This document shows, piece by piece, positions 1-56,309 of a stretch of 56,309 nucleotides of DNA. The first letter of the stretch is position 1, and the number at the start of each line of letters is the position of its first letter. This DNA is from Myxococcaceae bacterium (GTDB lineage: Bacteria > Myxococcota > Myxococcia > Myxococcales > Myxococcaceae), in NCBI GenBank assembly GCA_019694595.1, contig JAIBBQ010000020.1, forward strand, positions 1 through 56,309, written 5' to 3'. The position numbers were made by a program, and so were the translations under genes. The notes beneath the pieces were generated by a model, which worked only from the letters and a program-made list of their open reading frames with translations, had not been told where the DNA came from and made no database searches.

Positions 1-1
1 C

Positions 2-343
2 GCGGCGGCCCGGCGGGTGGCGGGCAGCATGAACACCCACGGCTGGTGCGCCAGGGGCGTGAACCGGGCGCTGCGCGCGGCGGGGTTGCCCATGTCGCCT
101 TCGCCGTCGGCGTACATGTACGCGCGGCGGCTGGCGGCCGACCACCGGTTCCGTGAGATCCGCAACGTGAGCGACGCGCAGCTGCGCAAGCTCCCGCCGG
201 GGGCGATCGTGGTCTTCGCGCCCAACGGGGGGCGGACGCGCCACGGTCACATCATGGTGACCCTGGGCCACGGCCTCGAGGCGAGCGATCACATCCAGCG
301 GGTGTCGGTGTACGGCACCCAGCGCGTCTTCGTGCCGAAGTAG
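2..343 (+). CDS. Cysteine peptidase/amidase-like protein, 3' end (partial)
   Basis: The reading frame is open to the left edge, so this is probably the C-terminal end of a longer gene; an internal GTG at 17 would give 108 aa. The visible part has Gly-Trp-Cys-Ala-Arg-Gly-Val followed by a short helix, then a hydrophobic strand with Gly-His-Ile-Met-Val, Gly-His-Gly and Glu-Ala-Ser-Asp-His. A Cys at the start of a helix followed by a His on a strand is the layout of NlpC/P60 and CHAP-type peptidoglycan amidases, so Cys near residue 11 and His near 77 are candidate catalytic residues. This is a fold-level guess from motif order; no substrate can be named. Confidence 0.55.
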   Translation, partial: AAARRVAGSMNTHGWCARGVNRALRAAGLPMSPSPSAYMYARRLAADHRFREIRNVSDAQLRKLPPGAIVVFAPNGGRTRHGHIMVTLGHGLEASDHIQRVSVYGTQRVFVPK

Positions 344-356
344 CGGCCCGTCCGGT

Positions 357-1349
357 TCAGTCGGTGCCGAGCCCGAGCAGGGCCTCGAGGCTCGCGTGGA
401 GTTCTGCGCGGGTGAGCCAGGTGAACTGGAGCACCTCGCTGTCGAGCGCCTCGTCGGGGTCAGACGCCGCCTGGTCGTTGGGCTCGGACTGCTCGTCGAG
501 CGCCTCGGAGACGTCGACGATGAGGCGCTGGCCCGGCGGGCCGCTCACGTAGAAGGACGCCACCGCCACGCCTTCGGGCTCGTCGTCGGGGGCGTCGTCG
601 GTGAGATCGCGCACCACGAGCTCGAGGGACTCGCCGCTCCAGACGGCCCGCATCGCCTCGCGGACCCCGGGGTTGAGCACGAGCGTCTCTCCGGCGACGG
701 AGACGACGCCGGTCTCGGCCAGCACCTCGACGAGCCCGGCGGCCATGGCGTCGTCGACGCCGGCGGCCTGGAGGTGGGCGAGCGCCTCCGCGCGCGGGAG
801 CGGCCGGGCGACGTCGGCGTCGTCACCGAAGACCAGCGTGGTGGCTTCCACCTGGCTGCGGGAAAGCGCGAGGGCCTCGAAGCCCGCGGGCGCCTCCGAA
901 GGCTGGAAGCGCTTGCTGAGCTGGGTGGCGAACGTCTCCGCACGCACCGCGGCGTGCACCTGCAGCCGCTCGTCGACCCAGCTGACGGCCGCGACGCCGT
1001 CGCCCATGAGGTAGTGGACCGACTCGGTGCTGGGCTCCTGATCGCCGCGACGCTTGGACTCGAGCTGGAGCTCGGCGTCGGGCTGCGCGACGATCTCGAG
1101 GGCCTTGAGCAGCAGCGCCCCTTCCGCGCTGGGCCTGGCCGACGGCCCCTGCGCGAGCCCACGCCGCTGCAGCTCGGCGCGGGCGACGTCGCGCTGCGCC
1201 GCGGTGGGCGTCTCTTCCGTCGCCAGCACCACCGACAGCGCCGAGCGGGGCGCGACGACGAGCCCGGACTCGACGAGCACCTCGAGCGTGGCCCGACCGA
1301 CGTGGAGCGGCGGCACGTCCCGGGCATCGACGAACGCGTCAGGCCTCAT
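357..1349 (-). CDS. Hypothetical acidic protein, 330 aa
   Basis: Not recognised. The protein is soluble, acidic, without signal peptide or membrane segment, and rich in Ala, Leu, Val and Glu. The C-terminal third has an acidic linker (DDAPDDEPEG and a Glu/Asp-rich stretch near residue 290) followed by a short amphipathic helix ending in Leu-Gly-Leu-Gly. The ATG at 1349 lies 3 bp after the stop of the upstream minus-strand gene, so the two are probably co-transcribed. Amino-acid content is protein-like in this frame, whereas the opposite strand gives Arg/Gly-rich translations typical of shadow frames in GC-rich DNA. No function is proposed. Confidence 0.75.
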   Translation of the reverse strand: MRPDAFVDARDVPPLHVGRATLEVLVESGLVVAPRSALSVVLATEETPTAAQRDVARAELQRRGLAQGPSARPSAEGALLLKALEIVAQPDAELQLESKRRGDQEPSTESVHYLMGDGVAAVSWVDERLQVHAAVRAETFATQLSKRFQPSEAPAGFEALALSRSQVEATTLVFGDDADVARPLPRAEALAHLQAAGVDDAMAAGLVEVLAETGVVSVAGETLVLNPGVREAMRAVWSGESLELVVRDLTDDAPDDEPEGVAVASFYVSGPPGQRLIVDVSEALDEQSEPNDQAASDPDEALDSEVLQFTWLTRAELHASLEALLGLGTD

Positions 1350-1352
1350 GGG

Positions 1353-2495
1353 TCACCTCGGGCAGGTGGCGGTCATCAGGTGGCTGCGCTTCTCGGCGGA
1401 GCCATCGGGGTAGCCGAAGCGCATCGGCAGCGGGTGCGGGTCGGCGGCGAACGTCTCGCGCAGCTCCTTCTGGAAGACCTCCCAGGTGCCGAGGAAGGAC
1501 TTCTCGAAGGTCCCGTAGGTGGCGACCGTGCAGCCCTTGGCCTTCCAGAAGCGCGGGGGCACGCCGGTGGAGTCGGACACCATGAAGCGCGCGTGGGCGA
1601 GCAGGTACTCGCGGACGGCGGAGAACTCGTCGCGCCACAGGAGGTAGCTCGCGGCCTTGGTCATCGCCGCCACGGTGCCCTTGGCCTCGAGGTGCTTGAG
1701 CACGCCGGGAGCCGCCTTGAGGCCGTCGTTGGAGAGGTTGGCGCCCAGGTGGCGGAAGATGCGCGGCGGCGCGGTGGGGTTCGCGCGGGGCACGAATTCC
1801 AGCTCCACGTTGGCGAAGGCGGGCGAGAAGTCGGGCGGCTTCCAGTTGGACTTGAGCTGGGCGGCGGTGGTGGTGCCGAGGGCCTCGATCTCCGCGGCGG
1901 AGAAGTAGTGGAGGCTTCCGTCGGGCTCGACGCGGAAGAAGCGCGCCCGGGTGGGAACCAGGTCGTAGAGCGCGAGCCCCATGAGGTGCATCGAGAGCTG
2001 GCCGGGCAGCTCGCCCTGCTGGATGGCGGAGAGGTTGACGCTCTTGGAGTCGTTGGAGATCAGCGTGGAGGCGCTCGCGGTGCCGATGGCCTTGAGGCTC
2101 TGCTCGAGGGCCTTGGGGTCCTTCAGGGTGCGCAGGCGGCGCGGGTCGCCGGCGAGCTCGAGCGACAGGGTGGTGATGACCTTGGCGTCGGGGAAGGCGG
2201 TGAGCGCCATCATCAGGTCGCCACCGCCGAACGGGTAGACGAGCTCGGCGGGCAAGTCCTTGGGCTCGAGCGAGGTGAGGAAGGTCTGAGCGCGGGCGCC
2301 CCAGTGTTCGCGGAAGCGGGCGAAGCGCTCCTGCTGCTTCACGCAGTAGGCCTTCACCACCGCGGCGTCGACGTTCGCGGGGAGCGCGCCGTCCTGACAG
2401 GTGACCACCTGGTAGAGGAGCTTCACGTCGTCGCCGAGCTCCGCGGGGGCGTCGGCGGGCGCAGCGGACAGGACGAGGGCCAGGGCGAGGACCAT
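1353..2495 (-). CDS. Secreted hypothetical protein, 380 aa
   Basis: The N-terminus is a short hydrophobic stretch (MVLALALVLSAAPADAPAE) that reads as a cleavable Sec signal peptide with Ala-x-Ala near residue 13, so the mature protein should be periplasmic or secreted. The remainder is a globular protein with four scattered cysteines and no repeat or catalytic motif that I recognise. A TAAGCG box lies 9 nt before the ATG with no purine-rich ribosome site, so the mRNA may be leaderless. It is followed 3 bp later by the 330-aa gene, and transcribed divergently from the DUF4337 gene. Function unknown. Confidence 0.75.
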   Translation of the reverse strand: MVLALALVLSAAPADAPAELGDDVKLLYQVVTCQDGALPANVDAAVVKAYCVKQQERFARFREHWGARAQTFLTSLEPKDLPAELVYPFGGGDLMMALTAFPDAKVITTLSLELAGDPRRLRTLKDPKALEQSLKAIGTASASTLISNDSKSVNLSAIQQGELPGQLSMHLMGLALYDLVPTRARFFRVEPDGSLHYFSAAEIEALGTTTAAQLKSNWKPPDFSPAFANVELEFVPRANPTAPPRIFRHLGANLSNDGLKAAPGVLKHLEAKGTVAAMTKAASYLLWRDEFSAVREYLLAHARFMVSDSTGVPPRFWKAKGCTVATYGTFEKSFLGTWEVFQKELRETFAADPHPLPMRFGYPDGSAEKRSHLMTATCPR

Positions 2496-2504
2496 GGAGC
2501 GGGT

Positions 2505-2510
2505 CGCTTA
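2505..2510 (-). promoter_or_regulatory. Candidate -10 box for the gene starting at 2495
   Basis: Minus-strand TAAGCG ends 9 nt before the ATG. It belongs to the set of TA-starting hexamers found just upstream of many start codons here, consistent with leaderless transcription. Seen by eye only. Confidence 0.3.
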
Positions 2511-2559
2511 GTGCACTTTTGGGGCGGCGGGGGCCCGGGCAGTGTGTATGACGCGCGCC

Positions 2560-3072
2560 ATGTCCGGACACGGCGCCCACGCAGACCCGAGCAACCCATT
2601 CCAGAAGCGCGTGGCCATCACCATGGCCATCTACGCGGTGGGGCTGGCCTTCACCAACGCGGCGGTGAACAGCTCGCGCTCGAAGTCGCTGCTCGACGCC
2701 AACGACGCAGCGTCGAAGTGGGCCTACTACCAGGCGAAGGGCACCAAGGCGATGCTCCGCCGGCTGGAGGTCTCGCTGCTCGACCGCCTGGCGACCGGAG
2801 ACGCGAAGAAGGTCGAAGGCGCCGAAGAGGAGATCGCCAAGTACGAGGCGGAGAAGGCGGAGATCCAGGCCGAGGCCCGCAAGCTGGAGGCCGAGCAGGA
2901 GATGTTCGAGCACCGCGAGCACCGCATGGAGTACGGCGCCATCGGCTTCGAGCTGGCGATCGTGCTGGCAGGTGTCGCCCTGCTCCAGGCGTCCAAGATG
3001 CTCTACGGGGCGAGCGTGGCGAGCGCCATCGCCGCGGTGGGCATCGTGGTGTCGGCCTTCCTCGCGCACTGA
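2560..3072 (+). CDS. DUF4337 family inner-membrane protein
   Basis: About 170 aa from the ATG at 2560; in-frame GTG 2542 and ATG 2548 would add up to six residues. A first hydrophobic helix follows the N-terminus (ITMAIYAVGLAFTNAAVN), then the family signature LLDANDAASKWAYYQAKG. A charged Glu/Lys/Ala-rich helix follows that should form a coiled coil (residues about 75-115), and two hydrophobic helices close the protein. This order, with the AND...SKWAYYQAK motif, matches DUF4337 proteins of Gram-negative bacteria, whose biochemical role is unknown. It is divergent from the secreted hypothetical gene at 1353-2495 with a short shared upstream region. Confidence 0.85.
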   Translation: MSGHGAHADPSNPFQKRVAITMAIYAVGLAFTNAAVNSSRSKSLLDANDAASKWAYYQAKGTKAMLRRLEVSLLDRLATGDAKKVEGAEEEIAKYEAEKAEIQAEARKLEAEQEMFEHREHRMEYGAIGFELAIVLAGVALLQASKMLYGASVASAIAAVGIVVSAFLAH

Positions 3073-3174
3073 AGGCCTGACAGGCCGCCGGACGCGCAAC
3101 GAAAAACCGGGAGCGCTGCGACCTTCGGCGGGTGAACCGCACTGAAATCATTCAGGAAGGCGGGGGCACTCACC

Positions 3175-4506
3175 ATGCAGAGCGCGGCGTCGATGAAGAA
3201 CCTCCTGGCAGCGATCGCGGTGTCGGCCCTCTGGGCGTGTGGCGGTGTTTCCCCCGGCGGGATGGATGCGGGTGACGCTGGACCCACGGACGCCGGCCCG
3301 ACGGATGCGGGGCCGACGGACGCAGGTCCCATCGATGCCGGTCCGACGGACGCGGGGCCCACCGATGCGGGGCCGAGGGACGCGGGGCCGACGCCCGCGG
3401 TGGCGCTGAGTGTGAATGCTGTGTCGGTGCTCTTTCCCCTGCCCCTGCACCCGACGGATCCGGGTCTCCTGCACCTCGACGAGCCCGGCAAGGGTGGGCC
3501 GCTGCTCTCGGCGGCGCTGTTCGCGGACATCCCGGTCTACAGCGACAACCCGCTGACCGAGCGGGCCTACGGCGAGTGGCGGGTGGTGGCGGCTCGGCTC
3601 GACCCGTGCTTCCCGACGCACGCGTTCCTCCAGAGCGACCCGTCGAAGTGCCGGCGCCAGCTGCGGCTGGTGGCCCAGCCCCACCCGGAAGGGATGAACG
3701 GCGGGGGCTCCGACGACAACACGATTCACCTGCTCTACGACCTGACGCAGGCGCAGTTCGACGACCTCGCGGCGCGCTGGGTGGCGCCGCTCCAGGACCA
3801 GGCGGGGGCGCGCGGGGAGTCGCTGCAGGTGAGCCCGCGCATGAAGTCCGAAGGGCTGCAGGGCGCGTACGCGAACGGCATCCGGGCGCTGATCAAGGAG
3901 TTCGCCGGGCCGGACACGCTGCGGCAGGTGACCTTCATGGAAGGGCGCGGCGTGGCCTGGGAGTTCGGCGGCTTCATGGTGAACGCCGGGGCGCACACGT
4001 CGATCCAGATTCCGGGGCTCGACGGCGGCGTCAGCGAGGTCACCACCGCGAACAACGACGCGCCGTTCAGCACCACCCCGCGCTCCAAGGTGGCGGCCGA
4101 GCTGGCGCCTCTGGCCGGGCGCTTCGTGTCCGACGGCGGCATCGGCTCCGGGTCGCTGGTCTTCGACGCGACGCCGATGCAGATGCAGGCGGCGCTGCAG
4201 CGCTCGCTGGACGTCGACAACCCCCTCACCGACCTGCACCCCGACTCGCTCGACTGCTCGGTGTGCCACATCGCCAACCGCGCCCGCGCCCGCGCCATCC
4301 GCAAGGGCCAGTCGATCCAGGGGCTGAGCCGCTACGAGAACGCCCGCCGGCCCACCACGGTCCTCAACGCCAGCGCCTTCGGAGAAGAGACGATGGAGCA
4401 GCGGGCCTTCGGGTACCACTTCGGCGGCCCGGTGGTGAACCAGCGCGTCGCCAACGAGTCGGCCGAGGTGGCGGACCTGCTGGAGAAGCGCCTGTCGCCG
4501 CCGTGA
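3175..4506 (+). CDS. CxxCH-containing lipoprotein with Asp-Ala-Gly spacer, 443 aa
   Basis: A signal peptide ends in a lipobox (ALWAC, Cys 22 counting from ATG 3175), so the protein should be a lipoprotein. AGGAAGG at 3154-3160 precedes ATG 3175; an alternative start is ATG 3193. Immediately after the lipid anchor comes a low-complexity spacer of DAGPT pentapeptides, common in myxobacterial lipoproteins. The C-terminal third has one CSVCH motif (Cys 361, Cys 364, His 365), the covalent haem c site pattern, without an obvious full cytochrome c domain around it. The conserved-looking core between residues 75 and 350 is not a family I can name. A c-type haem protein is possible but unproven. Confidence 0.8.
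   Translation: MQSAASMKNLLAAIAVSALWACGGVSPGGMDAGDAGPTDAGPTDAGPTDAGPIDAGPTDAGPTDAGPRDAGPTPAVALSVNAVSVLFPLPLHPTDPGLLHLDEPGKGGPLLSAALFADIPVYSDNPLTERAYGEWRVVAARLDPCFPTHAFLQSDPSKCRRQLRLVAQPHPEGMNGGGSDDNTIHLLYDLTQAQFDDLAARWVAPLQDQAGARGESLQVSPRMKSEGLQGAYANGIRALIKEFAGPDTLRQVTFMEGRGVAWEFGGFMVNAGAHTSIQIPGLDGGVSEVTTANNDAPFSTTPRSKVAAELAPLAGRFVSDGGIGSGSLVFDATPMQMQAALQRSLDVDNPLTDLHPDSLDCSVCHIANRARARAIRKGQSIQGLSRYENARRPTTVLNASAFGEETMEQRAFGYHFGGPVVNQRVANESAEVADLLEKRLSPP
3265..3393 (+). repeat. 15-bp minisatellite coding DAGPT repeats
   Basis: In-frame tandem units of about 15 bp encode Asp-Ala-Gly-Pro-Thr with variants (Pro-Ile, Pro-Arg) directly after the lipobox of the lipoprotein gene. Third codon positions vary between units, so the repeat is not a very recent expansion. 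It acts as a flexible spacer. Confidence 0.85.
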
Positions 4507-4540
4507 GTCGATAGCTGCTGCGCGCGCGGGCCCGAGCGCT

Positions 4541-4546
4541 TTAAGT
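4541..4546 (+). promoter_or_regulatory. Candidate -10 box for addB
   Basis: TTAAGT lies 8 nt before the GTG at 4555, in the 48-bp gap after the lipoprotein gene. There is no Shine-Dalgarno sequence between it and the start, so the message may begin at or next to the start codon. Confidence 0.35.
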
Positions 4547-4554
4547 GCCGGGCC

Positions 4555-7500
4555 GTGCGACTGGTGGACAGCCCCTCGGCGGCGGCGCGGCAGGCGGAAG
4601 GCCTGGCCTTCCTGCAGGCGCGTGCGCCGTCGGAGTCGCTCCTCATCGTCGCCGGGAGTCTCGACGGCGGCCTCGAGCTGACGCGCACCGTCGCCGCCAA
4701 GCGCGGCGCGCTCTTCGGCTGGCAGCGGCGCACGCTGGATGCGCTGGCGCTGGAGCTCGCGGCGCCCGCGCTCGCCGAGAAGGGCTGGGCGCCCGCCTCG
4801 CGCCTCGCGCTGGAGGCCGTGTGGGCCCGCGTCGTCCACGCGCTCGACGCCAAGGACCAGCTCGGCCGCCTCGCGCAGGTGGCAGACCGGCCCGGGCTCC
4901 CGCGCGCGCTGGAGCAGCTCGTCACCGAGGTGCGGCTGCAGAACGTGCCCGTCAGCAAGCTCGACGCGGACCTCGCCCGCGCCGCCAAGGCCTTCGCCGC
5001 CGCCCTCGCTGACGCAGGCCTCGCCGACCGCGCCATCTGGCTCGACCTCGCCAAGGACGCTCCGCTGGCCAAGGCGCCGCTGTTGCTCCTCGACGTGGCG
5101 CTCACCACCGCGCGCGAGGAAGCGCTGGTCCACGCGCTCGCCGCCGCGTCTTCGCCGGTGCTGGCCACCGTGCCGACCGGCGACGAGCGCAGCCGCGTGC
5201 GCCTGGAGCGCGCCCTCGGGGTGAAGGTCGAGCACCGCCCTGCGTCCGGCACGAGCGCCCTCGCCCGGCTGCAGACGCACCTCTTCACCACCGGCGACGT
5301 GCCCCCCGGGAAGCTCGGCGACGAGGTGGCGATGCTCTCGGCCCCCGGCGAGCTGCGCGAGTGCCTCGAGATCGCCCGGCTGATTCACCGCCGCGCCAAG
5401 GCGGGCACCCCGTTCGACCGGCAGGCGATCCTCCTGCGCGCCCCGGCGGCCTACCGCGCGCCGCTCGCGGAGGCGCTGCGCCGCGCCGGCATCCCCGCGT
5501 ACTTCGCCAAGGGGGTGCGCGCGCCCGACCCGTCGGCCCGCGCCATGCTCGCGCTGCTGGCCTGCGCCGCGGAGAACCTGTCCGCCACCCGCTTCGCCGA
5601 GTACGCCTCCCTGGGCGAGGTGCCCCGGGCCGCGCTCGACCGGGCCGCGCCGGCTGCGGTGCCTGCGGGCGAGCGCTTCGTGGCCGCCGCGCCCGCCGAG
5701 CTCGACGAGGTGCCCGCGCTCGACGAGGCGGTGGCGCCGGAGGAGGACGAGAGCCTGCCCGAGGCGCCGGTGGCTCAGGGCCGGCTGCGCTCGCCGCGGC
5801 GGTGGGAGCGCCTGCTGGTGGACGCCGCGGTCATCGGGGGCCGCGACCGCTGGGAGCGCCGGCTCGATGGCCTGGAGACCTCGCTGCGCACACTGCGCGC
5901 CGCGCCCGACGTGTCCGAGGGCCGCGCCGCCTCGCTCGACCGCACGCTCGACGACCTGAAGGTGCTGCGCGCCTTCGCGCTCCCGCTCCTCGACGAGCTG
6001 GCTGCCCTGCCCTCCGACGCGCCCTGGGGCGAGTGGCTCGAGGCCCTCGGCCGGCTGGCCTCGCGCGCGCTGCGGCGCCCCGAGCGGGTGCTGGCGCTCC
6101 TCGCCGAGCTCGCGCCCATGGGGAGCGTGGGACCGGTGGGCCTGTCCGAGGTCCGGCGCGTGCTCTCCCAGCGCCTGCTCGAGGTCACCCGCCGGCCCGA
6201 CCACCACCGCTTCGGCCAGGTCTTCGTGGGGCCCATCGAGGCGGCGCGGGGCTTGAGCTTCGAGGTGGTCTACCTCCCGGGGCTCGCGGAGCGCGTCTTC
6301 CCCCAGAAGGTGCGCGAGGAGCCGCTGATGCCCGACCGCGCGCGCGCCAAGCTCGGCGGCGCGCTGGAGACGGAGCACGACCGGGTGGCCTTCGAGCGCC
6401 TCCAGCTGCAGCTCGGCGTGGGCGCGGCGGAGCGGCAGCTCGTCTTCTCCTACCCGCGGCTCGACGCCTTCGAAGGCCGGCCCCGCGTGCCCAGCTTCTA
6501 CGCGCTGGAGGCGCTGCGCGCGGCCGAAGGCACCCTGCCCGCCTACGAGGCGCTCGCGCGGCGCACCGAGCAGGCGGTGGAGGCGCGGGTCGGCTGGCCG
6601 GCGCCCAAGGACAGCGCCACCGCGGTGGACGACGCGGAGCGCGACCTCTCGCTGCTCGACCGCCTCTTCCGCGACCGCAGCGGCGACCGCCACACCGGCG
6701 AGGCGCGCTACCTCACCCAGGTGAACCCCGCGCTCGCCCGGGCGCTGCGCCTGCGGTACGCGCGCTGGACCAAGAAGTGGAACGGCGCCGACGGGCTGGT
6801 GAGCCCGAGCCCGCAGGCGCTCGCCGCGCTGGCGCCGCACCAGCTCACCGCGCGTTCCTTCTCGGCCACCGCGCTGCAGAACTACGCCGCGTGTCCGTAC
6901 AAGTTCCACCTGAGCGCGGTGGTGCGGCTGTCCCCGCGCCAGGAGGCCGCGGCCATCGAGCAGCTCGACCCGCTCCAGCGCGGCTCGATGGTGCACACCA
7001 TCCTCTACCGGGTGCTCACCACCCTGCGCGACCAGGGCCGGCAGCCCCCGAAGGAAGCGGACCGCGCGCACGGGCTCGCGCTGGTGGACACGGTGGTGGA
7101 CCAGGTCGCCTCCGAGCTGCACGACACCTACCACCCGGCCATCGACCGCATCTGGCGCGACGGGGTGGAGTCGATCCGCGCCGACGTGCGCCGGTGGTTC
7201 AACGACACGGTGGACGCGGCCATCCTCCACCAGGTGGAGCCGTGGCGCTTCGAGCTCTCCTTCGGGCTGGGCACGCGCGCGGAGCAGGATCCGGACAGCC
7301 GCCCGGAGCCGATGCTCTTGCCGGGGGGCCTGCAGCTGCGTGGCTCCATCGACCTGGTGGAGCGCTCGGGCGAAGGGAACCTCACGGCCACCGACTACAA
7401 GACGGGCAAGCAGCGCGCGCAGACGGGGACGCGGGTGGGCGGCGGCAAGGCGCTGCAGCCGATCCTCTATTCCCTGGCGCTGGAGAAGCTCTTCCCGGGC

Positions 7501-7779
7501 GCCACGGTGCGCGGCGGCGCGCTCTGGTACTGCACCCAGGCCGGCGAGTTCACCAAGGTGGCCATTCCCCTCGACGCGGCCGCGCGCGAGGCCGCGACCC
7601 AGGCCATCGGCGTGGTGGGCGACGCGCTCGCGCGCGGCTTCTTCCCCGCGGCGCCGGCCACCAACGAGTGCACCTACTGCGACTTCCGCGCGGTGTGCGG
7701 CCCCGACGAGGAGCGCCGCGCGCGCAAGAAGTCTCGCCAGGAGCTCGAGGCGCTGCAGAAGCTCAGGAGCCTCCAATGA
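4555..7779 (+). CDS. addB: AddB-like Fe-S nuclease subunit of the helicase-nuclease complex
   Basis: The 1074-aa protein starts at GTG and overlaps the next gene by ATGA. AddB pairs with AddA to resect double-strand breaks for recombination. The C-terminal nuclease domain has the ATDYKTGK strand of RecB-type PD-(D/E)XK nucleases near residue 945. Four cysteines, at 780 (in ACPYKF) and at 1039, 1042 and 1048 (C-x2-C-x5-C), match the spacing of the AddB [4Fe-4S] staple. The N-terminus (LLIVAGSLDGGLE) lacks a Walker A GKT, so the helicase-like half is probably inactive, as in several proteobacterial AddB proteins. Sequence between motifs is diverged, so the assignment rests on the nuclease end plus the addA neighbour. 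Confidence 0.88.
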   Translation: MRLVDSPSAAARQAEGLAFLQARAPSESLLIVAGSLDGGLELTRTVAAKRGALFGWQRRTLDALALELAAPALAEKGWAPASRLALEAVWARVVHALDAKDQLGRLAQVADRPGLPRALEQLVTEVRLQNVPVSKLDADLARAAKAFAAALADAGLADRAIWLDLAKDAPLAKAPLLLLDVALTTAREEALVHALAAASSPVLATVPTGDERSRVRLERALGVKVEHRPASGTSALARLQTHLFTTGDVPPGKLGDEVAMLSAPGELRECLEIARLIHRRAKAGTPFDRQAILLRAPAAYRAPLAEALRRAGIPAYFAKGVRAPDPSARAMLALLACAAENLSATRFAEYASLGEVPRAALDRAAPAAVPAGERFVAAAPAELDEVPALDEAVAPEEDESLPEAPVAQGRLRSPRRWERLLVDAAVIGGRDRWERRLDGLETSLRTLRAAPDVSEGRAASLDRTLDDLKVLRAFALPLLDELAALPSDAPWGEWLEALGRLASRALRRPERVLALLAELAPMGSVGPVGLSEVRRVLSQRLLEVTRRPDHHRFGQVFVGPIEAARGLSFEVVYLPGLAERVFPQKVREEPLMPDRARAKLGGALETEHDRVAFERLQLQLGVGAAERQLVFSYPRLDAFEGRPRVPSFYALEALRAAEGTLPAYEALARRTEQAVEARVGWPAPKDSATAVDDAERDLSLLDRLFRDRSGDRHTGEARYLTQVNPALARALRLRYARWTKKWNGADGLVSPSPQALAALAPHQLTARSFSATALQNYAACPYKFHLSAVVRLSPRQEAAAIEQLDPLQRGSMVHTILYRVLTTLRDQGRQPPKEADRAHGLALVDTVVDQVASELHDTYHPAIDRIWRDGVESIRADVRRWFNDTVDAAILHQVEPWRFELSFGLGTRAEQDPDSRPEPMLLPGGLQLRGSIDLVERSGEGNLTATDYKTGKQRAQTGTRVGGGKALQPILYSLALEKLFPGATVRGGALWYCTQAGEFTKVAIPLDAAAREAATQAIGVVGDALARGFFPAAPATNECTYCDFRAVCGPDEERRARKKSRQELEALQKLRSLQ

Positions 7780-10700
7780 CGCCGCTCGCCGACGCCGAGG
7801 CCCGCCGCCGCATCGCCGAGGAGCTGGAGACCACCTTCGTGGTCGAGGCCGCCGCGGGCACCGGGAAGACCACCGCGCTGGTCGGCCGGGTGGTCGCGCT
7901 GGTGCGCTCCGGCCGCGCGCGGCTGGGGCAGATCATCGCCGTCACCTTCACCGAGAAGGCCGCGGGCGAGATGAAGCTGCGGCTGCGCAGTGCGCTCGAG
8001 GTGGCGCGGGGGAAGGAAGCGCCGGGGAGCCCCCCGCAGCGGGCGCTCACCCTGGCGCTGGAGGAGCTGGAGGTCGCGCGCATCGGCACCATCCACGCGC
8101 TCTGCAGCGACCTGTTGCGCGAGCGCCCGGTGGAGGCCGGCGTCGACCCCGTGTTCGAGGTGGCGAAGGAGCCGGAGGCGCTGGCGCTCTTCGACGCCGC
8201 GTTCGACCGCTGGCTGCAGGAGGTGCTCGCCAACCCGCCGGAGGGCGTGCGCCGCTTCCTGCGCCGGCCGCCGTTCGGCCGGGAGAAGCTCCCGCCGCGC
8301 GAGTCCCTGCGGGCCGCGGCGGGGCGGCTGCGCGAGCACCGCGACTTCGAGCACCCGTGGCGCCGCGACCCCTTCGACCGCACCGGGGCCATCGACGCGC
8401 TGTTCCCCAAGCTGCAGCGGCTCGGCGCACTCGCGGCGCTGGAGCGGAACCCGGCCAACCGGCTGCGCAAGCTGTTCGCCGAGGTGCAGCGCTTCACCGA
8501 CGACGTCGTCCACCGCGAGGCGGTGGCGGCCCGCGACCACGACGGACTGGAGGCCGCGCTCGGCGAGCTGCGGCGCGACTGGGGCTGGAAGGAGAACGGC
8601 TACGGGAAGAAGTACGGCAGCCGCGACAAGGCCGAGGTGGTGGCCGAGCGGGACGCGGTGCGCGACGAGCTCGATGCCTTCCTGGAGGCCGCGAACGCGG
8701 ACCTCGCGGCGTGTCTGCACGACGACCTCTGGCCGCTGGTGCAGCGTTACGAGGACGAGAAGGCCGGCGCCGGGCGGCTCGACTTCTTCGACCTGCTCTT
8801 GCGGCTCAAGAAGCTGCTGGTGGAGAACGCCGCGGTCCGCCAGGAGCTGCAGGAGCGCTTCACCCACCTGTTCGTCGACGAGTTCCAGGACACCGACCCC
8901 ATCCAGGCGGACATCCTGCGGTTGCTCGCCGCCGACGACCCCGGTGAGACCGACGCCGAGCGCGCGCGGCCGGTGCCGGGGAAGCTCTTCATCGTCGGCG
9001 ACCCCAAGCAGAGCATCTACCGATTCCGCCGCGCCGACGTGGCGCTCTACGAGGCGGTGAAGGCCCGGCTGATGGCGAGCGGCGCCGTGCTGCTCGACCT
9101 CACCACCAGCTTCCGGGCCGCGCCCGCGCTGCAGGAGGCCATCAACGCCGCCTTCGCGCCCGCGATGGTGCAGGCGGACCAGGGCCGGCTCCTCACCCAG
9201 GCGCGCTACGTGCCGCTGACGCGCTTCCGCACCGGCATCGCGGGCCAGCCGTCGCTCGTCGCCCTGCCCGCGCCGCGCCCGTACAGCGAGTACGGGAAGC
9301 TCAAGGGCGCGTGCGTGCAGGAGTCGTACGCGGACGCGGTGGCGGCCTTCATCGACTTCCTGGTGAACCGCTCGGGGTGGAAGGTGGCGGAGGCGCAGGC
9401 CGACGGCAGCGTCGCCGAGGTGCCGGTGGCGGCGCGGCACGTGTGCATCCTCTTCAAGCGGTTCCGCCAGGGCGGCGACGACGCGACCTCGCACTACACG
9501 CAGGCGCTGGAGGCGCGCGGGCTGCCTCACGTGCTGGTCGGAGGGCGCAGCCTGCACGGCCGCGAAGAGGTGCTCGCGCTGCGCAACGTGCTCGAGGCGG
9601 TGGAGTGGCCCGACGACGAGCTCGCGGTCTACGCGTCGCTCAAGGGGCCGTTCTTCGCGCTGCACGACGACGCGCTCCTCGTCTACCGCTCGGCGGTGGG
9701 CTCGCTGCACCCGTTCCGGCCGGTGGAGGTCGACGCGCTGGAGCCTGCCGCGCAGGAAGTCGCCGCGGCGCTCAAGGTGCTCAAGACGCTGCACCGGGAG
9801 CGCAACCGGCGCTCCATCGGGGAGACCTTCGCCGAGCTGCTCGCCGCGACCCGCGCGCATGCCGGGGTGGCGTTCTGGACCAACGGCGAGCAGGCGCTGG
9901 CGAACCTCGCGCAGCTCGCGGAGCTGGGGCGGCAGTTCGAAGGCAGCGGAGGCACCTCGTTCCGCGGCTTCGTGGAGCTGCTCGGCCGGCAGGCAGAGCG
10001 CGGCGAGGCGCCCGAGGCCCCCATCGTCGAGGAGGGCAGCGAAGGCGTGCGCATGATGACCGTGCACGGCGCCAAGGGCCTCGAGTTCCCGGTGGTCATT
10101 CTCGCCGACCCGGGCGCGCCGCTGAGCCACCAGCAGCCCTCGCAGTGGGTGGACCCCGAGCTGCGCCTGTGGGCCGAGCCGCTCGCGGGGTGTGTCCCGG
10201 TGGAGCTCCTCGAGCACCGCGAGGAGGCGCTGCAGCGCGACCGCGAGGAAGGGCTGCGCCACGCGTACGTGGCGGCGACGCGCGCGCGGGACCTCTTGGT
10301 GGTGGGTGTGGTGGGGACCGAGCAGTGGCCGACGCCTCCGGCGAGCGAGGGCTGGGTGTCGGTGCTGCACCCGGTGCTCTACCCGGACCCGATGGCGCGC
10401 CGGACGCCGAAGCCTGCGCCGGGGTGCCCGGCCTTCGGTCCGGACTCGGTGCTCGACCTTCCGGCGGATCACGTGGGCCTGGTGCCGGTGTCGCCCGGGC
10501 TGCACAAGCCGCAGGTGGGCGCGCACGAGGTGGTGTGGTGGGACCCGGCGGCGCTGGAGCTCAACCGCGAGCACGCCTCGGGGCTCTTGCAGAACGAGGT
10601 GCTGCGCGAGGACGGCCAGGGCGCGGCGGCGAAGTCGCTCGCGGACTACGAGGCGTGGCGCTCGGCGCGGGAGACGCTCATCCAGGAGGCCTCGCGGGCC

Positions 10701-11216
10701 AGTGTGCAGGTGGTGGCAGGGGCGAAGGCGGGTGTGCCCCCCGAGCGCGTGCCGCTGGAGGTCACCTCGGCCAAGCGGCAGGGGCGCCCGCGTGGCCGGC
10801 GCTTCGGCGCGCTGGTGCACCTGGTGCTGGCGCAGGCGCCGCTGGGCGGGAAGGCCCCGCTGGGCGCGCTCGCGTCGGCGGCGGCCAAGCGGCTGGGGGC
10901 GCCGGAGTCGGAGGCCACCGCGGCAGTGGAGGCCGCGCAGGCCGCGCTCGAGCACCCGCTCCTGCGGCGCGCGGCGAAGGCCACCCAGGTGCGGCGGGAG
11001 GTCCCGCTGGTGTTGCCCCTGCCCGACGGGCGGCTGGCGGAAGGCGTGGCGGACCTCGCGTTCGAGGAGGCCGGGCGCTGGACGGTGGTGGACTTCAAGA
11101 CCGACTTCGAGCTCGAGGAAGGCCAGAGCGCCTACGAGTCGCAGCTCACGGTGTACGCGACGGCCATCCGCGCGGCGACGGGGCAGCCGGCCGATGCGGT
11201 GCTGCTGTCGGTGTAG
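7776..11216 (+). CDS. addA: AddA-type UvrD/Rep helicase-nuclease
   Basis: The 1146-aa protein starts at the ATG overlapping the addB stop. It has all the superfamily 1A landmarks in order: Walker A AAAGTGKTT (about residue 26), VTFTEKAAGEM, Walker B with VDEFQDTDPIQ, the GDPKQSIYRFR motif III region, MMTVHGAKGLEFPVV (motif V) and YVAATRARDLL (motif VI). The C-terminus carries a RecB-family nuclease with GALVHLVL and VVDFKTDFE, so this subunit has both motor and nuclease parts. With AddB it should process broken DNA ends to load RecA. Length and domain order are normal for AddA. Translational coupling supports an equimolar complex. Confidence 0.95.
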   Translation: MTPLADAEARRRIAEELETTFVVEAAAGTGKTTALVGRVVALVRSGRARLGQIIAVTFTEKAAGEMKLRLRSALEVARGKEAPGSPPQRALTLALEELEVARIGTIHALCSDLLRERPVEAGVDPVFEVAKEPEALALFDAAFDRWLQEVLANPPEGVRRFLRRPPFGREKLPPRESLRAAAGRLREHRDFEHPWRRDPFDRTGAIDALFPKLQRLGALAALERNPANRLRKLFAEVQRFTDDVVHREAVAARDHDGLEAALGELRRDWGWKENGYGKKYGSRDKAEVVAERDAVRDELDAFLEAANADLAACLHDDLWPLVQRYEDEKAGAGRLDFFDLLLRLKKLLVENAAVRQELQERFTHLFVDEFQDTDPIQADILRLLAADDPGETDAERARPVPGKLFIVGDPKQSIYRFRRADVALYEAVKARLMASGAVLLDLTTSFRAAPALQEAINAAFAPAMVQADQGRLLTQARYVPLTRFRTGIAGQPSLVALPAPRPYSEYGKLKGACVQESYADAVAAFIDFLVNRSGWKVAEAQADGSVAEVPVAARHVCILFKRFRQGGDDATSHYTQALEARGLPHVLVGGRSLHGREEVLALRNVLEAVEWPDDELAVYASLKGPFFALHDDALLVYRSAVGSLHPFRPVEVDALEPAAQEVAAALKVLKTLHRERNRRSIGETFAELLAATRAHAGVAFWTNGEQALANLAQLAELGRQFEGSGGTSFRGFVELLGRQAERGEAPEAPIVEEGSEGVRMMTVHGAKGLEFPVVILADPGAPLSHQQPSQWVDPELRLWAEPLAGCVPVELLEHREEALQRDREEGLRHAYVAATRARDLLVVGVVGTEQWPTPPASEGWVSVLHPVLYPDPMARRTPKPAPGCPAFGPDSVLDLPADHVGLVPVSPGLHKPQVGAHEVVWWDPAALELNREHASGLLQNEVLREDGQGAAAKSLADYEAWRSARETLIQEASRASVQVVAGAKAGVPPERVPLEVTSAKRQGRPRGRRFGALVHLVLAQAPLGGKAPLGALASAAAKRLGAPESEATAAVEAAQAALEHPLLRRAAKATQVRREVPLVLPLPDGRLAEGVADLAFEEAGRWTVVDFKTDFELEEGQSAYESQLTVYATAIRAATGQPADAVLLSV

Positions 11217-11258
11217 CCGCTTGCGGCCAGCCGCCCTTTGGTGCTTGGAGCGCAGCCC

Positions 11259-12527
11259 ATGAGCACTTCGCCCAAGGCCTCGGCCCAGCGTGTCATCGCG
11301 GACCTCAACGAGCTGCGCGACCTCACCTCCGACGAGCGCGGCGCGCAGCGGGTCGCGTGGGGACCGGTGTGGCGCAAGACGCGCGAGTGGTTCACCGGCA
11401 AGGTGCAGGAGCTGGGGCTCACCACCGAGCGGGACGGCGCCGCCAACCTGTGGGCCACGCTGCCGGGGAAATCGGCCGACAGCATCGTGCTCGGCAGTCA
11501 CCTGGACTCGGTCCCCGGAGGCGGATGGCTCGACGGCTGCCTCGGCGTGCTGGCGGGGCTCGAGGTGCTGCGGCGCTACCGTGAGGCGGGGACTCCGCCG
11601 CCGCTGACGCTCCACCTGGTGGACTGGGCGGACGAGGAAGGGGCCCGCTTCGGGCGCAGCCTCACCGGCTCGGCGGCCTCCGCGGGGGCGCTGGATCCGC
11701 ACCAGGAGCTCGCGCACCTGGTGGACCGCGCCGGCGTGAAGCTGCCCGATGCGCTGGCGGAGAACGGCATCACGCTCGACGGCATGAAGACGGCCCGGCA
11801 GTACTTCGACGGCAAGCGGGCCAAGGCGTACCTCGAGCTGCACATCGAGCAGGGCCCGGTGCTGCAGTCGATGAAGAAGCCGGTGGGTGTGGTGCTCGGC
11901 ACGATGGGCGTGGAGCGCCATCAGCTGACGTTCAAGGGTCAGGCCGCGCACTCCGGGGCGGCGCCACTCCATCTGCGGCAGGACGCGTTCCTCGCCGCGG
12001 CGCAGTTCGCGCTCAGCGCTCAGGAAGTGGCGGTGAAGCTGTCGGGCAAGACGCCGCGCACCCGCGTGGTCGCCACCGTCGGCGTGGTCAAGGTGGAGCC
12101 GAACTTCGTCACCGCGGTGCCCGGACGGGCCGAGGTCTCCATCGACCTGCGCGCGCTCGATGCGAAGGTGCTCAAGAAGATGCTGGAGGGGGCGAAGAAG
12201 GCCTCCGCGGCCGCGGCGAAGAAGCACAAGGTGAAGGTGAGCTGGAGCCCGCTCCTCCACATCACCCCGCGCATCTTCGACGAGACGCTCACCGGCTTCG
12301 TCGCCGAGGCCGTGAAGGAGGTCTCGGGGAGCGCCCCCGAGCTGCCCAGCGGCCCGCTCCACGACGCCGCGGAGATGGCGGCCGTGGTGCCGACGGCGAT
12401 GGTCTTCGCCCAGTCGTCCCCCGGTGTGTCCCACACCAAGATCGAGGACACCCCCCTGCCCCACCTCGACAAGTCGATCCGCGCGTTCTTCGGGCTGGTC
12501 GACCGCACGGTGCAGCACCTCTCGTGA
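11259..12527 (+). CDS. M20-family carbamoylase / allantoate amidohydrolase-like enzyme
   Basis: 422 aa from ATG 11259, with GGAG at 11247-11250; an upstream in-frame TTG at 11238 is less likely. Motifs fit the hydantoinase/carbamoylase group of M20 peptidases: GSHLDSVPGGGWLDGCLG (metal-binding His and Asp), WADEEGARFGRSLTGS (catalytic and metal-binding Glu pair), LELHIEQGPVLQ, a dimerisation-type insert with AAHSGAAPL, and a final SGPLHDAAEMA with metal-binding His. Members hydrolyse N-carbamoyl-amino acids, ureidoglycolate or allantoate. Nothing adjacent encodes purine or hydantoin catabolism, so the substrate is open. The stop overlaps the next gene by GTGA. Confidence 0.9.
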   Translation: MSTSPKASAQRVIADLNELRDLTSDERGAQRVAWGPVWRKTREWFTGKVQELGLTTERDGAANLWATLPGKSADSIVLGSHLDSVPGGGWLDGCLGVLAGLEVLRRYREAGTPPPLTLHLVDWADEEGARFGRSLTGSAASAGALDPHQELAHLVDRAGVKLPDALAENGITLDGMKTARQYFDGKRAKAYLELHIEQGPVLQSMKKPVGVVLGTMGVERHQLTFKGQAAHSGAAPLHLRQDAFLAAAQFALSAQEVAVKLSGKTPRTRVVATVGVVKVEPNFVTAVPGRAEVSIDLRALDAKVLKKMLEGAKKASAAAAKKHKVKVSWSPLLHITPRIFDETLTGFVAEAVKEVSGSAPELPSGPLHDAAEMAAVVPTAMVFAQSSPGVSHTKIEDTPLPHLDKSIRAFFGLVDRTVQHLS

Positions 12528-13108
12528 GGTGGTTCGTCCTCGCGGCGCTCGCGTGGGTCGCCTGCTCGAAGCCGAAGGCCGCGGCGCCTGACGCCGGGTC
12601 CGTGGCCACGGTGGAGCCGGTGGCCGTCGTGGACGCGGGGGTCCCGGAGGTCGGGATCGGTCTCGGCGGGCCAACCACCGGCGTCGTCGGTGGGAGCGGC
12701 AACTTCAGCTGCCCCGAGCCTGCCGTTCCTGCTCCGTCGCCGTGCACCACCGCGACCCGGCTCGTGGGAATGCCGGCCGAGCCGTTCGAGCGGCTGCTGG
12801 TGTCGGTGGCGACCGCGAACAGCTGGTCGACCAGTGAGTCGGCGACGGTGGTGAGGCCGAGGGACGTGAAGGTGTGGCTGGTGGGGCCGACGGATGGGGG
12901 CAGCGAGGTGCTGCTCTCGTACGATTCGGACACGAGCGGGAGCTACCGGGACACCAGAGGGGGAGGCACGCCGATGGCCACCGGGGTGAGTCACCAGTGC
13001 GTGAGGGTCGAGGTGGTGGCGAAGCTGCCGAGAGGGGTGGCGGTCGTGACGCCGGAGTGCTTGCCGGGGCTGGGGAGAATTCAGAGGGCGTGGCGCGCTG
13101 GGAAGTAG
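12524..13108 (+). CDS. Small lipoprotein of unknown function, 194 aa
   Basis: The GTG start at 12524 overlaps the stop of the amidohydrolase (GTGA). The protein opens with a basic residue and a hydrophobic stretch ending in the lipobox WVAC (Cys 14), followed by an Ala/Pro/Asp/Gly linker (APDAGSVATVE). The body contains four more cysteines spread widely, which could form disulphides in the periplasm, and two predicted beta-rich segments. No known domain is recognised. It converges on the GT39-like gene at 13136 with a 27-bp gap in which no clear terminator hairpin is seen. Confidence 0.75.
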   Translation: MRWFVLAALAWVACSKPKAAAPDAGSVATVEPVAVVDAGVPEVGIGLGGPTTGVVGGSGNFSCPEPAVPAPSPCTTATRLVGMPAEPFERLLVSVATANSWSTSESATVVRPRDVKVWLVGPTDGGSEVLLSYDSDTSGSYRDTRGGGTPMATGVSHQCVRVEVVAKLPRGVAVVTPECLPGLGRIQRAWRAGK

Positions 13109-13135
13109 TGCGGGTTGGAGCCTTGGAACTGCTCC

Positions 13136-14356
13136 TCAGGCCGGAACGGTGCCCGCCCGTCCGCTCGGCGCCAGCTGGAGCGCGACCAGCGCCGCGGCCG
13201 CAGGCCACACCTGCATCAACAGCCGATTGAGCAGCGTGCCGTTCTCCGCGAACACCCTCACCCGCTCCGGCCCCACCAGCAACGCCGCGGCGATGAACCC
13301 CAGGTTGAGCACGATCGCGAGCCGCAGCGCCCGCGCCGATCGCTCCTGCGGCGCGCGCACCATCGCCGCCACCACCAGCGCCCAGAACACGCCCCACGAG
13401 AAGACATCGCTCGCGTGCAGCACCACGAGCTGCCCGAGCTGAGGCAGCCAGCCCCACGCCGGCGCCGTGAAGGCGTGGTCCGCGTTGGCCACTCCGTGCG
13501 CCGTGGCCAGCGAACGCCAGGTCCAGACCGCGCCGAGAGCGAGCAGCGCCGGGATCGACCGCCTCAGCCCGCGCTGCCCCACCATGAACGCCGCGGCGGA
13601 CACCGCGAGCACATGCGTGACCCCTTCATCCTTGAGCCCCGCCAGCACCAACGCGATCGCCAGCGCCTGCGGCCGCGGAGCCTCCGCGAGCAGGTGCCCC
13701 AGCAGCGCCAGCGCGAGCAGCCCGACGGGAAGGTCCACGTACACACTGCGCAGGTGGATCCACACCAGCGGAGTCATCAGCACCGCGCCCACGACGAGCA
13801 GCGCACGACGGCCATCGAAGTGGGGCGCCCACGCCTCGAGCGCCACGCCGAGCGCGAGCACCACCAGCAACGCCGCCGCGAAGGTGTGCGTCTCCAGCGC
13901 ATCGTGCCCGAGCGACACCCAGCCCACCGCCGCCGGCCACAGCGGGGGGTAGCCCACGGGAATGAGATGCTGCGCCGGATCGAGCGCCGCGCTCACCCCC
14001 GCGCCGAAGTGCAGCGACTCCAGGCGCGCCTTCGCCAGCCACACGAACTCGTCCCACTGGGTGGGAGTGAACGGCCGCAGCAGCGCCAAGGTCGTCAACA
14101 CCACGAGCAGCGCCCAGGGCAGCCGGGCCCGCTCCCCCGGCCGGGACAGCAGCGCGGCGAAGCCGAACCCCACGCCCAGCACGACGCCCGAACTCCCGAG
14201 CGACACACACCAGAGCACCGCCAGCCCGAGCCACACCGAGCTCGGAGAGACCAGCCCACCCTTCAGCTCCGCGAGGAGGCTCCGCGGATTCGTCACCGCA
14301 CGCACCAGCGCCCCCAGCAGGTGAATCAGCGCCAGGCCGGCGAGCGCGTGACTCAC
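13136..14356 (-). CDS. Polytopic membrane protein, GT39-like
   Basis: The open frame extends upstream, but the GTG at 14356 overlaps the upstream stop (GTGA), so a 406-aa product is preferred. It is almost entirely hydrophobic helices, about ten by eye. The first loop after TM2-3 has RPFTPTQWDEFVWLAKARLES, resembling the acidic DE/DD first periplasmic loop of PMT/ArnT-type GT-C glycosyltransferases; a second loop has IPVGYPPLWP. GT-C enzymes use polyprenyl-phosphate sugars on the periplasmic side. The acceptor cannot be inferred, and assignment to GT39 is by topology and loop residues only. Confidence 0.75.
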   Translation of the reverse strand: MSHALAGLALIHLLGALVRAVTNPRSLLAELKGGLVSPSSVWLGLAVLWCVSLGSSGVVLGVGFGFAALLSRPGERARLPWALLVVLTTLALLRPFTPTQWDEFVWLAKARLESLHFGAGVSAALDPAQHLIPVGYPPLWPAAVGWVSLGHDALETHTFAAALLVVLALGVALEAWAPHFDGRRALLVVGAVLMTPLVWIHLRSVYVDLPVGLLALALLGHLLAEAPRPQALAIALVLAGLKDEGVTHVLAVSAAAFMVGQRGLRRSIPALLALGAVWTWRSLATAHGVANADHAFTAPAWGWLPQLGQLVVLHASDVFSWGVFWALVVAAMVRAPQERSARALRLAIVLNLGFIAAALLVGPERVRVFAENGTLLNRLLMQVWPAAAALVALQLAPSGRAGTVPA

Positions 14357-14862
14357 GGCTTCGCTCCGCACACCACGTGGCCGCTCACCCCGTCGATGGC
14401 GCACCCCGCGCCCAGCGGGCCCGCGTACGCCTCCAGCTCCACCGCTGGTCCCTCGATGGGAGGCCGGGTGGGCACCGCGTACCGGACGAGCGGAAACAGC
14501 ACGTCGTCTTCCTCGTGCACCACGCGCACCGGCCCAGGCCACGGCGCCTTCGCCTGAAGGTCATCCAGGGTGACGTGGATCGCGCCCGCGAGCTCGGCCC
14601 TCCGCCCCGGAGCATCCGCCCGCGCCGAGAGCACCTGCACCAGCCCGGGAATCGCCGAGAGCGCGAGGAGCAGCGCGAGCGCCCGAGGCCGGCGCCGCAG
14701 GAAGAGCAGCCCCACCACCAGCGCCACCCCCGCGAGGCCCAGCGAGAGCTGCGCGCGCGGGAAGTGCGCCCGGGGGTCGGACATGACCGCGTTCGCGCCG
14801 TCGAGGACGATGGCCTCGGGCGTTCCCAGCACCAGCGCGTCGTGGCCCGTGGGCGCTTCCAT
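14353..14862 (-). CDS. Small membrane-anchored hypothetical protein, 169 aa
   Basis: Starts at ATG 14862 and is the first gene of a two-gene operon with the GT-C-like protein, which overlaps its end. Residues 1-35 are polar, 36-56 form a first hydrophobic helix, then Arg-Arg-Arg-Pro-Arg and a second helix (ALALLLALSAIPGLVQVL). The C-terminal half is soluble and ends in a Cys-x8-Cys pair (GCAIDGVSGHVVC). The topology suggests two TM segments with the C-terminal domain outside. No family recognised; coupling suggests it assists the glycosyltransferase-like partner. Confidence 0.7.
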   Translation of the reverse strand: MEAPTGHDALVLGTPEAIVLDGANAVMSDPRAHFPRAQLSLGLAGVALVVGLLFLRRRPRALALLLALSAIPGLVQVLSARADAPGRRAELAGAIHVTLDDLQAKAPWPGPVRVVHEEDDVLFPLVRYAVPTRPPIEGPAVELEAYAGPLGAGCAIDGVSGHVVCGAKP

Positions 14863-14870
14863 CGCCCGCG

Positions 14871-16121
14871 GTGCTTACGGGAAGGCGCGCGCCGTTGCGA
14901 GCGCTGGAAAGCCGTGCTTTCACCTCGCCGCTGTTGCGCCCGGTCCTCGCCCTCACCGCCCTCCTCGCCACCGCCGGCTGCTGGCGCAGCACCGGCGCGC
15001 GCTCCGACGGCCCGGTGGACCTCCTCGTCCTCGCCCCCCACCCCGACGACGAGGTGCTGATGGCGGCAGGCCTCCTCGGCCGCGCGGTGCGCGACGGCAA
15101 GAGCGTGGCCGTGGTGCTGATGACCAACGGGGACTACACCTGCGCGCGCGACGGCCTGCTGCGCCAGCAGGAGACCATCCAGGCGATGCGCTCGCTGGGC
15201 GTCACCGAGGCGCAGATCCACTTCCTCGGCTACCCCGACGGCTACCTCCCCAAGCTCGGAGAGAATCCGCTGCCCCCCATCGAGCGGCGCAACCCCGACG
15301 GCAGCTGCGGGCGCGCCAACACCACGCTCCCCGCGCGCGGCGCCGGCCACCCCGATGAGCACACCCGGCGCACCGGCGTCCCCGCACCACTCACCGCGAA
15401 GGCGCTCCTCGGCGACCTCACCGCGGTGCTCGAGCGACTCCAGCCCCGCGAGGTGGTGCTCCCCCACCCCATCGACGAACACCCCGACCACGCCGCGACC
15501 TACGCGTACTTCCGCCGCGCGCTCGAAGGCCTCAAGCGCGGGCCGGTGACGGTCCACCGCTCCGTTGTCCACCAGGGCAACTGCTGGCCGGGCGACTGCC
15601 AGGTCGAGCTGTCACCGGAGTCCAAGGTGCCCCTGCTCCCCGCGCCGCTCGAAGCGTACCTGCCGTCGGAGCGCTTCCCCGCCGACGGCCGCGCGAAGGA
15701 AGCCCTCATCGCCGACTACCACTCCCAGACCGGCCCCCAGCTCGAGCAGAGCTGGCTGGCGTCGTTCGCCAAGGCCGACGAGGTGTTCTTCCCGGAGACG
15801 CTCCAGCGCGACGATGCAGGCCACTGGTCCTCCGGCCCGGCGCAGACGCTCGACGGCGAAGGCACGCGCGCGCTGCAGTGGTGCATGGGCGAGGCCTGCC
15901 GCGGCTACCAGGTCGAACTCGACGGAACCCAGCTCACCCTGCGCGAAGCCGAAGGCCACGTGGTGCGCCGGTGGACCGCCGTCGATGCGACGAAGTGGAC
16001 GCTCGAGGTTCGCCCCGGCGCAGGCGACTTCTCGGAGTGGAGCCTGTCCACGCCGCAGGGGCTGGTCGGCGTCGCGGTGCTCCCCGGCGCGAAGGGCGCG
16101 CTGACCAGCGTGGAGCGGTAG
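14871..16121 (+). CDS. PIG-L (LmbE-like) deacetylase lipoprotein
   Basis: 416 aa from GTG 14871; TTG 14895 would shorten it by eight residues and leave more room for the divergent promoter. A signal peptide ends in the lipobox TAGC (Cys 37). The metal-binding motif APHPDDEVL at residues 56-64 and the second motif HPIDEHPDH (about residue 200) are the zinc site of N-acetylglucosamine deacetylases of the PIG-L/LmbE family. The last 130 residues form an extra beta-rich domain not usual in short LmbE proteins. As an exported lipoprotein it probably acts on sugars of cell-surface or external glycans rather than on mycothiol-type thiols. Substrate unknown. Confidence 0.9.
   Translation: MLTGRRAPLRALESRAFTSPLLRPVLALTALLATAGCWRSTGARSDGPVDLLVLAPHPDDEVLMAAGLLGRAVRDGKSVAVVLMTNGDYTCARDGLLRQQETIQAMRSLGVTEAQIHFLGYPDGYLPKLGENPLPPIERRNPDGSCGRANTTLPARGAGHPDEHTRRTGVPAPLTAKALLGDLTAVLERLQPREVVLPHPIDEHPDHAATYAYFRRALEGLKRGPVTVHRSVVHQGNCWPGDCQVELSPESKVPLLPAPLEAYLPSERFPADGRAKEALIADYHSQTGPQLEQSWLASFAKADEVFFPETLQRDDAGHWSSGPAQTLDGEGTRALQWCMGEACRGYQVELDGTQLTLREAEGHVVRRWTAVDATKWTLEVRPGAGDFSEWSLSTPQGLVGVAVLPGAKGALTSVER
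14872..14877 (-). promoter_or_regulatory. Candidate -10 box for the gene starting at 14862
   Basis: Minus-strand TAAGCA ends 9 nt before the ATG, the same spacing and near-identical sequence as the box before the gene at 2495. It overlaps the putative GTG start of the divergent PIG-L gene. Confidence 0.3.
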
Positions 16122-16126
16122 CGGCA

Positions 16127-18325
16127 CTACGGCGCCACGGGGCTGCACGCCTTCGGCTCGAGCATCGCGTCGCGCAGCGTGGCGGCGATGGGAATCAGCC
16201 GGGGCGTGACGCGGTAGCGGTCGGCGCGCGTCTTGAGGAACACCGAGTCCTCGTAGCCGCCCAGCCGGTTGCCTTCCTTGTCCATGGCGTAGAACTCGCT
16301 CACGCCGTTGATGCCGATGATCGCAGTCTCCGGCTCTCCGCCCGGGACGAACCAGGGGCTCGTCACCTGCCCCCCCATCGAGTGCCAGCGCGCCTCGGGC
16401 GGCAATTTCTGCAGCCCCGGGTGCGCCGACAGGAGCGCGAGCAAGAGCGTCGGCACGTCGTTCTGCGAGAGCACCGAGCCTTCGAGTTCCTGCTGCGCGC
16501 GCGCGAGCGCCGCCTCGAGCGCCGGGCGATCGACCGCCTTCTCCAGGAACGCCTTGGGGATCACGATGAGGAACGGGATCTGCGTCTTCGCCGCGTCGGT
16601 CTCCGGGTCGAACGGCCCCCAGACGTACCCCTCGCCCGTCGAGTGGTCCGCGCCCAGCACCACGATGGAGCGCTCGGCGAGCCCGCTCGTCTCCAGCTCC
16701 TGGAAGAAGTGCTCCAGCGCGTAGTCGGTGTACGAGTGGACGATGAGGCGGCGCTGGTCGTCGTCGTCGGCACGATTGGGCACCGTCTTGCGCGCGCGAA
16801 CCACCCGTTCCGTCACTTCCTTGGGGAGATCCTCCGGCGGGGTGAAGGGCGAGTGGTTGGACAGCGACATCACGAAGGCGAACTGCGGCCCCGTCTCCAC
16901 CGCCTTGGCCACCCGGCTCGCCGCCTCGTGGAAGATGGTGAGGTCGGTCAGCCCCGACCACACGCCCTTGGGCAGCTTCTCGGGCAGCTCGTCCTGGGAG
17001 ATGACCTCGTCGACGCCGTGCTCCATGAGGAACTTCTTCATCTCGTCGAAGGTGGGGTCCGACCCGTAGAGGAACCGGCCGTGGAAGCCGCCCTCGCGCA
17101 GCAGGTCCCCGGTGCAGCGCAGCGGGAAGGGCAAGAGGTCGCGGGTGATGGCCAGGTTGTACGGCAGCGTCCCCACGCCGCAGGTGAAGGCGCCCAGGCC
17201 CTGCGCGGTGCGCACCCCAGCCTGGAACATGCCGGTACTCCCGAGCACGCCCTCCGACCCTCCGCGGCCGGCCGACTCGTAGAGCCCGTTGGTGAAGGGA
17301 TCGAGCTCGCGCGCCGCGGCCGGGTTGAGCGCCTGGAGGTCGTCGGCGCGGTAGCTCTCGAGCGAGAGCTGGAACACCGCCACGTTGGGCTGCGCCGGCG
17401 AGAAGAGCGCCTTGGACACGTCCTGCAGCGCTTCGATCAGCTTCGCCCCCGGCGGCCGCTTCGACGTCCACTCGCGCTGAGGCTCCATCGGGCGCGCGTG
17501 CGGGTGCGGCCAGCAGGTGCCCTGCGCGTCCCGCTTGGGCGGCCACCCCATGCGGCCCGAGCCCACCGCCTCGTCGCTCGCCGGCAGCTCGACCTTCAAG
17601 ATGAGGTCCCTCGGCGTCGCCGCGTCGCGGTGCTGCAGCAGATCCACCGAGCTCTCGATGACGCCGGTGAGCGGGTCGCCCAGCGCTGCCGGGCTGAAGG
17701 CGTTGGCCGCCACGGCCTGGAGCCGCGCCGCGAGCTGCCCGGCGAAGACCCCCAGGGTGAGCGAGACGACGAGCCCCACGGCCCAGCCGCCCCAGGTCCG
17801 CGCCTCGAGGTCGCTGCGCGAGCGCCGCACCGCCGTCCACAGCGCGAGCCCCAGCAGCACCGCGCCCACCAGCAGCGACACCCAGATGCGCGCGTAGCGG
17901 ATGTACCCCAGCAGCCCTTCGAGGAAGGACGCGTTGCCGCCGCCTTCCGCGAGGTCGAACATGGTGGGGAAGGCGCCGCGCTCGAACTTCACCTCCTCGG
18001 CGATGATGGCGAAGACGCCGAGGGCGATGCCGACCGGGAGCGCCACCAGCAACGGCCCGATGCGCTGCCAGAAGATGCTCTTCTTCCCCCGGAAGGCGAG
18101 CGACAGCAGCAGCGACAAGAGCCCCACCGCGATGGCCAGCAGGTACCCGCTCGCCGAGAGGTCGAGCACCGCCCCGGCCAGCGTCCGCCCGGTCTTCTCG
18201 AGCAAGGTCCCCCGGCCGCGAATGGCCGTCTCCAGCCGCGACGGGAGACAGGCCAGGGCCAGGAGCATGGTCGCCCAGGCCCCGGCGCCGAGGCCACGCT
18301 TCAAGGAGGGGGGGAGCGGAAACAT
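16127..18325 (-). CDS. LtaS/MdoB-like sulfatase-fold membrane phosphotransferase
   Basis: 732 aa with about five N-terminal transmembrane helices (residues 12-210) followed by a soluble alkaline-phosphatase-superfamily domain. The domain shows the LtaS/OpgB order: FQLSLESYRADD (first metal ligand), VRTAQGLGAFTCG (Thr nucleophile region), MSLSNHSPF and VVLGADHSTGEGY. These enzymes transfer glycerol- or ethanolamine-phosphate from phospholipid to a surface glycan. In a Gram-negative host the likely substrates are periplasmic or outer-surface glycans; teichoic acid is not expected. It is divergent from the membrane ATPase/GT2 pair, 72 bp away, which suggests a joint surface-polymer role. The minus-strand leader has TAGGGGAGGGG before the ATG. 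Confidence 0.85.
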   Translation of the reverse strand: MFPLPPSLKRGLGAGAWATMLLALACLPSRLETAIRGRGTLLEKTGRTLAGAVLDLSASGYLLAIAVGLLSLLLSLAFRGKKSIFWQRIGPLLVALPVGIALGVFAIIAEEVKFERGAFPTMFDLAEGGGNASFLEGLLGYIRYARIWVSLLVGAVLLGLALWTAVRRSRSDLEARTWGGWAVGLVVSLTLGVFAGQLAARLQAVAANAFSPAALGDPLTGVIESSVDLLQHRDAATPRDLILKVELPASDEAVGSGRMGWPPKRDAQGTCWPHPHARPMEPQREWTSKRPPGAKLIEALQDVSKALFSPAQPNVAVFQLSLESYRADDLQALNPAAARELDPFTNGLYESAGRGGSEGVLGSTGMFQAGVRTAQGLGAFTCGVGTLPYNLAITRDLLPFPLRCTGDLLREGGFHGRFLYGSDPTFDEMKKFLMEHGVDEVISQDELPEKLPKGVWSGLTDLTIFHEAASRVAKAVETGPQFAFVMSLSNHSPFTPPEDLPKEVTERVVRARKTVPNRADDDDQRRLIVHSYTDYALEHFFQELETSGLAERSIVVLGADHSTGEGYVWGPFDPETDAAKTQIPFLIVIPKAFLEKAVDRPALEAALARAQQELEGSVLSQNDVPTLLLALLSAHPGLQKLPPEARWHSMGGQVTSPWFVPGGEPETAIIGINGVSEFYAMDKEGNRLGGYEDSVFLKTRADRYRVTPRLIPIAATLRDAMLEPKACSPVAP

Positions 18326-18352
18326 CGGACCCCTCCCCTACCCCTGCAAGAC

Positions 18353-18367
18353 CCCGTTTCCAACGGG
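18353..18367. promoter_or_regulatory. Inverted repeat in a divergent promoter region
   Basis: CCCGTT-TCC-AACGGG, a perfect 6-bp inverted repeat with a 3-nt centre, sits between the divergent LtaS-like and ATPase genes (18326-18397). It could be an operator shared by both genes or a small hairpin in the 5' region. There is no T-run, so it is not a terminator. Confidence 0.35.
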
Positions 18368-18397
18368 CGCCGAACGTGCTCTTTGGGCCCCCGCCAG

Positions 18398-21300
18398 ATG
18401 CGGCAGGTCCTGTCGGTCCTCACCCTGTGGGTCAGCAGCGCGATGGCCGCGCCTGACGGCGGCGTGTTCTGTCAGGACCTCGAGGCCCGCCTCGCCGAGA
18501 CCCGCCACACCCTCACCGCCTGCACCGACACCTCGCGCACCCTGGCCACGGCCCGCGAACGCTGCGAGGCCGAGCTCCGCGACAGCCACGACAAGCAGCA
18601 GTCGAGCGCCTCCAGGCTCGACGCCTGCGTGGCCGCGAGCGACCAGCGCTGCCGCGAGGCCGCGGTGTTCGCCGCATCCCTGCTCCAGGGCACCGCCCGC
18701 CCCCTGGGCACCTGCGTGCCGCCCGACACCCAGCGCAAGCTGCAGGAGCTCGTCGACACCTGGAACGTGCTCAGCCGCGCGGTGGTGCAGCTCGACGAGT
18801 ACGCCACCGGCACCTCCGATGCGCTGCCGCGCGTGGGCGGGACCTCCGAGTCCGAGCGCCACCTCACCCGGCTCCTGGGCGCACGCACCGGCGCGCCCTT
18901 GTGGAACCGGCGGCTCCTCATCTCGGCCCTCAAGCTCACCGCGCCCACCACGTGGGCCAAGCTCAAGTCCCAGGGGCCGGTGGCGGTCGACGCCTTCTTC
19001 GCGTCCTCGGGGCCGCTGCCCGAGGCCTTCATCAGCGAGGCGCGGGCCGAGCACCCCGACCCGCCCGGGCCCGCGGGGCCGCCGCTCACCGCCGCGCTGC
19101 GCCTCACGCTCTCGTACCTCGAGCTGTCGAACTGCGACGAGCGCATCTCTCCGCCGGAATGCTCTCGCGCCCGCCAGCTGGTGGAGCTGCTCGACAACAC
19201 CGGGCCGCTCATCATCCGCCGCCGCGTGGAGGAGATGTGGGCCACGCCGTGCGCGGGCGTCAACGCCGACACCGTGCGCGCCTGGCTGCAGGACTTCCCG
19301 GTGAGCCACCGCGAGAACGCGCAAGGGCCGCTGGGGGAGCTGGCGTCGGCCGCGCGCAGCAAGCTGTTCCTCTGCTTCCTCGCCGACCTCGACGGCTCCG
19401 ACTCGTACCGCACCTGGGCCACCAAGCACCTGCCCGACGCCACCACCGTGCCGCCCCGCGCGGTGTCGCTGGTCGACCGCTTCGCCGGCTTCGTCCACGA
19501 CGGCGACCCGGTCGACCGCTGCGCGCGCGCGGTGCGGGCGCTCCAGCACCTGCAGGCCGACGGCTGCGGCCTCGAGCGGCCCGAGGCCATCAGCGTCATC
19601 TCCCGCTGGAGCCACCCCCAGCCGCCCGCCGACGCGCCCCCCGAGCTCGAGGCCTGCCAGCACGTCGCCTCCCTGCTGTGGAGCGGCGCCACCGTCACCA
19701 TCGCCGACGACTTCAGCCACCCGCCGTCGCCGCAGGAGATGGTGAAGGTCGACCGCAGCGACAGCCCCACCGAGCTCGCCAAGCTCCGCTCCGCCTGCGA
19801 CGAGCGCCATGGCACCGGCCAGTCGTTCGAGAAGTCGCTGGTGGCCCTGGCCTCGGTGGCCCGCGACCTCGGTGAGCCGGTGGGCTCCGGCATCTGGCGG
19901 CTCGACGCCACCGGCACGGTGCCCGCGGAGCAGGTGCGCTACCAGCAGGCGCGGCCGTACACCGCGTGGGTCTCCCGGCAGCTCAACCGCGAGTCGGCGT
20001 GCCAGGCGCTGGGTCTGCCGGGCGCGCGCTGCGAGGAGTGCCAGGAGCTCGGCCCCGGAAGCCGCTACGACTGCGACGCGCTCTTCGACCTCCAGCGCAG
20101 CTGGGCGAGCCACCGCCGCTACACCTGGCTCGGCGCCGGCGTGCTGGCAGCGCTGGTGTCGCTCGCGTCCTGGCTCGCCCGCATGCGATCCGCGCGGCTG
20201 CGCTTCGGCAAGGCGCGCCGCTCCGCCGGCGAGCAGCTCGAAGGCCTGGGGCTCGAGGTGGAGCCCGACCCGTGGCGCTTCGTGCTCCCGTCGCGGCACG
20301 ACCTGCTGCGGGTGGCGCTCCCCAAGACGCCCGCCTGGGAACGCTGGGGCCCGATGGCCTGCGCGGTCATCGCCCCCGACGCCGCGGTGGTGCGCGAGGC
20401 CGACGTGAATCACGCCGCCTCGGCCGCGCTGCGTGAGGACACCCGGGTGGTGTTCCTGCTCCACGACGACGACGCGCTGCCCGACCTGGGCGCGGTGCGC
20501 GGCACGCTCGACTGGGCGGCGCGCGGAGGCACCAAGGCGGTGCAGGTGCTGCTGGTGCCCATCTCGCGGCTCGCCTGGGCCACGCGCGACGAGGACCTGC
20601 TCGACCTGGTGGAGACCACCACCCTGCGCGGCAACCCCTTCGAGGTCCGCGGCCCGGTGCGCAGCTCGAGCCAGTTCTGGAACCGCGAGCGGCTGGTGGC
20701 GGGCCTGCTCACCGAGGCGCGCGCCGGCAACTGGGTGGTGGTGACCGGCCTGCGCCGCTTCGGCAAGTCGTCGCTCGCGCTGGAGGTCGCCCGCCGCACG
20801 CCCGGCCCCACCGCCTACGTGGACCTCGCCGGCTTCCACCACGAGATCACCTTCGGAGAGACGCCCGCGGTCGCGGTGGAGGCGATCCTCCGCACGCTGG
20901 TGATGCGCCTGGCCGACTCGGCCACCGCGCAGTTCCCCGCCGCCGCGGTGCCGCCGGTGCCCCAGGGCCAGCTCGACGCGCCCACCCTCGCGGCCTGGCT
21001 GCGCGAGCTCGCGGTCGCCTGCAGCACCTCGAGCGGCACCGCGCCGCCGCCCATGGTGCTGGTGCTCGACGAGGTGGAGCAGCTCCTGTCCGCGAACCCG
21101 GAGAAGCTGGGCCGCGCGCTCGACGTGCTCTCCACGCTGGCGGGGCGGCTGCGCAGCACCGCCTCGGAGCCGTCGTCGCCGCACACCGGGCACACGGTGG
21201 GCGTGATGCTCTGCGCCGCGCTCCACCCGCTCTTGTGGGCGCCGCTGGCGACGCTGGGCGGCCAGTCGCTCATGGGCGCCTTCCCGTCGATCTGCGTGCC

Positions 21301-21889
21301 CACGCTCGACGACGACGCGGCGCACGCGATGATGCGCGGCCTCGGCGCGCGCCAGGGCATCCGCTTCGAGGACGACGCGCTCGACATCCTGGTGAAGGCC
21401 TCGCACGGCGTGCCGCTCCTGCTGCGGCGGCTCGGCACCTCGGTGCTCGAGCTCTACGACTCCGACCGGGCGCGGCACGGCGCGCTGGGGGCGATGCGCA
21501 TCGGCGTGGAAGGCGCGCGCGAGGCGGTGCGGCGCGAGGAGCAGGAAGGCTCGCCGCTGCGCGTGTGGGTCGAGTCGGAGATCGCCCAGGCCGAGACCTC
21601 CGCCGGGGTGCTCCTGCGCGCGCTGGCCCAGGCGGACAAGGTGAGCACCACCCGGCTGCAGCAGCTGGTCGAAGCGCAGGTGCTGGAGCGCTTCGAGGTC
21701 TCCGGCCTCAAGGGCCACCTGCCGCCGGCGGAGCTCAAGCGCCGCGCGCAGGAAGCGGCCACGGTGACGGTGCGCATCCTGGCCACCACCAAGCTGCTCG
21801 AGGCGCACGGCGACCTCACCTCGCCGGAGGCCTTCACGTTGCCTGACGGCGTGCTCCGGCGCATTCTCAAGGCCGGACGAAGCCCGTGA
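18398..21889 (+). CDS. Transmembrane STAND/AAA-type ATPase with large extracytoplasmic domain
   Basis: 1163 aa from ATG 18398 (the frame stays open far upstream by composition only). A signal peptide ends at AMAAPDG. Residues 22-570 form a Cys-rich extracytoplasmic region with a helical, coiled-coil-like start. One transmembrane helix lies at about 577-595 (WLGAGVLAALVSLASWL), followed by Arg-rich positive-inside residues. The cytoplasmic part has a 150-residue alpha/beta region, then GNPFEVRGPV and Walker A TGLRRFGKSSL (about residue 783), Walker B MVLVLDEVEQLL, and a C-terminal winged-helix-like segment. The NPF...GPV lead-in and RRFGKSS are typical of STAND-like NTPases. The stop overlaps a GT2 gene. 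Role unknown; a receptor-type switch is inferred. Confidence 0.85.
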   Translation: MRQVLSVLTLWVSSAMAAPDGGVFCQDLEARLAETRHTLTACTDTSRTLATARERCEAELRDSHDKQQSSASRLDACVAASDQRCREAAVFAASLLQGTARPLGTCVPPDTQRKLQELVDTWNVLSRAVVQLDEYATGTSDALPRVGGTSESERHLTRLLGARTGAPLWNRRLLISALKLTAPTTWAKLKSQGPVAVDAFFASSGPLPEAFISEARAEHPDPPGPAGPPLTAALRLTLSYLELSNCDERISPPECSRARQLVELLDNTGPLIIRRRVEEMWATPCAGVNADTVRAWLQDFPVSHRENAQGPLGELASAARSKLFLCFLADLDGSDSYRTWATKHLPDATTVPPRAVSLVDRFAGFVHDGDPVDRCARAVRALQHLQADGCGLERPEAISVISRWSHPQPPADAPPELEACQHVASLLWSGATVTIADDFSHPPSPQEMVKVDRSDSPTELAKLRSACDERHGTGQSFEKSLVALASVARDLGEPVGSGIWRLDATGTVPAEQVRYQQARPYTAWVSRQLNRESACQALGLPGARCEECQELGPGSRYDCDALFDLQRSWASHRRYTWLGAGVLAALVSLASWLARMRSARLRFGKARRSAGEQLEGLGLEVEPDPWRFVLPSRHDLLRVALPKTPAWERWGPMACAVIAPDAAVVREADVNHAASAALREDTRVVFLLHDDDALPDLGAVRGTLDWAARGGTKAVQVLLVPISRLAWATRDEDLLDLVETTTLRGNPFEVRGPVRSSSQFWNRERLVAGLLTEARAGNWVVVTGLRRFGKSSLALEVARRTPGPTAYVDLAGFHHEITFGETPAVAVEAILRTLVMRLADSATAQFPAAAVPPVPQGQLDAPTLAAWLRELAVACSTSSGTAPPPMVLVLDEVEQLLSANPEKLGRALDVLSTLAGRLRSTASEPSSPHTGHTVGVMLCAALHPLLWAPLATLGGQSLMGAFPSICVPTLDDDAAHAMMRGLGARQGIRFEDDALDILVKASHGVPLLLRRLGTSVLELYDSDRARHGALGAMRIGVEGAREAVRREEQEGSPLRVWVESEIAQAETSAGVLLRALAQADKVSTTRLQQLVEAQVLERFEVSGLKGHLPPAELKRRAQEAATVTVRILATTKLLEAHGDLTSPEAFTLPDGVLRRILKAGRSP

Positions 21890-23190
21890 CCTCGCGCATC
21901 AAGCAGCTCCGCAGCCGGGTGGCCGGCGCCGCGCCGCTCTTCGGGGCGGTGGTGAGCCTGGTGTGGCTCGGCTGGAGCAACGAGTCGATGGAGAACGCCA
22001 CCTCGGTGGCGCTGGCGATGGCGTCCCATCCGTTCGGGGCGATCGCCATCATCCAGGCCATCTACACCGGGCTCCTGAGCATCCTGTGGATGCGCTACCG
22101 CCAGTTCGTGGCGCCGGAAGGCGTCGAGTGGCCGAAGGTGACGGTGGTGATTCCCGCCTTCAACGAAGGCGCGATGGTGGGCCGCAGCATCCGCTCGGTG
22201 GCGGCCTGCAACTACCCCAAGGACAAGCTCGAGGTGATCGTCGTCGACGACGGCTCGCGCGACGACACCTTCTTCCACATGCAGCACCTGCGCCGGGAGT
22301 TCCCCGACCTGGTGAAGCTGGTGCGCTTCGCGGGCAACCGCGGCAAGCGCTCGGCGCTGGTGGCGGGGTTCCGCGCGGCGACGGGCGACTTCATCATCAC
22401 CATCGACTCCGACAGCGAGATCGCCCCGCAGACGGTGCACGAGATGGTGGTGCCCTTCCTCGCCGACGCCAAGGTGGGCGCGGTGGCGGGCCGGGTGGCG
22501 GTGCTCAACCGCGACACCGCCATCAGCCGCATGCTCGACGTGCAGTTCGCGCTGGCCTTCGACTTCGGCCGCGCGGCGCAGTCGGTGTACCGCGCGGTGG
22601 CCTGCTGCCCGGGCGCGCTGTCGTCGTTCCGCAAGTCGGTGATCCTCCCGTACCTCGAGGAGTGGGAGAACCAGCGCTTCCTCGGCCGCCCGGTGAACCA
22701 CGGCGAGGACCAGGCGCTCACCAACATCGTGCTCCGCCAGGGGTACGACACCGTCTACCAGCGCACCGCCATCGTCCACACGCTGGTGCCCACCAACTAC
22801 TCGCAGCTCTCGCGCATGTTCCTGCGCTGGGACCGCAGCTACATCGTCGAAGGCTTCTCCTTCGCGCGCTTCATGTTCACCCGCTACCGGGAGAAGAACC
22901 GGGTGCTGCCGGTGGTGACCTTCTTCGTCGCCAACCTGCGCTTCGTGCTGGTCGCGGTGGCGCTGATGGAGCTGCCGCGGCTGTTCGACACGAGCCTCAC
23001 CACCGTGGGGCGGAGCCTGGTGGCGCTGGCGCTGGGCTCGGTCTTCACCGCCGCCTACTACCTGCACTTCGAGCGGAGCTTCCGCTGGCTCTACGGCGTG
23101 CTCTACGCCGCGTTCTCGCTGATCGCCCTGCAGTGGATCCTGCCGTGGGCGCTGGTCACCGTCAGGGACGAGCGCTGGGGGACGCGGTAG
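21886..23190 (+). CDS. Membrane GT2 glycosyltransferase (hyaluronan/chitin synthase-like)
   Basis: 434 aa starting at a GTG that overlaps the ATPase stop (GTGA). Two N-terminal hydrophobic helices, then a processive GT-A domain: VTVVIPAFNEG, IVVDDGSRDDT, TIDSDSE (DxD metal site), GEDQALTN (catalytic base region) and FLRWDRSY, equivalent to the QxxRW box though with Phe-Leu in place of Gln. At least three C-terminal TM helices follow. This arrangement is shared by NodC, HasA and related synthases that polymerise and export a beta-linked glycan. The overlap with the membrane ATPase suggests stoichiometric partners. The 3' end overlaps the convergent App1-like gene by 29 bp. Sugar specificity unknown. 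Confidence 0.92.
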   Translation: MTSRIKQLRSRVAGAAPLFGAVVSLVWLGWSNESMENATSVALAMASHPFGAIAIIQAIYTGLLSILWMRYRQFVAPEGVEWPKVTVVIPAFNEGAMVGRSIRSVAACNYPKDKLEVIVVDDGSRDDTFFHMQHLRREFPDLVKLVRFAGNRGKRSALVAGFRAATGDFIITIDSDSEIAPQTVHEMVVPFLADAKVGAVAGRVAVLNRDTAISRMLDVQFALAFDFGRAAQSVYRAVACCPGALSSFRKSVILPYLEEWENQRFLGRPVNHGEDQALTNIVLRQGYDTVYQRTAIVHTLVPTNYSQLSRMFLRWDRSYIVEGFSFARFMFTRYREKNRVLPVVTFFVANLRFVLVAVALMELPRLFDTSLTTVGRSLVALALGSVFTAAYYLHFERSFRWLYGVLYAAFSLIALQWILPWALVTVRDERWGTR

Positions 23191-24406
23191 CCGACAGCTG
23201 GGCGTCGAGCGCCTGCACGTCGGCCGCCACCTGCGCGCGGAAGCCGGCTTCCGCCTCCGGACTGCCGAAGGCGAGCGAGTCCAGCGAGCCCAGCACGTCC
23301 TGCGCCACGGTCGCCGCGCCCTGCGGCGAGATGAGTCCCTGCGCCAGGGCCGCGCGCGCCGCGCCGACGTAGGTCTGGAAGTAGGTGATGCCGTCGTCTT
23401 GCGCGTCGGTCCGCGGAGCGACCTGGTGAATGAAGACGCCCGCAATGCGGTCGGGCCGCGTCGCCGCCATGCCGCGCCCGGCGAGCACGTCGCCCTGCCC
23501 GTTGTCGCCCACGAAGGCGTAGCGGTACTCGGGGAAGAGCGCCTGGTGCCGCTCGAAGTTCTTCACCTTCTGCGCGCCCATGCCGCCGTACGCCCAGCGC
23601 TCGCGGTCGAAGGGGACCAGCATGCGGCGCAGGTAGGTGGCGAGCCCGCCGGTCATCACCGAGGAGCCCGCGAAGCCGAGCTTGGAGAGCTGCGCGAAGG
23701 TGGGGCTCGCCTCGCGCTCGGGCCGCGCGGTGAGGAAGACGAGGTCGCCTTCCGGAGCGCCCCTGGGCCCCTGGTCGAGCGCCCGGTAGAAGGCGCGCAC
23801 GCCCGGGTACTCGGTGCCCTTCCGGAAGCGAGGGTCGTTCACCGACGCGTAGATGGTGTCGTCGATGTCGCTGAGCAGCTTCACCTCGCCGGTGGGGACC
23901 GCTTCCCGGGCGAAGTGGGCGAGCACGCTCGAGCGCTGCTCGGGGGAGAGGACCTCGAAGACCAGCTTCTCCAGCGTCTGCAGATCCGCGCCGGCGTCGA
24001 CCTGGTTCTTGAGCGCGGTGAGGTCGCGGCCGTGGGTCGCCAGCAGCACCTGCTGCGCCGCGGCGGCGCCGGCCTTCCCCGCGTCGGCGGACTCCAGCGC
24101 GGTGAGGAGCTGCGCGCGCTGAGGCACCGTGAGGCTGTCCACCTGCTTCGCGAGGTGCACCAGCGCCTGCTCGCGCTCGCTGGGCGCCTCGAGGCGGTCC
24201 TTCACGCGGGAGAGCAGCTGGGGAACGCCGCTCGCCTGCCCCACCCGCGCGGCGACGTCGAGGACCGCGGCGCCCAGCGCGTGGCGCGCCACCGACCAGC
24301 CGGACTCGCTCTCCTTGGAGAGCCCGACCGGGCCCGCGGCCATGGCCTCGGCGGCCGGCGACGACGTCGCTGGCGGGGGTGGCGGTGGCGAGCCCTTGAT
24401 GCGCAT
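23162..24406 (-). CDS. App1-like phosphatidate phosphatase domain protein (DUF2183)
   Basis: 414 aa from ATG 24406. The N-terminal 170 residues are helical and low in complexity, starting with a Pro/Ala-rich segment. The core from about residue 180 has LLSDIDDTIYASVNDPR, the DxDxT of HAD phosphatases in the App1 form, followed by GTEYPGVRAFYRAL, LVFLTARPE and a later FVGDNGQGD that supplies the final acidic pair. Yeast App1 dephosphorylates phosphatidate; bacterial relatives are poorly studied. The 3' end overlaps the GT2 gene by 29 bp in convergent orientation. It lies 16 bp after the DUF1552 gene, so may share its transcript. Confidence 0.85.
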   Translation of the reverse strand: MRIKGSPPPPPPATSSPAAEAMAAGPVGLSKESESGWSVARHALGAAVLDVAARVGQASGVPQLLSRVKDRLEAPSEREQALVHLAKQVDSLTVPQRAQLLTALESADAGKAGAAAAQQVLLATHGRDLTALKNQVDAGADLQTLEKLVFEVLSPEQRSSVLAHFAREAVPTGEVKLLSDIDDTIYASVNDPRFRKGTEYPGVRAFYRALDQGPRGAPEGDLVFLTARPEREASPTFAQLSKLGFAGSSVMTGGLATYLRRMLVPFDRERWAYGGMGAQKVKNFERHQALFPEYRYAFVGDNGQGDVLAGRGMAATRPDRIAGVFIHQVAPRTDAQDDGITYFQTYVGAARAALAQGLISPQGAATVAQDVLGSLDSLAFGSPEAEAGFRAQVAADVQALDAQLSATASPSARP

Positions 24407-24422
24407 CGGCCCAAATACCCTA

Positions 24423-25853
24423 TCAGCTTCGGCGCTGGAGCTCCGGCAGCGGCCCCGCGAAGGACACCGAGGTGCCGTCGGCGGCGATGGCGCCCGGGAG
24501 CCCGAAGGTGCGGTCGCGGAAGCCCAGGGCCTGGAGCAGCGTCACCAGCAGGCGGTTGTGGGCCGGTCCCGTCAGGGGGAAGCCGGGCAGCGGGCTCGAG
24601 GCGGTGCGCGGGTAGCGCAGGTACTGGCCCGTCTGCAGCGTGCCGCCCAGGCTGCCGGCGACGAGCGCGAAGGCGTCGTGGTGCTCGTGGGTCGGCGTGC
24701 CGAGCTCGGTGAGCCACACCACCGCGGTGTGGTCGAGCACCGTGCCGTCGCCCTCGGGCACCGCGTCGAGCTCGCCGAGGAGCGTCGCGAGGTGGCGCGC
24801 GTACCAGGTGCCGAGGTCGATCATCGCCCGCTCGTTGAGCGGCGTGTAGAGCTGCCCGCAGGCGGTGGCCCCTTCGATGGAGCCGTGCGCGTACATGCCG
24901 TGCACGTTGGCGTCGGCGGGGTAGCCGAACTCGTCGCCCTGGGGGACCGGCGCCACGTAGGTCACCACCCGCGTGAGGTCGCACCGCAGCGCCAGGGCGA
25001 TGACGCGCATGAACTGGGTGACCCGGGTGCCCGACGCATCGAAGGCGGCCTCGCAGGCCGGCGCCACGCCCGAGGCCAGGCTGCGCTCGAGGTCGCGCAC
25101 CAGCGCGCGGTGGTGCTCGAGCTTGCGGCGGTCGTCGGCGCCGAGCCTGGGCGCCAGCGCCTCGAATTCCTGGCCCACGAGATCGAGCACCGACGCGCGC
25201 TCGCCGCGCAGGCGCTCGGCCCGGCTCGGCGTGCCCCCTGGCGCCTGGCTGGTGGCGCCGATGAGGTCGTCGAAGGCCACCTTGGGGTCGCCCACCACCG
25301 GGGTGGCCTGCGCTGGCCCGAGGAAGGAGAAGGGCGAGACGGTCTGGTTGGGCACGTAGCCCGCGCCGTAGACGCGCGAGCCGAAGCGGCCGGGAGCGGC
25401 CAGCCGCAGCGCGAGCTCCTGGTCGATGGAGCGGGCGCCGCCGGTGCAGCGCTGGCCGGGGTTCTGCGCCGCGCGGGCGCCGGTGAGCAGGCCGGCCACG
25501 GCGATCTGGTGGTTGTTGGCATCGCCGCCGGTGCGGTTCACCTGCGCGATGTCCGCCAGCACCGAAGCGTGGCTCAGCCCCTCGATGACCGAGAGCTTGG
25601 AGGCGAACGGCGTCAGCGGGCGCAGCACCTCGCTCCACCGCTCCGCGGGGAGGTCGGGCAGGCTCAGGCGCCCCACATCGTCGGTGGGGCCCGGCACCGG
25701 CATCGTCCACCCCTTGGGCACGTGGCCGTGGGGCTGCACGAAGAAGACCACGCGGCGCGGCGTGTCCTGCGGTGCGGCGAGCGCCCCGGCCCGTGGCCCG
25801 ACGAGCGCTCCGAGCCCCAGCGCCTTGAGGAGCTGCCGGCGGTCGAGCGTCAT
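24423..25853 (-). CDS. DUF1552 family exported protein
   Basis: 476 aa; the ATG at 25853 overlaps the upstream stop (ATGA). The N-terminus DRRQLLKALGLGALVGPRAGALA looks like a twin-arginine signal. The body shows DUF1552 features: FFVQPHGHVPKGW, VIEGL, a NNHQIAVAGLLTG segment, a paired Asp/Glu region, NVHGMYAHG and WLTELGTPTHEHHDAFALVAGSLGG, then LTGPAHNRLLVTLLQALG. DUF1552 proteins almost always pair with DUF1592-type proteins in planctomycetes and myxobacteria; their substrate is unknown. They resemble sulfatase-fold DUF1501 proteins in their His-rich segments. Confidence 0.9.
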   Translation of the reverse strand: MTLDRRQLLKALGLGALVGPRAGALAAPQDTPRRVVFFVQPHGHVPKGWTMPVPGPTDDVGRLSLPDLPAERWSEVLRPLTPFASKLSVIEGLSHASVLADIAQVNRTGGDANNHQIAVAGLLTGARAAQNPGQRCTGGARSIDQELALRLAAPGRFGSRVYGAGYVPNQTVSPFSFLGPAQATPVVGDPKVAFDDLIGATSQAPGGTPSRAERLRGERASVLDLVGQEFEALAPRLGADDRRKLEHHRALVRDLERSLASGVAPACEAAFDASGTRVTQFMRVIALALRCDLTRVVTYVAPVPQGDEFGYPADANVHGMYAHGSIEGATACGQLYTPLNERAMIDLGTWYARHLATLLGELDAVPEGDGTVLDHTAVVWLTELGTPTHEHHDAFALVAGSLGGTLQTGQYLRYPRTASSPLPGFPLTGPAHNRLLVTLLQALGFRDRTFGLPGAIAADGTSVSFAGPLPELQRRS

Positions 25854-27451
25854 GGCGTGGCCTCCGCGTGCCGCAGCCGGAAGGTGGGCGACAGCGCGAT
25901 GTCGGTGAGCAGCGCGCGCACGTCGCCGCCGCTGTCCAGGAAGCGCTGGGTGAGCAGCTCCACCTGCGGTCCTTCGACCGCCACCGGCGCGCGCCCGAGC
26001 GCGTAGCGCACCCACTGCTCGGCGGCGCAGCGCTGCACCACCGTGCTGCGGGCGAGGCGCTGCGAGAGCTCCAGCGCGCCGTCGAACGGACCGTCGACGT
26101 CGGTGCGCCGCAGCACCCCGCGGGCGTCGATGGGCAGGCCCCGCTCCTGGACCTGGTACGCGCCCGCCGCGCCGTAGTGCTCGAGCCCGAAGCCCAGGCC
26201 GTTGAGGCTCGCGTGGCACCCCTGACAGGTGGGCGGCGCGGTGCGCTCCTCGAACAGGGTGCGGTTGGTCTTGGGCCCGCCGCCGGGTTGCTCCTTGGGC
26301 GGCGAGAGGTCGACGCCGGGCGGCGGCGGGTTGGGCAGCTGGCAGAGCAGCCGCAGCGCGATGGCGTTGCCGCGGATCGGCGGGCTGGTGGCGCCCCGGT
26401 GCGAGGTGCCCGCGAGGAAGGCGACCCGCGTCAGCACTCCGGCGCGCTCGGTGGCCGGGAGCTCGACGGCCCCCGACACCGCGCTCAGGCCGTAGAGCCG
26501 GGCGGACTCGTCGTCGAGCCACGCGGAGCGGCTGAGGAGCAATGCGCTCAAGGTGCCGTCGAGGGCCATCGTCTCCTCGACGAAGCGCTGCGTCTCGCGG
26601 GCGGCGGCCTGCGCGCTCGCCGGAGTCCACCCCGGGTCGACCTCCGCAGTGCGCTGGGTGTGCTCGTCGTCGAGCACCCGCTCGAGACCGAGCCACTGGC
26701 GGTGGAAGCTCCACAGCGTCCGCCGGGCACGAGGGTCCGCGAGCAGCCGGGTCACCTGGGTTCGCAGCTGCTCCGGCGTTCGCAGGGCGTCGGCCTGCGC
26801 CGCGTCGAGCAGCGTCTGGTCGGGCGCCGACTCCCACAGCAGGTACGAGAGCCGGCTCGCCATGGCGTACGGCTCGACCGGAGTGGGCTCGCCGGGAGGG
26901 CCCGGGAGCTCGACGCGGTAGAGGAACTGGGGCGACTGCAGCATCGCGGTGAGGGTGAGCTGCACGGCGCCTTCGAAGTCGAGCGCCCCGAGCCAGCGCC
27001 CGAAGGCCGCGGACAATCGCGCGTGCTCCTCGGCGGTCACCGGGCGACGGAAGACGCGCATCCCCTCCCCGTCGATGAACCGCTCGCCGCAGGCGGTGGC
27101 GAGCGCGGGCGTGAACCAGTCCTCGCATCCGGTCAGCGTGCGCACCTGCGCAAGCGTGGCCACCGCGGCCTGCGCGTGGAGCGCGGCGATGGTCTCGAAG
27201 CGCGCGATGCGCACGTCGGACGGCTCCTGCGCCTGGGCCTCGTTGTCGAAGAAGCCCACGCCGAGGTCGGCGGGCAGCGGCGGCAGGGTGGCGGCGACGT
27301 CGGGGAAGAGGTCGCTCAGCGTGTGGAGGTACTCGCCGTTGCTCAGTCGCCGCAGCGGCGCCGGCCCCACTGCCTCGGGCACCGACGGCGCGGGTGCAGG
27401 CGGTTCGGTGCAGGAGAGCACCACACAGCAGGCGGCGGCGAGGCGGCGCAC
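25850..27451 (-). CDS. DUF1592/DUF1588/DUF1585 exported CxxCH lipoprotein
   Basis: 533 aa from GTG 27451. The N-terminus MRRLAAACCVVLSC gives a lipobox-like Cys. Then come RRLSNGEYLHTLSDLF (DUF1587-like), FRRPVTAEEHARL (DUF1595-like), LTAMLQSPQFLYRVE and ASRLSYLLWESAPD (DUF1592), RRGATSPPIRGN-like text with CQGCHASLNGLGFGLEHYG (DUF1588, with one haem-type CxxCH) and YALGRAP...DIALSPTFR (DUF1585). It lacks the large N-terminal cytochrome region of planctomycete relatives. It is translationally coupled to the DUF1552 gene. An outer-surface redox role is a family-level guess. Confidence 0.9.
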   Translation of the reverse strand: MRRLAAACCVVLSCTEPPAPAPSVPEAVGPAPLRRLSNGEYLHTLSDLFPDVAATLPPLPADLGVGFFDNEAQAQEPSDVRIARFETIAALHAQAAVATLAQVRTLTGCEDWFTPALATACGERFIDGEGMRVFRRPVTAEEHARLSAAFGRWLGALDFEGAVQLTLTAMLQSPQFLYRVELPGPPGEPTPVEPYAMASRLSYLLWESAPDQTLLDAAQADALRTPEQLRTQVTRLLADPRARRTLWSFHRQWLGLERVLDDEHTQRTAEVDPGWTPASAQAAARETQRFVEETMALDGTLSALLLSRSAWLDDESARLYGLSAVSGAVELPATERAGVLTRVAFLAGTSHRGATSPPIRGNAIALRLLCQLPNPPPPGVDLSPPKEQPGGGPKTNRTLFEERTAPPTCQGCHASLNGLGFGLEHYGAAGAYQVQERGLPIDARGVLRRTDVDGPFDGALELSQRLARSTVVQRCAAEQWVRYALGRAPVAVEGPQVELLTQRFLDSGGDVRALLTDIALSPTFRLRHAEATP

Positions 27452-27457
27452 GCCGAC

Positions 27458-27463
27458 ACCATA
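27458..27463 (-). promoter_or_regulatory. Candidate -10 box for the DUF1592 gene
   Basis: Minus-strand TATGGT ends 6 nt before the GTG at 27451, in the 15-bp gap after the M48 gene. It suggests that the DUF1592-DUF1552 pair has its own leaderless start despite the tight spacing. Confidence 0.35.
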
Positions 27464-27466
27464 GCG

Positions 27467-30400
27467 TCAGCGGAAGTACGGCCGCTCGTCGGCGAAGAGC
27501 ATCGCCTTCACCATCGGCCGCCAGGCGGCCGGCGCCTTGTCGCCCCACACCACCAGCCCGGCGGCGAGGACCTGCCCCTGCTCCGCCAGCGAGCCATCGT
27601 GAGCGAAGGCCTCCAGCGCCTCGAAGGACGAGCCCGTCGCTGGCCGCCGCAGCACGGCCAGGAAGTCGTCCCGCTGGTTCTCGGCCACCGGGCTCTCGGC
27701 GAGGAAGGCCTTCGCCACGCTGGCCCCGGCCCCGCTGCGGACCGCCAGCGCAGCGAGGAAGACGGCCGACTGGCCCGACACGTCGGAGGGGGCGATCGCG
27801 AGCCCCCGCTGCACGTCGCCCGGCGTGGCGGTGTCGGATGCCGCCACCAGCGCAGCCACCGCATCGACGGACCGACCGGACGCGCCGAACTTCAGCGCCT
27901 GGTCCAGGTTCCCGGCGTTGAGCGCCCGGTACGCCTTGACGTCCGACGTGTCCTCGGCGGAGCTGGGCCGCTCCGGGGCGAGCAGCGCGGAGAGCTCCGC
28001 GGACTCCTTCTCTTCCCCCGCGTTCGGCGACTGCTTGTGGCCTTGCACCGCCGCCAGCCGGCGCAGCCGGGTGAGCTCGACGACGTAGCTTTCGACGAAC
28101 GGCGCCAGGTCCTTCGCCGAGAGCGCGACGTCGTAGAGCGCCAGCGCCTCGACCGAGCGACGCTCGCCGGCGAGCGTCATGCCGCGGGCGAACGCCAGCC
28201 AGGGGTTCTTCGGGTGCCGGGTCTGCGCCTGAGCGAAGGCGGCGTCTCGCTCGGCGCTCGGGGGCTGGCAGCGGATGGAGAAGTACTCGGCGTCGCCGTC
28301 CGCGGGGTCGGCCTTCGCGCGCGCGGCGGCGTCGGCGCACACCGCTTCCCGCTGCGCCGCCGTGCCGAGGTCCGCCACGGCACGCGCCAGGAAGACCGAG
28401 CGCGGCTCGCGCTTCGCCCGCTCGACCAGCGCATCGACGGCGCCCGGCACCGTCCGGGCGAGCGTCACCCACCTGCCGAGCTGCCGGTCGTCGAGGGGGT
28501 CGAACCGCAGGTGCGCCGAGATCATCGCCGCCTGCTCCTGCGGGTCGGACACCATGCCCACCCAGGCCTGCGGTGGCAGGGTGAAGGGCGCCTCCAGCAC
28601 GCTGCGCGTCTCGCTCGAGCCGGCGCTGGTGCTGATGCTCTTGGGAGGCTCCGCGAAGAAGTAGTCGTCGGAGGTGGAGAGGACCGAAGGCGCGCCGCGG
28701 AGCTGGTCCGGCGGGGGCTGGCCGTCGCCGTATACCACGCTCCAGGACACCAGCGGCACCGCGTGCGCCACGTCGTAGACGGTGTGGCCCAGTGCTCCCG
28801 GGTCGAGGTGGAGCCGCTCCACTTCCCTGCCGTCGGTGGTCCGGGTCACCACCTCGAGGTCCTCTTCCTTCACCTCGACCCAGCGCGCCGAGTGCGGCGG
28901 CACGTTGAGCCGGTACTGCGCCACCTGCACCACCACCGCGGTGGCGAGGCCGTTCACCACGTGGAGCGTGGCGCGGGCGACCTGGCCGCCGACGAAGAAC
29001 ATCGGCACCAGCACCGCGATGGCCACCAGCGCGCGCAGCGTTCCAGGCACCACCCCGTCGGCAGTCTGGAAGCGGTCCCACCAGCCGAGCCGCTTCTGCC
29101 GCTCGCGCTCCGCGCCCACCAGGCAGGTCGAGTAGCGCGCGGGGAAGCTCGCCGGCGTCGGCGCGGGCGGCACCGGCTCGTCCTTCTCCACCGCGGCGCG
29201 CAGCTGCGCCTCGCACTCCAGGAGCACGTCGAGCGTGGCGTCGACCAGCGACCAGAGGTCGGACGCCGCCGAGCCCGCCCAGCTGTCCACCGCGTTGAGC
29301 CAGGGCCCCAGGTTGGCCTCGGTGGGTACGTTGAGGCCCAGCTTCTCGTCGAGCGCCCCCCAGCCCCCGGTCTTCTCGAAGGCCGCCGACACGTCGGCCG
29401 GAAGCACTACCTGGGCCTTGCCCTTCCACGTCTCCACCAGCACGCCGTGGAGCGCCACCGCGGTGGTGAGCACCCGCTTGCGCTCCGCGTTCGACACGCT
29501 GCCGTCGGCGAAGACGATGCCCAGCACGTGGTGCAGGTGGTCGTGCGCGTCGGACAGGTTGCGCGCGGCGTGGGTCGCGTAGTGCAGGAGCTTCACCAGC
29601 GCGTCGTGGTGCTCCGCCCAGCCCTGCCCCAGCAGCCGCGCCGCGTCGCGGTGCACCGCGCGGCACTCGCGGTCGTGGTCGAGGATGCGCTGCTCGACGT
29701 CGCGGCGCTCTCCGCGGACGGTGGCGATGACGTTGGGCAGCTCGCGCTTGCGCAGCTGCCGGCCCCGGAAGCGGATGATGCCGCCCGGCGCCGAGAGCAG
29801 CCCGTCGGCGAGCCCTTCGAGGAGCGCTTGCTCTTCCTGCCGCGCGCGGTGGTTCTGGTGCCAGTCGCTCAAGGGCGCCGGGTAGAGCCGCTCGAAGCGG
29901 CGCTTGAGCCCCTCGCGGTCGGTCGCCCCGGTGGTGCCCACCATCGTCGCGGGCGCCGCGTCGTAGCCGGCGACCGAGCGGCGCAGGTAGGTGCCGCGGT
30001 AGCGCGGGTCGAGCGCCGGCCGGGTGAAGCGCTTCTCGAAGCGCTCCATCGCGCTCTCGGGCGGCGGCTTCGCATCCGGGCCCGCCTTGGACTTCACCTC
30101 GGCGAGGAGCTGCGCGGTGCTCGCCTTGCGCAGGGCGGCGGGGTCGCGGAAGAGCGTCCACGCGGGGCGGGGGTCGAGCGCAGAGGCGAGGTAGACGGCC
30201 TTGGCGCTCTCTTCCCGCTCGCTGCTCGGCGGGTGCGTCTGCCACATGCGCGGAGGCTGGGCGAGCTTGGCATCGAAGACGCGGTGGCTCGCGCCTGCGC
30301 CATCGGGCCGCGCAGGAGTCGCTCCGAGCCCCGGCTCGTCGAGCACCCGGCGCAGGTGCCGCAGCGCCACGTCCTGGTACTCGAAGAGGTCCGGGACCTT

Positions 30401-31327
30401 GCGACCGCCGCTCGCCTCGCCCACCGCGAAGTTGGCGGCGAGGTCCCACGCCTCGTCGGCGCCGCGCAGACGGTGGAGCGCATGCACCAGGCTGTCGCTG
30501 CCCGACACCGCGACGGCGACGCGGTCGGCCTGGAACTCCATCTCCCGGCTGAGCGCGCGGTGCGCGAGCACCACCACGCGGAAGCAGGTGTCGAGCACCG
30601 CGCGCAGCGCCCACACCAGCAGCCGCAGGAGCCAGCCGATCCACGCCAGGCGCAGGTCGATGCGCGAGATGCCGGCGAGGAAGCGGTCGAAGATGCCGCG
30701 CGAGGCGACGATGTGCCCGGCGATCTGCTCCGCCAGGTACACCCAGCGCCCCACCGCCATGGTGCTCTGCGCGAAGTGGCCCAGCTCGTGGGCGATGACC
30801 GCCTTGAGCTCGTCGAGCGTGAGCACGTTCACCAGGCCCAAGCCCAGCTCCAGGTTCTTCTGCGACGGGAAGAGCAGGTTCTTGAAGGACAGATCGTAGA
30901 AGACGGCCGCGTTCACCCGCGCCGACACGTAGACCCGGCGCGGCCTGGGCGAGCGCGTCTCCTGCGCCAGCCGGTCGAGGAAGGCGAACAGCAAGGGCTC
31001 GCTCTCGGGCTTCAGCTCCACGAGCTGGTCCTTGCCCGACGTCTTCACCGCGAAGAGCCCGCGGACCATGAAGGCGAAGAAGAAGAGCGGCGGCAGCGAG
31101 AGGAAGAAGGCCGCCACGGCGTTGCCACCGTGGAGGAACGCGCCCGTCCACAGCCGCCACACCAGCCACCCGAAGTAGCCGGTGAGGCCCAGGTACACGA
31201 AGGCGAACGCCAGCACCCCGACGGTGGCCTGCAGCGCGTGCCGCTGGTACCGGCGCGACGGGCGGGTCAGCTCGTCGGGAACGGCGAGCTGGGGGCTCCG
31301 CGGGTAGACCTCGTCGAGCGTGCTCAT
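27467..31327 (-). CDS. Large M48 metallopeptidase with membrane helices and helical C-terminal extension
   Basis: 1286 aa. Two N-terminal TM helices (about 35-60 and 70-92) precede an M48 catalytic domain with VIAHELGHFAQ (zinc ligands His 180 and His 184, catalytic Glu 181) and EFQAD (Glu 264). A hydrophobic segment inside the domain (WIGWLLRLLVWALRAVL) is likely membrane-embedded. After residue 400 the chain has a long helical region, another TM helix near residue 705, a beta-rich domain, and a TPR-like helical tail. Ordinary M48 proteins are 280-480 aa, so about two thirds of this protein is extra. A role in envelope protein quality control is likely but unproven. Confidence 0.92.
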   Translation of the reverse strand: MSTLDEVYPRSPQLAVPDELTRPSRRYQRHALQATVGVLAFAFVYLGLTGYFGWLVWRLWTGAFLHGGNAVAAFFLSLPPLFFFAFMVRGLFAVKTSGKDQLVELKPESEPLLFAFLDRLAQETRSPRPRRVYVSARVNAAVFYDLSFKNLLFPSQKNLELGLGLVNVLTLDELKAVIAHELGHFAQSTMAVGRWVYLAEQIAGHIVASRGIFDRFLAGISRIDLRLAWIGWLLRLLVWALRAVLDTCFRVVVLAHRALSREMEFQADRVAVAVSGSDSLVHALHRLRGADEAWDLAANFAVGEASGGRKVPDLFEYQDVALRHLRRVLDEPGLGATPARPDGAGASHRVFDAKLAQPPRMWQTHPPSSEREESAKAVYLASALDPRPAWTLFRDPAALRKASTAQLLAEVKSKAGPDAKPPPESAMERFEKRFTRPALDPRYRGTYLRRSVAGYDAAPATMVGTTGATDREGLKRRFERLYPAPLSDWHQNHRARQEEQALLEGLADGLLSAPGGIIRFRGRQLRKRELPNVIATVRGERRDVEQRILDHDRECRAVHRDAARLLGQGWAEHHDALVKLLHYATHAARNLSDAHDHLHHVLGIVFADGSVSNAERKRVLTTAVALHGVLVETWKGKAQVVLPADVSAAFEKTGGWGALDEKLGLNVPTEANLGPWLNAVDSWAGSAASDLWSLVDATLDVLLECEAQLRAAVEKDEPVPPAPTPASFPARYSTCLVGAERERQKRLGWWDRFQTADGVVPGTLRALVAIAVLVPMFFVGGQVARATLHVVNGLATAVVVQVAQYRLNVPPHSARWVEVKEEDLEVVTRTTDGREVERLHLDPGALGHTVYDVAHAVPLVSWSVVYGDGQPPPDQLRGAPSVLSTSDDYFFAEPPKSISTSAGSSETRSVLEAPFTLPPQAWVGMVSDPQEQAAMISAHLRFDPLDDRQLGRWVTLARTVPGAVDALVERAKREPRSVFLARAVADLGTAAQREAVCADAAARAKADPADGDAEYFSIRCQPPSAERDAAFAQAQTRHPKNPWLAFARGMTLAGERRSVEALALYDVALSAKDLAPFVESYVVELTRLRRLAAVQGHKQSPNAGEEKESAELSALLAPERPSSAEDTSDVKAYRALNAGNLDQALKFGASGRSVDAVAALVAASDTATPGDVQRGLAIAPSDVSGQSAVFLAALAVRSGAGASVAKAFLAESPVAENQRDDFLAVLRRPATGSSFEALEAFAHDGSLAEQGQVLAAGLVVWGDKAPAAWRPMVKAMLFADERPYFR

Positions 31328-31381
31328 GACCCGCGCGACTGGAGCGCGCCGCGCGGAGCCAAGTCAATCGAATCGGCGGTG

Positions 31382-33325
31382 CTAGTCGCGGCCTTCGATC
31401 CACTGCTGGAAGGCCTCGAAGGCGTACGGCCGGCCGAGGAAGTCCTGCACCAGCGCCCCGGCCTCGCGGCTGCCGCCTGCCTCCAGCACCTGCTGCCGGT
31501 ACTTCCGGGCCACGCTGCCGTCGAGCATCGCGTGGGGGCGGAAGCGGGTGAGCAGGTCCTTCGCGATGACCGTGCTCCACTGGTACGTGTAATAGATGGC
31601 CGAGTAGCCATCGAGGTGGCCGAAGCCGAGCTCGAAGTGGGTGCCGGCCGCGTGCTCCCGGCGGAACGGAAGGAAGCGCTCCTGCACCTCGCGCAGCACC
31701 TCCGAGGTGTCGAACCCCGGCGCGCGGTCGTGGAAGGCGAGGCTCACCGCCGAGAGGAAGAACTGCCGGCGGGTGTCGAGCCCCACGCCGAAGCGCTTGG
31801 CCTGCTTGAGCTGCTCCACCAGCGCCGCGGGAATGGGCGCCTTGGTCTGGTGGTGGCGGGCGAAGGTCGTCAGCGCCGCGCCGTCGAGCGGCCATTCCTG
31901 CAGGAGCATCGACGGCACCTCGACGAAGTCCCACTCGGTCTTGATGCCCGAGATGCCCGCCCAGCGCTGCCGCCCGGCGAACACCTCGTGCAGCAGGTGG
32001 CCGAACTCGTGGAAGAAGGTCTCCACGTCGCTGTGCTGCATCAGCTCGCCCGGCCGGGGGAAGTTGCACACCAGCACCGCCTCCGGGAGCTGCTGGCCGG
32101 CGACGCCCACCGAGAGCCCGAACTGCGCCGCGTGCTGGTACTTGCCGTCGCGCGGGTGCATGTCGAGGTGAATGCGCCCGAGCCAGGTGTCGCCTTCCAG
32201 CACGTCGTAGGTCTCGACGTCGGCGTGCCAGACGGCGACGTCGCTGCGCCGCTCGTAGCGGATGCCGAAGAGCCGCGAGGTGATGTCCATCACCCCCTGC
32301 TTCACCGTGGCGTACTCGAAGTACGGGCGCAGGGCCTGGCTGTCGAGGCCGTACGACTCGGCCTTCACCCGGTCCTCGTAGAACTGGTGCTCCCACGGCT
32401 CGACGGCGGTGGCGCCGGGCACGTCGCGGCGCTTGCGCTCGACCAGGGTCGCCAGGTCGGCCTTGGCGCGCGCCTCGGTGGCGAGCCGCCCGCGCTCGAT
32501 GAAGTCCCGCGCCGCCTGGGCGCTCTTCACCATCTTGGTCTCGGTGACGTACTCGGCCCAGTTGGGGTACCCGAGGAGCGTGGCCAGGGCGTGCCGCGTC
32601 GAGAGCAGGTCCTTGAGCACCTGCACGTTCGCCGGGTACGCGCGGTTGCGGTACGTGCGCCAGAGCGCTTCCCGCGCCTTCACCGACTGGGCGTACAGCA
32701 TCACCGGCAGGTAGTCGGGGGTGTTGGTGGTGACGGTGACCAGGCCGTCGGGGCCCGCGGGGTGCGCCGCCAGCCAGTCGGCCGGCAGCCCGCGCAGCTC
32801 GTCGGGCGCGACCTTCACCTCGCGCACGTCGTCGCGGATGTTGCGGCCGAAGGCCTGGCCGATCTTCACCAGCTCTTCGTTGAGCGCCTTCACCTTGGCG
32901 CGGGTGGCGTCGTCGCGGTCCACGCCCGCGCGGCGGAACTCGCGCAGCGTCTTCTGGAGCCAGTGCACCCCGGCGGGGTCGAGCGCATCGAGCGACACCC
33001 GGCTGAGCGCGTCGTAGAGCGGCCGGTGCAACGACAGCTCGACGCTGTAGGCCTCGAGGCGCTGCTCGCACTGCTCCGCCGCCGCGCGGAAGGCGCCGTC
33101 GGGGTGCACTTCCTTGGCGAGCGACGAGCGCGCGCCGGCATCGCTCAGCCGCCGGGTCACCTCGTCGTAGAGCGAAAGCACCTTGGCGTCGTTCCCCGGC
33201 CCGAGCGCTTCCAGCTCGGCGATCGCCGCGCGGGCGCGATCCAGCGCGCCCTCGGCGAACTGGGTGAACTGGGTGGGGGTCCCCGCGAGCAGGGTGGCGG
33301 CCTTGGGCGGCTGGGTGGCGGACAT
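31382..33325 (-). CDS. M3 family oligoendopeptidase
   Basis: 647 aa from ATG 33325. The gluzincin motif FFHEFGHLLHE places zinc ligands at His 439 and His 443, catalytic Glu 440, and the third ligand at Glu 469 in DFVEVPSMLLQEW. C-terminal FGHLDGYSAIYYTYQWS matches the conserved Gly-x-Tyr-x-x-x-Tyr-Tyr region that binds peptide in M3 enzymes. Length is close to that of thimet oligopeptidases and oligopeptidase A. No signal peptide is present, so it is probably cytoplasmic and degrades peptides. It is divergent from the carotenoid fusion gene and followed by the M48 gene on the same strand. Confidence 0.95.
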   Translation of the reverse strand: MSATQPPKAATLLAGTPTQFTQFAEGALDRARAAIAELEALGPGNDAKVLSLYDEVTRRLSDAGARSSLAKEVHPDGAFRAAAEQCEQRLEAYSVELSLHRPLYDALSRVSLDALDPAGVHWLQKTLREFRRAGVDRDDATRAKVKALNEELVKIGQAFGRNIRDDVREVKVAPDELRGLPADWLAAHPAGPDGLVTVTTNTPDYLPVMLYAQSVKAREALWRTYRNRAYPANVQVLKDLLSTRHALATLLGYPNWAEYVTETKMVKSAQAARDFIERGRLATEARAKADLATLVERKRRDVPGATAVEPWEHQFYEDRVKAESYGLDSQALRPYFEYATVKQGVMDITSRLFGIRYERRSDVAVWHADVETYDVLEGDTWLGRIHLDMHPRDGKYQHAAQFGLSVGVAGQQLPEAVLVCNFPRPGELMQHSDVETFFHEFGHLLHEVFAGRQRWAGISGIKTEWDFVEVPSMLLQEWPLDGAALTTFARHHQTKAPIPAALVEQLKQAKRFGVGLDTRRQFFLSAVSLAFHDRAPGFDTSEVLREVQERFLPFRREHAAGTHFELGFGHLDGYSAIYYTYQWSTVIAKDLLTRFRPHAMLDGSVARKYRQQVLEAGGSREAGALVQDFLGRPYAFEAFQQWIEGRD

Positions 33326-33333
33326 GGGGAAGG

Positions 33334-33339
33334 CTTCTA
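33334..33339 (-). promoter_or_regulatory. Candidate -10 box for the M3 peptidase gene
   Basis: Minus-strand TAGAAG ends 8 nt before the ATG at 33325. It resembles TAGAAA before the VanY-type gene at 45676 and is one of the leaderless-type boxes. Confidence 0.35.
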
Positions 33340-33370
33340 GCGCGGAACTGCTGGCCCCGGGCCTCGCTCG

Positions 33371-33399
33371 CTTGTATACCCTTTGTATGGGGTTTGAAC
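33371..33399 (+). promoter_or_regulatory. Three 11-bp direct repeats before the carotenoid gene (CarH/LitR-type operator candidate)
   Basis: TTGTAT at 33372 and again at 33383, and a degenerate TTGAAC at 33394, are spaced exactly 11 bp, one helical turn, in the same orientation. They lie directly before the TTG start at 33401 and are strikingly AT-rich for this genome. MerR-type B12 photoreceptors (CarH/LitR) and myxobacterial CarA control carotenoid genes, and CarH binds head-to-tail DNA repeats of about 11 bp. The assignment is inferred from spacing and context; no regulator gene is in the window. A TATGGG box at 33386-33391 would overlap the repeats. Confidence 0.45.
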
Positions 33400-33400
33400 C

Positions 33401-35560
33401 TTGAGCGCCGAGTACCTGCTCTTCGACCTGGTGGTGCTGGGCCCGCTGGTGCTGATGGCACTGGCGCGCCCGCGCTGGGTCGAAGGCGCGGTGCGGCCCG
33501 CGCTCACGGCGACGCTCTGGGCCGCAGTGCCCTTCGTGGCGTGGGACGCGGCGGTCGCCGGGCGGCACTGGTGGTTCAGCGACACCTACACGCTGGGGCC
33601 CAGGCTGCTCGGCCTCCCCCTGGAAGAGCTGGGGTTCTTCCTGGTGGTGCCGCTGGGGTGCCTCACCTTCTGGGAGCTGGCGCTCAAGGCGAAGACCGCG
33701 ACGCCGCACCCTGCCCTGCGCCTCGCCTTCCTCGCCCCCACGGCGCTCCTGCTCCCTGCCGCCTGGGCCTGGTCGACCGGGCGCGAGTACACCGCGCTCG
33801 CCTGCCTGGCGCTGGCGCTGGCGGCGCTGCTCGACGCGTTCCTGGGTACCGCGGTGCTCTCGCTGCCGCGCGGCTGGGCCCACCTCGGGGCCACCGTGGG
33901 CTTCACCGCGGTCTTCAACGGCTATCTCACCGCGCGCCCGGTGGTGCTCTACGACGAGCGGTTCCAGCTCCCTCTGCGGGTGGGCACCATTCCGCTGGAG
34001 GACTTCGGCTTCGGGCTGGCGCTGGTGCTGCTCGCCACCTCGCTCTACCAGCACGCGCGCCACCGGCAGGTGCGGCCCTCGCCGCTGGCCCGGCTCATCG
34101 AGCGGCGCCTGGGCGGCTACCGGCACGTGGTGGAACAGCCCGACCCGGCGCTCCCGGAGAGGCTCGACACCCCGCGGACGGTGGCCGTGGTGGGCGCCGG
34201 GCTGGCTGGGCTCACCGCCGCCGAGCTGCTCTCGCGGCGCGGGTTCCGGGTGACGGTGATCGACCGCAACCCCTACCTGGGCGGCAAGCTCTCGTCGTGG
34301 AAGGAAGACGGCACGGAGATCGAGCACGGCTTCCACGCCTTCTTCCGCCACTACTTCAACCTGCTGCACTGGCTGGGAGAGCTGGGCGTCTCCCGGGCGC
34401 TCAAGCCCATCGACGACTACCTGTTGCTCGGGCGCGACGGCCGCGCCTTCTCGTTCCGCGGCGTGGCGACGGTGCCGGCGCTCAACCTGCTCGCCCTGCA
34501 GGCGAAGGGGCTCTACCGCTGGCGCGACGTGATGCGCCGGCAGACGGGCGAGGCGCTGCGCGGCTTCCTCGAGTACCACCCGACGAAGACCCGGGCCGCG
34601 CTCGACGGCACGAGCTTCGCCGACTTCGCGCGGACCGCGGCGCTCCCGCCGTCGCTCTTCACCGTCTTCACCATGTTCTCGCGCGCCTTCTTCGCCGACG
34701 CCGAGCGCATGTCGATGGCCGAGCTCGTGAAGAGCTTCCACTTCTATTACCTGAGCCACGACGCGGGCCTCATCTTCGAGCACCTCGACGGCTCCACCAG
34801 AGAGACGCTGATGGACCCGCTGCGCAAGACGCTCGAGACCCGGGGCGTCACCCTGCGCCTGGGCCAGCCCGTGGGTGTGGTGGACGGGCGCGACGGCCTC
34901 ACGGTCGACGGCGAGCGCTTCGACGCGGTGGTGCTGGCCTGCGACGTGGCGGCGGCGCGCAAGGTCCTCGCTCCCGAGCTGGTGCGCTCGACGCCCGAGC
35001 TCGCGGGGCTGCCCAAGCTGCGCGCGGGCCAGCGCTACGCGGTGCTGCGGCTGTGGCTGAGCACCACGGTGGGCGGCGACGAGATGCCGGCCTTCGTGTC
35101 CACCGAGCGGGACGCGGTGCTGGATGCGTTCGCCTTCGCCCACCGGGTGGACGCCGACGCGCGCGCCCACGCTTCAGCGGGTGGCGCGGTGCTCGAGCTG
35201 CACTGCTACGCGGTCCCCGACGCGATGGCCAAGGAGCAGATCGCCCCGGCACTCGAGAAGGAGCTCGCCCGCTTCCTCCCCGGGTTCGACGCCGCGAAGG
35301 TGACCCGGCGGCACCTGCAGGTGCGCGACGACTTCACCGCCTTCCACGTGGGCCAGTCGGCGAGCCGCCCCCCGGTGGAGACGTCGCACCCCGGGCTCGT
35401 GCTCGCTGGCGACTGGGTGTCGCTGCCCTTCCCCGCGATGCTCATGGAAGCGGCCCACGCCAGCGGGCGCCTGGCCGCCAATGCGCTCTGCCGGCAGGCC
35501 AAGGTGCAGACGTTCCCGGTCTGGTCGGTGCCGCCCCGAGGCCTGCTCGCGCCGGAGTGA
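33401..35560 (+). CDS. Fused lycopene cyclase (CrtYc-CrtYd type) and carotenoid desaturase-like flavoprotein
   Basis: 719 aa starting at TTG 33401; an in-frame TGA lies two codons upstream, so no longer start exists. Residues 1-235 form seven or so TM helices in two homologous halves, each with the heterodimeric-type cyclase signature (GLPLEELGFFLV near residue 75; TIPLEDFGFGLAL near 205). Residues 258-710 are an FAD amine-oxidase domain with VVGAGLAGLTAAELLSRRG and a C-terminal GLVLAGDWV. The motif EHGFHAFFRHYFNLL resembles CrtU/CruE beta-carotene desaturase/methyltransferases more than CrtI. A single polypeptide may therefore cyclise lycopene and modify the ring. It is membrane-bound by its N-terminal half. 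Confidence 0.88.
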   Translation: MSAEYLLFDLVVLGPLVLMALARPRWVEGAVRPALTATLWAAVPFVAWDAAVAGRHWWFSDTYTLGPRLLGLPLEELGFFLVVPLGCLTFWELALKAKTATPHPALRLAFLAPTALLLPAAWAWSTGREYTALACLALALAALLDAFLGTAVLSLPRGWAHLGATVGFTAVFNGYLTARPVVLYDERFQLPLRVGTIPLEDFGFGLALVLLATSLYQHARHRQVRPSPLARLIERRLGGYRHVVEQPDPALPERLDTPRTVAVVGAGLAGLTAAELLSRRGFRVTVIDRNPYLGGKLSSWKEDGTEIEHGFHAFFRHYFNLLHWLGELGVSRALKPIDDYLLLGRDGRAFSFRGVATVPALNLLALQAKGLYRWRDVMRRQTGEALRGFLEYHPTKTRAALDGTSFADFARTAALPPSLFTVFTMFSRAFFADAERMSMAELVKSFHFYYLSHDAGLIFEHLDGSTRETLMDPLRKTLETRGVTLRLGQPVGVVDGRDGLTVDGERFDAVVLACDVAAARKVLAPELVRSTPELAGLPKLRAGQRYAVLRLWLSTTVGGDEMPAFVSTERDAVLDAFAFAHRVDADARAHASAGGAVLELHCYAVPDAMAKEQIAPALEKELARFLPGFDAAKVTRRHLQVRDDFTAFHVGQSASRPPVETSHPGLVLAGDWVSLPFPAMLMEAAHASGRLAANALCRQAKVQTFPVWSVPPRGLLAPE

Positions 35561-35587
35561 GTGGCGCTTGCGCCGTGCGCGAAGGCG

Positions 35588-35594
35588 CAGGAGA
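35588..35594 (+). promoter_or_regulatory. Shine-Dalgarno site deciding the start at 35603
   Basis: CAGGAGA lies 8 nt before ATG 35603 and is one of the few clear ribosome sites in the window. It favours this ATG over in-frame upstream GTG/TTG codons from 35561. Confidence 0.6.
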
Positions 35595-35602
35595 ACCGCG
35601 CC

Positions 35603-36190
35603 ATGCCCACCACCGACCCGCGCGTCGACGCGTACCTGGCGAAGGCCCCCGAGTTCGCCCGCCCCATCCTGGCCGAGCTGCGCGCACGGGTGCACCGCGC
35701 GGTGCCCGCGGTCACCGAGAGCATCAAGTGGAGCGTGCCCTTCTTCCTCCTCGACGGGCGGATCCTCGCGTCGATGGCGGCGTTCAAGGCGCACACCAAG
35801 TTCAACCTCTGGGGCGGCGGTGGGCTGGTCGACGGCAAGAACCTGGAGGTCATCGACCTGCGCAGCGTGGGCGAGCTGCCCGCGGCCAAGGCCTTCGGCA
35901 CGGCGCTCACCGCGTCCGCCCGGAAGGTGGCCACGGGTGAAGTGAAGATGATGGAAGGCCGCCGGGCCAAGGCGAAGACCGGCGGGCCGATGCCGTCAGC
36001 CCTGCGCGCCGCCCTGGCCAAGAACGCCAAGGCGAAGGCGGCGTTCTCCAAGCTCTCGCCGAGTCACCAGCGCGAGTACTCGGAGTGGATCGCCAGCGCG
36101 AAGCGCGAGGAGACGACCGCGAGCCGCGTCAGCACCACCCTGACCTGGGTGACCCAGGGCAAGTCGCGCAACTGGAAGTACGACCGCTGA
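35603..36190 (+). CDS. DUF1801 plus YdeI/OmdA-type protein
   Basis: 195 aa from ATG 35603. The N-terminal 110 residues match DUF1801 (YdhG-like): LRARVHRAVPAVTESIKWSVPFF, followed by a short beta segment with KFNLWGG. The C-terminal 60 residues match the YdeI/OmpD-associated (OmdA) domain: PSALRAALAKNAKAKAAFSKLSPSHQREYSEWIASAKREET and an Arg/Ser end. Proteins combining both are annotated as bacteriocin-protection YdeI-like, but biochemical function is not settled. It is cytoplasmic with a Lys-rich C-terminus. The upstream carotenoid gene ends 42 bp before, so co-transcription is possible. Confidence 0.88.
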   Translation: MPTTDPRVDAYLAKAPEFARPILAELRARVHRAVPAVTESIKWSVPFFLLDGRILASMAAFKAHTKFNLWGGGGLVDGKNLEVIDLRSVGELPAAKAFGTALTASARKVATGEVKMMEGRRAKAKTGGPMPSALRAALAKNAKAKAAFSKLSPSHQREYSEWIASAKREETTASRVSTTLTWVTQGKSRNWKYDR

Positions 36191-36198
36191 CCTGGCGG

Positions 36199-36666
36199 CT
36201 AGAGGCTCAGCGAGACGCTGGCGCCGTAGCCGACCACCACCTTCTTGGTGACGTTCGGATAGCTGGTCCCGGACGCGGAGCAGTACTCGCTGAAGGGAAT
36301 GGGCGTGGTGAACACGCCGAGCGAGGCGCACGAGGAGTTCTGCGAGACGCCGAAGGTCCACTTGTTGCCCGACGTGCCCAGCAGGCGCACGAACTGGGGC
36401 GATGGACCGGTGTACCGGGCCGACCGCGTGAAGCCCGTCGGGCAGGCGGTGACCAGCGTGACCGCCACGGTGGCGGAGCCGTCGACGCAGACGTTGTCGC
36501 ACGAGCAGCAGTTGTACGGACTGCAGCAGCTCGTGCCCGAGCAGGAATACGTGAGCGCCTGGGACACGGCGGCAGCGCCGGGCTGCTCCACGGGAGACAG
36601 TTCGACGCCGCACGCGGTGAGCGCGGTGACGGCGAGGGCGAGGGCGAAACGGGCGGTGGTGTTCAT
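36199..36666 (-). CDS. Cysteine-rich lipoprotein, 155 aa
   Basis: ATG 36666 with GGGGAG just upstream. The signal peptide MNTTARFALALAVTALTAC has a lipobox Cys at 19. A short Ser/Ala/Pro linker is followed by a dense Cys cluster (SCSGTSCCSPYNCCSCDNVC, residues about 41-60), then a beta-rich C-terminus with three further Cys. A compact disulphide or metal-binding knot is likely in the cluster. No family recognised. The gene converges on the DUF1801 gene with an 8-bp gap. A 12-bp inverted repeat lies 71-118 bp upstream of the start. Confidence 0.75.
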   Translation of the reverse strand: MNTTARFALALAVTALTACGVELSPVEQPGAAAVSQALTYSCSGTSCCSPYNCCSCDNVCVDGSATVAVTLVTACPTGFTRSARYTGPSPQFVRLLGTSGNKWTFGVSQNSSCASLGVFTTPIPFSEYCSASGTSYPNVTKKVVVGYGASVSLSL

Positions 36667-36736
36667 GGGCTCCCCTGGTGGTGACGAGACGACCCGGCGG
36701 AGAAGCGAACAGCTCAGCGCGCCAGGTGTCTTCGCT

Positions 36737-36784
36737 GAACTGGGGAGTGAAAAACCGAAATGCCGTTCCGTGACTCCCCAGTTC
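36737..36784. promoter_or_regulatory. 12-bp perfect inverted repeat upstream of the Cys-rich lipoprotein
   Basis: GAACTGGGGAGT (36737-36748) and ACTCCCCAGTTC (36773-36784) are perfect inverted repeats around a 24-bp AT-richer centre. The element lies in the 182-bp gap between thpR and the lipoprotein, 71 bp upstream of the lipoprotein ATG. There is no T-tract on either side, so an operator or an RNA stem is more likely than an intrinsic terminator. Confidence 0.5.
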
Positions 36785-36848
36785 GTACCGAGTCGACGAG
36801 GCGATGCCGCATGAAAAGAACAGCGCAGCCTCGCCCGGGGGCTGCGGC

Positions 36849-37379
36849 TCAGCGGGCCAGCGGCACCTGGAACACCACCCGGTACGTGTCGTTGCGGCTC
36901 TCGTAGAGGGTGACGTGGTCCACCGTGAAGTCGCCGGTGTGCCTGCCCTGGAGCGCCTGGGCGTGCGCCTGCATCACCGCCGCGTCCTCGCCGCGGGCCA
37001 GCGTCACGTGAGGCACGTAGGGCTTGTCCTGGGTGCCTCCGGCCGCGGCGGTGACGTCGCGCTGGAGCGCCCCGAGCCCATCCAGCTGCCCCTGCACGCC
37101 GAGCCAGAGCACCGCGGCGGCGCGGGCGGTGGCGAAGGTGCCGGCCCCTTCGAGCCGCAGCGAGAACGGCGCGTGCTTGGCGGCCGCCTGGGCCACCGGC
37201 GATTCCAGCGCGGCGAGGGCCTCGGCCGTCGGGTGCCCCAGGAACCAGAGCGTCAGGTGGAGCTTGTCCGGGCGCAGCCACTTGGCGCTGGTCCTCGAGC
37301 GCAGCTGCTCGACCAGGCCCGCGGCCACCGCGCGGGCGGGCGGGTCCAGGTCCACCGCGAGGAAGAAGCTCACGGGCAC
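36849..37379 (-). CDS. thpR: RNA 2',3'-cyclic phosphodiesterase (LigT/ThpR family)
   Basis: 176 aa from GTG 37379. Two HxT/S motifs define the 2H phosphoesterase family: KLHLTLWFLGH (residues about 39-49) and PYVPHVTLARGED (about 123-135), each contributing a His and a Thr to the active site. FFLAVDLDPPAR at the N-terminus and FTVDHVTLYES near the end fit the family. Length is typical. Members open 2',3'-cyclic phosphates or ligate tRNA halves in vitro; the physiological role is unclear. It is divergent from the photolyase gene with a very short shared region. Confidence 0.93.
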   Translation of the reverse strand: MPVSFFLAVDLDPPARAVAAGLVEQLRSRTSAKWLRPDKLHLTLWFLGHPTAEALAALESPVAQAAAKHAPFSLRLEGAGTFATARAAAVLWLGVQGQLDGLGALQRDVTAAAGGTQDKPYVPHVTLARGEDAAVMQAHAQALQGRHTGDFTVDHVTLYESRNDTYRVVFQVPLAR

Positions 37380-37423
37380 ACTTTGCCATGGCGGCCGCGC
37401 GGCTCCGGCTGCAGAGATGGGGG

Positions 37424-38992
37424 ATGCCGAAGAGCACCTTCCGCCGAGAGCTCGACCGCCGCACGACCGGCCCCGGCCCCAAGAAGCGGACGTGGGTCTT
37501 CGTCCCCTACGATCAGCTCCACGGCGCCCTGGGGCTCCTCGCCGAGCGCGACCCCGAAGAGCTGGGCGTGCTCCTGGTCGAGTCGCCCGCCAAGGCCGCC
37601 CGCCGCCCGTACCACCGCCAGAAGCTCGCCCTGGTGCTGACCAACCTGCGGCACTTCGCGCTCGAGCAGGCGGCGCGGGGCGTGCTGGTGCGCCACGTGG
37701 TGAGCCCGGGCGGGTACGCCGACGCGGTCCGCGCGGCCGCGAAGGAGCTCGGCCCCCTGGTGGTGCACGAGCCCGCGGAGCGCGAGCTGCGCGAGGAGCT
37801 GGCCCCGCTGCTCGGCAGCGCGCTCACCCAGCGGCCACACGCCGGCTGGCTCACCACCGAGGACGAGTTCCGCCGCTCGGCCCCCGACGGCCCGCCCTGG
37901 AGGATGGACGCCTTCTACCGGCTGGTGCGCCGCGAGCGCGGCGTGCTGATGAGCGACGGCAAGCCGCTCGGCGGGCGCTTCAGCCACGACGGAGACAACC
38001 GCAAGCCGTGGAAGGGCACCCCGCCCGTGCCGGCGCCCCTGCGCTTCACCCCCGACGCGGTGACCGAGGAAGTCGGCGCGCTGGTGGAGCGGGAGTTCGC
38101 GAGCCACCCCGGCACGCTCGACCTCGACACCCTGAGCGCCACCCTGGAGGACGCCGAGGCCTCGTGGCGCTGGGCGCTCGAGTGCTGCCTGCCGAGCTTC
38201 GGCCCCTTCGAGGACGCGATGAGCACGAAGTCTGCCTCGCTCTTCCACACCCGCATCTCGCCCCTGCTCAACCTCCACCGGCTGCTGCCGAGCCGCGTGC
38301 TCGCCGACGTCCTCGCCGCGAAGCTGCCGCTGCAGAGCCAGGAAGGCTTCGTGCGCCAGGTGCTCGGCTGGCGCGAGTACGTGCGCCACGTGCACCGCGA
38401 GACCCAGGGCTTCCGCGCGGTGCCCGGGCTCGCTTCCCCGGACGCCGCCCCTTCGTTCCTGGGCGCCGCGAACCCGCTGCCCAAGGCGTACTGGGGCGCG
38501 CGCTCCGGCCTCGCCTGCCTCGACCAGGTGGTCGGCGACGTGTGGCGCGAGGCGTACTCGCACCACATCACCCGGCTGATGATCCTCGGCAACGTGGCGA
38601 TGCTGCTCGACGTCTCGCCGCGCGAGCTCACCGACTGGTTCTGGGTGGCCTACGCCGACGCCTACGACTGGGTGGTGGAGCCCAACGTGCTCGGCATGGC
38701 CACCTTCGGCGCGGGCGAGGTGATGACCACCAAGCCGTACATCGCGGGCGCGGCGTACGTGCACCGCATGAGCGACTACTGCAAGGGCTGCCAGTTCGCC
38801 CCCAAGAAGGACTGCCCGCTCACCCGGCTCTACTGGGCGTTCCTCGCGCGCCACGAGGCGAAGCTGCGCGGCAACCACCGGCTCGACGTGCCGCTGGCCT
38901 CGCTCCGCAAGCGCGCGGAGGCGCAGCGGGAGCTCGACGCGAAGACCTTCGTCGAGGTGACCGAGGCGCTCGCCCGCGGCGAAGCGCTCTGA
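37424..38992 (+). CDS. phrB: Fe-S bacterial (6-4) photolyase / cryptochrome (PhrB-like)
   Basis: 522 aa from ATG 37424; ATG 37388 would add 12 residues and leave only 8 bp to the divergent thpR start. The N-terminal alpha/beta domain (RTWVFVPYDQLHGAL) is that of the FeS-BCP/PhrB clade. The FAD domain has KSASLFHTRISPLLNLHRLLP, GWREYVRHVHRETQGF, YWGARSGLACLDQVV and EAYSHHITRLMILGN. The four [4Fe-4S] ligands are Cys 365 (GLACLD), Cys 453 and 456 (YCKGC) and Cys 464 (KDCP). Enzymes of this clade use FAD and blue light to repair (6-4) photoproducts. The last Cys is closer to the CxxC than in PhrB as I recall it. Confidence 0.93.
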   Translation: MPKSTFRRELDRRTTGPGPKKRTWVFVPYDQLHGALGLLAERDPEELGVLLVESPAKAARRPYHRQKLALVLTNLRHFALEQAARGVLVRHVVSPGGYADAVRAAAKELGPLVVHEPAERELREELAPLLGSALTQRPHAGWLTTEDEFRRSAPDGPPWRMDAFYRLVRRERGVLMSDGKPLGGRFSHDGDNRKPWKGTPPVPAPLRFTPDAVTEEVGALVEREFASHPGTLDLDTLSATLEDAEASWRWALECCLPSFGPFEDAMSTKSASLFHTRISPLLNLHRLLPSRVLADVLAAKLPLQSQEGFVRQVLGWREYVRHVHRETQGFRAVPGLASPDAAPSFLGAANPLPKAYWGARSGLACLDQVVGDVWREAYSHHITRLMILGNVAMLLDVSPRELTDWFWVAYADAYDWVVEPNVLGMATFGAGEVMTTKPYIAGAAYVHRMSDYCKGCQFAPKKDCPLTRLYWAFLARHEAKLRGNHRLDVPLASLRKRAEAQRELDAKTFVEVTEALARGEAL

Positions 38993-38995
38993 CCG

Positions 38996-40036
38996 TCAGG
39001 GCGCACACGGCAGCGCGCCCACCACCGAGCGCAGCGGCTGGCCACAGCCCTCGGCGGTGCACGGCCCGGGGCAGAGCCCGAAGAGGCGCAGCACGGTGGG
39101 CTTCACGTCGGCCTGGGTGAAGCGCTCCTGACCTCCGTGCACGGACGCGCCCACCGCCACCAGGAAGACGTCGCGCCCGGCGCGGTAGACGCTGTGCTCG
39201 TCCCACAGGCGCCAGGGCCCCCGGCCGTGGTCGGCGGTGACGAGCACCGTGGTGAGCGCCCGCTCGTCGTCGGGCAGCGCGCGCACCGCGTCCAGCAGCA
39301 CCTGCACGCCTTCGTCCGCCTGCCGCAGCGCGGACAGCACCTCGGCGCGCCGGCCTTGATGGGCCCACTCGTCCATGTCGAGGAGCGCCAGGTGCAGGAA
39401 GCGCGGCGGCGAGGCCTTCCAGCGGCGCAGCGCCACCGCGAGCGTCTCCTCGTCCCACCGCGCGTTGGGCCACGGCGGGCCCTCCGCTCCCGGCGGCCCG
39501 TCGTCGGGCAAGGACAGCTCCACCCCCGCATCGCCGGACGTCGCCGCGCGCGAGAGCCGCGCCCAGGAGCCCACGACCTGCACCTGGCCCCGCTGGGCCG
39601 GCAGCCGGCGCACGAGTTCCTCGGCGAGCGTCTCCTCGGCGACGCGGGGGCAGGTGTTGTCCTGGCAGGTCGTGGGGTGCCCGACCGCGAGCGCCTGGTA
39701 CCCGGGGAGGCTCCGCGGCGCCGACGCGCTGACTTCCCCCAGCAGCGCCACCCCGTCGCTGCGCAGCGCCGCGAGCAGGCGCGGCATCGCCGGCCGCTCG
39801 CCCGGGCCCGCCAGGGTGCCCTCGAGATCGAGCACGTCCTGCCAGCGCGCGCCGTCGAGGGTGACGAGGACGACCCTCGCCTTCGCGCGGAGCGCTGCAG
39901 CCTCCGCGAGGTGCTGGGGCCGCGCGCTCGACGGCACCGCGGCCGGAAACGCAGGGGCGCCGAAGCGCGCCGCCGCCGCGGCGAGGGCCAGGGCGCCGAG
40001 GAGCCCCGCGAAGGCCCACCCCACCCGGCGGCGCAC
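38996..40036 (-). CDS. Exported alkaline-phosphatase-superfamily hydrolase
   Basis: 346 aa from GTG 40036, 3 bp after the LysM gene stop. An Arg-rich start and hydrophobic helix (VGWAFAGLLGALALAAAAA) give a signal peptide or anchor. The fold motifs are VVLVTLDGARWQDV (metal Asp; the nucleophile may be the later Ser/Thr in SASAPRSLPGYQ), LLDMDEWAHQGR (metal Asp and His) and VLVTADHGRG (Asp and His). This is the type I phosphodiesterase/sulfatase arrangement. A Cys-rich segment (CPGPCTAEGC) lies at the C-terminus. Substrate unknown; it is co-transcribed with a LysM protein, so the envelope is its likely place of action. Convergent with the photolyase gene, 3-bp gap. Confidence 0.82.
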   Translation of the reverse strand: MRRRVGWAFAGLLGALALAAAAARFGAPAFPAAVPSSARPQHLAEAAALRAKARVVLVTLDGARWQDVLDLEGTLAGPGERPAMPRLLAALRSDGVALLGEVSASAPRSLPGYQALAVGHPTTCQDNTCPRVAEETLAEELVRRLPAQRGQVQVVGSWARLSRAATSGDAGVELSLPDDGPPGAEGPPWPNARWDEETLAVALRRWKASPPRFLHLALLDMDEWAHQGRRAEVLSALRQADEGVQVLLDAVRALPDDERALTTVLVTADHGRGPWRLWDEHSVYRAGRDVFLVAVGASVHGGQERFTQADVKPTVLRLFGLCPGPCTAEGCGQPLRSVVGALPCAP

Positions 40037-40039
40037 GGC

Positions 40040-40660
40040 CTAGTGCTGGCCCTTGCGCCGCCACTTCACCAGCTCGGTGAGCGCGAGCGCGAGGTCCTGC
40101 TCGAGGATGAACTGGTCGTAGTCGGGGCTGACCACCTGGCCGCGCGCGAGCTGCAGCAGCCCGTCGGCCACCCGGTGCAGCTTGAAGACCGCGGCCTTGG
40201 GCGGCGTGCCCGCGTCGGGCGCCACCTCGTCGAGCGCCTTGGCGGCCGCCAGCGCCTTGCCCTGCAGCGCGCGCAGCGTGGCGGCGAGCTCCGCCGGCGG
40301 AGGCTGCATGCCCTTCGGATCGTGTCCGGCGATGAAGGCCTTGAGCGGCGCCTGCACCTCGAGGAGCCCCTGCGCGGCCTCGGCGGTGTTCTGCGCAGCG
40401 ACCTTCGCCTGACCCGTGAAGCCCTCGGCGGCCACCAGCTCTCCGAGCAGCGGCAGCGCGAGGCGCTGGCCGGCCTTCACCTTGGCGCTGCTCTCCGCGC
40501 CGTTGATGAGCGCGATCAGCTCGGCGTAGTGCTCGTTGCCGTATTCCTGGCGGCAGAGCACGCCCAGCGTCTGGCCCGGCTTGAGCACCACCGGGCCGCG
40601 CACGGTCCCCGCGTCGACGGCCCCCACGGCCAACAGCCCCAGCAGCAGCGCGTTCGTCAT
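40040..40660 (-). CDS. Secreted LysM domain protein, 206 aa
   Basis: A short signal peptide (TNALLLGLLAVGAVDAG) is followed by a LysM-like unit: VLKPGQTLGVLCRQEYGNEHYAELIALINGA and KVKAGQRLALPLL, which has the typical start and end strands with a helix pair between them. LysM binds peptidoglycan glycans. The rest (residues 75-206) is helical and unassigned. A TACAGG box ends 6 nt before the ATG. It is followed by the phosphatase-superfamily gene 3 bp later, so the two form an operon, with the NlpC/P60 gene 57 bp upstream on the same strand. Confidence 0.85.
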   Translation of the reverse strand: MTNALLLGLLAVGAVDAGTVRGPVVLKPGQTLGVLCRQEYGNEHYAELIALINGAESSAKVKAGQRLALPLLGELVAAEGFTGQAKVAAQNTAEAAQGLLEVQAPLKAFIAGHDPKGMQPPPAELAATLRALQGKALAAAKALDEVAPDAGTPPKAAVFKLHRVADGLLQLARGQVVSPDYDQFILEQDLALALTELVKWRRKGQH

Positions 40661-40717
40661 GCCCCGCCTGTACCAGCTCGCGCGCCGGCGTGCCCGAAGA
40701 CCGCCTGAGCCCCGCGA

Positions 40718-41947
40718 TCAGACCCGCGGGCGGATCACGATGGCGTCGGGCCGGGACAGGTAGTGGTTGGCGTCGATGTTGGTGGTGACCTGGTCGGCGA
40801 AGGCGGTGTGGCTGGTCTGCGCGCCGACGCACTTGCCGTCGCCGGTGTACATCACCACGTGCCCGTTCATGAGGATGAGGTCGCCCGGCTGCATCGCGCT
40901 GGTGTTCTTGGGCACCTGATCCGCCCACTGCGGCCAGCTGCTCTGCATCGCGCCCGTCCAGTTGGCGGGGAGGTGGATGCCCGCCTGCGCGTAAGCCGCG
41001 GTCACCAGGCCCGAGCAGTCGAAGTAGCGGTGCCCGTTCGAGTCGACGCGGTCGCCGAAGCGGCCGGCGGTCTGGCTGTAGCCGACGTTGGGGTCATTCG
41101 CCTGCGCGATGGCCCACTGCGCCACCTGGTTGCGCACCGCCTCGGGCCGGTGCGCTTCCTGGTACTCGGGCGACTGCGCGAGCACGAAGTTGAAGGCGCC
41201 GCGGATCTCCTCGGTGGAATGCCCCTGCCCCGCGAGCTCCTGACCCCACGCCGCGGTGCGCGCCTGCTCGTCGGCGGTGGGCGCGCGGCCCAGCATCTCC
41301 TGGTACGCCGCGCGGCCCTGCCACTCGGGCCCCTGCCGGGTGACGAACTGGAACGCCGCGCGCACCTCCGCGGTCGACTTGCCCTGCGCCACCAGGCTCT
41401 CGCCCCACGCCTTGGCCTTGGCCTGCTCGTCGGCCGTCGGCAGCCGGCCCAGCTCTTCCTGGCTCACCGAGCGCGCCTGCCACTCGGGGCCCATGCGGGT
41501 GACGAACTCGAAGGCGGAGCGCATCTCGCCGGTCGACTTGCCCTGGGCCTGCAGGTCCTTGCCCCAGGCGATGGCCTTCTCCAGCTCCTCCGCGGTGGGC
41601 GCGCGGCCGAGCTCCGCCTGGGAGACCGACTTCGCCTGCCATTCCGGCCCGGCGCAGATGACGTACTTGAAGGCCGCGTTCACCTCGTCGGGGCTCTTGC
41701 CCTGCGCGGTGAGGGTGTCGGCGAACGAGCCGAAGCGGCGCAGCTCTTCGGCGGTGGGGGCCCGGCCGAGGTTCTCCTGGAAGGCCGCGGTGGTCGCCTC
41801 GGCGTGCGGCGCGACCACCTGGGCCTGTGCGCGCGCCTGGGTGGGGCCCACGAAGCCGTCGACGCGCTGGACCTGGGGGCGCGCCTTGGGGGTGTGGACC
41901 GGGCTGAAGCGGGGCTGAGTCGCGGGCTGCAGTCGAACAGGAGCCAT
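40718..41947 (-). CDS. NlpC/P60 peptidase with four 53-residue N-terminal repeats
   Basis: 409 aa from ATG 41947; an upstream GTG at 41974 would add nine residues. No signal peptide is apparent. Residues 57-267 hold four tandem repeats of exactly 53 residues, each with LGR-x-PTA-(E/D)-E followed by helices and a GPEWQ or SPEYQ end, like DUF4214-type helical units. The C-terminal 130 residues are an NlpC/P60 domain with YFDCSGLVTAAYAQAG (catalytic Cys 311), QPGDLILMNGHVVMYTGDG (His 363) and a third polar residue nearby. NlpC/P60 enzymes cut peptidoglycan stem peptides. Without an export signal it may be released through a contractile or other secretion route, or act inside. Confidence 0.88.
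   Translation of the reverse strand: MAPVRLQPATQPRFSPVHTPKARPQVQRVDGFVGPTQARAQAQVVAPHAEATTAAFQENLGRAPTAEELRRFGSFADTLTAQGKSPDEVNAAFKYVICAGPEWQAKSVSQAELGRAPTAEELEKAIAWGKDLQAQGKSTGEMRSAFEFVTRMGPEWQARSVSQEELGRLPTADEQAKAKAWGESLVAQGKSTAEVRAAFQFVTRQGPEWQGRAAYQEMLGRAPTADEQARTAAWGQELAGQGHSTEEIRGAFNFVLAQSPEYQEAHRPEAVRNQVAQWAIAQANDPNVGYSQTAGRFGDRVDSNGHRYFDCSGLVTAAYAQAGIHLPANWTGAMQSSWPQWADQVPKNTSAMQPGDLILMNGHVVMYTGDGKCVGAQTSHTAFADQVTTNIDANHYLSRPDAIVIRPRV
41144..41779 (-). repeat. Four tandem 159-bp units coding 53-residue repeats
   Basis: The LGR-PTA start recurs at residues 60, 113, 166 and 219 of the NlpC/P60 protein, an exact 53-residue period. Units 2 and 3 are most alike; 1 and 4 are more diverged. 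The constant length suggests duplication without slippage since. Confidence 0.85.
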
Positions 41948-42040
41948 GCTTGATTGTCGCTCCGCAGGTGACACCCGCCCGTGCGCAGGAGCAAACCGAC
42001 CTGACAGTTGGTCCGCGCAACGTGCGACGCCGGTCTGCGA

Positions 42041-42063
42041 GGCCTCCGCCGCCCCCGAGGCTT
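42041..42063 (-). terminator. Possible weak terminator hairpin after the GH76 gene
   Basis: Directly after the stop, the minus strand has GCCTC and GAGGC separated by a 10-nt G-rich loop. No T-tract follows, so this is at most a weak intrinsic terminator or a chance stem in GC-rich DNA. Confidence 0.2.
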
Positions 42064-44082
42064 TCAGCGCCAGCGGCTGGAGTCGCGACAGCCGAGGTGG
42101 GCGGTGACCTCGAGCTGGTCAGGCGCCCCCGGGAACGTGCAGCGGCCCCCGAGCGCCGTGACGCACTGCAACACCCCGCCCGAGCGAACGTCGGCGCCGA
42201 AGGGCCGGGCCTCCGCCGCGGTCCAGGTGACGCGGGTGCCGCCGTCGACGGCCTCCACCTGGGCGGCGAGGGGCGCCCCGGGCGGCGCCTGGAGGTAGCT
42301 CACCGGCTTCGTCGAGCGACTGGCACAGGCGCTCGCCGCTTCGACCCAGGCGAGGTGCCAGCCAGGGCTCACGCTCGACGGCGTGCAGCAGCGGCCGCTG
42401 CCCTCGCAGACCACCTGGCCGTCGACGATGGCGCGGTAGTGGGTGGCGCCGCGGGCGCGGCTCCAGCAGAGGTCGGGGGCACCGCATGCGCTCTGCCCGG
42501 GCGCCGGGGCGGTGAGGAAGAAGGGCTCGGGGGCCGGCTCGGCGCACGCGGGGGCGGGCTCCACCAGCAGCGCGTCGAGCTCGGCGCCGCCGCTGCCGCC
42601 GTCGGGCATCACCAGCACCAGCTGGTGGCGGCCGGCGCCGAGGAGCACCGGGTCGAGCGCGGAGAGCGCACTGGCACCGCCGTCGGTGGCCGGCAGCTCG
42701 AAGACGCCCACGGTGTGGCCGTCGAGCACGGCCTCGCGGCGCGCCCCGGTGCTCCGCGTCGCGTAGCGCAGCGACAGCCGCCGAGGCCCTTCGTCAGGCA
42801 GCGTGAAGTCGAAGGCCAGCCGCTCGACCGGGAGGCCCGGGCTCCACAGCGCCGCCCAGCCGGTGAACCCCGCGCGCGGCGCGACGAAGGTCAGCCGGTC
42901 GAGGACCGCGTCCTCGGCCTCGCGCACGAAGGCCTCGCTCCCGCCGGCCGGTGGACCGCCGAGCAGGTTCGCCCAGCGGTCGATCGCGAAGGTGGCGCTC
43001 ACCTGCTGCGCGAGGGTTCCGTCACCGGCGTCGGCCGGGCCGGCCCAGTCGACAGCGAAGCGGCCGGTGTCGCGTTCCCGGGCGAGCTCGTACGCGCCGC
43101 GGGCCGACTGCTCGAGCACCTGCGTCAGCTCGGGCCGCGGGTCGACCGCCTCGAGGTTCGCCAGGTAGCGAAAGGCGATGCCCTTGAAGAGCGGGCAGTC
43201 CTCGCCAGCGCAGTCCGGCGGGGCGCCGTCGGAGAGGATGCGCCCCACCCCGGCGTCGGCGGTCTCGGTGGCGAGGATGGCGCCGGCGAAGGCGTGCGCA
43301 TCGTCGAGGTAGGCGCGCTCGCCGGTCACCCGGTGCAGCTCGAGCGCGGCGCCCACCAGCTGCCCTTCGTTGTAGGTGAACTTCCACCGGTTCCGGTGGC
43401 CGTCGGCGTTGATGCTGTCGGTGACCTCGAAGGTGACGGGGTCGACCATCTCGGCTTTCCAGTACGCGTACACCTGGCGCGCGAAGGAGAGGTAGCGCTC
43501 GTCGCCGGTGCGCGCGTACAGCCGGGCGGCGGCGATGGTGGGCCCTCCGTTCGACGCGGTCGCCTTGCTGGTGTGCGCCACGTCCCACCACACCCCGCCG
43601 GGCCGCGGGCCGCAGCAGGTGGTGTCCCACGCCGCGAGGATGTCGTCGAAGATGGCCTGGGCGCGGCGGAGATCCTTCTCGTCGCCCGAGGCGTCGTACG
43701 CGCGCACCAGGGCCATCACCATCCAGTTCTTGTCGTCGTAGAGCCCGGCGCTCCAGCCGCGCGCGTCCTGCGCCCGGAAGAAGGTGTCGGCGAGTCCGGT
43801 GGAGGCGGCGCCGTGGGTACGCTCGGCACCGTCGAGCAGCGCGTCGAAGGCCTGGGCGGCGTTCCAGTACGACGCGGGGAAGCCGTGGATGATGGTGGCC
43901 CGGTCGAAGAAGCCCGCCGGCCCGTTCCAGAAGCGAGTCAGCAACGCGTGCAGCGCTTCATCGGCCCGCGCGTGCGCCTCGGCGTGTGGAGACGCTGGCT
44001 CGGCGGGCTCGAGCGCCGGCGAGCACGCGGCGAGCGCCACCACGGCGGCGGTCACCGGCATCAGGGGGGAGCAGCGGCTCAT
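42064..44082 (-). CDS. GH76 alpha-mannanase-like lipoprotein with CBM-like and Fn3-like modules
   Basis: 672 aa. The signal peptide has a lipobox (ALAAC, Cys 20). Residues 30-370 match glycoside hydrolase family 76: an (alpha/alpha)6-type helical run with GLYDDKNWMVMAL, where the Asp-Asp pair at 116-117 corresponds to the catalytic pair, and GGVWWDVAHTSKATASNGGPTIAAARLY and KFTYNEGQLVGAA. Residues 400-520 are beta-rich and resemble a CBM6/35-like sugar-binding module; the C-terminal 150 residues carry Cys pairs and an Fn3-like fold. GH76 endo-alpha-1,6-mannanases cut fungal and bacterial mannans, so a predatory or scavenging role is plausible. No sugar-transport genes flank it. Confidence 0.88.
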   Translation of the reverse strand: MSRCSPLMPVTAAVVALAACSPALEPAEPASPHAEAHARADEALHALLTRFWNGPAGFFDRATIIHGFPASYWNAAQAFDALLDGAERTHGAASTGLADTFFRAQDARGWSAGLYDDKNWMVMALVRAYDASGDEKDLRRAQAIFDDILAAWDTTCCGPRPGGVWWDVAHTSKATASNGGPTIAAARLYARTGDERYLSFARQVYAYWKAEMVDPVTFEVTDSINADGHRNRWKFTYNEGQLVGAALELHRVTGERAYLDDAHAFAGAILATETADAGVGRILSDGAPPDCAGEDCPLFKGIAFRYLANLEAVDPRPELTQVLEQSARGAYELARERDTGRFAVDWAGPADAGDGTLAQQVSATFAIDRWANLLGGPPAGGSEAFVREAEDAVLDRLTFVAPRAGFTGWAALWSPGLPVERLAFDFTLPDEGPRRLSLRYATRSTGARREAVLDGHTVGVFELPATDGGASALSALDPVLLGAGRHQLVLVMPDGGSGGAELDALLVEPAPACAEPAPEPFFLTAPAPGQSACGAPDLCWSRARGATHYRAIVDGQVVCEGSGRCCTPSSVSPGWHLAWVEAASACASRSTKPVSYLQAPPGAPLAAQVEAVDGGTRVTWTAAEARPFGADVRSGGVLQCVTALGGRCTFPGAPDQLEVTAHLGCRDSSRWR

Positions 44083-44122
44083 CGGCGGGTGAGCCTCGCC
44101 GTTCTCCCGGGCGAACGCACCC

Positions 44123-45676
44123 TCAGCGGCGACGGCGCGCGAGCACGGCGGCGGCGGCGAGGAGCAGCGGCCCCAGCGCGCTGGCGCTGCAGCCGCCCGA
44201 GGCCGGGTTCGCGGCCCCCAGGTTGGCGGGCGCCGGCACCCCGGGCTGCACCGAGCCCTTCACCGGTCCCGGGACCGAGGCGTCGGGCGCTGCCGTGCCG
44301 GGCACCGAGGCGTCGGGGGTGAACTCCGACGGCGGGCCCTCGCGGCCGGGCGGCATCCCTTCGGGGACCCCGGCGTCGTCCGACGGCGCGCTGGCGGGCG
44401 GCCCGGCGTCGACCTGGAAGGAGGTGCCGTCGCGCTGGCAGAGCCCCTTCGCGCAGCCGGCGTCGGCCGCGGAGCAGTCGGCGGTCTGCTTGAGCGTGCA
44501 GGCGTCGGAGCACTTCTCGTCGACGCAGCCGTGCCCCATCGCCGCGCAGTCGGCGGTCTGCTTCGCGGTGCACCCGTTGCCCGCGCACGCCCCGCCGGAG
44601 CAGGTGCCGTCGACCGAGTGGCAGCCGAACTTCGCGCAATCGGTCGCCTGTCGGGCGGTGGAGCCCGAGCCAGTGCAGGCGCTCCCGCCACTGCAGGCGT
44701 GGTCCACGCAGCCGCAGCCCTTGGCCTTGCAGTCGGTGGTCTCCTTGCCGGTGCAGCCGCTGCCGGGCCCGAAGCCGCCCGCGCACTGGTGGTCGACGCA
44801 GTTGACGCCGAACGCCGCGCAGTCGTGCGTCTCCCGCCAGGTGCAGCCGGTGCCCGCGCACGCCGCGCCGCCGTTGCACTTGTGGTCCACGCAGCCGCAA
44901 CCGAACTTCGAGCAGTCGACCGTCTCCTTCGCGGTGCAACCCGAGCCCGGAGCGGTGCCGCCCGCGCAGGTCCCGTCGGCGCACCCGGCGCCGAAGCCGC
45001 CGCAGTTGGTGGTGTGCTGCGCCGAGCAGCCGGAGCCGGGGCAGAAGCCGCCGCTGCACGCGTGGTCCACGCAGCCGCAGCCGAAGTTCCCGCAGCCCTG
45101 GGCCTCGCCCATGGTGCAGTTGTCCTCGGTGTTGCCGCACGGGCCACCGCCCGGCCCGCCGCCCAGGTATTCCCAGTGCCAGATCTCGCTCGGCACGGTG
45201 CGCTGGAAGCCGTACGCCAACCCGTGCGCGGAGAGCCAGTTGTAGACGCCGGGCGCGCTGGTGTTGAGGTCCAGCGCGTGGCCGCTCTGGTGGTTGGAGT
45301 AGCCGGGCTTCGCCGCCAGGTTGCAGCTGTTGCAGTTGCAGTTCACGTAGCAGGCGTAGAGGTACTGCTGCTCGCTCATGGTGCGAAAGCCGGACACCAC
45401 CGCGATGTTCACGCCCTGCTGCGCGGCCGCGGCCTGCATCACGGCGTACGCGTTCGCGGTGCTGACCTCGACCGGCTTGCCGTCGGCCGTCACCACCGTG
45501 ATGGTGAAGGCGCTGCCGTTCGAGTACCCGGTGTCGGTCCGCGAGCTGCACGACACCAGGCCTTGCTGCGCCGAGGTGAAGTCCTGCACCGGCTCCGACT
45601 CCCGCTCCTCCGACAGCCCCGACGGTCCACAGCCTCCGAGGAAGAGCACCGCCACCGCCGGCCACGCGACTCGCAT
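44123..45676 (-). CDS. VanY-type D-Ala-D-Ala carboxypeptidase with Cys-rich repeats and MYXO-CTERM
   Basis: 517 aa from ATG 45676; in-frame codons upstream are less likely because TAGAAA lies 7 nt before this ATG. The N-terminus has a lipobox (FLGGC, Cys 16). Residues 50-175 are an M15B peptidase: VVSGFRTMSEQQYLY, YSNHQSGHALDLN (zinc His and Asp) and EIWHWEYLGGG (catalytic Glu and His). Residues about 185-400 consist of Cys-rich units of about 37 residues with GCVDH-x-C-x-GG. The C-terminus has a Pro/Asp/Ala linker and GGCSASALGPLLLAAAAVLARRRR, split here as GGCS, helix and Arg tail, which is a MYXO-CTERM. It cleaves peptidoglycan peptides at the surface. Confidence 0.92.
   Translation of the reverse strand: MRVAWPAVAVLFLGGCGPSGLSEERESEPVQDFTSAQQGLVSCSSRTDTGYSNGSAFTITVVTADGKPVEVSTANAYAVMQAAAAQQGVNIAVVSGFRTMSEQQYLYACYVNCNCNSCNLAAKPGYSNHQSGHALDLNTSAPGVYNWLSAHGLAYGFQRTVPSEIWHWEYLGGGPGGGPCGNTEDNCTMGEAQGCGNFGCGCVDHACSGGFCPGSGCSAQHTTNCGGFGAGCADGTCAGGTAPGSGCTAKETVDCSKFGCGCVDHKCNGGAACAGTGCTWRETHDCAAFGVNCVDHQCAGGFGPGSGCTGKETTDCKAKGCGCVDHACSGGSACTGSGSTARQATDCAKFGCHSVDGTCSGGACAGNGCTAKQTADCAAMGHGCVDEKCSDACTLKQTADCSAADAGCAKGLCQRDGTSFQVDAGPPASAPSDDAGVPEGMPPGREGPPSEFTPDASVPGTAAPDASVPGPVKGSVQPGVPAPANLGAANPASGGCSASALGPLLLAAAAVLARRRR
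44440..45120 (-). repeat. Tandem Cys-rich modules in the VanY-type protein
   Basis: Roughly six related units alternate C-x-C-VDH-x-C-x-GG with PGSGC-TA-x-ET-DC. Each has several conserved cysteines, so each unit is probably a small disulphide-knotted domain. Unit lengths are about 36-38 residues with small variations. Confidence 0.75.
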
Positions 45677-45683
45677 GCGTGGT

Positions 45684-45689
45684 TTTCTA
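45684..45689 (-). promoter_or_regulatory. Candidate -10 box for the VanY-type gene
   Basis: Minus-strand TAGAAA ends 7 nt before the ATG at 45676, with no Shine-Dalgarno between. This supports the 45676 start over upstream codons. Confidence 0.35.
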
Positions 45690-45745
45690 GGGGAACCCGG
45701 CCGTCGTTTCCTCTCGCGCACGAATGCTCAGAAACCTGACCGTGT

Positions 45746-45763
45746 CGTCACATCACGGTGACG
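45746..45763. promoter_or_regulatory. Palindrome in the VanY/OYE divergent region
   Basis: CGTCAC-ATCACG-GTGACG: 6-bp half-sites around a 6-bp centre, in the 189-bp gap between divergent genes. The shape suits a dimeric repressor such as a TetR or MarR type. No regulator gene is adjacent. Confidence 0.4.
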
Positions 45764-45774
45764 TGGCCCGGGAG

Positions 45775-45788
45775 CGGCGGATCCGCCG
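45775..45788. promoter_or_regulatory. Second, 14-bp palindrome in the same divergent region
   Basis: CGGCGGATCCGCCG is a perfect 14-bp palindrome 11 bp after the first palindrome and 77 bp before the OYE start. It could be an operator or a chance GC-rich palindrome. Confidence 0.3.
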
Positions 45789-45865
45789 TGACCCGACGCG
45801 TCAGACCGGCGAAGGCCGCGAAGTGATTGCGTGGCGCCGGTCAAAGCCGCGACGCTCCCCCGACG

Positions 45866-47062
45866 ATGGGCGCCTCGCTGTTCGAACCGGTTCGGCTGGG
45901 GCCACTGACGCTGAAGAACCGCACCATCCGCGCGGCGGCGTTCGAAGGCATGGCCCAGGGCCACCAGGTGACCGACGCGCTCATCGGCTACCACCGGCAG
46001 GTGGCCGAAGGCGGCGTGGGGCTGAGCACGGTGGCCTACGCGGCGGTCGACCGCTCCGGTCTGTCCTTCCCGCACCAGCTCTGGGTGCGCCCGGAAGCGC
46101 TCGACGGGCTGCGCGCGCTCACCGCAGCGATCCACCAGGGCGGAGCGAAGGCCTCCATCCAGCTCGGGCACTGCGGGAACATGGCGAAGCGCGCGGTCGC
46201 CGGGGAGCGGGCGCTGGCGCCGTCGGCGCGCTTCAACCTCTACGGCCCGGTGTGGCCGCGCGCGATGACCGGGGCCGACATCGCGCGGGTGGTGGCGCGC
46301 TTCGCGGAAGCGGTGGCGCTGGCCATCGATGGCGGCTTCGACGCCGTGGAGATCCACGCGGGGCACGGCTACCTCATCAGCCAGTTCCTCTCGCCGCTCA
46401 CCAACCGGCGCACCGACGCGTACGGCGGGCCGCTGGAGCACCGCCTGCGCTTCCTGCGCGAGGTGATGCGCGCGGTGCGCCAGGCGGCCGGGAGCCGGAT
46501 CGCGGTGCTGGTGAAGACCAACCTCCACGACGGGGTGGCGGGCGGCGTGACGCCGGAGGAAGGCGTGCTGGTGGCCCGCGCGCTGGAGCAGGAAGGCGCC
46601 GACGCCCTGGTCCTCACCGGAGGCTTCGTCAGCCGCGCGCCGATGGCCATCATGCGCGGCGCGATGCCCATGGCGGAGATGACCAGGCGCATGCAGCCGT
46701 GGTGGCTCAAGGCCTTCGCCCGGGCCTTCGGCGGCGCGCTGGTGCCAGAGATGCCGTACGCCGACACCTATTTCCTCGAGGAGGCGAGCGCGGTGCGCGC
46801 GGAGGTCACGCTGCCGCTGGTCTACGTGGGCGGCGTCGCCTCGCAGGCCGCGGCGGACGCGGTGCTGGCGCGGGGCTTCGACGCCATCGCCATGGCGCGC
46901 GCGCTGATCCGCGAGCCCGACTTCGTGCGCCGCCTCGAGGCCGAGGCCGGACTGCGCCGCGCGAGCCCGGCGCGCTGCGACCACTGCAACCACTGCGCGG
47001 CGCGCATCTACACCACGTCGATGGCGTGCCATCACTGGCCGCAAGGCGCTGCCGCGCCGTGA
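45866..47062 (+). CDS. Old Yellow Enzyme-family flavin oxidoreductase
   Basis: 398 aa from ATG 45866. FEPVRLGPLTLKNRTIRAA opens the FMN TIM barrel; QLGHCGNMA is the strand after the active-site Thr/Cys position; IHAGHGYLISQFLSPLTNRRTDAYGG is the hallmark catalytic and FMN-binding segment; VYVGGVASQAAADAVLARGFDAIAMARALI is the phosphate-binding end. The C-terminus has RCDHCNHCAARI plus a later Cys, close to the Fe-S cluster motif of 2,4-dienoyl-CoA reductase-like members, but the large FAD/NAD domain of those enzymes is absent. It is coupled by GTGA to an SDR gene, so both may act on one alpha,beta-unsaturated carbonyl or ketone. Substrate unknown. Confidence 0.92.
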   Translation: MGASLFEPVRLGPLTLKNRTIRAAAFEGMAQGHQVTDALIGYHRQVAEGGVGLSTVAYAAVDRSGLSFPHQLWVRPEALDGLRALTAAIHQGGAKASIQLGHCGNMAKRAVAGERALAPSARFNLYGPVWPRAMTGADIARVVARFAEAVALAIDGGFDAVEIHAGHGYLISQFLSPLTNRRTDAYGGPLEHRLRFLREVMRAVRQAAGSRIAVLVKTNLHDGVAGGVTPEEGVLVARALEQEGADALVLTGGFVSRAPMAIMRGAMPMAEMTRRMQPWWLKAFARAFGGALVPEMPYADTYFLEEASAVRAEVTLPLVYVGGVASQAAADAVLARGFDAIAMARALIREPDFVRRLEAEAGLRRASPARCDHCNHCAARIYTTSMACHHWPQGAAAP

Positions 47063-47862
47063 GCGAAGGCCGAGCCACCGCGGACTGGGCGCTGGTCACC
47101 GGGGCCTGCTCGGGCATCGGGCTCGCCATCGCGCACCAGCTCGCGGCGCGGGGACACCCGCTGGTGGTGGTGAGCCACCGCGCGCAGGCGCTGGAGGAAG
47201 CCGCCCGGGCGCTCGCCGCGCAGCACCAGGTGCAGGTGGAGCCGCTGTGCGTCGACCTCGCGCGCGAGAGCGCGGCGGCCGAGCTCATCGCCCACGTCGA
47301 GCGGCTGGGCATCGAGCCGATGGTGGTGGTGAACAACGCCGGCGTCTTCTTCTTCGGCGAGGTGGCCGACGCCGACCCGGCCAAGGTGGCGGGGCTGCTG
47401 CAGCTGCACGTGGTGACGCCGTCGCTCCTCTCCCGCCACTTCGCCCGCGCCATGCGCGCGCGGCGCCGGGGCCACCTGCTCTTCGTCTCCAGCATCTCGG
47501 CGTGGAACGACTTCCCCGGCATCGCGCTGTACGGCGCGAGCAAGCGCTACCTCAAGTCCTTCGGCCTCGCGCTGCGCGCCGAGCTCGCGGTGTGGGGCGT
47601 GAACGTCACCGTGGTCGCGCCCGGCGCCACCGCGACCGGGCTCTACGAGTCCACCGTGGTCGACGTGCAGAAGGCCAGGCGCTTCGGCGTCATGGCCGGC
47701 CCGGAGTTCGTCGCCCGCGCTGCCGTGCAGGCGATGTTCGCCGGCCGCGCGCTCTCGGTCCCCGGGGTGACGGCCAAGCTCTTCGCGTGGGCGATGTGGC
47801 TCGCCCCGAGGTGGGCGATTGTGCGCCTGCGCCGCTGGGCACCCTGGCTGCCCAGGCCCTAG
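47059..47862 (+). CDS. Short-chain dehydrogenase/reductase
   Basis: 267 aa starting at a GTG overlapping the OYE stop. Classical SDR motifs: LVTGACSGIGLAIA (TGxxxGIG cofactor loop), VVVNNAGVFFFG (NNAG), VSSISAW (catalytic Ser) and LYGASKRYLKSF (Tyr-x3-Lys). PGATATGLYES follows the active site. A His rather than a basic Arg at the end of beta-2 (VVVSHRAQ, with Arg next) suggests NADPH preference, tentatively. The C-terminus ends in a hydrophobic, Trp/Arg-rich segment (FAWAMWLAPRW) that could touch the membrane, as in DltE/YqjQ-type relatives. Probable partner of the OYE. Confidence 0.93.
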   Translation: MSEGRATADWALVTGACSGIGLAIAHQLAARGHPLVVVSHRAQALEEAARALAAQHQVQVEPLCVDLARESAAAELIAHVERLGIEPMVVVNNAGVFFFGEVADADPAKVAGLLQLHVVTPSLLSRHFARAMRARRRGHLLFVSSISAWNDFPGIALYGASKRYLKSFGLALRAELAVWGVNVTVVAPGATATGLYESTVVDVQKARRFGVMAGPEFVARAAVQAMFAGRALSVPGVTAKLFAWAMWLAPRWAIVRLRRWAPWLPRP

Positions 47863-48016
47863 AGCCGCCGCGCCGCGTCGGCGCCGGCGCCTCCCCCGGC
47901 GTACACGAAGTTCAATCTGGAGCATCGCCGTCCGGCCCGGCGCTCGAGCAACCTGCCGGAACTGCTGGCGGCCGCCCGGGACGCCCGGTGGCATCGCGGC
48001 TGCTTTTTGGGCCCCC

Positions 48017-51000
48017 ATGGCGAAGACCCTGCCGTGGTGCGCGGTGCTTGTGCTCCTGGGTGCGCTCGACGCTTCGGCCTCCAGCGGCGGCATCACCGGC
48101 TACTCGGGTCAGGTGAGCGGCGTCACCTGCTCCAACTGCCACGCGGTCACCTCCGGCACCACGCCGACCGCGGCCATCACCGGGCCGGCCACGCTGGCGC
48201 CGGGCGCGACGGGCAGCTACCGCTTCACGCTCAGCGGCGGGCCGGGCGTGCGCGGCGGCTTCAACGTCTCGGTCGACAACGTGCTGGCCACCCTCGCCGG
48301 CGTGAGCGGCCAGACGACCGCCATCGGCGGCGAGGTCACCCAGTCGGCCGCCAAGACCTTCACCTCGGGCGCGGTGTCCTTCGACTTCACCCTCACCGCG
48401 CCGGCCAGCGCCACCACCCTGCACCTCTACGGCGCGGGCAACTCGTGCAACGGCTCGGGCACCGCGGGCGACCGCGAGGCGCTCGCGACCTTCACCATCA
48501 CCGTGGGCAGCACCAACGCCGCGCCCACGGTGGCGACCGCGGCCGCCGCGGCGAGCAGCACGGTGAACGGCACCAGCGTGGCGCTGAGCGTGCTCGGCGC
48601 CGACGACGGCGGCGAGGCGGCGCTCACCTACACCTGGTCGAGCAGCGGGCCCGCGGCGGTCACCTTCTCGGCGAACGGCAGCAACGCGGCGAAGGCCACC
48701 ACCGCCACCTTCACCCGGGCCGGCAGCTACACCTTCACTGCCACCCTGAAGGACGCCCAGGGCGCGACCGTCACCAGCGCCGTCACCGTCACCGTCGCCC
48801 AGTCCGTGGCGCAGGTCGCGGTGACCCCCGGCTCGGCGACGGTGCTCGCCTCGCAGAGCCAGCCCTTCGCCGCCAGCGCGGTGGACCAGTTCGCCCAGCC
48901 GCTGTCCCCCGCCCCCACCTTCACCTGGGGCGTCACCGGCGGCGGCACCGTCTCGAGCACCGGCGTCTTCACCGCGGGCGCCACCGCCGGCGGGCCCTTC
49001 ACCGTGAGCGCGAGCGCGGGCGGCAAGAGCGGCACCGCCCAGGTCTCGGTGTCGGCGGGGAACCAGGCGCCCACCATCGCCACCGCGGCGGCCGCTTCCC
49101 CGGCCACCGTGAGCGGCGCGAGCACCGCGCTGTCCGTGCTGGGCGCCGACGACTCCGGCGAGGCCGGCCTCACCTACACCTGGGCCACCACCGCCGGCCC
49201 CGCGCTGGCGAGCTTCGGCGCCAGCGGCACCAACGCCGCCAAGAGCACCACCGCGACCTTCACCAAGGCCGGCAGCTACACCCTGGAGGTCACCCTGCGC
49301 GACGCCGCCGGGCTCTCGGTGAAGAGCGCGGTGTCGGTGACGGTGGCGCAGACGCTGAGCGCGCTCACGGTGGCCCCGGCCACCGCGTCGGTGCCCGGCG
49401 GTGGCACCCAGGCCTTCGGTGCCTCGGGCGTCGACCAGTTCGGCCAGCCGATGGCCGCGCTCCCGGCGCTCACCTGGTCGACGAGCGGCGGCGGCACCAT
49501 CACCAGCGCAGGCGTCTTCACCGCCGGCGCCTCTCCGGGCGGGCCGTTCACCGTGACCGCGAGCGCCGCGGGCAAGAGCGGCACCGCGCAGCTCACCGTC
49601 GCCGGTGGAGCGCCGACCTTCACCACCGCGGCGGCGGCCACGCCGAGCCCGGTCACCGGCACCAGCGCCGGCCTGAGCGCCCTGGCGAGCGACGACGGAG
49701 GCGAGGCGGCGCTCACCTACACCTGGGCGCTCACCGCGGGCCCCGCGCCGGTCACCTTCAGCGTCAACGGCAGCAACGCCGCCAAGGCCACCTCGGCGAC
49801 CTTCACCCGGGCCGGCAGCTACGCCTTCAGCGTGACCGCGAAGGACGCGGTCGGCCTCACCGCAGTGAGCACGGTGAACCTGGTGGTGAGCCAGACGGTG
49901 AGCGCGGTGCAGGTCACCCCGGCGACCACCACGGTGAACGCGGGCGCGAGCCAGGCCTTCACCGCCACCGCGAGCGACCAGTTCGCGCAGACCATGAGCC
50001 CGGCGCCGGCGCTCACCTGGTCGGTCTCGGGCGGCGGCGCGGTGAGCAGCACGGGCGTCTTCACCGCCGCGGGCACGCCGGGCGGGCCGTTCACCGCCAC
50101 CGCCGCCGCGGGCCCGCACAGCGGCACCGCACAGGTCACCGTCTCCAACGGGAGCGCGCCCAGCATCGCGACCGCGGCCAGCGCGTCGCCCGCCACCGTG
50201 ACGCAGACCACCGCGGCGCTGACCGTGCTCGGCGCCGACGACGGCGGCGAGGCGGCGCTCACCTACACCTGGGTGATGCTGAGCGGCCCGAGCGCGGCCT
50301 TCTTCGCGCCCAACGGCACCAACGCCGCCAAGGCGAGCACCGCCACCTTCACCCGCGCCGGCGACTACGTGCTCCAGGTCACCGCGAAGGACGCGACCGG
50401 CCAGGCCACCTCGAGCGCGGTCACGGTCACCGTGGCGCAGACCACCACCACCGTCTCGGTGACGCCGCCGACCGCCAGCGTGCGCACCGGCGCCGCGCTG
50501 CAGCTCGCCGCCCGGGCCAGCGACCAGTTCGGCGTGCCGCTGGCCAGCGCGCCCACCTTCACCTGGTCCGCGTCGGGCGGCGGCACGGTCTCGTCCACCG
50601 GGCTCTTCACCGCAGCGGAGACCGCGGGTGGCCCGTACGTGGTGACCGCGCTGGCGCAGGGCAAGTCGGGCACCGCGTCGGTGTCGGTCACCGCGGTCCC
50701 CGGCAGCGCTCCGGTCATCGTGCAGCCGGCCCGCAGCGCCGACTCCGTCATCTCCGGCACCAGCGCGGCGCTCTCGGTGCTGGCGAGCGACGACGGCGGC
50801 GACGCCCAGCTGAGCTACACGTGGTCGTCGGTGTCGGGCCCCGCCCCGGTCGCCTTCAGCCCCAACGCGACCAGCGCGGCGAAGAGCAGCACCGCCGCCT
50901 TCACCCGCGCCGGCAGCTACCTCCTGTCGGTCACCGTGAAGGACGCCAGCGGCCTCACCACCAGCAGCGACGTCACCGTGAACGTGGCGAGCGCGCTGGG

Positions 51001-52303
51001 CGCCCTCGAGGTGATCCCGGGCGCCGTCACCGTCGCCGCCGGCGCGTCGACCCAGTTCGCCGTGGCCGCCAAGGACCAGTTCGACCAGCCGCTGCTGCCG
51101 GCGCCCGCCGTGGCCTGGTCGGTGAGCGGCGGGGGCACCGTCACCAGCGCCGGGCTCTTCCGCGCCGGCAGCGCCTCGGGCGGCCCCTTCACCCTCACCG
51201 CCACCACCGGCAGCCGCAGCGCCACCAGCGCGGTCACCGTCGGCTCCGGGGTGGCCCCGGTCGTCGCGGCGGCCGCGAGCGCGATGCCGCAGACGGTGCT
51301 GGGCCGCAGCACCACCCTGCGCACCCTCGCCCAGGACGACGCACCCGAGACCACGTTGACCTACCGCTGGCGGGCGATGGGTCCGGGCGCGGTCGCCTTC
51401 CTGACCAACGACGCCAACGCGGCGAAGCAGACCGTGGCCACCTTCGAGCGCTCCGGGGCCTACACGCTCACCGTCACCGTGGTCGACGGCCAGGGCCTGC
51501 AGGCGGAGAGCGCGGTCAGCGTGCAGGTCGACGCGGTGCTGACCGCGGTCGAGGTGACGCCGGCCGTGGTGACGGTGAGCGCGCTCGGGCAGCAGCCCTT
51601 CACCGCCACGCCCCTCGACCAGTTCGGCCTGGCGATTCCCGGCACCATGGCGATGGCGTGGCAGGTCAACGGCGGCGGCACCATCGACGCGGCCGGCACC
51701 TTCACCGCGCGCGCGCAGGGCGGTGGCCCCTTCGTGGTGAGCGCCGCAGCCCAGGGCATTCGCGGCGCGGCGCAGGTGACGGTGGAAGGCGGCACCGCCC
51801 CCGACGTCACCGCGCCGAGCGTCAGCCTGGAGTCCGTCGAGCTGCGCGACGGCGCGCTGCTGGTGAGCGCGCTCGCCAGCGACGACGTGGGCGTCACCGG
51901 GGTGACCTTCTTCCTCGACGGCGCGCCGGCGGCCGCGCTCACCCAGGCGCCCTGGAGCGCCACGCTCGACGTCGCGGCGCTGGGCGAAGGCCCGCGCCAG
52001 CTCGTCGTCGAGGCGCGCGATGCGGCGGGCCACGTGAGCCGCAGCGCCGAGCACGCCTTCGAGCTCGCGGCAGCGCCGGGCTCGCAGCTGGTGGTGGGCC
52101 AGGGCCCGTTCGGCTGCTCCGCGTCCGGCCCCTCGGGCGCCGGCGCCCCCCTGCTGCTCCTGGCGATGCTGCTGGTGTGGGCGGCCGGGCGGCGCCTGGA
52201 GGCGCGGGTTGTACAGGTGCATCGACACTCCACCCCCCCGGGTTCGGCCTTCTCGAGCGGCCAACCCCGCGGAACTGGCTCTTCCCACGCGCGGCACAGC
52301 TGA
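48017..52303 (+). CDS. Giant surface protein: CxxCH head, twelve Ig-like domains, MYXO-CTERM-like anchor with tail
   Basis: 1428 aa from ATG 48017. The signal peptide ends at ASASSGG. The N-terminal domain (residues 26-165) has TGYSGQVSGVTCSNCHAV with Cys 38, Cys 41 and His 42, and resembles the choice-of-anchor/MXAN_6652-type domain of myxobacterial surface proteins. Residues 172-1258 contain six tandem pairs of a PKD/REJ-like domain (DDGGEAALTYTW) and a bacterial Ig-like domain (DQFxQP...TW...GTVSSTGVFTAG). A last Ig-like domain (about 1262-1350) precedes GPFGCSASGPSG (Cys 1367) and a hydrophobic helix ending AAGRR. Unusually, about 34 more residues follow. It is probably a cell-surface adhesin or scaffold. 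Confidence 0.9.
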   Translation: MAKTLPWCAVLVLLGALDASASSGGITGYSGQVSGVTCSNCHAVTSGTTPTAAITGPATLAPGATGSYRFTLSGGPGVRGGFNVSVDNVLATLAGVSGQTTAIGGEVTQSAAKTFTSGAVSFDFTLTAPASATTLHLYGAGNSCNGSGTAGDREALATFTITVGSTNAAPTVATAAAAASSTVNGTSVALSVLGADDGGEAALTYTWSSSGPAAVTFSANGSNAAKATTATFTRAGSYTFTATLKDAQGATVTSAVTVTVAQSVAQVAVTPGSATVLASQSQPFAASAVDQFAQPLSPAPTFTWGVTGGGTVSSTGVFTAGATAGGPFTVSASAGGKSGTAQVSVSAGNQAPTIATAAAASPATVSGASTALSVLGADDSGEAGLTYTWATTAGPALASFGASGTNAAKSTTATFTKAGSYTLEVTLRDAAGLSVKSAVSVTVAQTLSALTVAPATASVPGGGTQAFGASGVDQFGQPMAALPALTWSTSGGGTITSAGVFTAGASPGGPFTVTASAAGKSGTAQLTVAGGAPTFTTAAAATPSPVTGTSAGLSALASDDGGEAALTYTWALTAGPAPVTFSVNGSNAAKATSATFTRAGSYAFSVTAKDAVGLTAVSTVNLVVSQTVSAVQVTPATTTVNAGASQAFTATASDQFAQTMSPAPALTWSVSGGGAVSSTGVFTAAGTPGGPFTATAAAGPHSGTAQVTVSNGSAPSIATAASASPATVTQTTAALTVLGADDGGEAALTYTWVMLSGPSAAFFAPNGTNAAKASTATFTRAGDYVLQVTAKDATGQATSSAVTVTVAQTTTTVSVTPPTASVRTGAALQLAARASDQFGVPLASAPTFTWSASGGGTVSSTGLFTAAETAGGPYVVTALAQGKSGTASVSVTAVPGSAPVIVQPARSADSVISGTSAALSVLASDDGGDAQLSYTWSSVSGPAPVAFSPNATSAAKSSTAAFTRAGSYLLSVTVKDASGLTTSSDVTVNVASALGALEVIPGAVTVAAGASTQFAVAAKDQFDQPLLPAPAVAWSVSGGGTVTSAGLFRAGSASGGPFTLTATTGSRSATSAVTVGSGVAPVVAAAASAMPQTVLGRSTTLRTLAQDDAPETTLTYRWRAMGPGAVAFLTNDANAAKQTVATFERSGAYTLTVTVVDGQGLQAESAVSVQVDAVLTAVEVTPAVVTVSALGQQPFTATPLDQFGLAIPGTMAMAWQVNGGGTIDAAGTFTARAQGGGPFVVSAAAQGIRGAAQVTVEGGTAPDVTAPSVSLESVELRDGALLVSALASDDVGVTGVTFFLDGAPAAALTQAPWSATLDVAALGEGPRQLVVEARDAAGHVSRSAEHAFELAAAPGSQLVVGQGPFGCSASGPSGAGAPLLLLAMLLVWAAGRRLEARVVQVHRHSTPPGSAFSSGQPRGTGSSHARHS
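48520..51790 (+). repeat. Six tandem units of about 540 bp coding PKD-like plus Ig-like pairs
   Basis: The DDGGEAxLTYTW motif recurs near 48600, 49147, 49690, 50237, 50792 and 51339, and a DQF-x-QP motif lies between. The first four units are most similar at DNA level; units 5 and 6 are diverged. Spacing is 543-555 bp. Such arrays are prone to recombination and assembly collapse. Confidence 0.85.
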
Positions 52304-52321
52304 TGCTCTCGAAGCGCACCC

Positions 52322-53281
52322 ATGAGTGCTCTTCGGCTCTTGTCCCTGGGGGTGGTGCTCGCCGCGGCGGGCGCCTCGGCGCAGTCCGACGGCGGGGTGG
52401 AAGCCCGGGAGCGCTGCGCGCGCCGCATCGCGGGCGCCCTGCTGGGCACCGGCCCCGACACCACGCTGCTCAACGCCGCCAACCCGCAGAGCCTGGTGGC
52501 CTCCATCCTCGCCCCCGCGGCGGTGCTGGCCGACGGCGGCGTGCCCACCACGCCCTTCCAGGAGAAGTTCAGCCGCTACATCAACGCCACCTTCAACTCG
52601 GTGCCCGGCATGGTGCCGGCGGAAGACGCCCCGTACGCGCTCACCAAGTACGTGCTGCAGAACGGGCTGCCGTGGAAGGACCTCTTCGTCGGCCCCTACA
52701 AGGTGAACCCGGGCGTCGATTCCACCGTGCCCGCGGTGGTGGTCACCGACAGCACCGGCCTCGGCTACTTCCGCAGCCGCACCTGGATGGTGCGCTACGC
52801 GGGCAACGAGACCGCCGGGTACCGGCTGGTGGCCGCGTACCGCATGGTGAACAACGTGCTGGGGGTGAAGCTCACCGCCGCGCAGAACACCGGCGGCATC
52901 GACACCGCGACGCGGGCGAGCAACCCCGCGTGCCAGGGCTGCCACTTCGACCCCGTCTTCGGCCTCGACCTGGTGGCGAAGGTGCTGTCCAAGCGCGTGG
53001 GCACCGGCAGCTCGATGACCTTCAGCGCGCCCACCGACGGCCCGCAGGTGCTGCTCGGCGGCCAGACCATCAGCAACGACGCGCAGCTCATCAACGCCAT
53101 GGTGGCGTCGACCGACTTCCGCTTCCGCGCCTGCCGCCTCGCCGCCGGCTTCCTCTACGGCCGCCCGGAGTACCAGTGCGAGGGCGCCATCTTCGACCGC
53201 TGCATGACGTCGTTCGCCGCCACCGGGAAGATCACCGACGCCATCGCGGCGATCGCCCAGGACCCGTCGTTCTGCCAGTGA
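52322..53281 (+). CDS. Exported CxxCH protein, 319 aa
   Basis: ATG 52322, 18 bp after the giant Ig-repeat gene. The signal peptide ends ASAQSDGG. The body is a single globular domain with two candidate features: ACQGCHFDPVFGLDLVAKVLS (Cys-x2-Cys-His near residue 201-206), similar to the DUF1588/DUF1585-like CxxCH in the DUF1592 protein of this window, and a C-terminal RFRACRLAAGFLYGRPEYQCEGAIFDRC segment. It may carry one covalent haem or use the motif as a metal site. It sits between two repeat-rich surface proteins in one apparent operon. No named family beyond this. Confidence 0.8.
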   Translation: MSALRLLSLGVVLAAAGASAQSDGGVEARERCARRIAGALLGTGPDTTLLNAANPQSLVASILAPAAVLADGGVPTTPFQEKFSRYINATFNSVPGMVPAEDAPYALTKYVLQNGLPWKDLFVGPYKVNPGVDSTVPAVVVTDSTGLGYFRSRTWMVRYAGNETAGYRLVAAYRMVNNVLGVKLTAAQNTGGIDTATRASNPACQGCHFDPVFGLDLVAKVLSKRVGTGSSMTFSAPTDGPQVLLGGQTISNDAQLINAMVASTDFRFRACRLAAGFLYGRPEYQCEGAIFDRCMTSFAATGKITDAIAAIAQDPSFCQ

Positions 53282-53291
53282 AAGGCGCGCC

Positions 53292-56200
53292 ATGAACCGC
53301 TCGAACCGCAGCTGGGTGGTGGTGGTGGCCGTGGGGCTCGCGGGCTGCCTCGGCGAGACGGAGATGGTCGGCGGCCCCACGGGCAGCGGCGGCGGCGTCG
53401 TCGACCCGGGGCCTGCGCCCGGCGGCGGCGAAGGTGGCGGCGTCGCCCAGGGCGGCGGCACCGGCACCTTCACCGGCCCTGCCAAGCTGGTGATGACCCT
53501 GGAGCCGAGCGTGACCGCGGCGAGCCTGGGCCAGAAGGTGGTGGTGAACGTTCGCGTCAGCAACGTCGGCGCGTCGACCGCGGTGCAGGTCGCTCCCCGC
53601 ACGCCGCTGCAGACCGGCACCGGCCGCGCGGCGCTCAAGCAGGCGCCCACGCCGGCGAGCGTCGACCTCCCGTCGGGCGCGGAGCACGTCTTCACCTTCG
53701 AGTACGAGACCACCGACGCGGGCGCCTGGTCGCTCGAGGCGTACGCCGACGGCCTCGACGCCGACCTGGAGCAAGCGGTCACCGCGGGGCCGGTGCGCGC
53801 CGAGGTGCTGATCCACGGCGCGGCGCTGCTCACCGCGGAGTCCCTGTCCGCTCCGGCCCGCGCGATGGTCGGCGAGAGCTTCACCGTCACCCTGGTGGTG
53901 AAGAACGGCGGTCAGGGCGACGCCGAGGCGGTGAAGCCCACGCTGTCCTTCGGCGCGGCGCAGGTCACCGTGCTGTCCGGCCCCACCCCTGCGACCGCGT
54001 CCATCGCCGCCGGGGCGCAGGCGCAGTTCACCTTCAGCTGCCGCGTCGACGCCGCGGGCAGCGTGGTGCCGCACGCGCAGGCCGCCGGCATCGACGCTTC
54101 GTCGCTCCAGCCGGTGAGCACCATGGCCATCGACGGCGCGCCCATCGACGTCGACTCGCCCGCCAAGCTCGAGGCGGACCTGATGCTGCCCGCGGCCATC
54201 ACCCAGGGCAGCACCTTCAGCGCCACCCTCGTGGTGCGCAACACCGGCACCTCGGCTGCCCGCGCGCTGGTGGCGGTGCCCGCGGCGCCCGCGGTCACCC
54301 AGGGCGCGGCCTCGCTCCAGAGCAGCCCGTCGGCGGCGGCCTTCGACCTCCCCGGCGGCGGCAGCGCTCCGCTCACCTGGACCTTCACCGCCACCACCGC
54401 CGGCCCGCTGACGCTCACCATCGCGGTGCAGGGCACCGACGACCGCACCGGCGCGGCGGTGAAGAGCGCGCTCGCCACCAGCAACACCGCGCAGGTCGGC
54501 GCCGCGCCGTCGCTGCAGGTGACCGCGCTCACCGTGCCCGCGGCGGTGACCCGCGGCCAGCGCTTCCCGGTCGGCGTGACGGTGAAGAACACCGGCGGCG
54601 CCGCGCTCACCGCCGTGGTGCCCCAGCCGCTGCCGCTGCAGCCGTCGGTGGCGGGCGGCGCCAAGGCCACCACCACCACCGTGCCCGCGCCCAAGGACCT
54701 CGCGCCCGGCGCCAGCGCCACCTTCACCTTCGACTTCCTGGAGACGGGCACCGGCCCGGGCAGCCTGACCTTCGCCGCCGGGGCTTCCGCGGTGGTCGCG
54801 CCGGCGGGGGCGAGCGTCACCGCGCCGACCAGCGTGCCGCAGGTGGTCTCGGTGCAGGCCCCCGCGGACCTCACCGTGGAGTCGATCGCCCTGCCCCTGC
54901 GGCTCTCCCGCGGCCAGGCCTTCAGCGCCTCGGTGGTGGTGCGCAACAACGGCGCCGCCGCGGCCTCGCAGGTGAAGCTGGTGATGCCCGCCCAGGTCAT
55001 CGCCACCGGCGGCGCGGGGGCCATGGCCGGCAACGCGCCCGCGGCCGTCGACCTCGCCGCCGGCGCCAGCGCGGCCTTCACCCTGAACTTCACCGAGACC
55101 GGCACCGCGGCCGGCACGCTCAAGCTGGCGCTCACCGCCACCGGCACCGACGCGGTCAGCGGCGCCGCGCTCGCCTCGCCCGCCTTCACCTCGCCCACCG
55201 CGGCGGTGGAGACGCCCGCCCAGCTCGTCGTCACCTCGCTCTCGCTGCCGCCCAGCCTCACCCGCGGCGGAGCCTTCGCGGTGAGCATGACGGTGGCCAA
55301 CCAGGGCCAGGCGACCGCCACCAACGTGCGCCCGGCGCTCCCGCTGACTGCCACCGCCACCGGAGGCGCCGCCGCCACCGCGGGCGCCGCGCCGGCCGGC
55401 GTGGTCCTCGCCGGGGGTGCCAGCACCACCTTCACCCTGCCCTTCACCGAGAGCGGCACCGCGGTGGGCAGCCTCGCCTTCGCCGGCAAGGCGCTGGGCA
55501 CCGACGCCAACGCGGGCACCGCGCTCAGCGCCGCCCAGGTGAGCAGCCCGGTCGCGCAGGTGGTGGCGCCGTCGTCGCTCGCGGTGACGGGCATCACCCT
55601 GCCCGCCACCCTCACCCGCGGCCAGGCCTTCCAGGTGGTGGTGACGGTGAAGAACTCCGGCGGCAGCAGCCTGAGCAGCGTGCTGCCGTCGCCTTCGCCC
55701 CTCACCGTGCTCGCGCAGGGCTCGGCGGGCGCCACGGTGACCCAGTCGCCGGCCGCGCAGACGGTGGCCGCGGGGGCCACGGCCACCTTCACCTACGGCT
55801 ACACCGAGAACGGCAGCGGCGCGGGCACCCTGAGCATCACCGCCGGCGCGCGCGGCACCGACTCCGGCACCGGCGGCACGGTGACCGCCTCCGCGGTGCA
55901 GTCCAACGTGGCCACGGTGCAGGTGCCCGCGGTGCTGGTGGTCGACTCGGTGACCCTGCCCGCGCGCATCAGCCGCGGCATGCGCTTCGACGCCACGGTG
56001 GTGGTGCGCAACGGCGGCGGCAGCAACGCCACCAACGTGCGGCTGGGCACGCTGGCGCCGACCGCCACCGGTGGCGCCGCGGCGACCACCTCCAGCGCGC
56101 CTGCCGCGGTGACCCTCGCACCGGGTGCGACCACCAGCTTCACCTACAGCTACCTCGAGGCGGGCACCGGCCCCGGCACCTGGGCACTCACCGCCGCGGC

Positions 56201-56309
56201 GGCCGGCACCGACGCGGCCACCGGCGGCGCGCTGAGCTCACCTTCCGTCACCTCCGCGGCGCTCACCGTGCAGTCGCCCGCGGCGCTCACCGCAACCCTG
56301 TCGGCGCCG
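53292..56309 (+). CDS. CARDB-repeat lipoprotein, 3' end outside the window
   Basis: ATG 53292, 10 bp after the preceding gene, with a weak AGG upstream. The N-terminus MNRSNRSWVVVVAVGLAGC has a lipobox (Cys 19), then a Gly/Pro/Val-rich linker. The open frame continues past the window edge for at least 1006 codons. It consists of repeated CARDB-like beta domains of about 117 residues, starting near residues 62, 177, 290, 406, 523, 642, 760 and 880, with a ninth just begun. Each has L-P-x-x-x-(T/S)-RG-x-x-F and V-V-V-x-N-x-G. Later units are more alike than the first three. It is likely a long surface-anchored fibre or adhesin. Confidence 0.88.
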   Translation, partial: MNRSNRSWVVVVAVGLAGCLGETEMVGGPTGSGGGVVDPGPAPGGGEGGGVAQGGGTGTFTGPAKLVMTLEPSVTAASLGQKVVVNVRVSNVGASTAVQVAPRTPLQTGTGRAALKQAPTPASVDLPSGAEHVFTFEYETTDAGAWSLEAYADGLDADLEQAVTAGPVRAEVLIHGAALLTAESLSAPARAMVGESFTVTLVVKNGGQGDAEAVKPTLSFGAAQVTVLSGPTPATASIAAGAQAQFTFSCRVDAAGSVVPHAQAAGIDASSLQPVSTMAIDGAPIDVDSPAKLEADLMLPAAITQGSTFSATLVVRNTGTSAARALVAVPAAPAVTQGAASLQSSPSAAAFDLPGGGSAPLTWTFTATTAGPLTLTIAVQGTDDRTGAAVKSALATSNTAQVGAAPSLQVTALTVPAAVTRGQRFPVGVTVKNTGGAALTAVVPQPLPLQPSVAGGAKATTTTVPAPKDLAPGASATFTFDFLETGTGPGSLTFAAGASAVVAPAGASVTAPTSVPQVVSVQAPADLTVESIALPLRLSRGQAFSASVVVRNNGAAAASQVKLVMPAQVIATGGAGAMAGNAPAAVDLAAGASAAFTLNFTETGTAAGTLKLALTATGTDAVSGAALASPAFTSPTAAVETPAQLVVTSLSLPPSLTRGGAFAVSMTVANQGQATATNVRPALPLTATATGGAAATAGAAPAGVVLAGGASTTFTLPFTESGTAVGSLAFAGKALGTDANAGTALSAAQVSSPVAQVVAPSSLAVTGITLPATLTRGQAFQVVVTVKNSGGSSLSSVLPSPSPLTVLAQGSAGATVTQSPAAQTVAAGATATFTYGYTENGSGAGTLSITAGARGTDSGTGGTVTASAVQSNVATVQVPAVLVVDSVTLPARISRGMRFDATVVVRNGGGSNATNVRLGTLAPTATGGAAATTSSAPAAVTLAPGATTSFTYSYLEAGTGPGTWALTAAAAGTDAATGGALSSPSVTSAALTVQSPAALTATLSAP
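53475..56309 (+). repeat. Tandem CARDB-like units of about 350 bp
   Basis: Eight full units and the start of a ninth, with a period near 345-360 bp. Units 4-8 share the strings RGQAF or RGMRF and VKN or VRN with GG, so they are recent duplicates compared with units 1-3. Confidence 0.8.

Follow-up and report, generated by a model that had tools for sequence, protein, structure and literature searches.

The question raised by this locus is how a gene for a receptor-like membrane ATPase of the STAND class relates to the gene that it overlaps, which specifies a glycosyltransferase of family 2 (GT2) resembling hyaluronan synthase. The two lie in a stretch of 56,309 nucleotides from a Myxococcaceae bacterium, referred to here as the window, and an earlier note on this DNA had proposed that the ATPase gates polymer synthesis at the membrane. 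The known control of processive GT2 synthases is exerted for the most part by c-di-GMP or by small partner subunits. STAND ATPases are known mostly as receptors that act in the cytoplasm, in immunity, cell death and gene regulation. If the proposal is true, a periplasm-facing STAND ATPase strictly paired with one synthase would join both fields, and would amount to a sensor for the making of surface glycan in bacteria that form multicellular structures. The features of the locus are collected in Table 1.

Table 1. Features of the ATPase–GT2 locus and its neighbouring genes, in window positions
Feature	Position	Strand	Basis or remark
Transmembrane STAND-type ATPase, whole gene	18398..21889	+	Open frame, 1163 aa, translation starts MRQVLSVLTLWVSSAMAAPDGG; 22 named loci
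Signal peptide, residues 1–18	18398..18451	+	Sequence; kept in homologues
Extracytoplasmic region, residues 19–574	18452..20119	+	Coiled coil 25–96, then all-helical domain with 10 invariant Cys (AF2, Cys columns)
Transmembrane helix, residues 576–594	20123..20179	+	Hydropathy; unbroken helix 557–616 in AF2 model
Cytoplasmic alpha/beta domain, residues 617–740, N-terminal to ATPase	20246..20617	+	AF2 secondary structure
NPFEVRGPV motif, residues 746–754	20633..20659	+	Sequence and homologue alignment
Walker A GLRRFGKSS, residues 784–792	20747..20773	+	Sequence and homologue alignment
Walker B LVLDE, residues 888–892	21059..21073	+	Sequence and homologue alignment
C-terminal domain, residues 1035–1163 (GSPLRVWVESEI...)	21500..21886	+	Winged-helix-like; part retained in G332 ATPase-less variant; proposed output domain
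GTGA stop/start overlap, ATPase and GT2	21886..21889	+	Sequence
NodC/hyaluronan-synthase-like membrane GT2, 434 aa	21886..23190	+	Pfam, NCBIfam and PDB searches, HAS alignment
GEDQ, counterpart of HAS GDDR	22702..22713	+	HAS alignment; Q restricted to ATPase-linked GT2s
MFLRW, QxxRW motif with Met replacing Gln	22816..22830	+	Alignments
WGTR at extreme C-terminus, aligned with HAS gating-loop WGT motif	23176..23187	+	HAS alignment
LtaS-like membrane phosphotransferase, sulfatase/alkaline-phosphatase superfamily	16127..18325	-	Pfam PF00884; weak LtaS model; phylogenetic profile
PIG-L family deacetylase, lipoprotein-like signal, probably exported	14871..16121	+	Pfam PF02585; lipobox-like N-termini; profile
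GT-C-like polytopic membrane protein	13136..14356	-	8 hydropathy peaks; start inferred (ORF list: 14542); class by eye
Small membrane protein overlapping GT-C start	14353..14862	-	ORF; no significant Pfam match

The ATPase gene is present as a single copy in the window's genome. Hydropathy placed ∼555 residues of its product N-terminal of one strong transmembrane (TM) helix and ∼570 residues C-terminal of it; a second peak, at residues 933–951, corresponded to a strand of the ATPase domain when compared with the AF2 model. An N-terminus of the form M-K/R-hydrophobic-AxA was common to the full-length homologues (42–66% identity), which indicates that the signal peptide claimed from the sequence is conserved. 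Before the TM helix (residues 25 to 559), 16 alignment columns held Cys in at least 80% of 21 homologues, 10 of them being invariant; after it, on the cytoplasmic side, only 3 Cys columns reached 80% of the 21 homologues and none was invariant. Such a one-sided distribution is the pattern selected by an oxidising periplasm, and thus backs the topology independently of hydropathy. The Cys-rich extracytoplasmic region of ∼550 residues described in the earlier note was confirmed, and the signal peptide, the TM helix and the one-sided cysteines together argue against a failed TM prediction and a wholly cytoplasmic protein. The NPF...GPV and Walker A motifs to which that note had pointed are present and, like Walker B, invariant or nearly so in the homologue alignment; the HGVPLLL segment around residues 1003–1009 (the GxP motif of the STAND class) is also conserved. 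Pfam searches returned AAA_16 over its cut-off and nSTAND1 under its own. Assignment to a defence system was tried and rejected, the ATPase having no PADLOC match at E 0.01.

The AF2 model of the ATPase, built with 21 sequences, reached a mean pLDDT of 78 and a pTM of 0.42, a value that makes the placement of the domains relative to each other uncertain. Its layout consisted of a coiled coil (25–96), an all-helical outer domain to residue ∼556 and a helix (557–616) crossing the membrane, followed inside by an alpha/beta domain (617–740), a linker of low confidence that contains the NPF-GPV motif, and the ATPase and winged-helix region. In VIA-align, a comparison of the whole model in which the parts outside the ATPase region were barely tested and matches there are uninformative, residues 750–1163 matched STAND/Orc ATPases. 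The best match was P. abyssi PABY2304 (Z 17.7, 306 residues, 4.2 Å), further ones being A. pernix ORC2 (Z 16.4) and the plant NLR RPP1 (Z 15.8); the alignment to STAND/ORC chains extended to residue 1158–1163, covering the winged-helix region. Foldseek matches of the model included MalT and CED-4, and solved relatives were found by neither single-sequence nor profile searches. The STAND class proposed for this protein is thus supported, on a predicted model, by fold comparison, the Walker A and B motifs, the winged-helix region and the GxP motif. Residues 750–1163 share their fold, Walker motifs and winged-helix region with PABY2304/Sso1545, Orc/Cdc6, NLR proteins and MalT; unlike these, the ATPase studied here adds a signal peptide, a large Cys-rich periplasmic part, a TM helix and a fixed glycosyltransferase partner. 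Its domain plan is that of a membrane-spanning STAND-type protein, for which nucleotide-driven switching and oligomerisation, traits of the class, would be predicted. Modelled alone, the outer domain had a pLDDT of 84; compared with PDB folds it gave no convincing match (best E 0.19), a result that is no proof of a new fold. By eye, the distant ATPase of locus L010 shows a similar-looking order of segments before its own GPV motif.

Myxobacterial genomes were then searched for the two genes, a check that the earlier note had proposed. In the window's order the ATPase was found in 18 of 145 genomes and a GT2 of at least 60% identity in exactly the same 18, the best GT2 relative in the remaining genomes reaching at most 48%. 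A second order was examined around the genome of locus L062 (a Polyangiaceae MAG); there the ATPase was found in 10 of 183 genomes and a GT2 at least 67% identical to the query in exactly the same 10, while 16 other genomes had GT2 relatives of 39–48% only. Because members of a family share descent, these 28 co-occurrences represent far fewer independent events. A genome outside both orders (G200) was the 29th with both genes. The GT2 adjoined the ATPase in 25 of the 29 and was present somewhere in all of them: it lay downstream on the same strand in 12, convergent within ∼2.3 kb in 12, and divergent in one (L059), with a GT-C-like gene in between; in the other four (G025, G141, G143 and G048) it was unlinked. 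The 4-base overlap was limited to some Myxococcaceae relatives, the genes being otherwise separated by 8–683 bp, convergent or unlinked. Since the two are neighbours but in three orientations, the overlap itself is not conserved; the translational coupling suggested at the outset holds as a GTGA overlap in this genome and a few close relatives, but is not a trait of the system. Linked, inverted or separated, both genes were always present, which shows that the pairing survives rearrangement.

The 29 ATPase-linked GT2s formed one clade (support 100/99) in a tree of 42 sequences, and pairwise distances in the ATPase and GT2 gene trees were correlated (r 0.91). The distribution was patchy: within genus g41 one genome (G074) has both genes and another (G054) neither, and family f1 contains four genera with both and most genera with neither. 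In topology tests, a single clade for the window's order was rejected by the ATPase tree (p-AU 0.001) but not by the GT2 tree (p 0.27). These gene-tree results are only suggestive of a joint horizontal transfer of the pair. Strict co-occurrence, linkage and a single GT2 clade were all observed, and ATPase and GT2 are proposed to make up a dedicated pair.

The GT2 was grouped by Pfam, NCBIfam and PDB searches with NodC, hyaluronan synthases (HAS) and chitin synthases. It matched the NodC equivalog model TIGR04242 with E 1e-57 and 195.9 bits, not reaching the curated cut-off of 550 bits, and HAS1 with E 6.5e-30; together with the motif alignment, these matches agree with the NodC/HAS type assigned to it from the sequence. 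The VDDGS, DSDS and GED motifs (metal-binding DxD and catalytic acid-base) were invariant among 19 sequences, and the final residues, RWGTR, aligned with the WGT gating-loop motif of HAS. All members inspected carried MxxRW in place of QxxRW, with R and W retained. The Met-for-Gln change was constant in the group with or without the ATPase, and is therefore a trait of the wider subfamily. In HAS, the counterparts of the GT2 motifs are in contact with UDP and the acceptor sugar, and the gating loop inserts into the active site (PMC11750622). NodC requires its QxxRW motif (PMC4132801), so polymerising activity is not to be assumed for a GT2 with the Met variant. Class I HAS (CvHAS, XlHAS1) and NodC share with this enzyme the GT2 domain, the DSDS and GED motifs, the RW of QxxRW and the C-terminal WGT; it differs from them in the Met for Gln of QxxRW, the Q for R of GDDR, a chain that terminates at the gating-loop motif, a score under the NodC cut-off and a strict STAND ATPase partner. 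Kinship with NodC, HAS and chitin synthases suggests that its product may be a GlcNAc-type glycan. The idea of a regulated processive GT2 is shared with BcsA cellulose synthase, in which c-di-GMP exerts control through the gating loop; Pfam reported no PilZ domain on the GT2, however, and regulation here would fall to a separate ATPase that spans the envelope.

Twelve positions of the GT2 were fixed or nearly so in the 29 ATPase-linked sequences, with a residue never present in 13 ATPase-less relatives. Among them were Q276 (R or H in ATPase-less GT2s), V321 (R in all of these), H272, E429 and G432 (L or M in ATPase-less GT2s). These clade-specific residues adjoin GED(Q), (M)xxRW and the gating loop; homology places them at the acceptor site, in the helix that follows RW and in the gating loop. 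They fit a partner acting on the gate or, alternatively, a different product or substrate.

The genes of the window follow the order GT-C-like, small membrane protein, PIG-L, LtaS-like, ATPase, GT2. The LtaS-like protein scored 30.7 bits against the LtaS model, not reaching the curated cut-off of 970, and only its sulfatase domain is clear; the GT-C-like protein had no Pfam match, its label coming from topology and sequence pattern. The suspected link with the LtaS-like neighbour was supported, since within the window's order this gene occurred in exactly the 15 genomes of family f1 that have the ATPase; the PIG-L gene was present in 14 of those 15, the missing one being a 79% complete genome. 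As these 15 genomes are close kin, this association is weaker than the ATPase–GT2 co-occurrence. In the second order, an LtaS-like gene adjoins the GT2 in G320 (L093), several loci have a different GT-C-like protein just upstream of the ATPase, and a PIG-L gene lies close by in L056 and L062. The GT-C/PIG-L/LtaS group was found on the opposite side of the ATPase–GT2 pair in two g5 genomes (L046, L048), and in G025 the genes lie in two groups, with ATPase, PIG-L and GT-C at L044 and LtaS and GT2 at L074. Most of the PIG-L proteins begin with lipoprotein-type signals and two with a TM anchor, which indicates that deacetylation probably takes place outside the cytoplasm. Three ATPase-less loci (L095–L097) retain the GT2, PIG-L and two GT-C-like genes, and such a core without the ATPase is to be expected if the latter is an added regulator. 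The simplest reading of these arrangements would be that the glycan cluster is old and that one GT2 lineage acquired the ATPase as an additional control module.

The preferred account is that a membrane STAND switch gates the synthase, a proposal that stands at roughly even odds of being right. At the inner membrane, the GT2 would build a glycan chain of GlcNAc type, and the disulfide-braced helical outer part of the ATPase would sense or bind an envelope cue; possible candidates are the glycan as it emerges, a deacetylated form of it, or a partner in the envelope. The signal would cross the single TM helix and change the ATP/ADP state of the STAND domain, and the C-terminal domain would then act on the synthase, possibly at the gating loop, permitting or stopping synthesis. 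The exported PIG-L and GT-C proteins and, in some lineages, the LtaS-like phosphotransferase would decorate the product outside. We infer the ligand, the direction of the signal, the contact with the GT2 and the chemistry of the product, and likewise gating itself, which the present data do not separate from a role in export or chain length. That the ATPase represents a new class of envelope-spanning, NLR-like STAND receptor directly switching a processive polysaccharide synthase on a periplasmic cue is proposed more tentatively, its probability being put a little short of even. A point against the gating account is that the PDB fold search revealed no recognisable sensor fold in the outer domain.

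A natural deletion bears on this account. In the homologue of G332 the outer domain and TM helix run straight into the C-terminal domain, the equivalent of residues ∼600–1034 (alpha/beta and ATPase domains) being absent in frame, and GT-C and intact GT2 neighbours are present. If this is no assembly error, it suggests that the outer and C-terminal domains are the working link to the GT2 and the ATPase a removable switch, an arrangement that fits a modular sensor/switch/output design. Since the pair persists there without the ATPase domain (if the contig is correct), ATP switching would not be indispensable.

In the main rival account, the ATPase would instead act like a co-polymerase, by analogy with Wzc rather than by kinship, its outer helices holding or guiding the chain while cytoplasmic ATP turnover set the chain length or coupled synthesis to export through the envelope, with no sensing of a signal. 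The strict ATPase–GT2 pairing would suit such a role, inspection of the recurrent neighbours showed no obvious gene for outer-membrane export, and Wzc-type proteins too have a helical periplasmic part, TM segments and a cytoplasmic P-loop domain near a glycan synthesis system, comparable with the periplasmic coiled coil and helices, TM helix and P-loop domain found here beside a synthase. However, the ATPase has a single TM helix, after a signal peptide, and an AAA+/STAND rather than a BY-kinase fold, and its synthase is of another type; STAND ATPases are generally regarded as switches, not cyclic machines, and G332 is without the ATPase part while the rest remains. This role is considered rather unlikely.

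A different view of the GT2, compatible with either gating or a co-polymerase-like ATPase, is that it is not a polymerase and that its product is short or lipid-linked; with PIG-L, GT-C and the phosphotransferase it would then form a glycolipid pathway, under the control of the ATPase, whose kinds of steps recall GPI-anchor assembly. The replacement of Gln by Met in the processive QxxRW motif, seen in every member inspected, would agree with this, as would the recurrence of PIG-L, GT-C and a sulfatase-fold phosphotransferase together; yet all other hallmarks of processive GT2s and the HAS/NodC kinship are present, no PIG-A-like GT4 was seen, and PIG-L here looks exported, unlike the GPI enzyme. 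Such a pathway is considered unlikely. A role of the ATPase as a STAND receptor of the anti-phage or conflict type, travelling with the glycan locus by chance, as its fold and a class rich in defence proteins might suggest, is highly improbable, since every genome pairs it with a GT2 of the same clade, its neighbours are glycan genes rather than defence genes, and its tree distances track those of the GT2.

A search of the open literature, with subscription papers mostly outside its reach, returned no description of the ATPase–GT2 pair, in agreement with what the earlier note had stated, nor one of myxobacterial glycan loci with an exported PIG-L. Each of the parts comes from a known superfamily; it is the joined architecture and the strict pairing that are undescribed in that literature, and the pairing suggests an unstudied control of surface sugar polymer synthesis. 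Three of the carriers in the second order (G341–G343) are single-contig genomes of 12–14 Mb, and may be cultured strains.

In ATPase-less genomes, the cluster at L095, L096 and L097 consists of a relative of the GT2 glycosyltransferase (40-44%), a PIG-L family deacetylase and two polytopic membrane proteins assigned by eye to a GT-C-like class; the locus probably had this arrangement ancestrally. PIG-L family deacetylases of the window and its relatives mostly carry lipoprotein-type signal peptides, and are therefore probably exported.

At locus L094, which has GT2 and GT-C-like genes as neighbours, the ATPase homologue lacks the entire alpha/beta and ATPase region, the gap being in frame, while the outer domain, the transmembrane segment and the C-terminal domain are retained. 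At L056, a lipoprotein-like ORF lies between the ATPase and GT2 genes; by eye, it looks like a fibro-slime/PA14-type domain. In two distant MAGs, a protein of the GT20 (trehalose-phosphate-synthase) family is encoded near the ATPase, the Pfam match having been checked for the L064 protein.

In the window, the 3′-end of the APP1-type gene overlaps the GT2 gene on the opposite strand. Proteins of the PSD/PSCyt kind, one of which is encoded further on, are frequent among planctomycetes.

Coordinates of genes in the window and in related loci
Location	Position	Strand	Feature
Window	14871-16121	+	PIG-L family deacetylase
Window	23162-24406	-	APP1-type phosphatidate phosphatase domain protein
Window	25850-27451	-	DUF1592/1588/1585/1587/1595 (PSD/PSCyt) protein
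Window	27467-31327	-	1286-aa protein, M48 peptidase domain and long extension
L094 (G332:C1022)	3100-5523	-	Shortened ATPase homologue
L056	14570-15592	-	Lipoprotein-like ORF
L064	9594-12056		GT20 family protein
L060	287-2710	-	GT20 family protein
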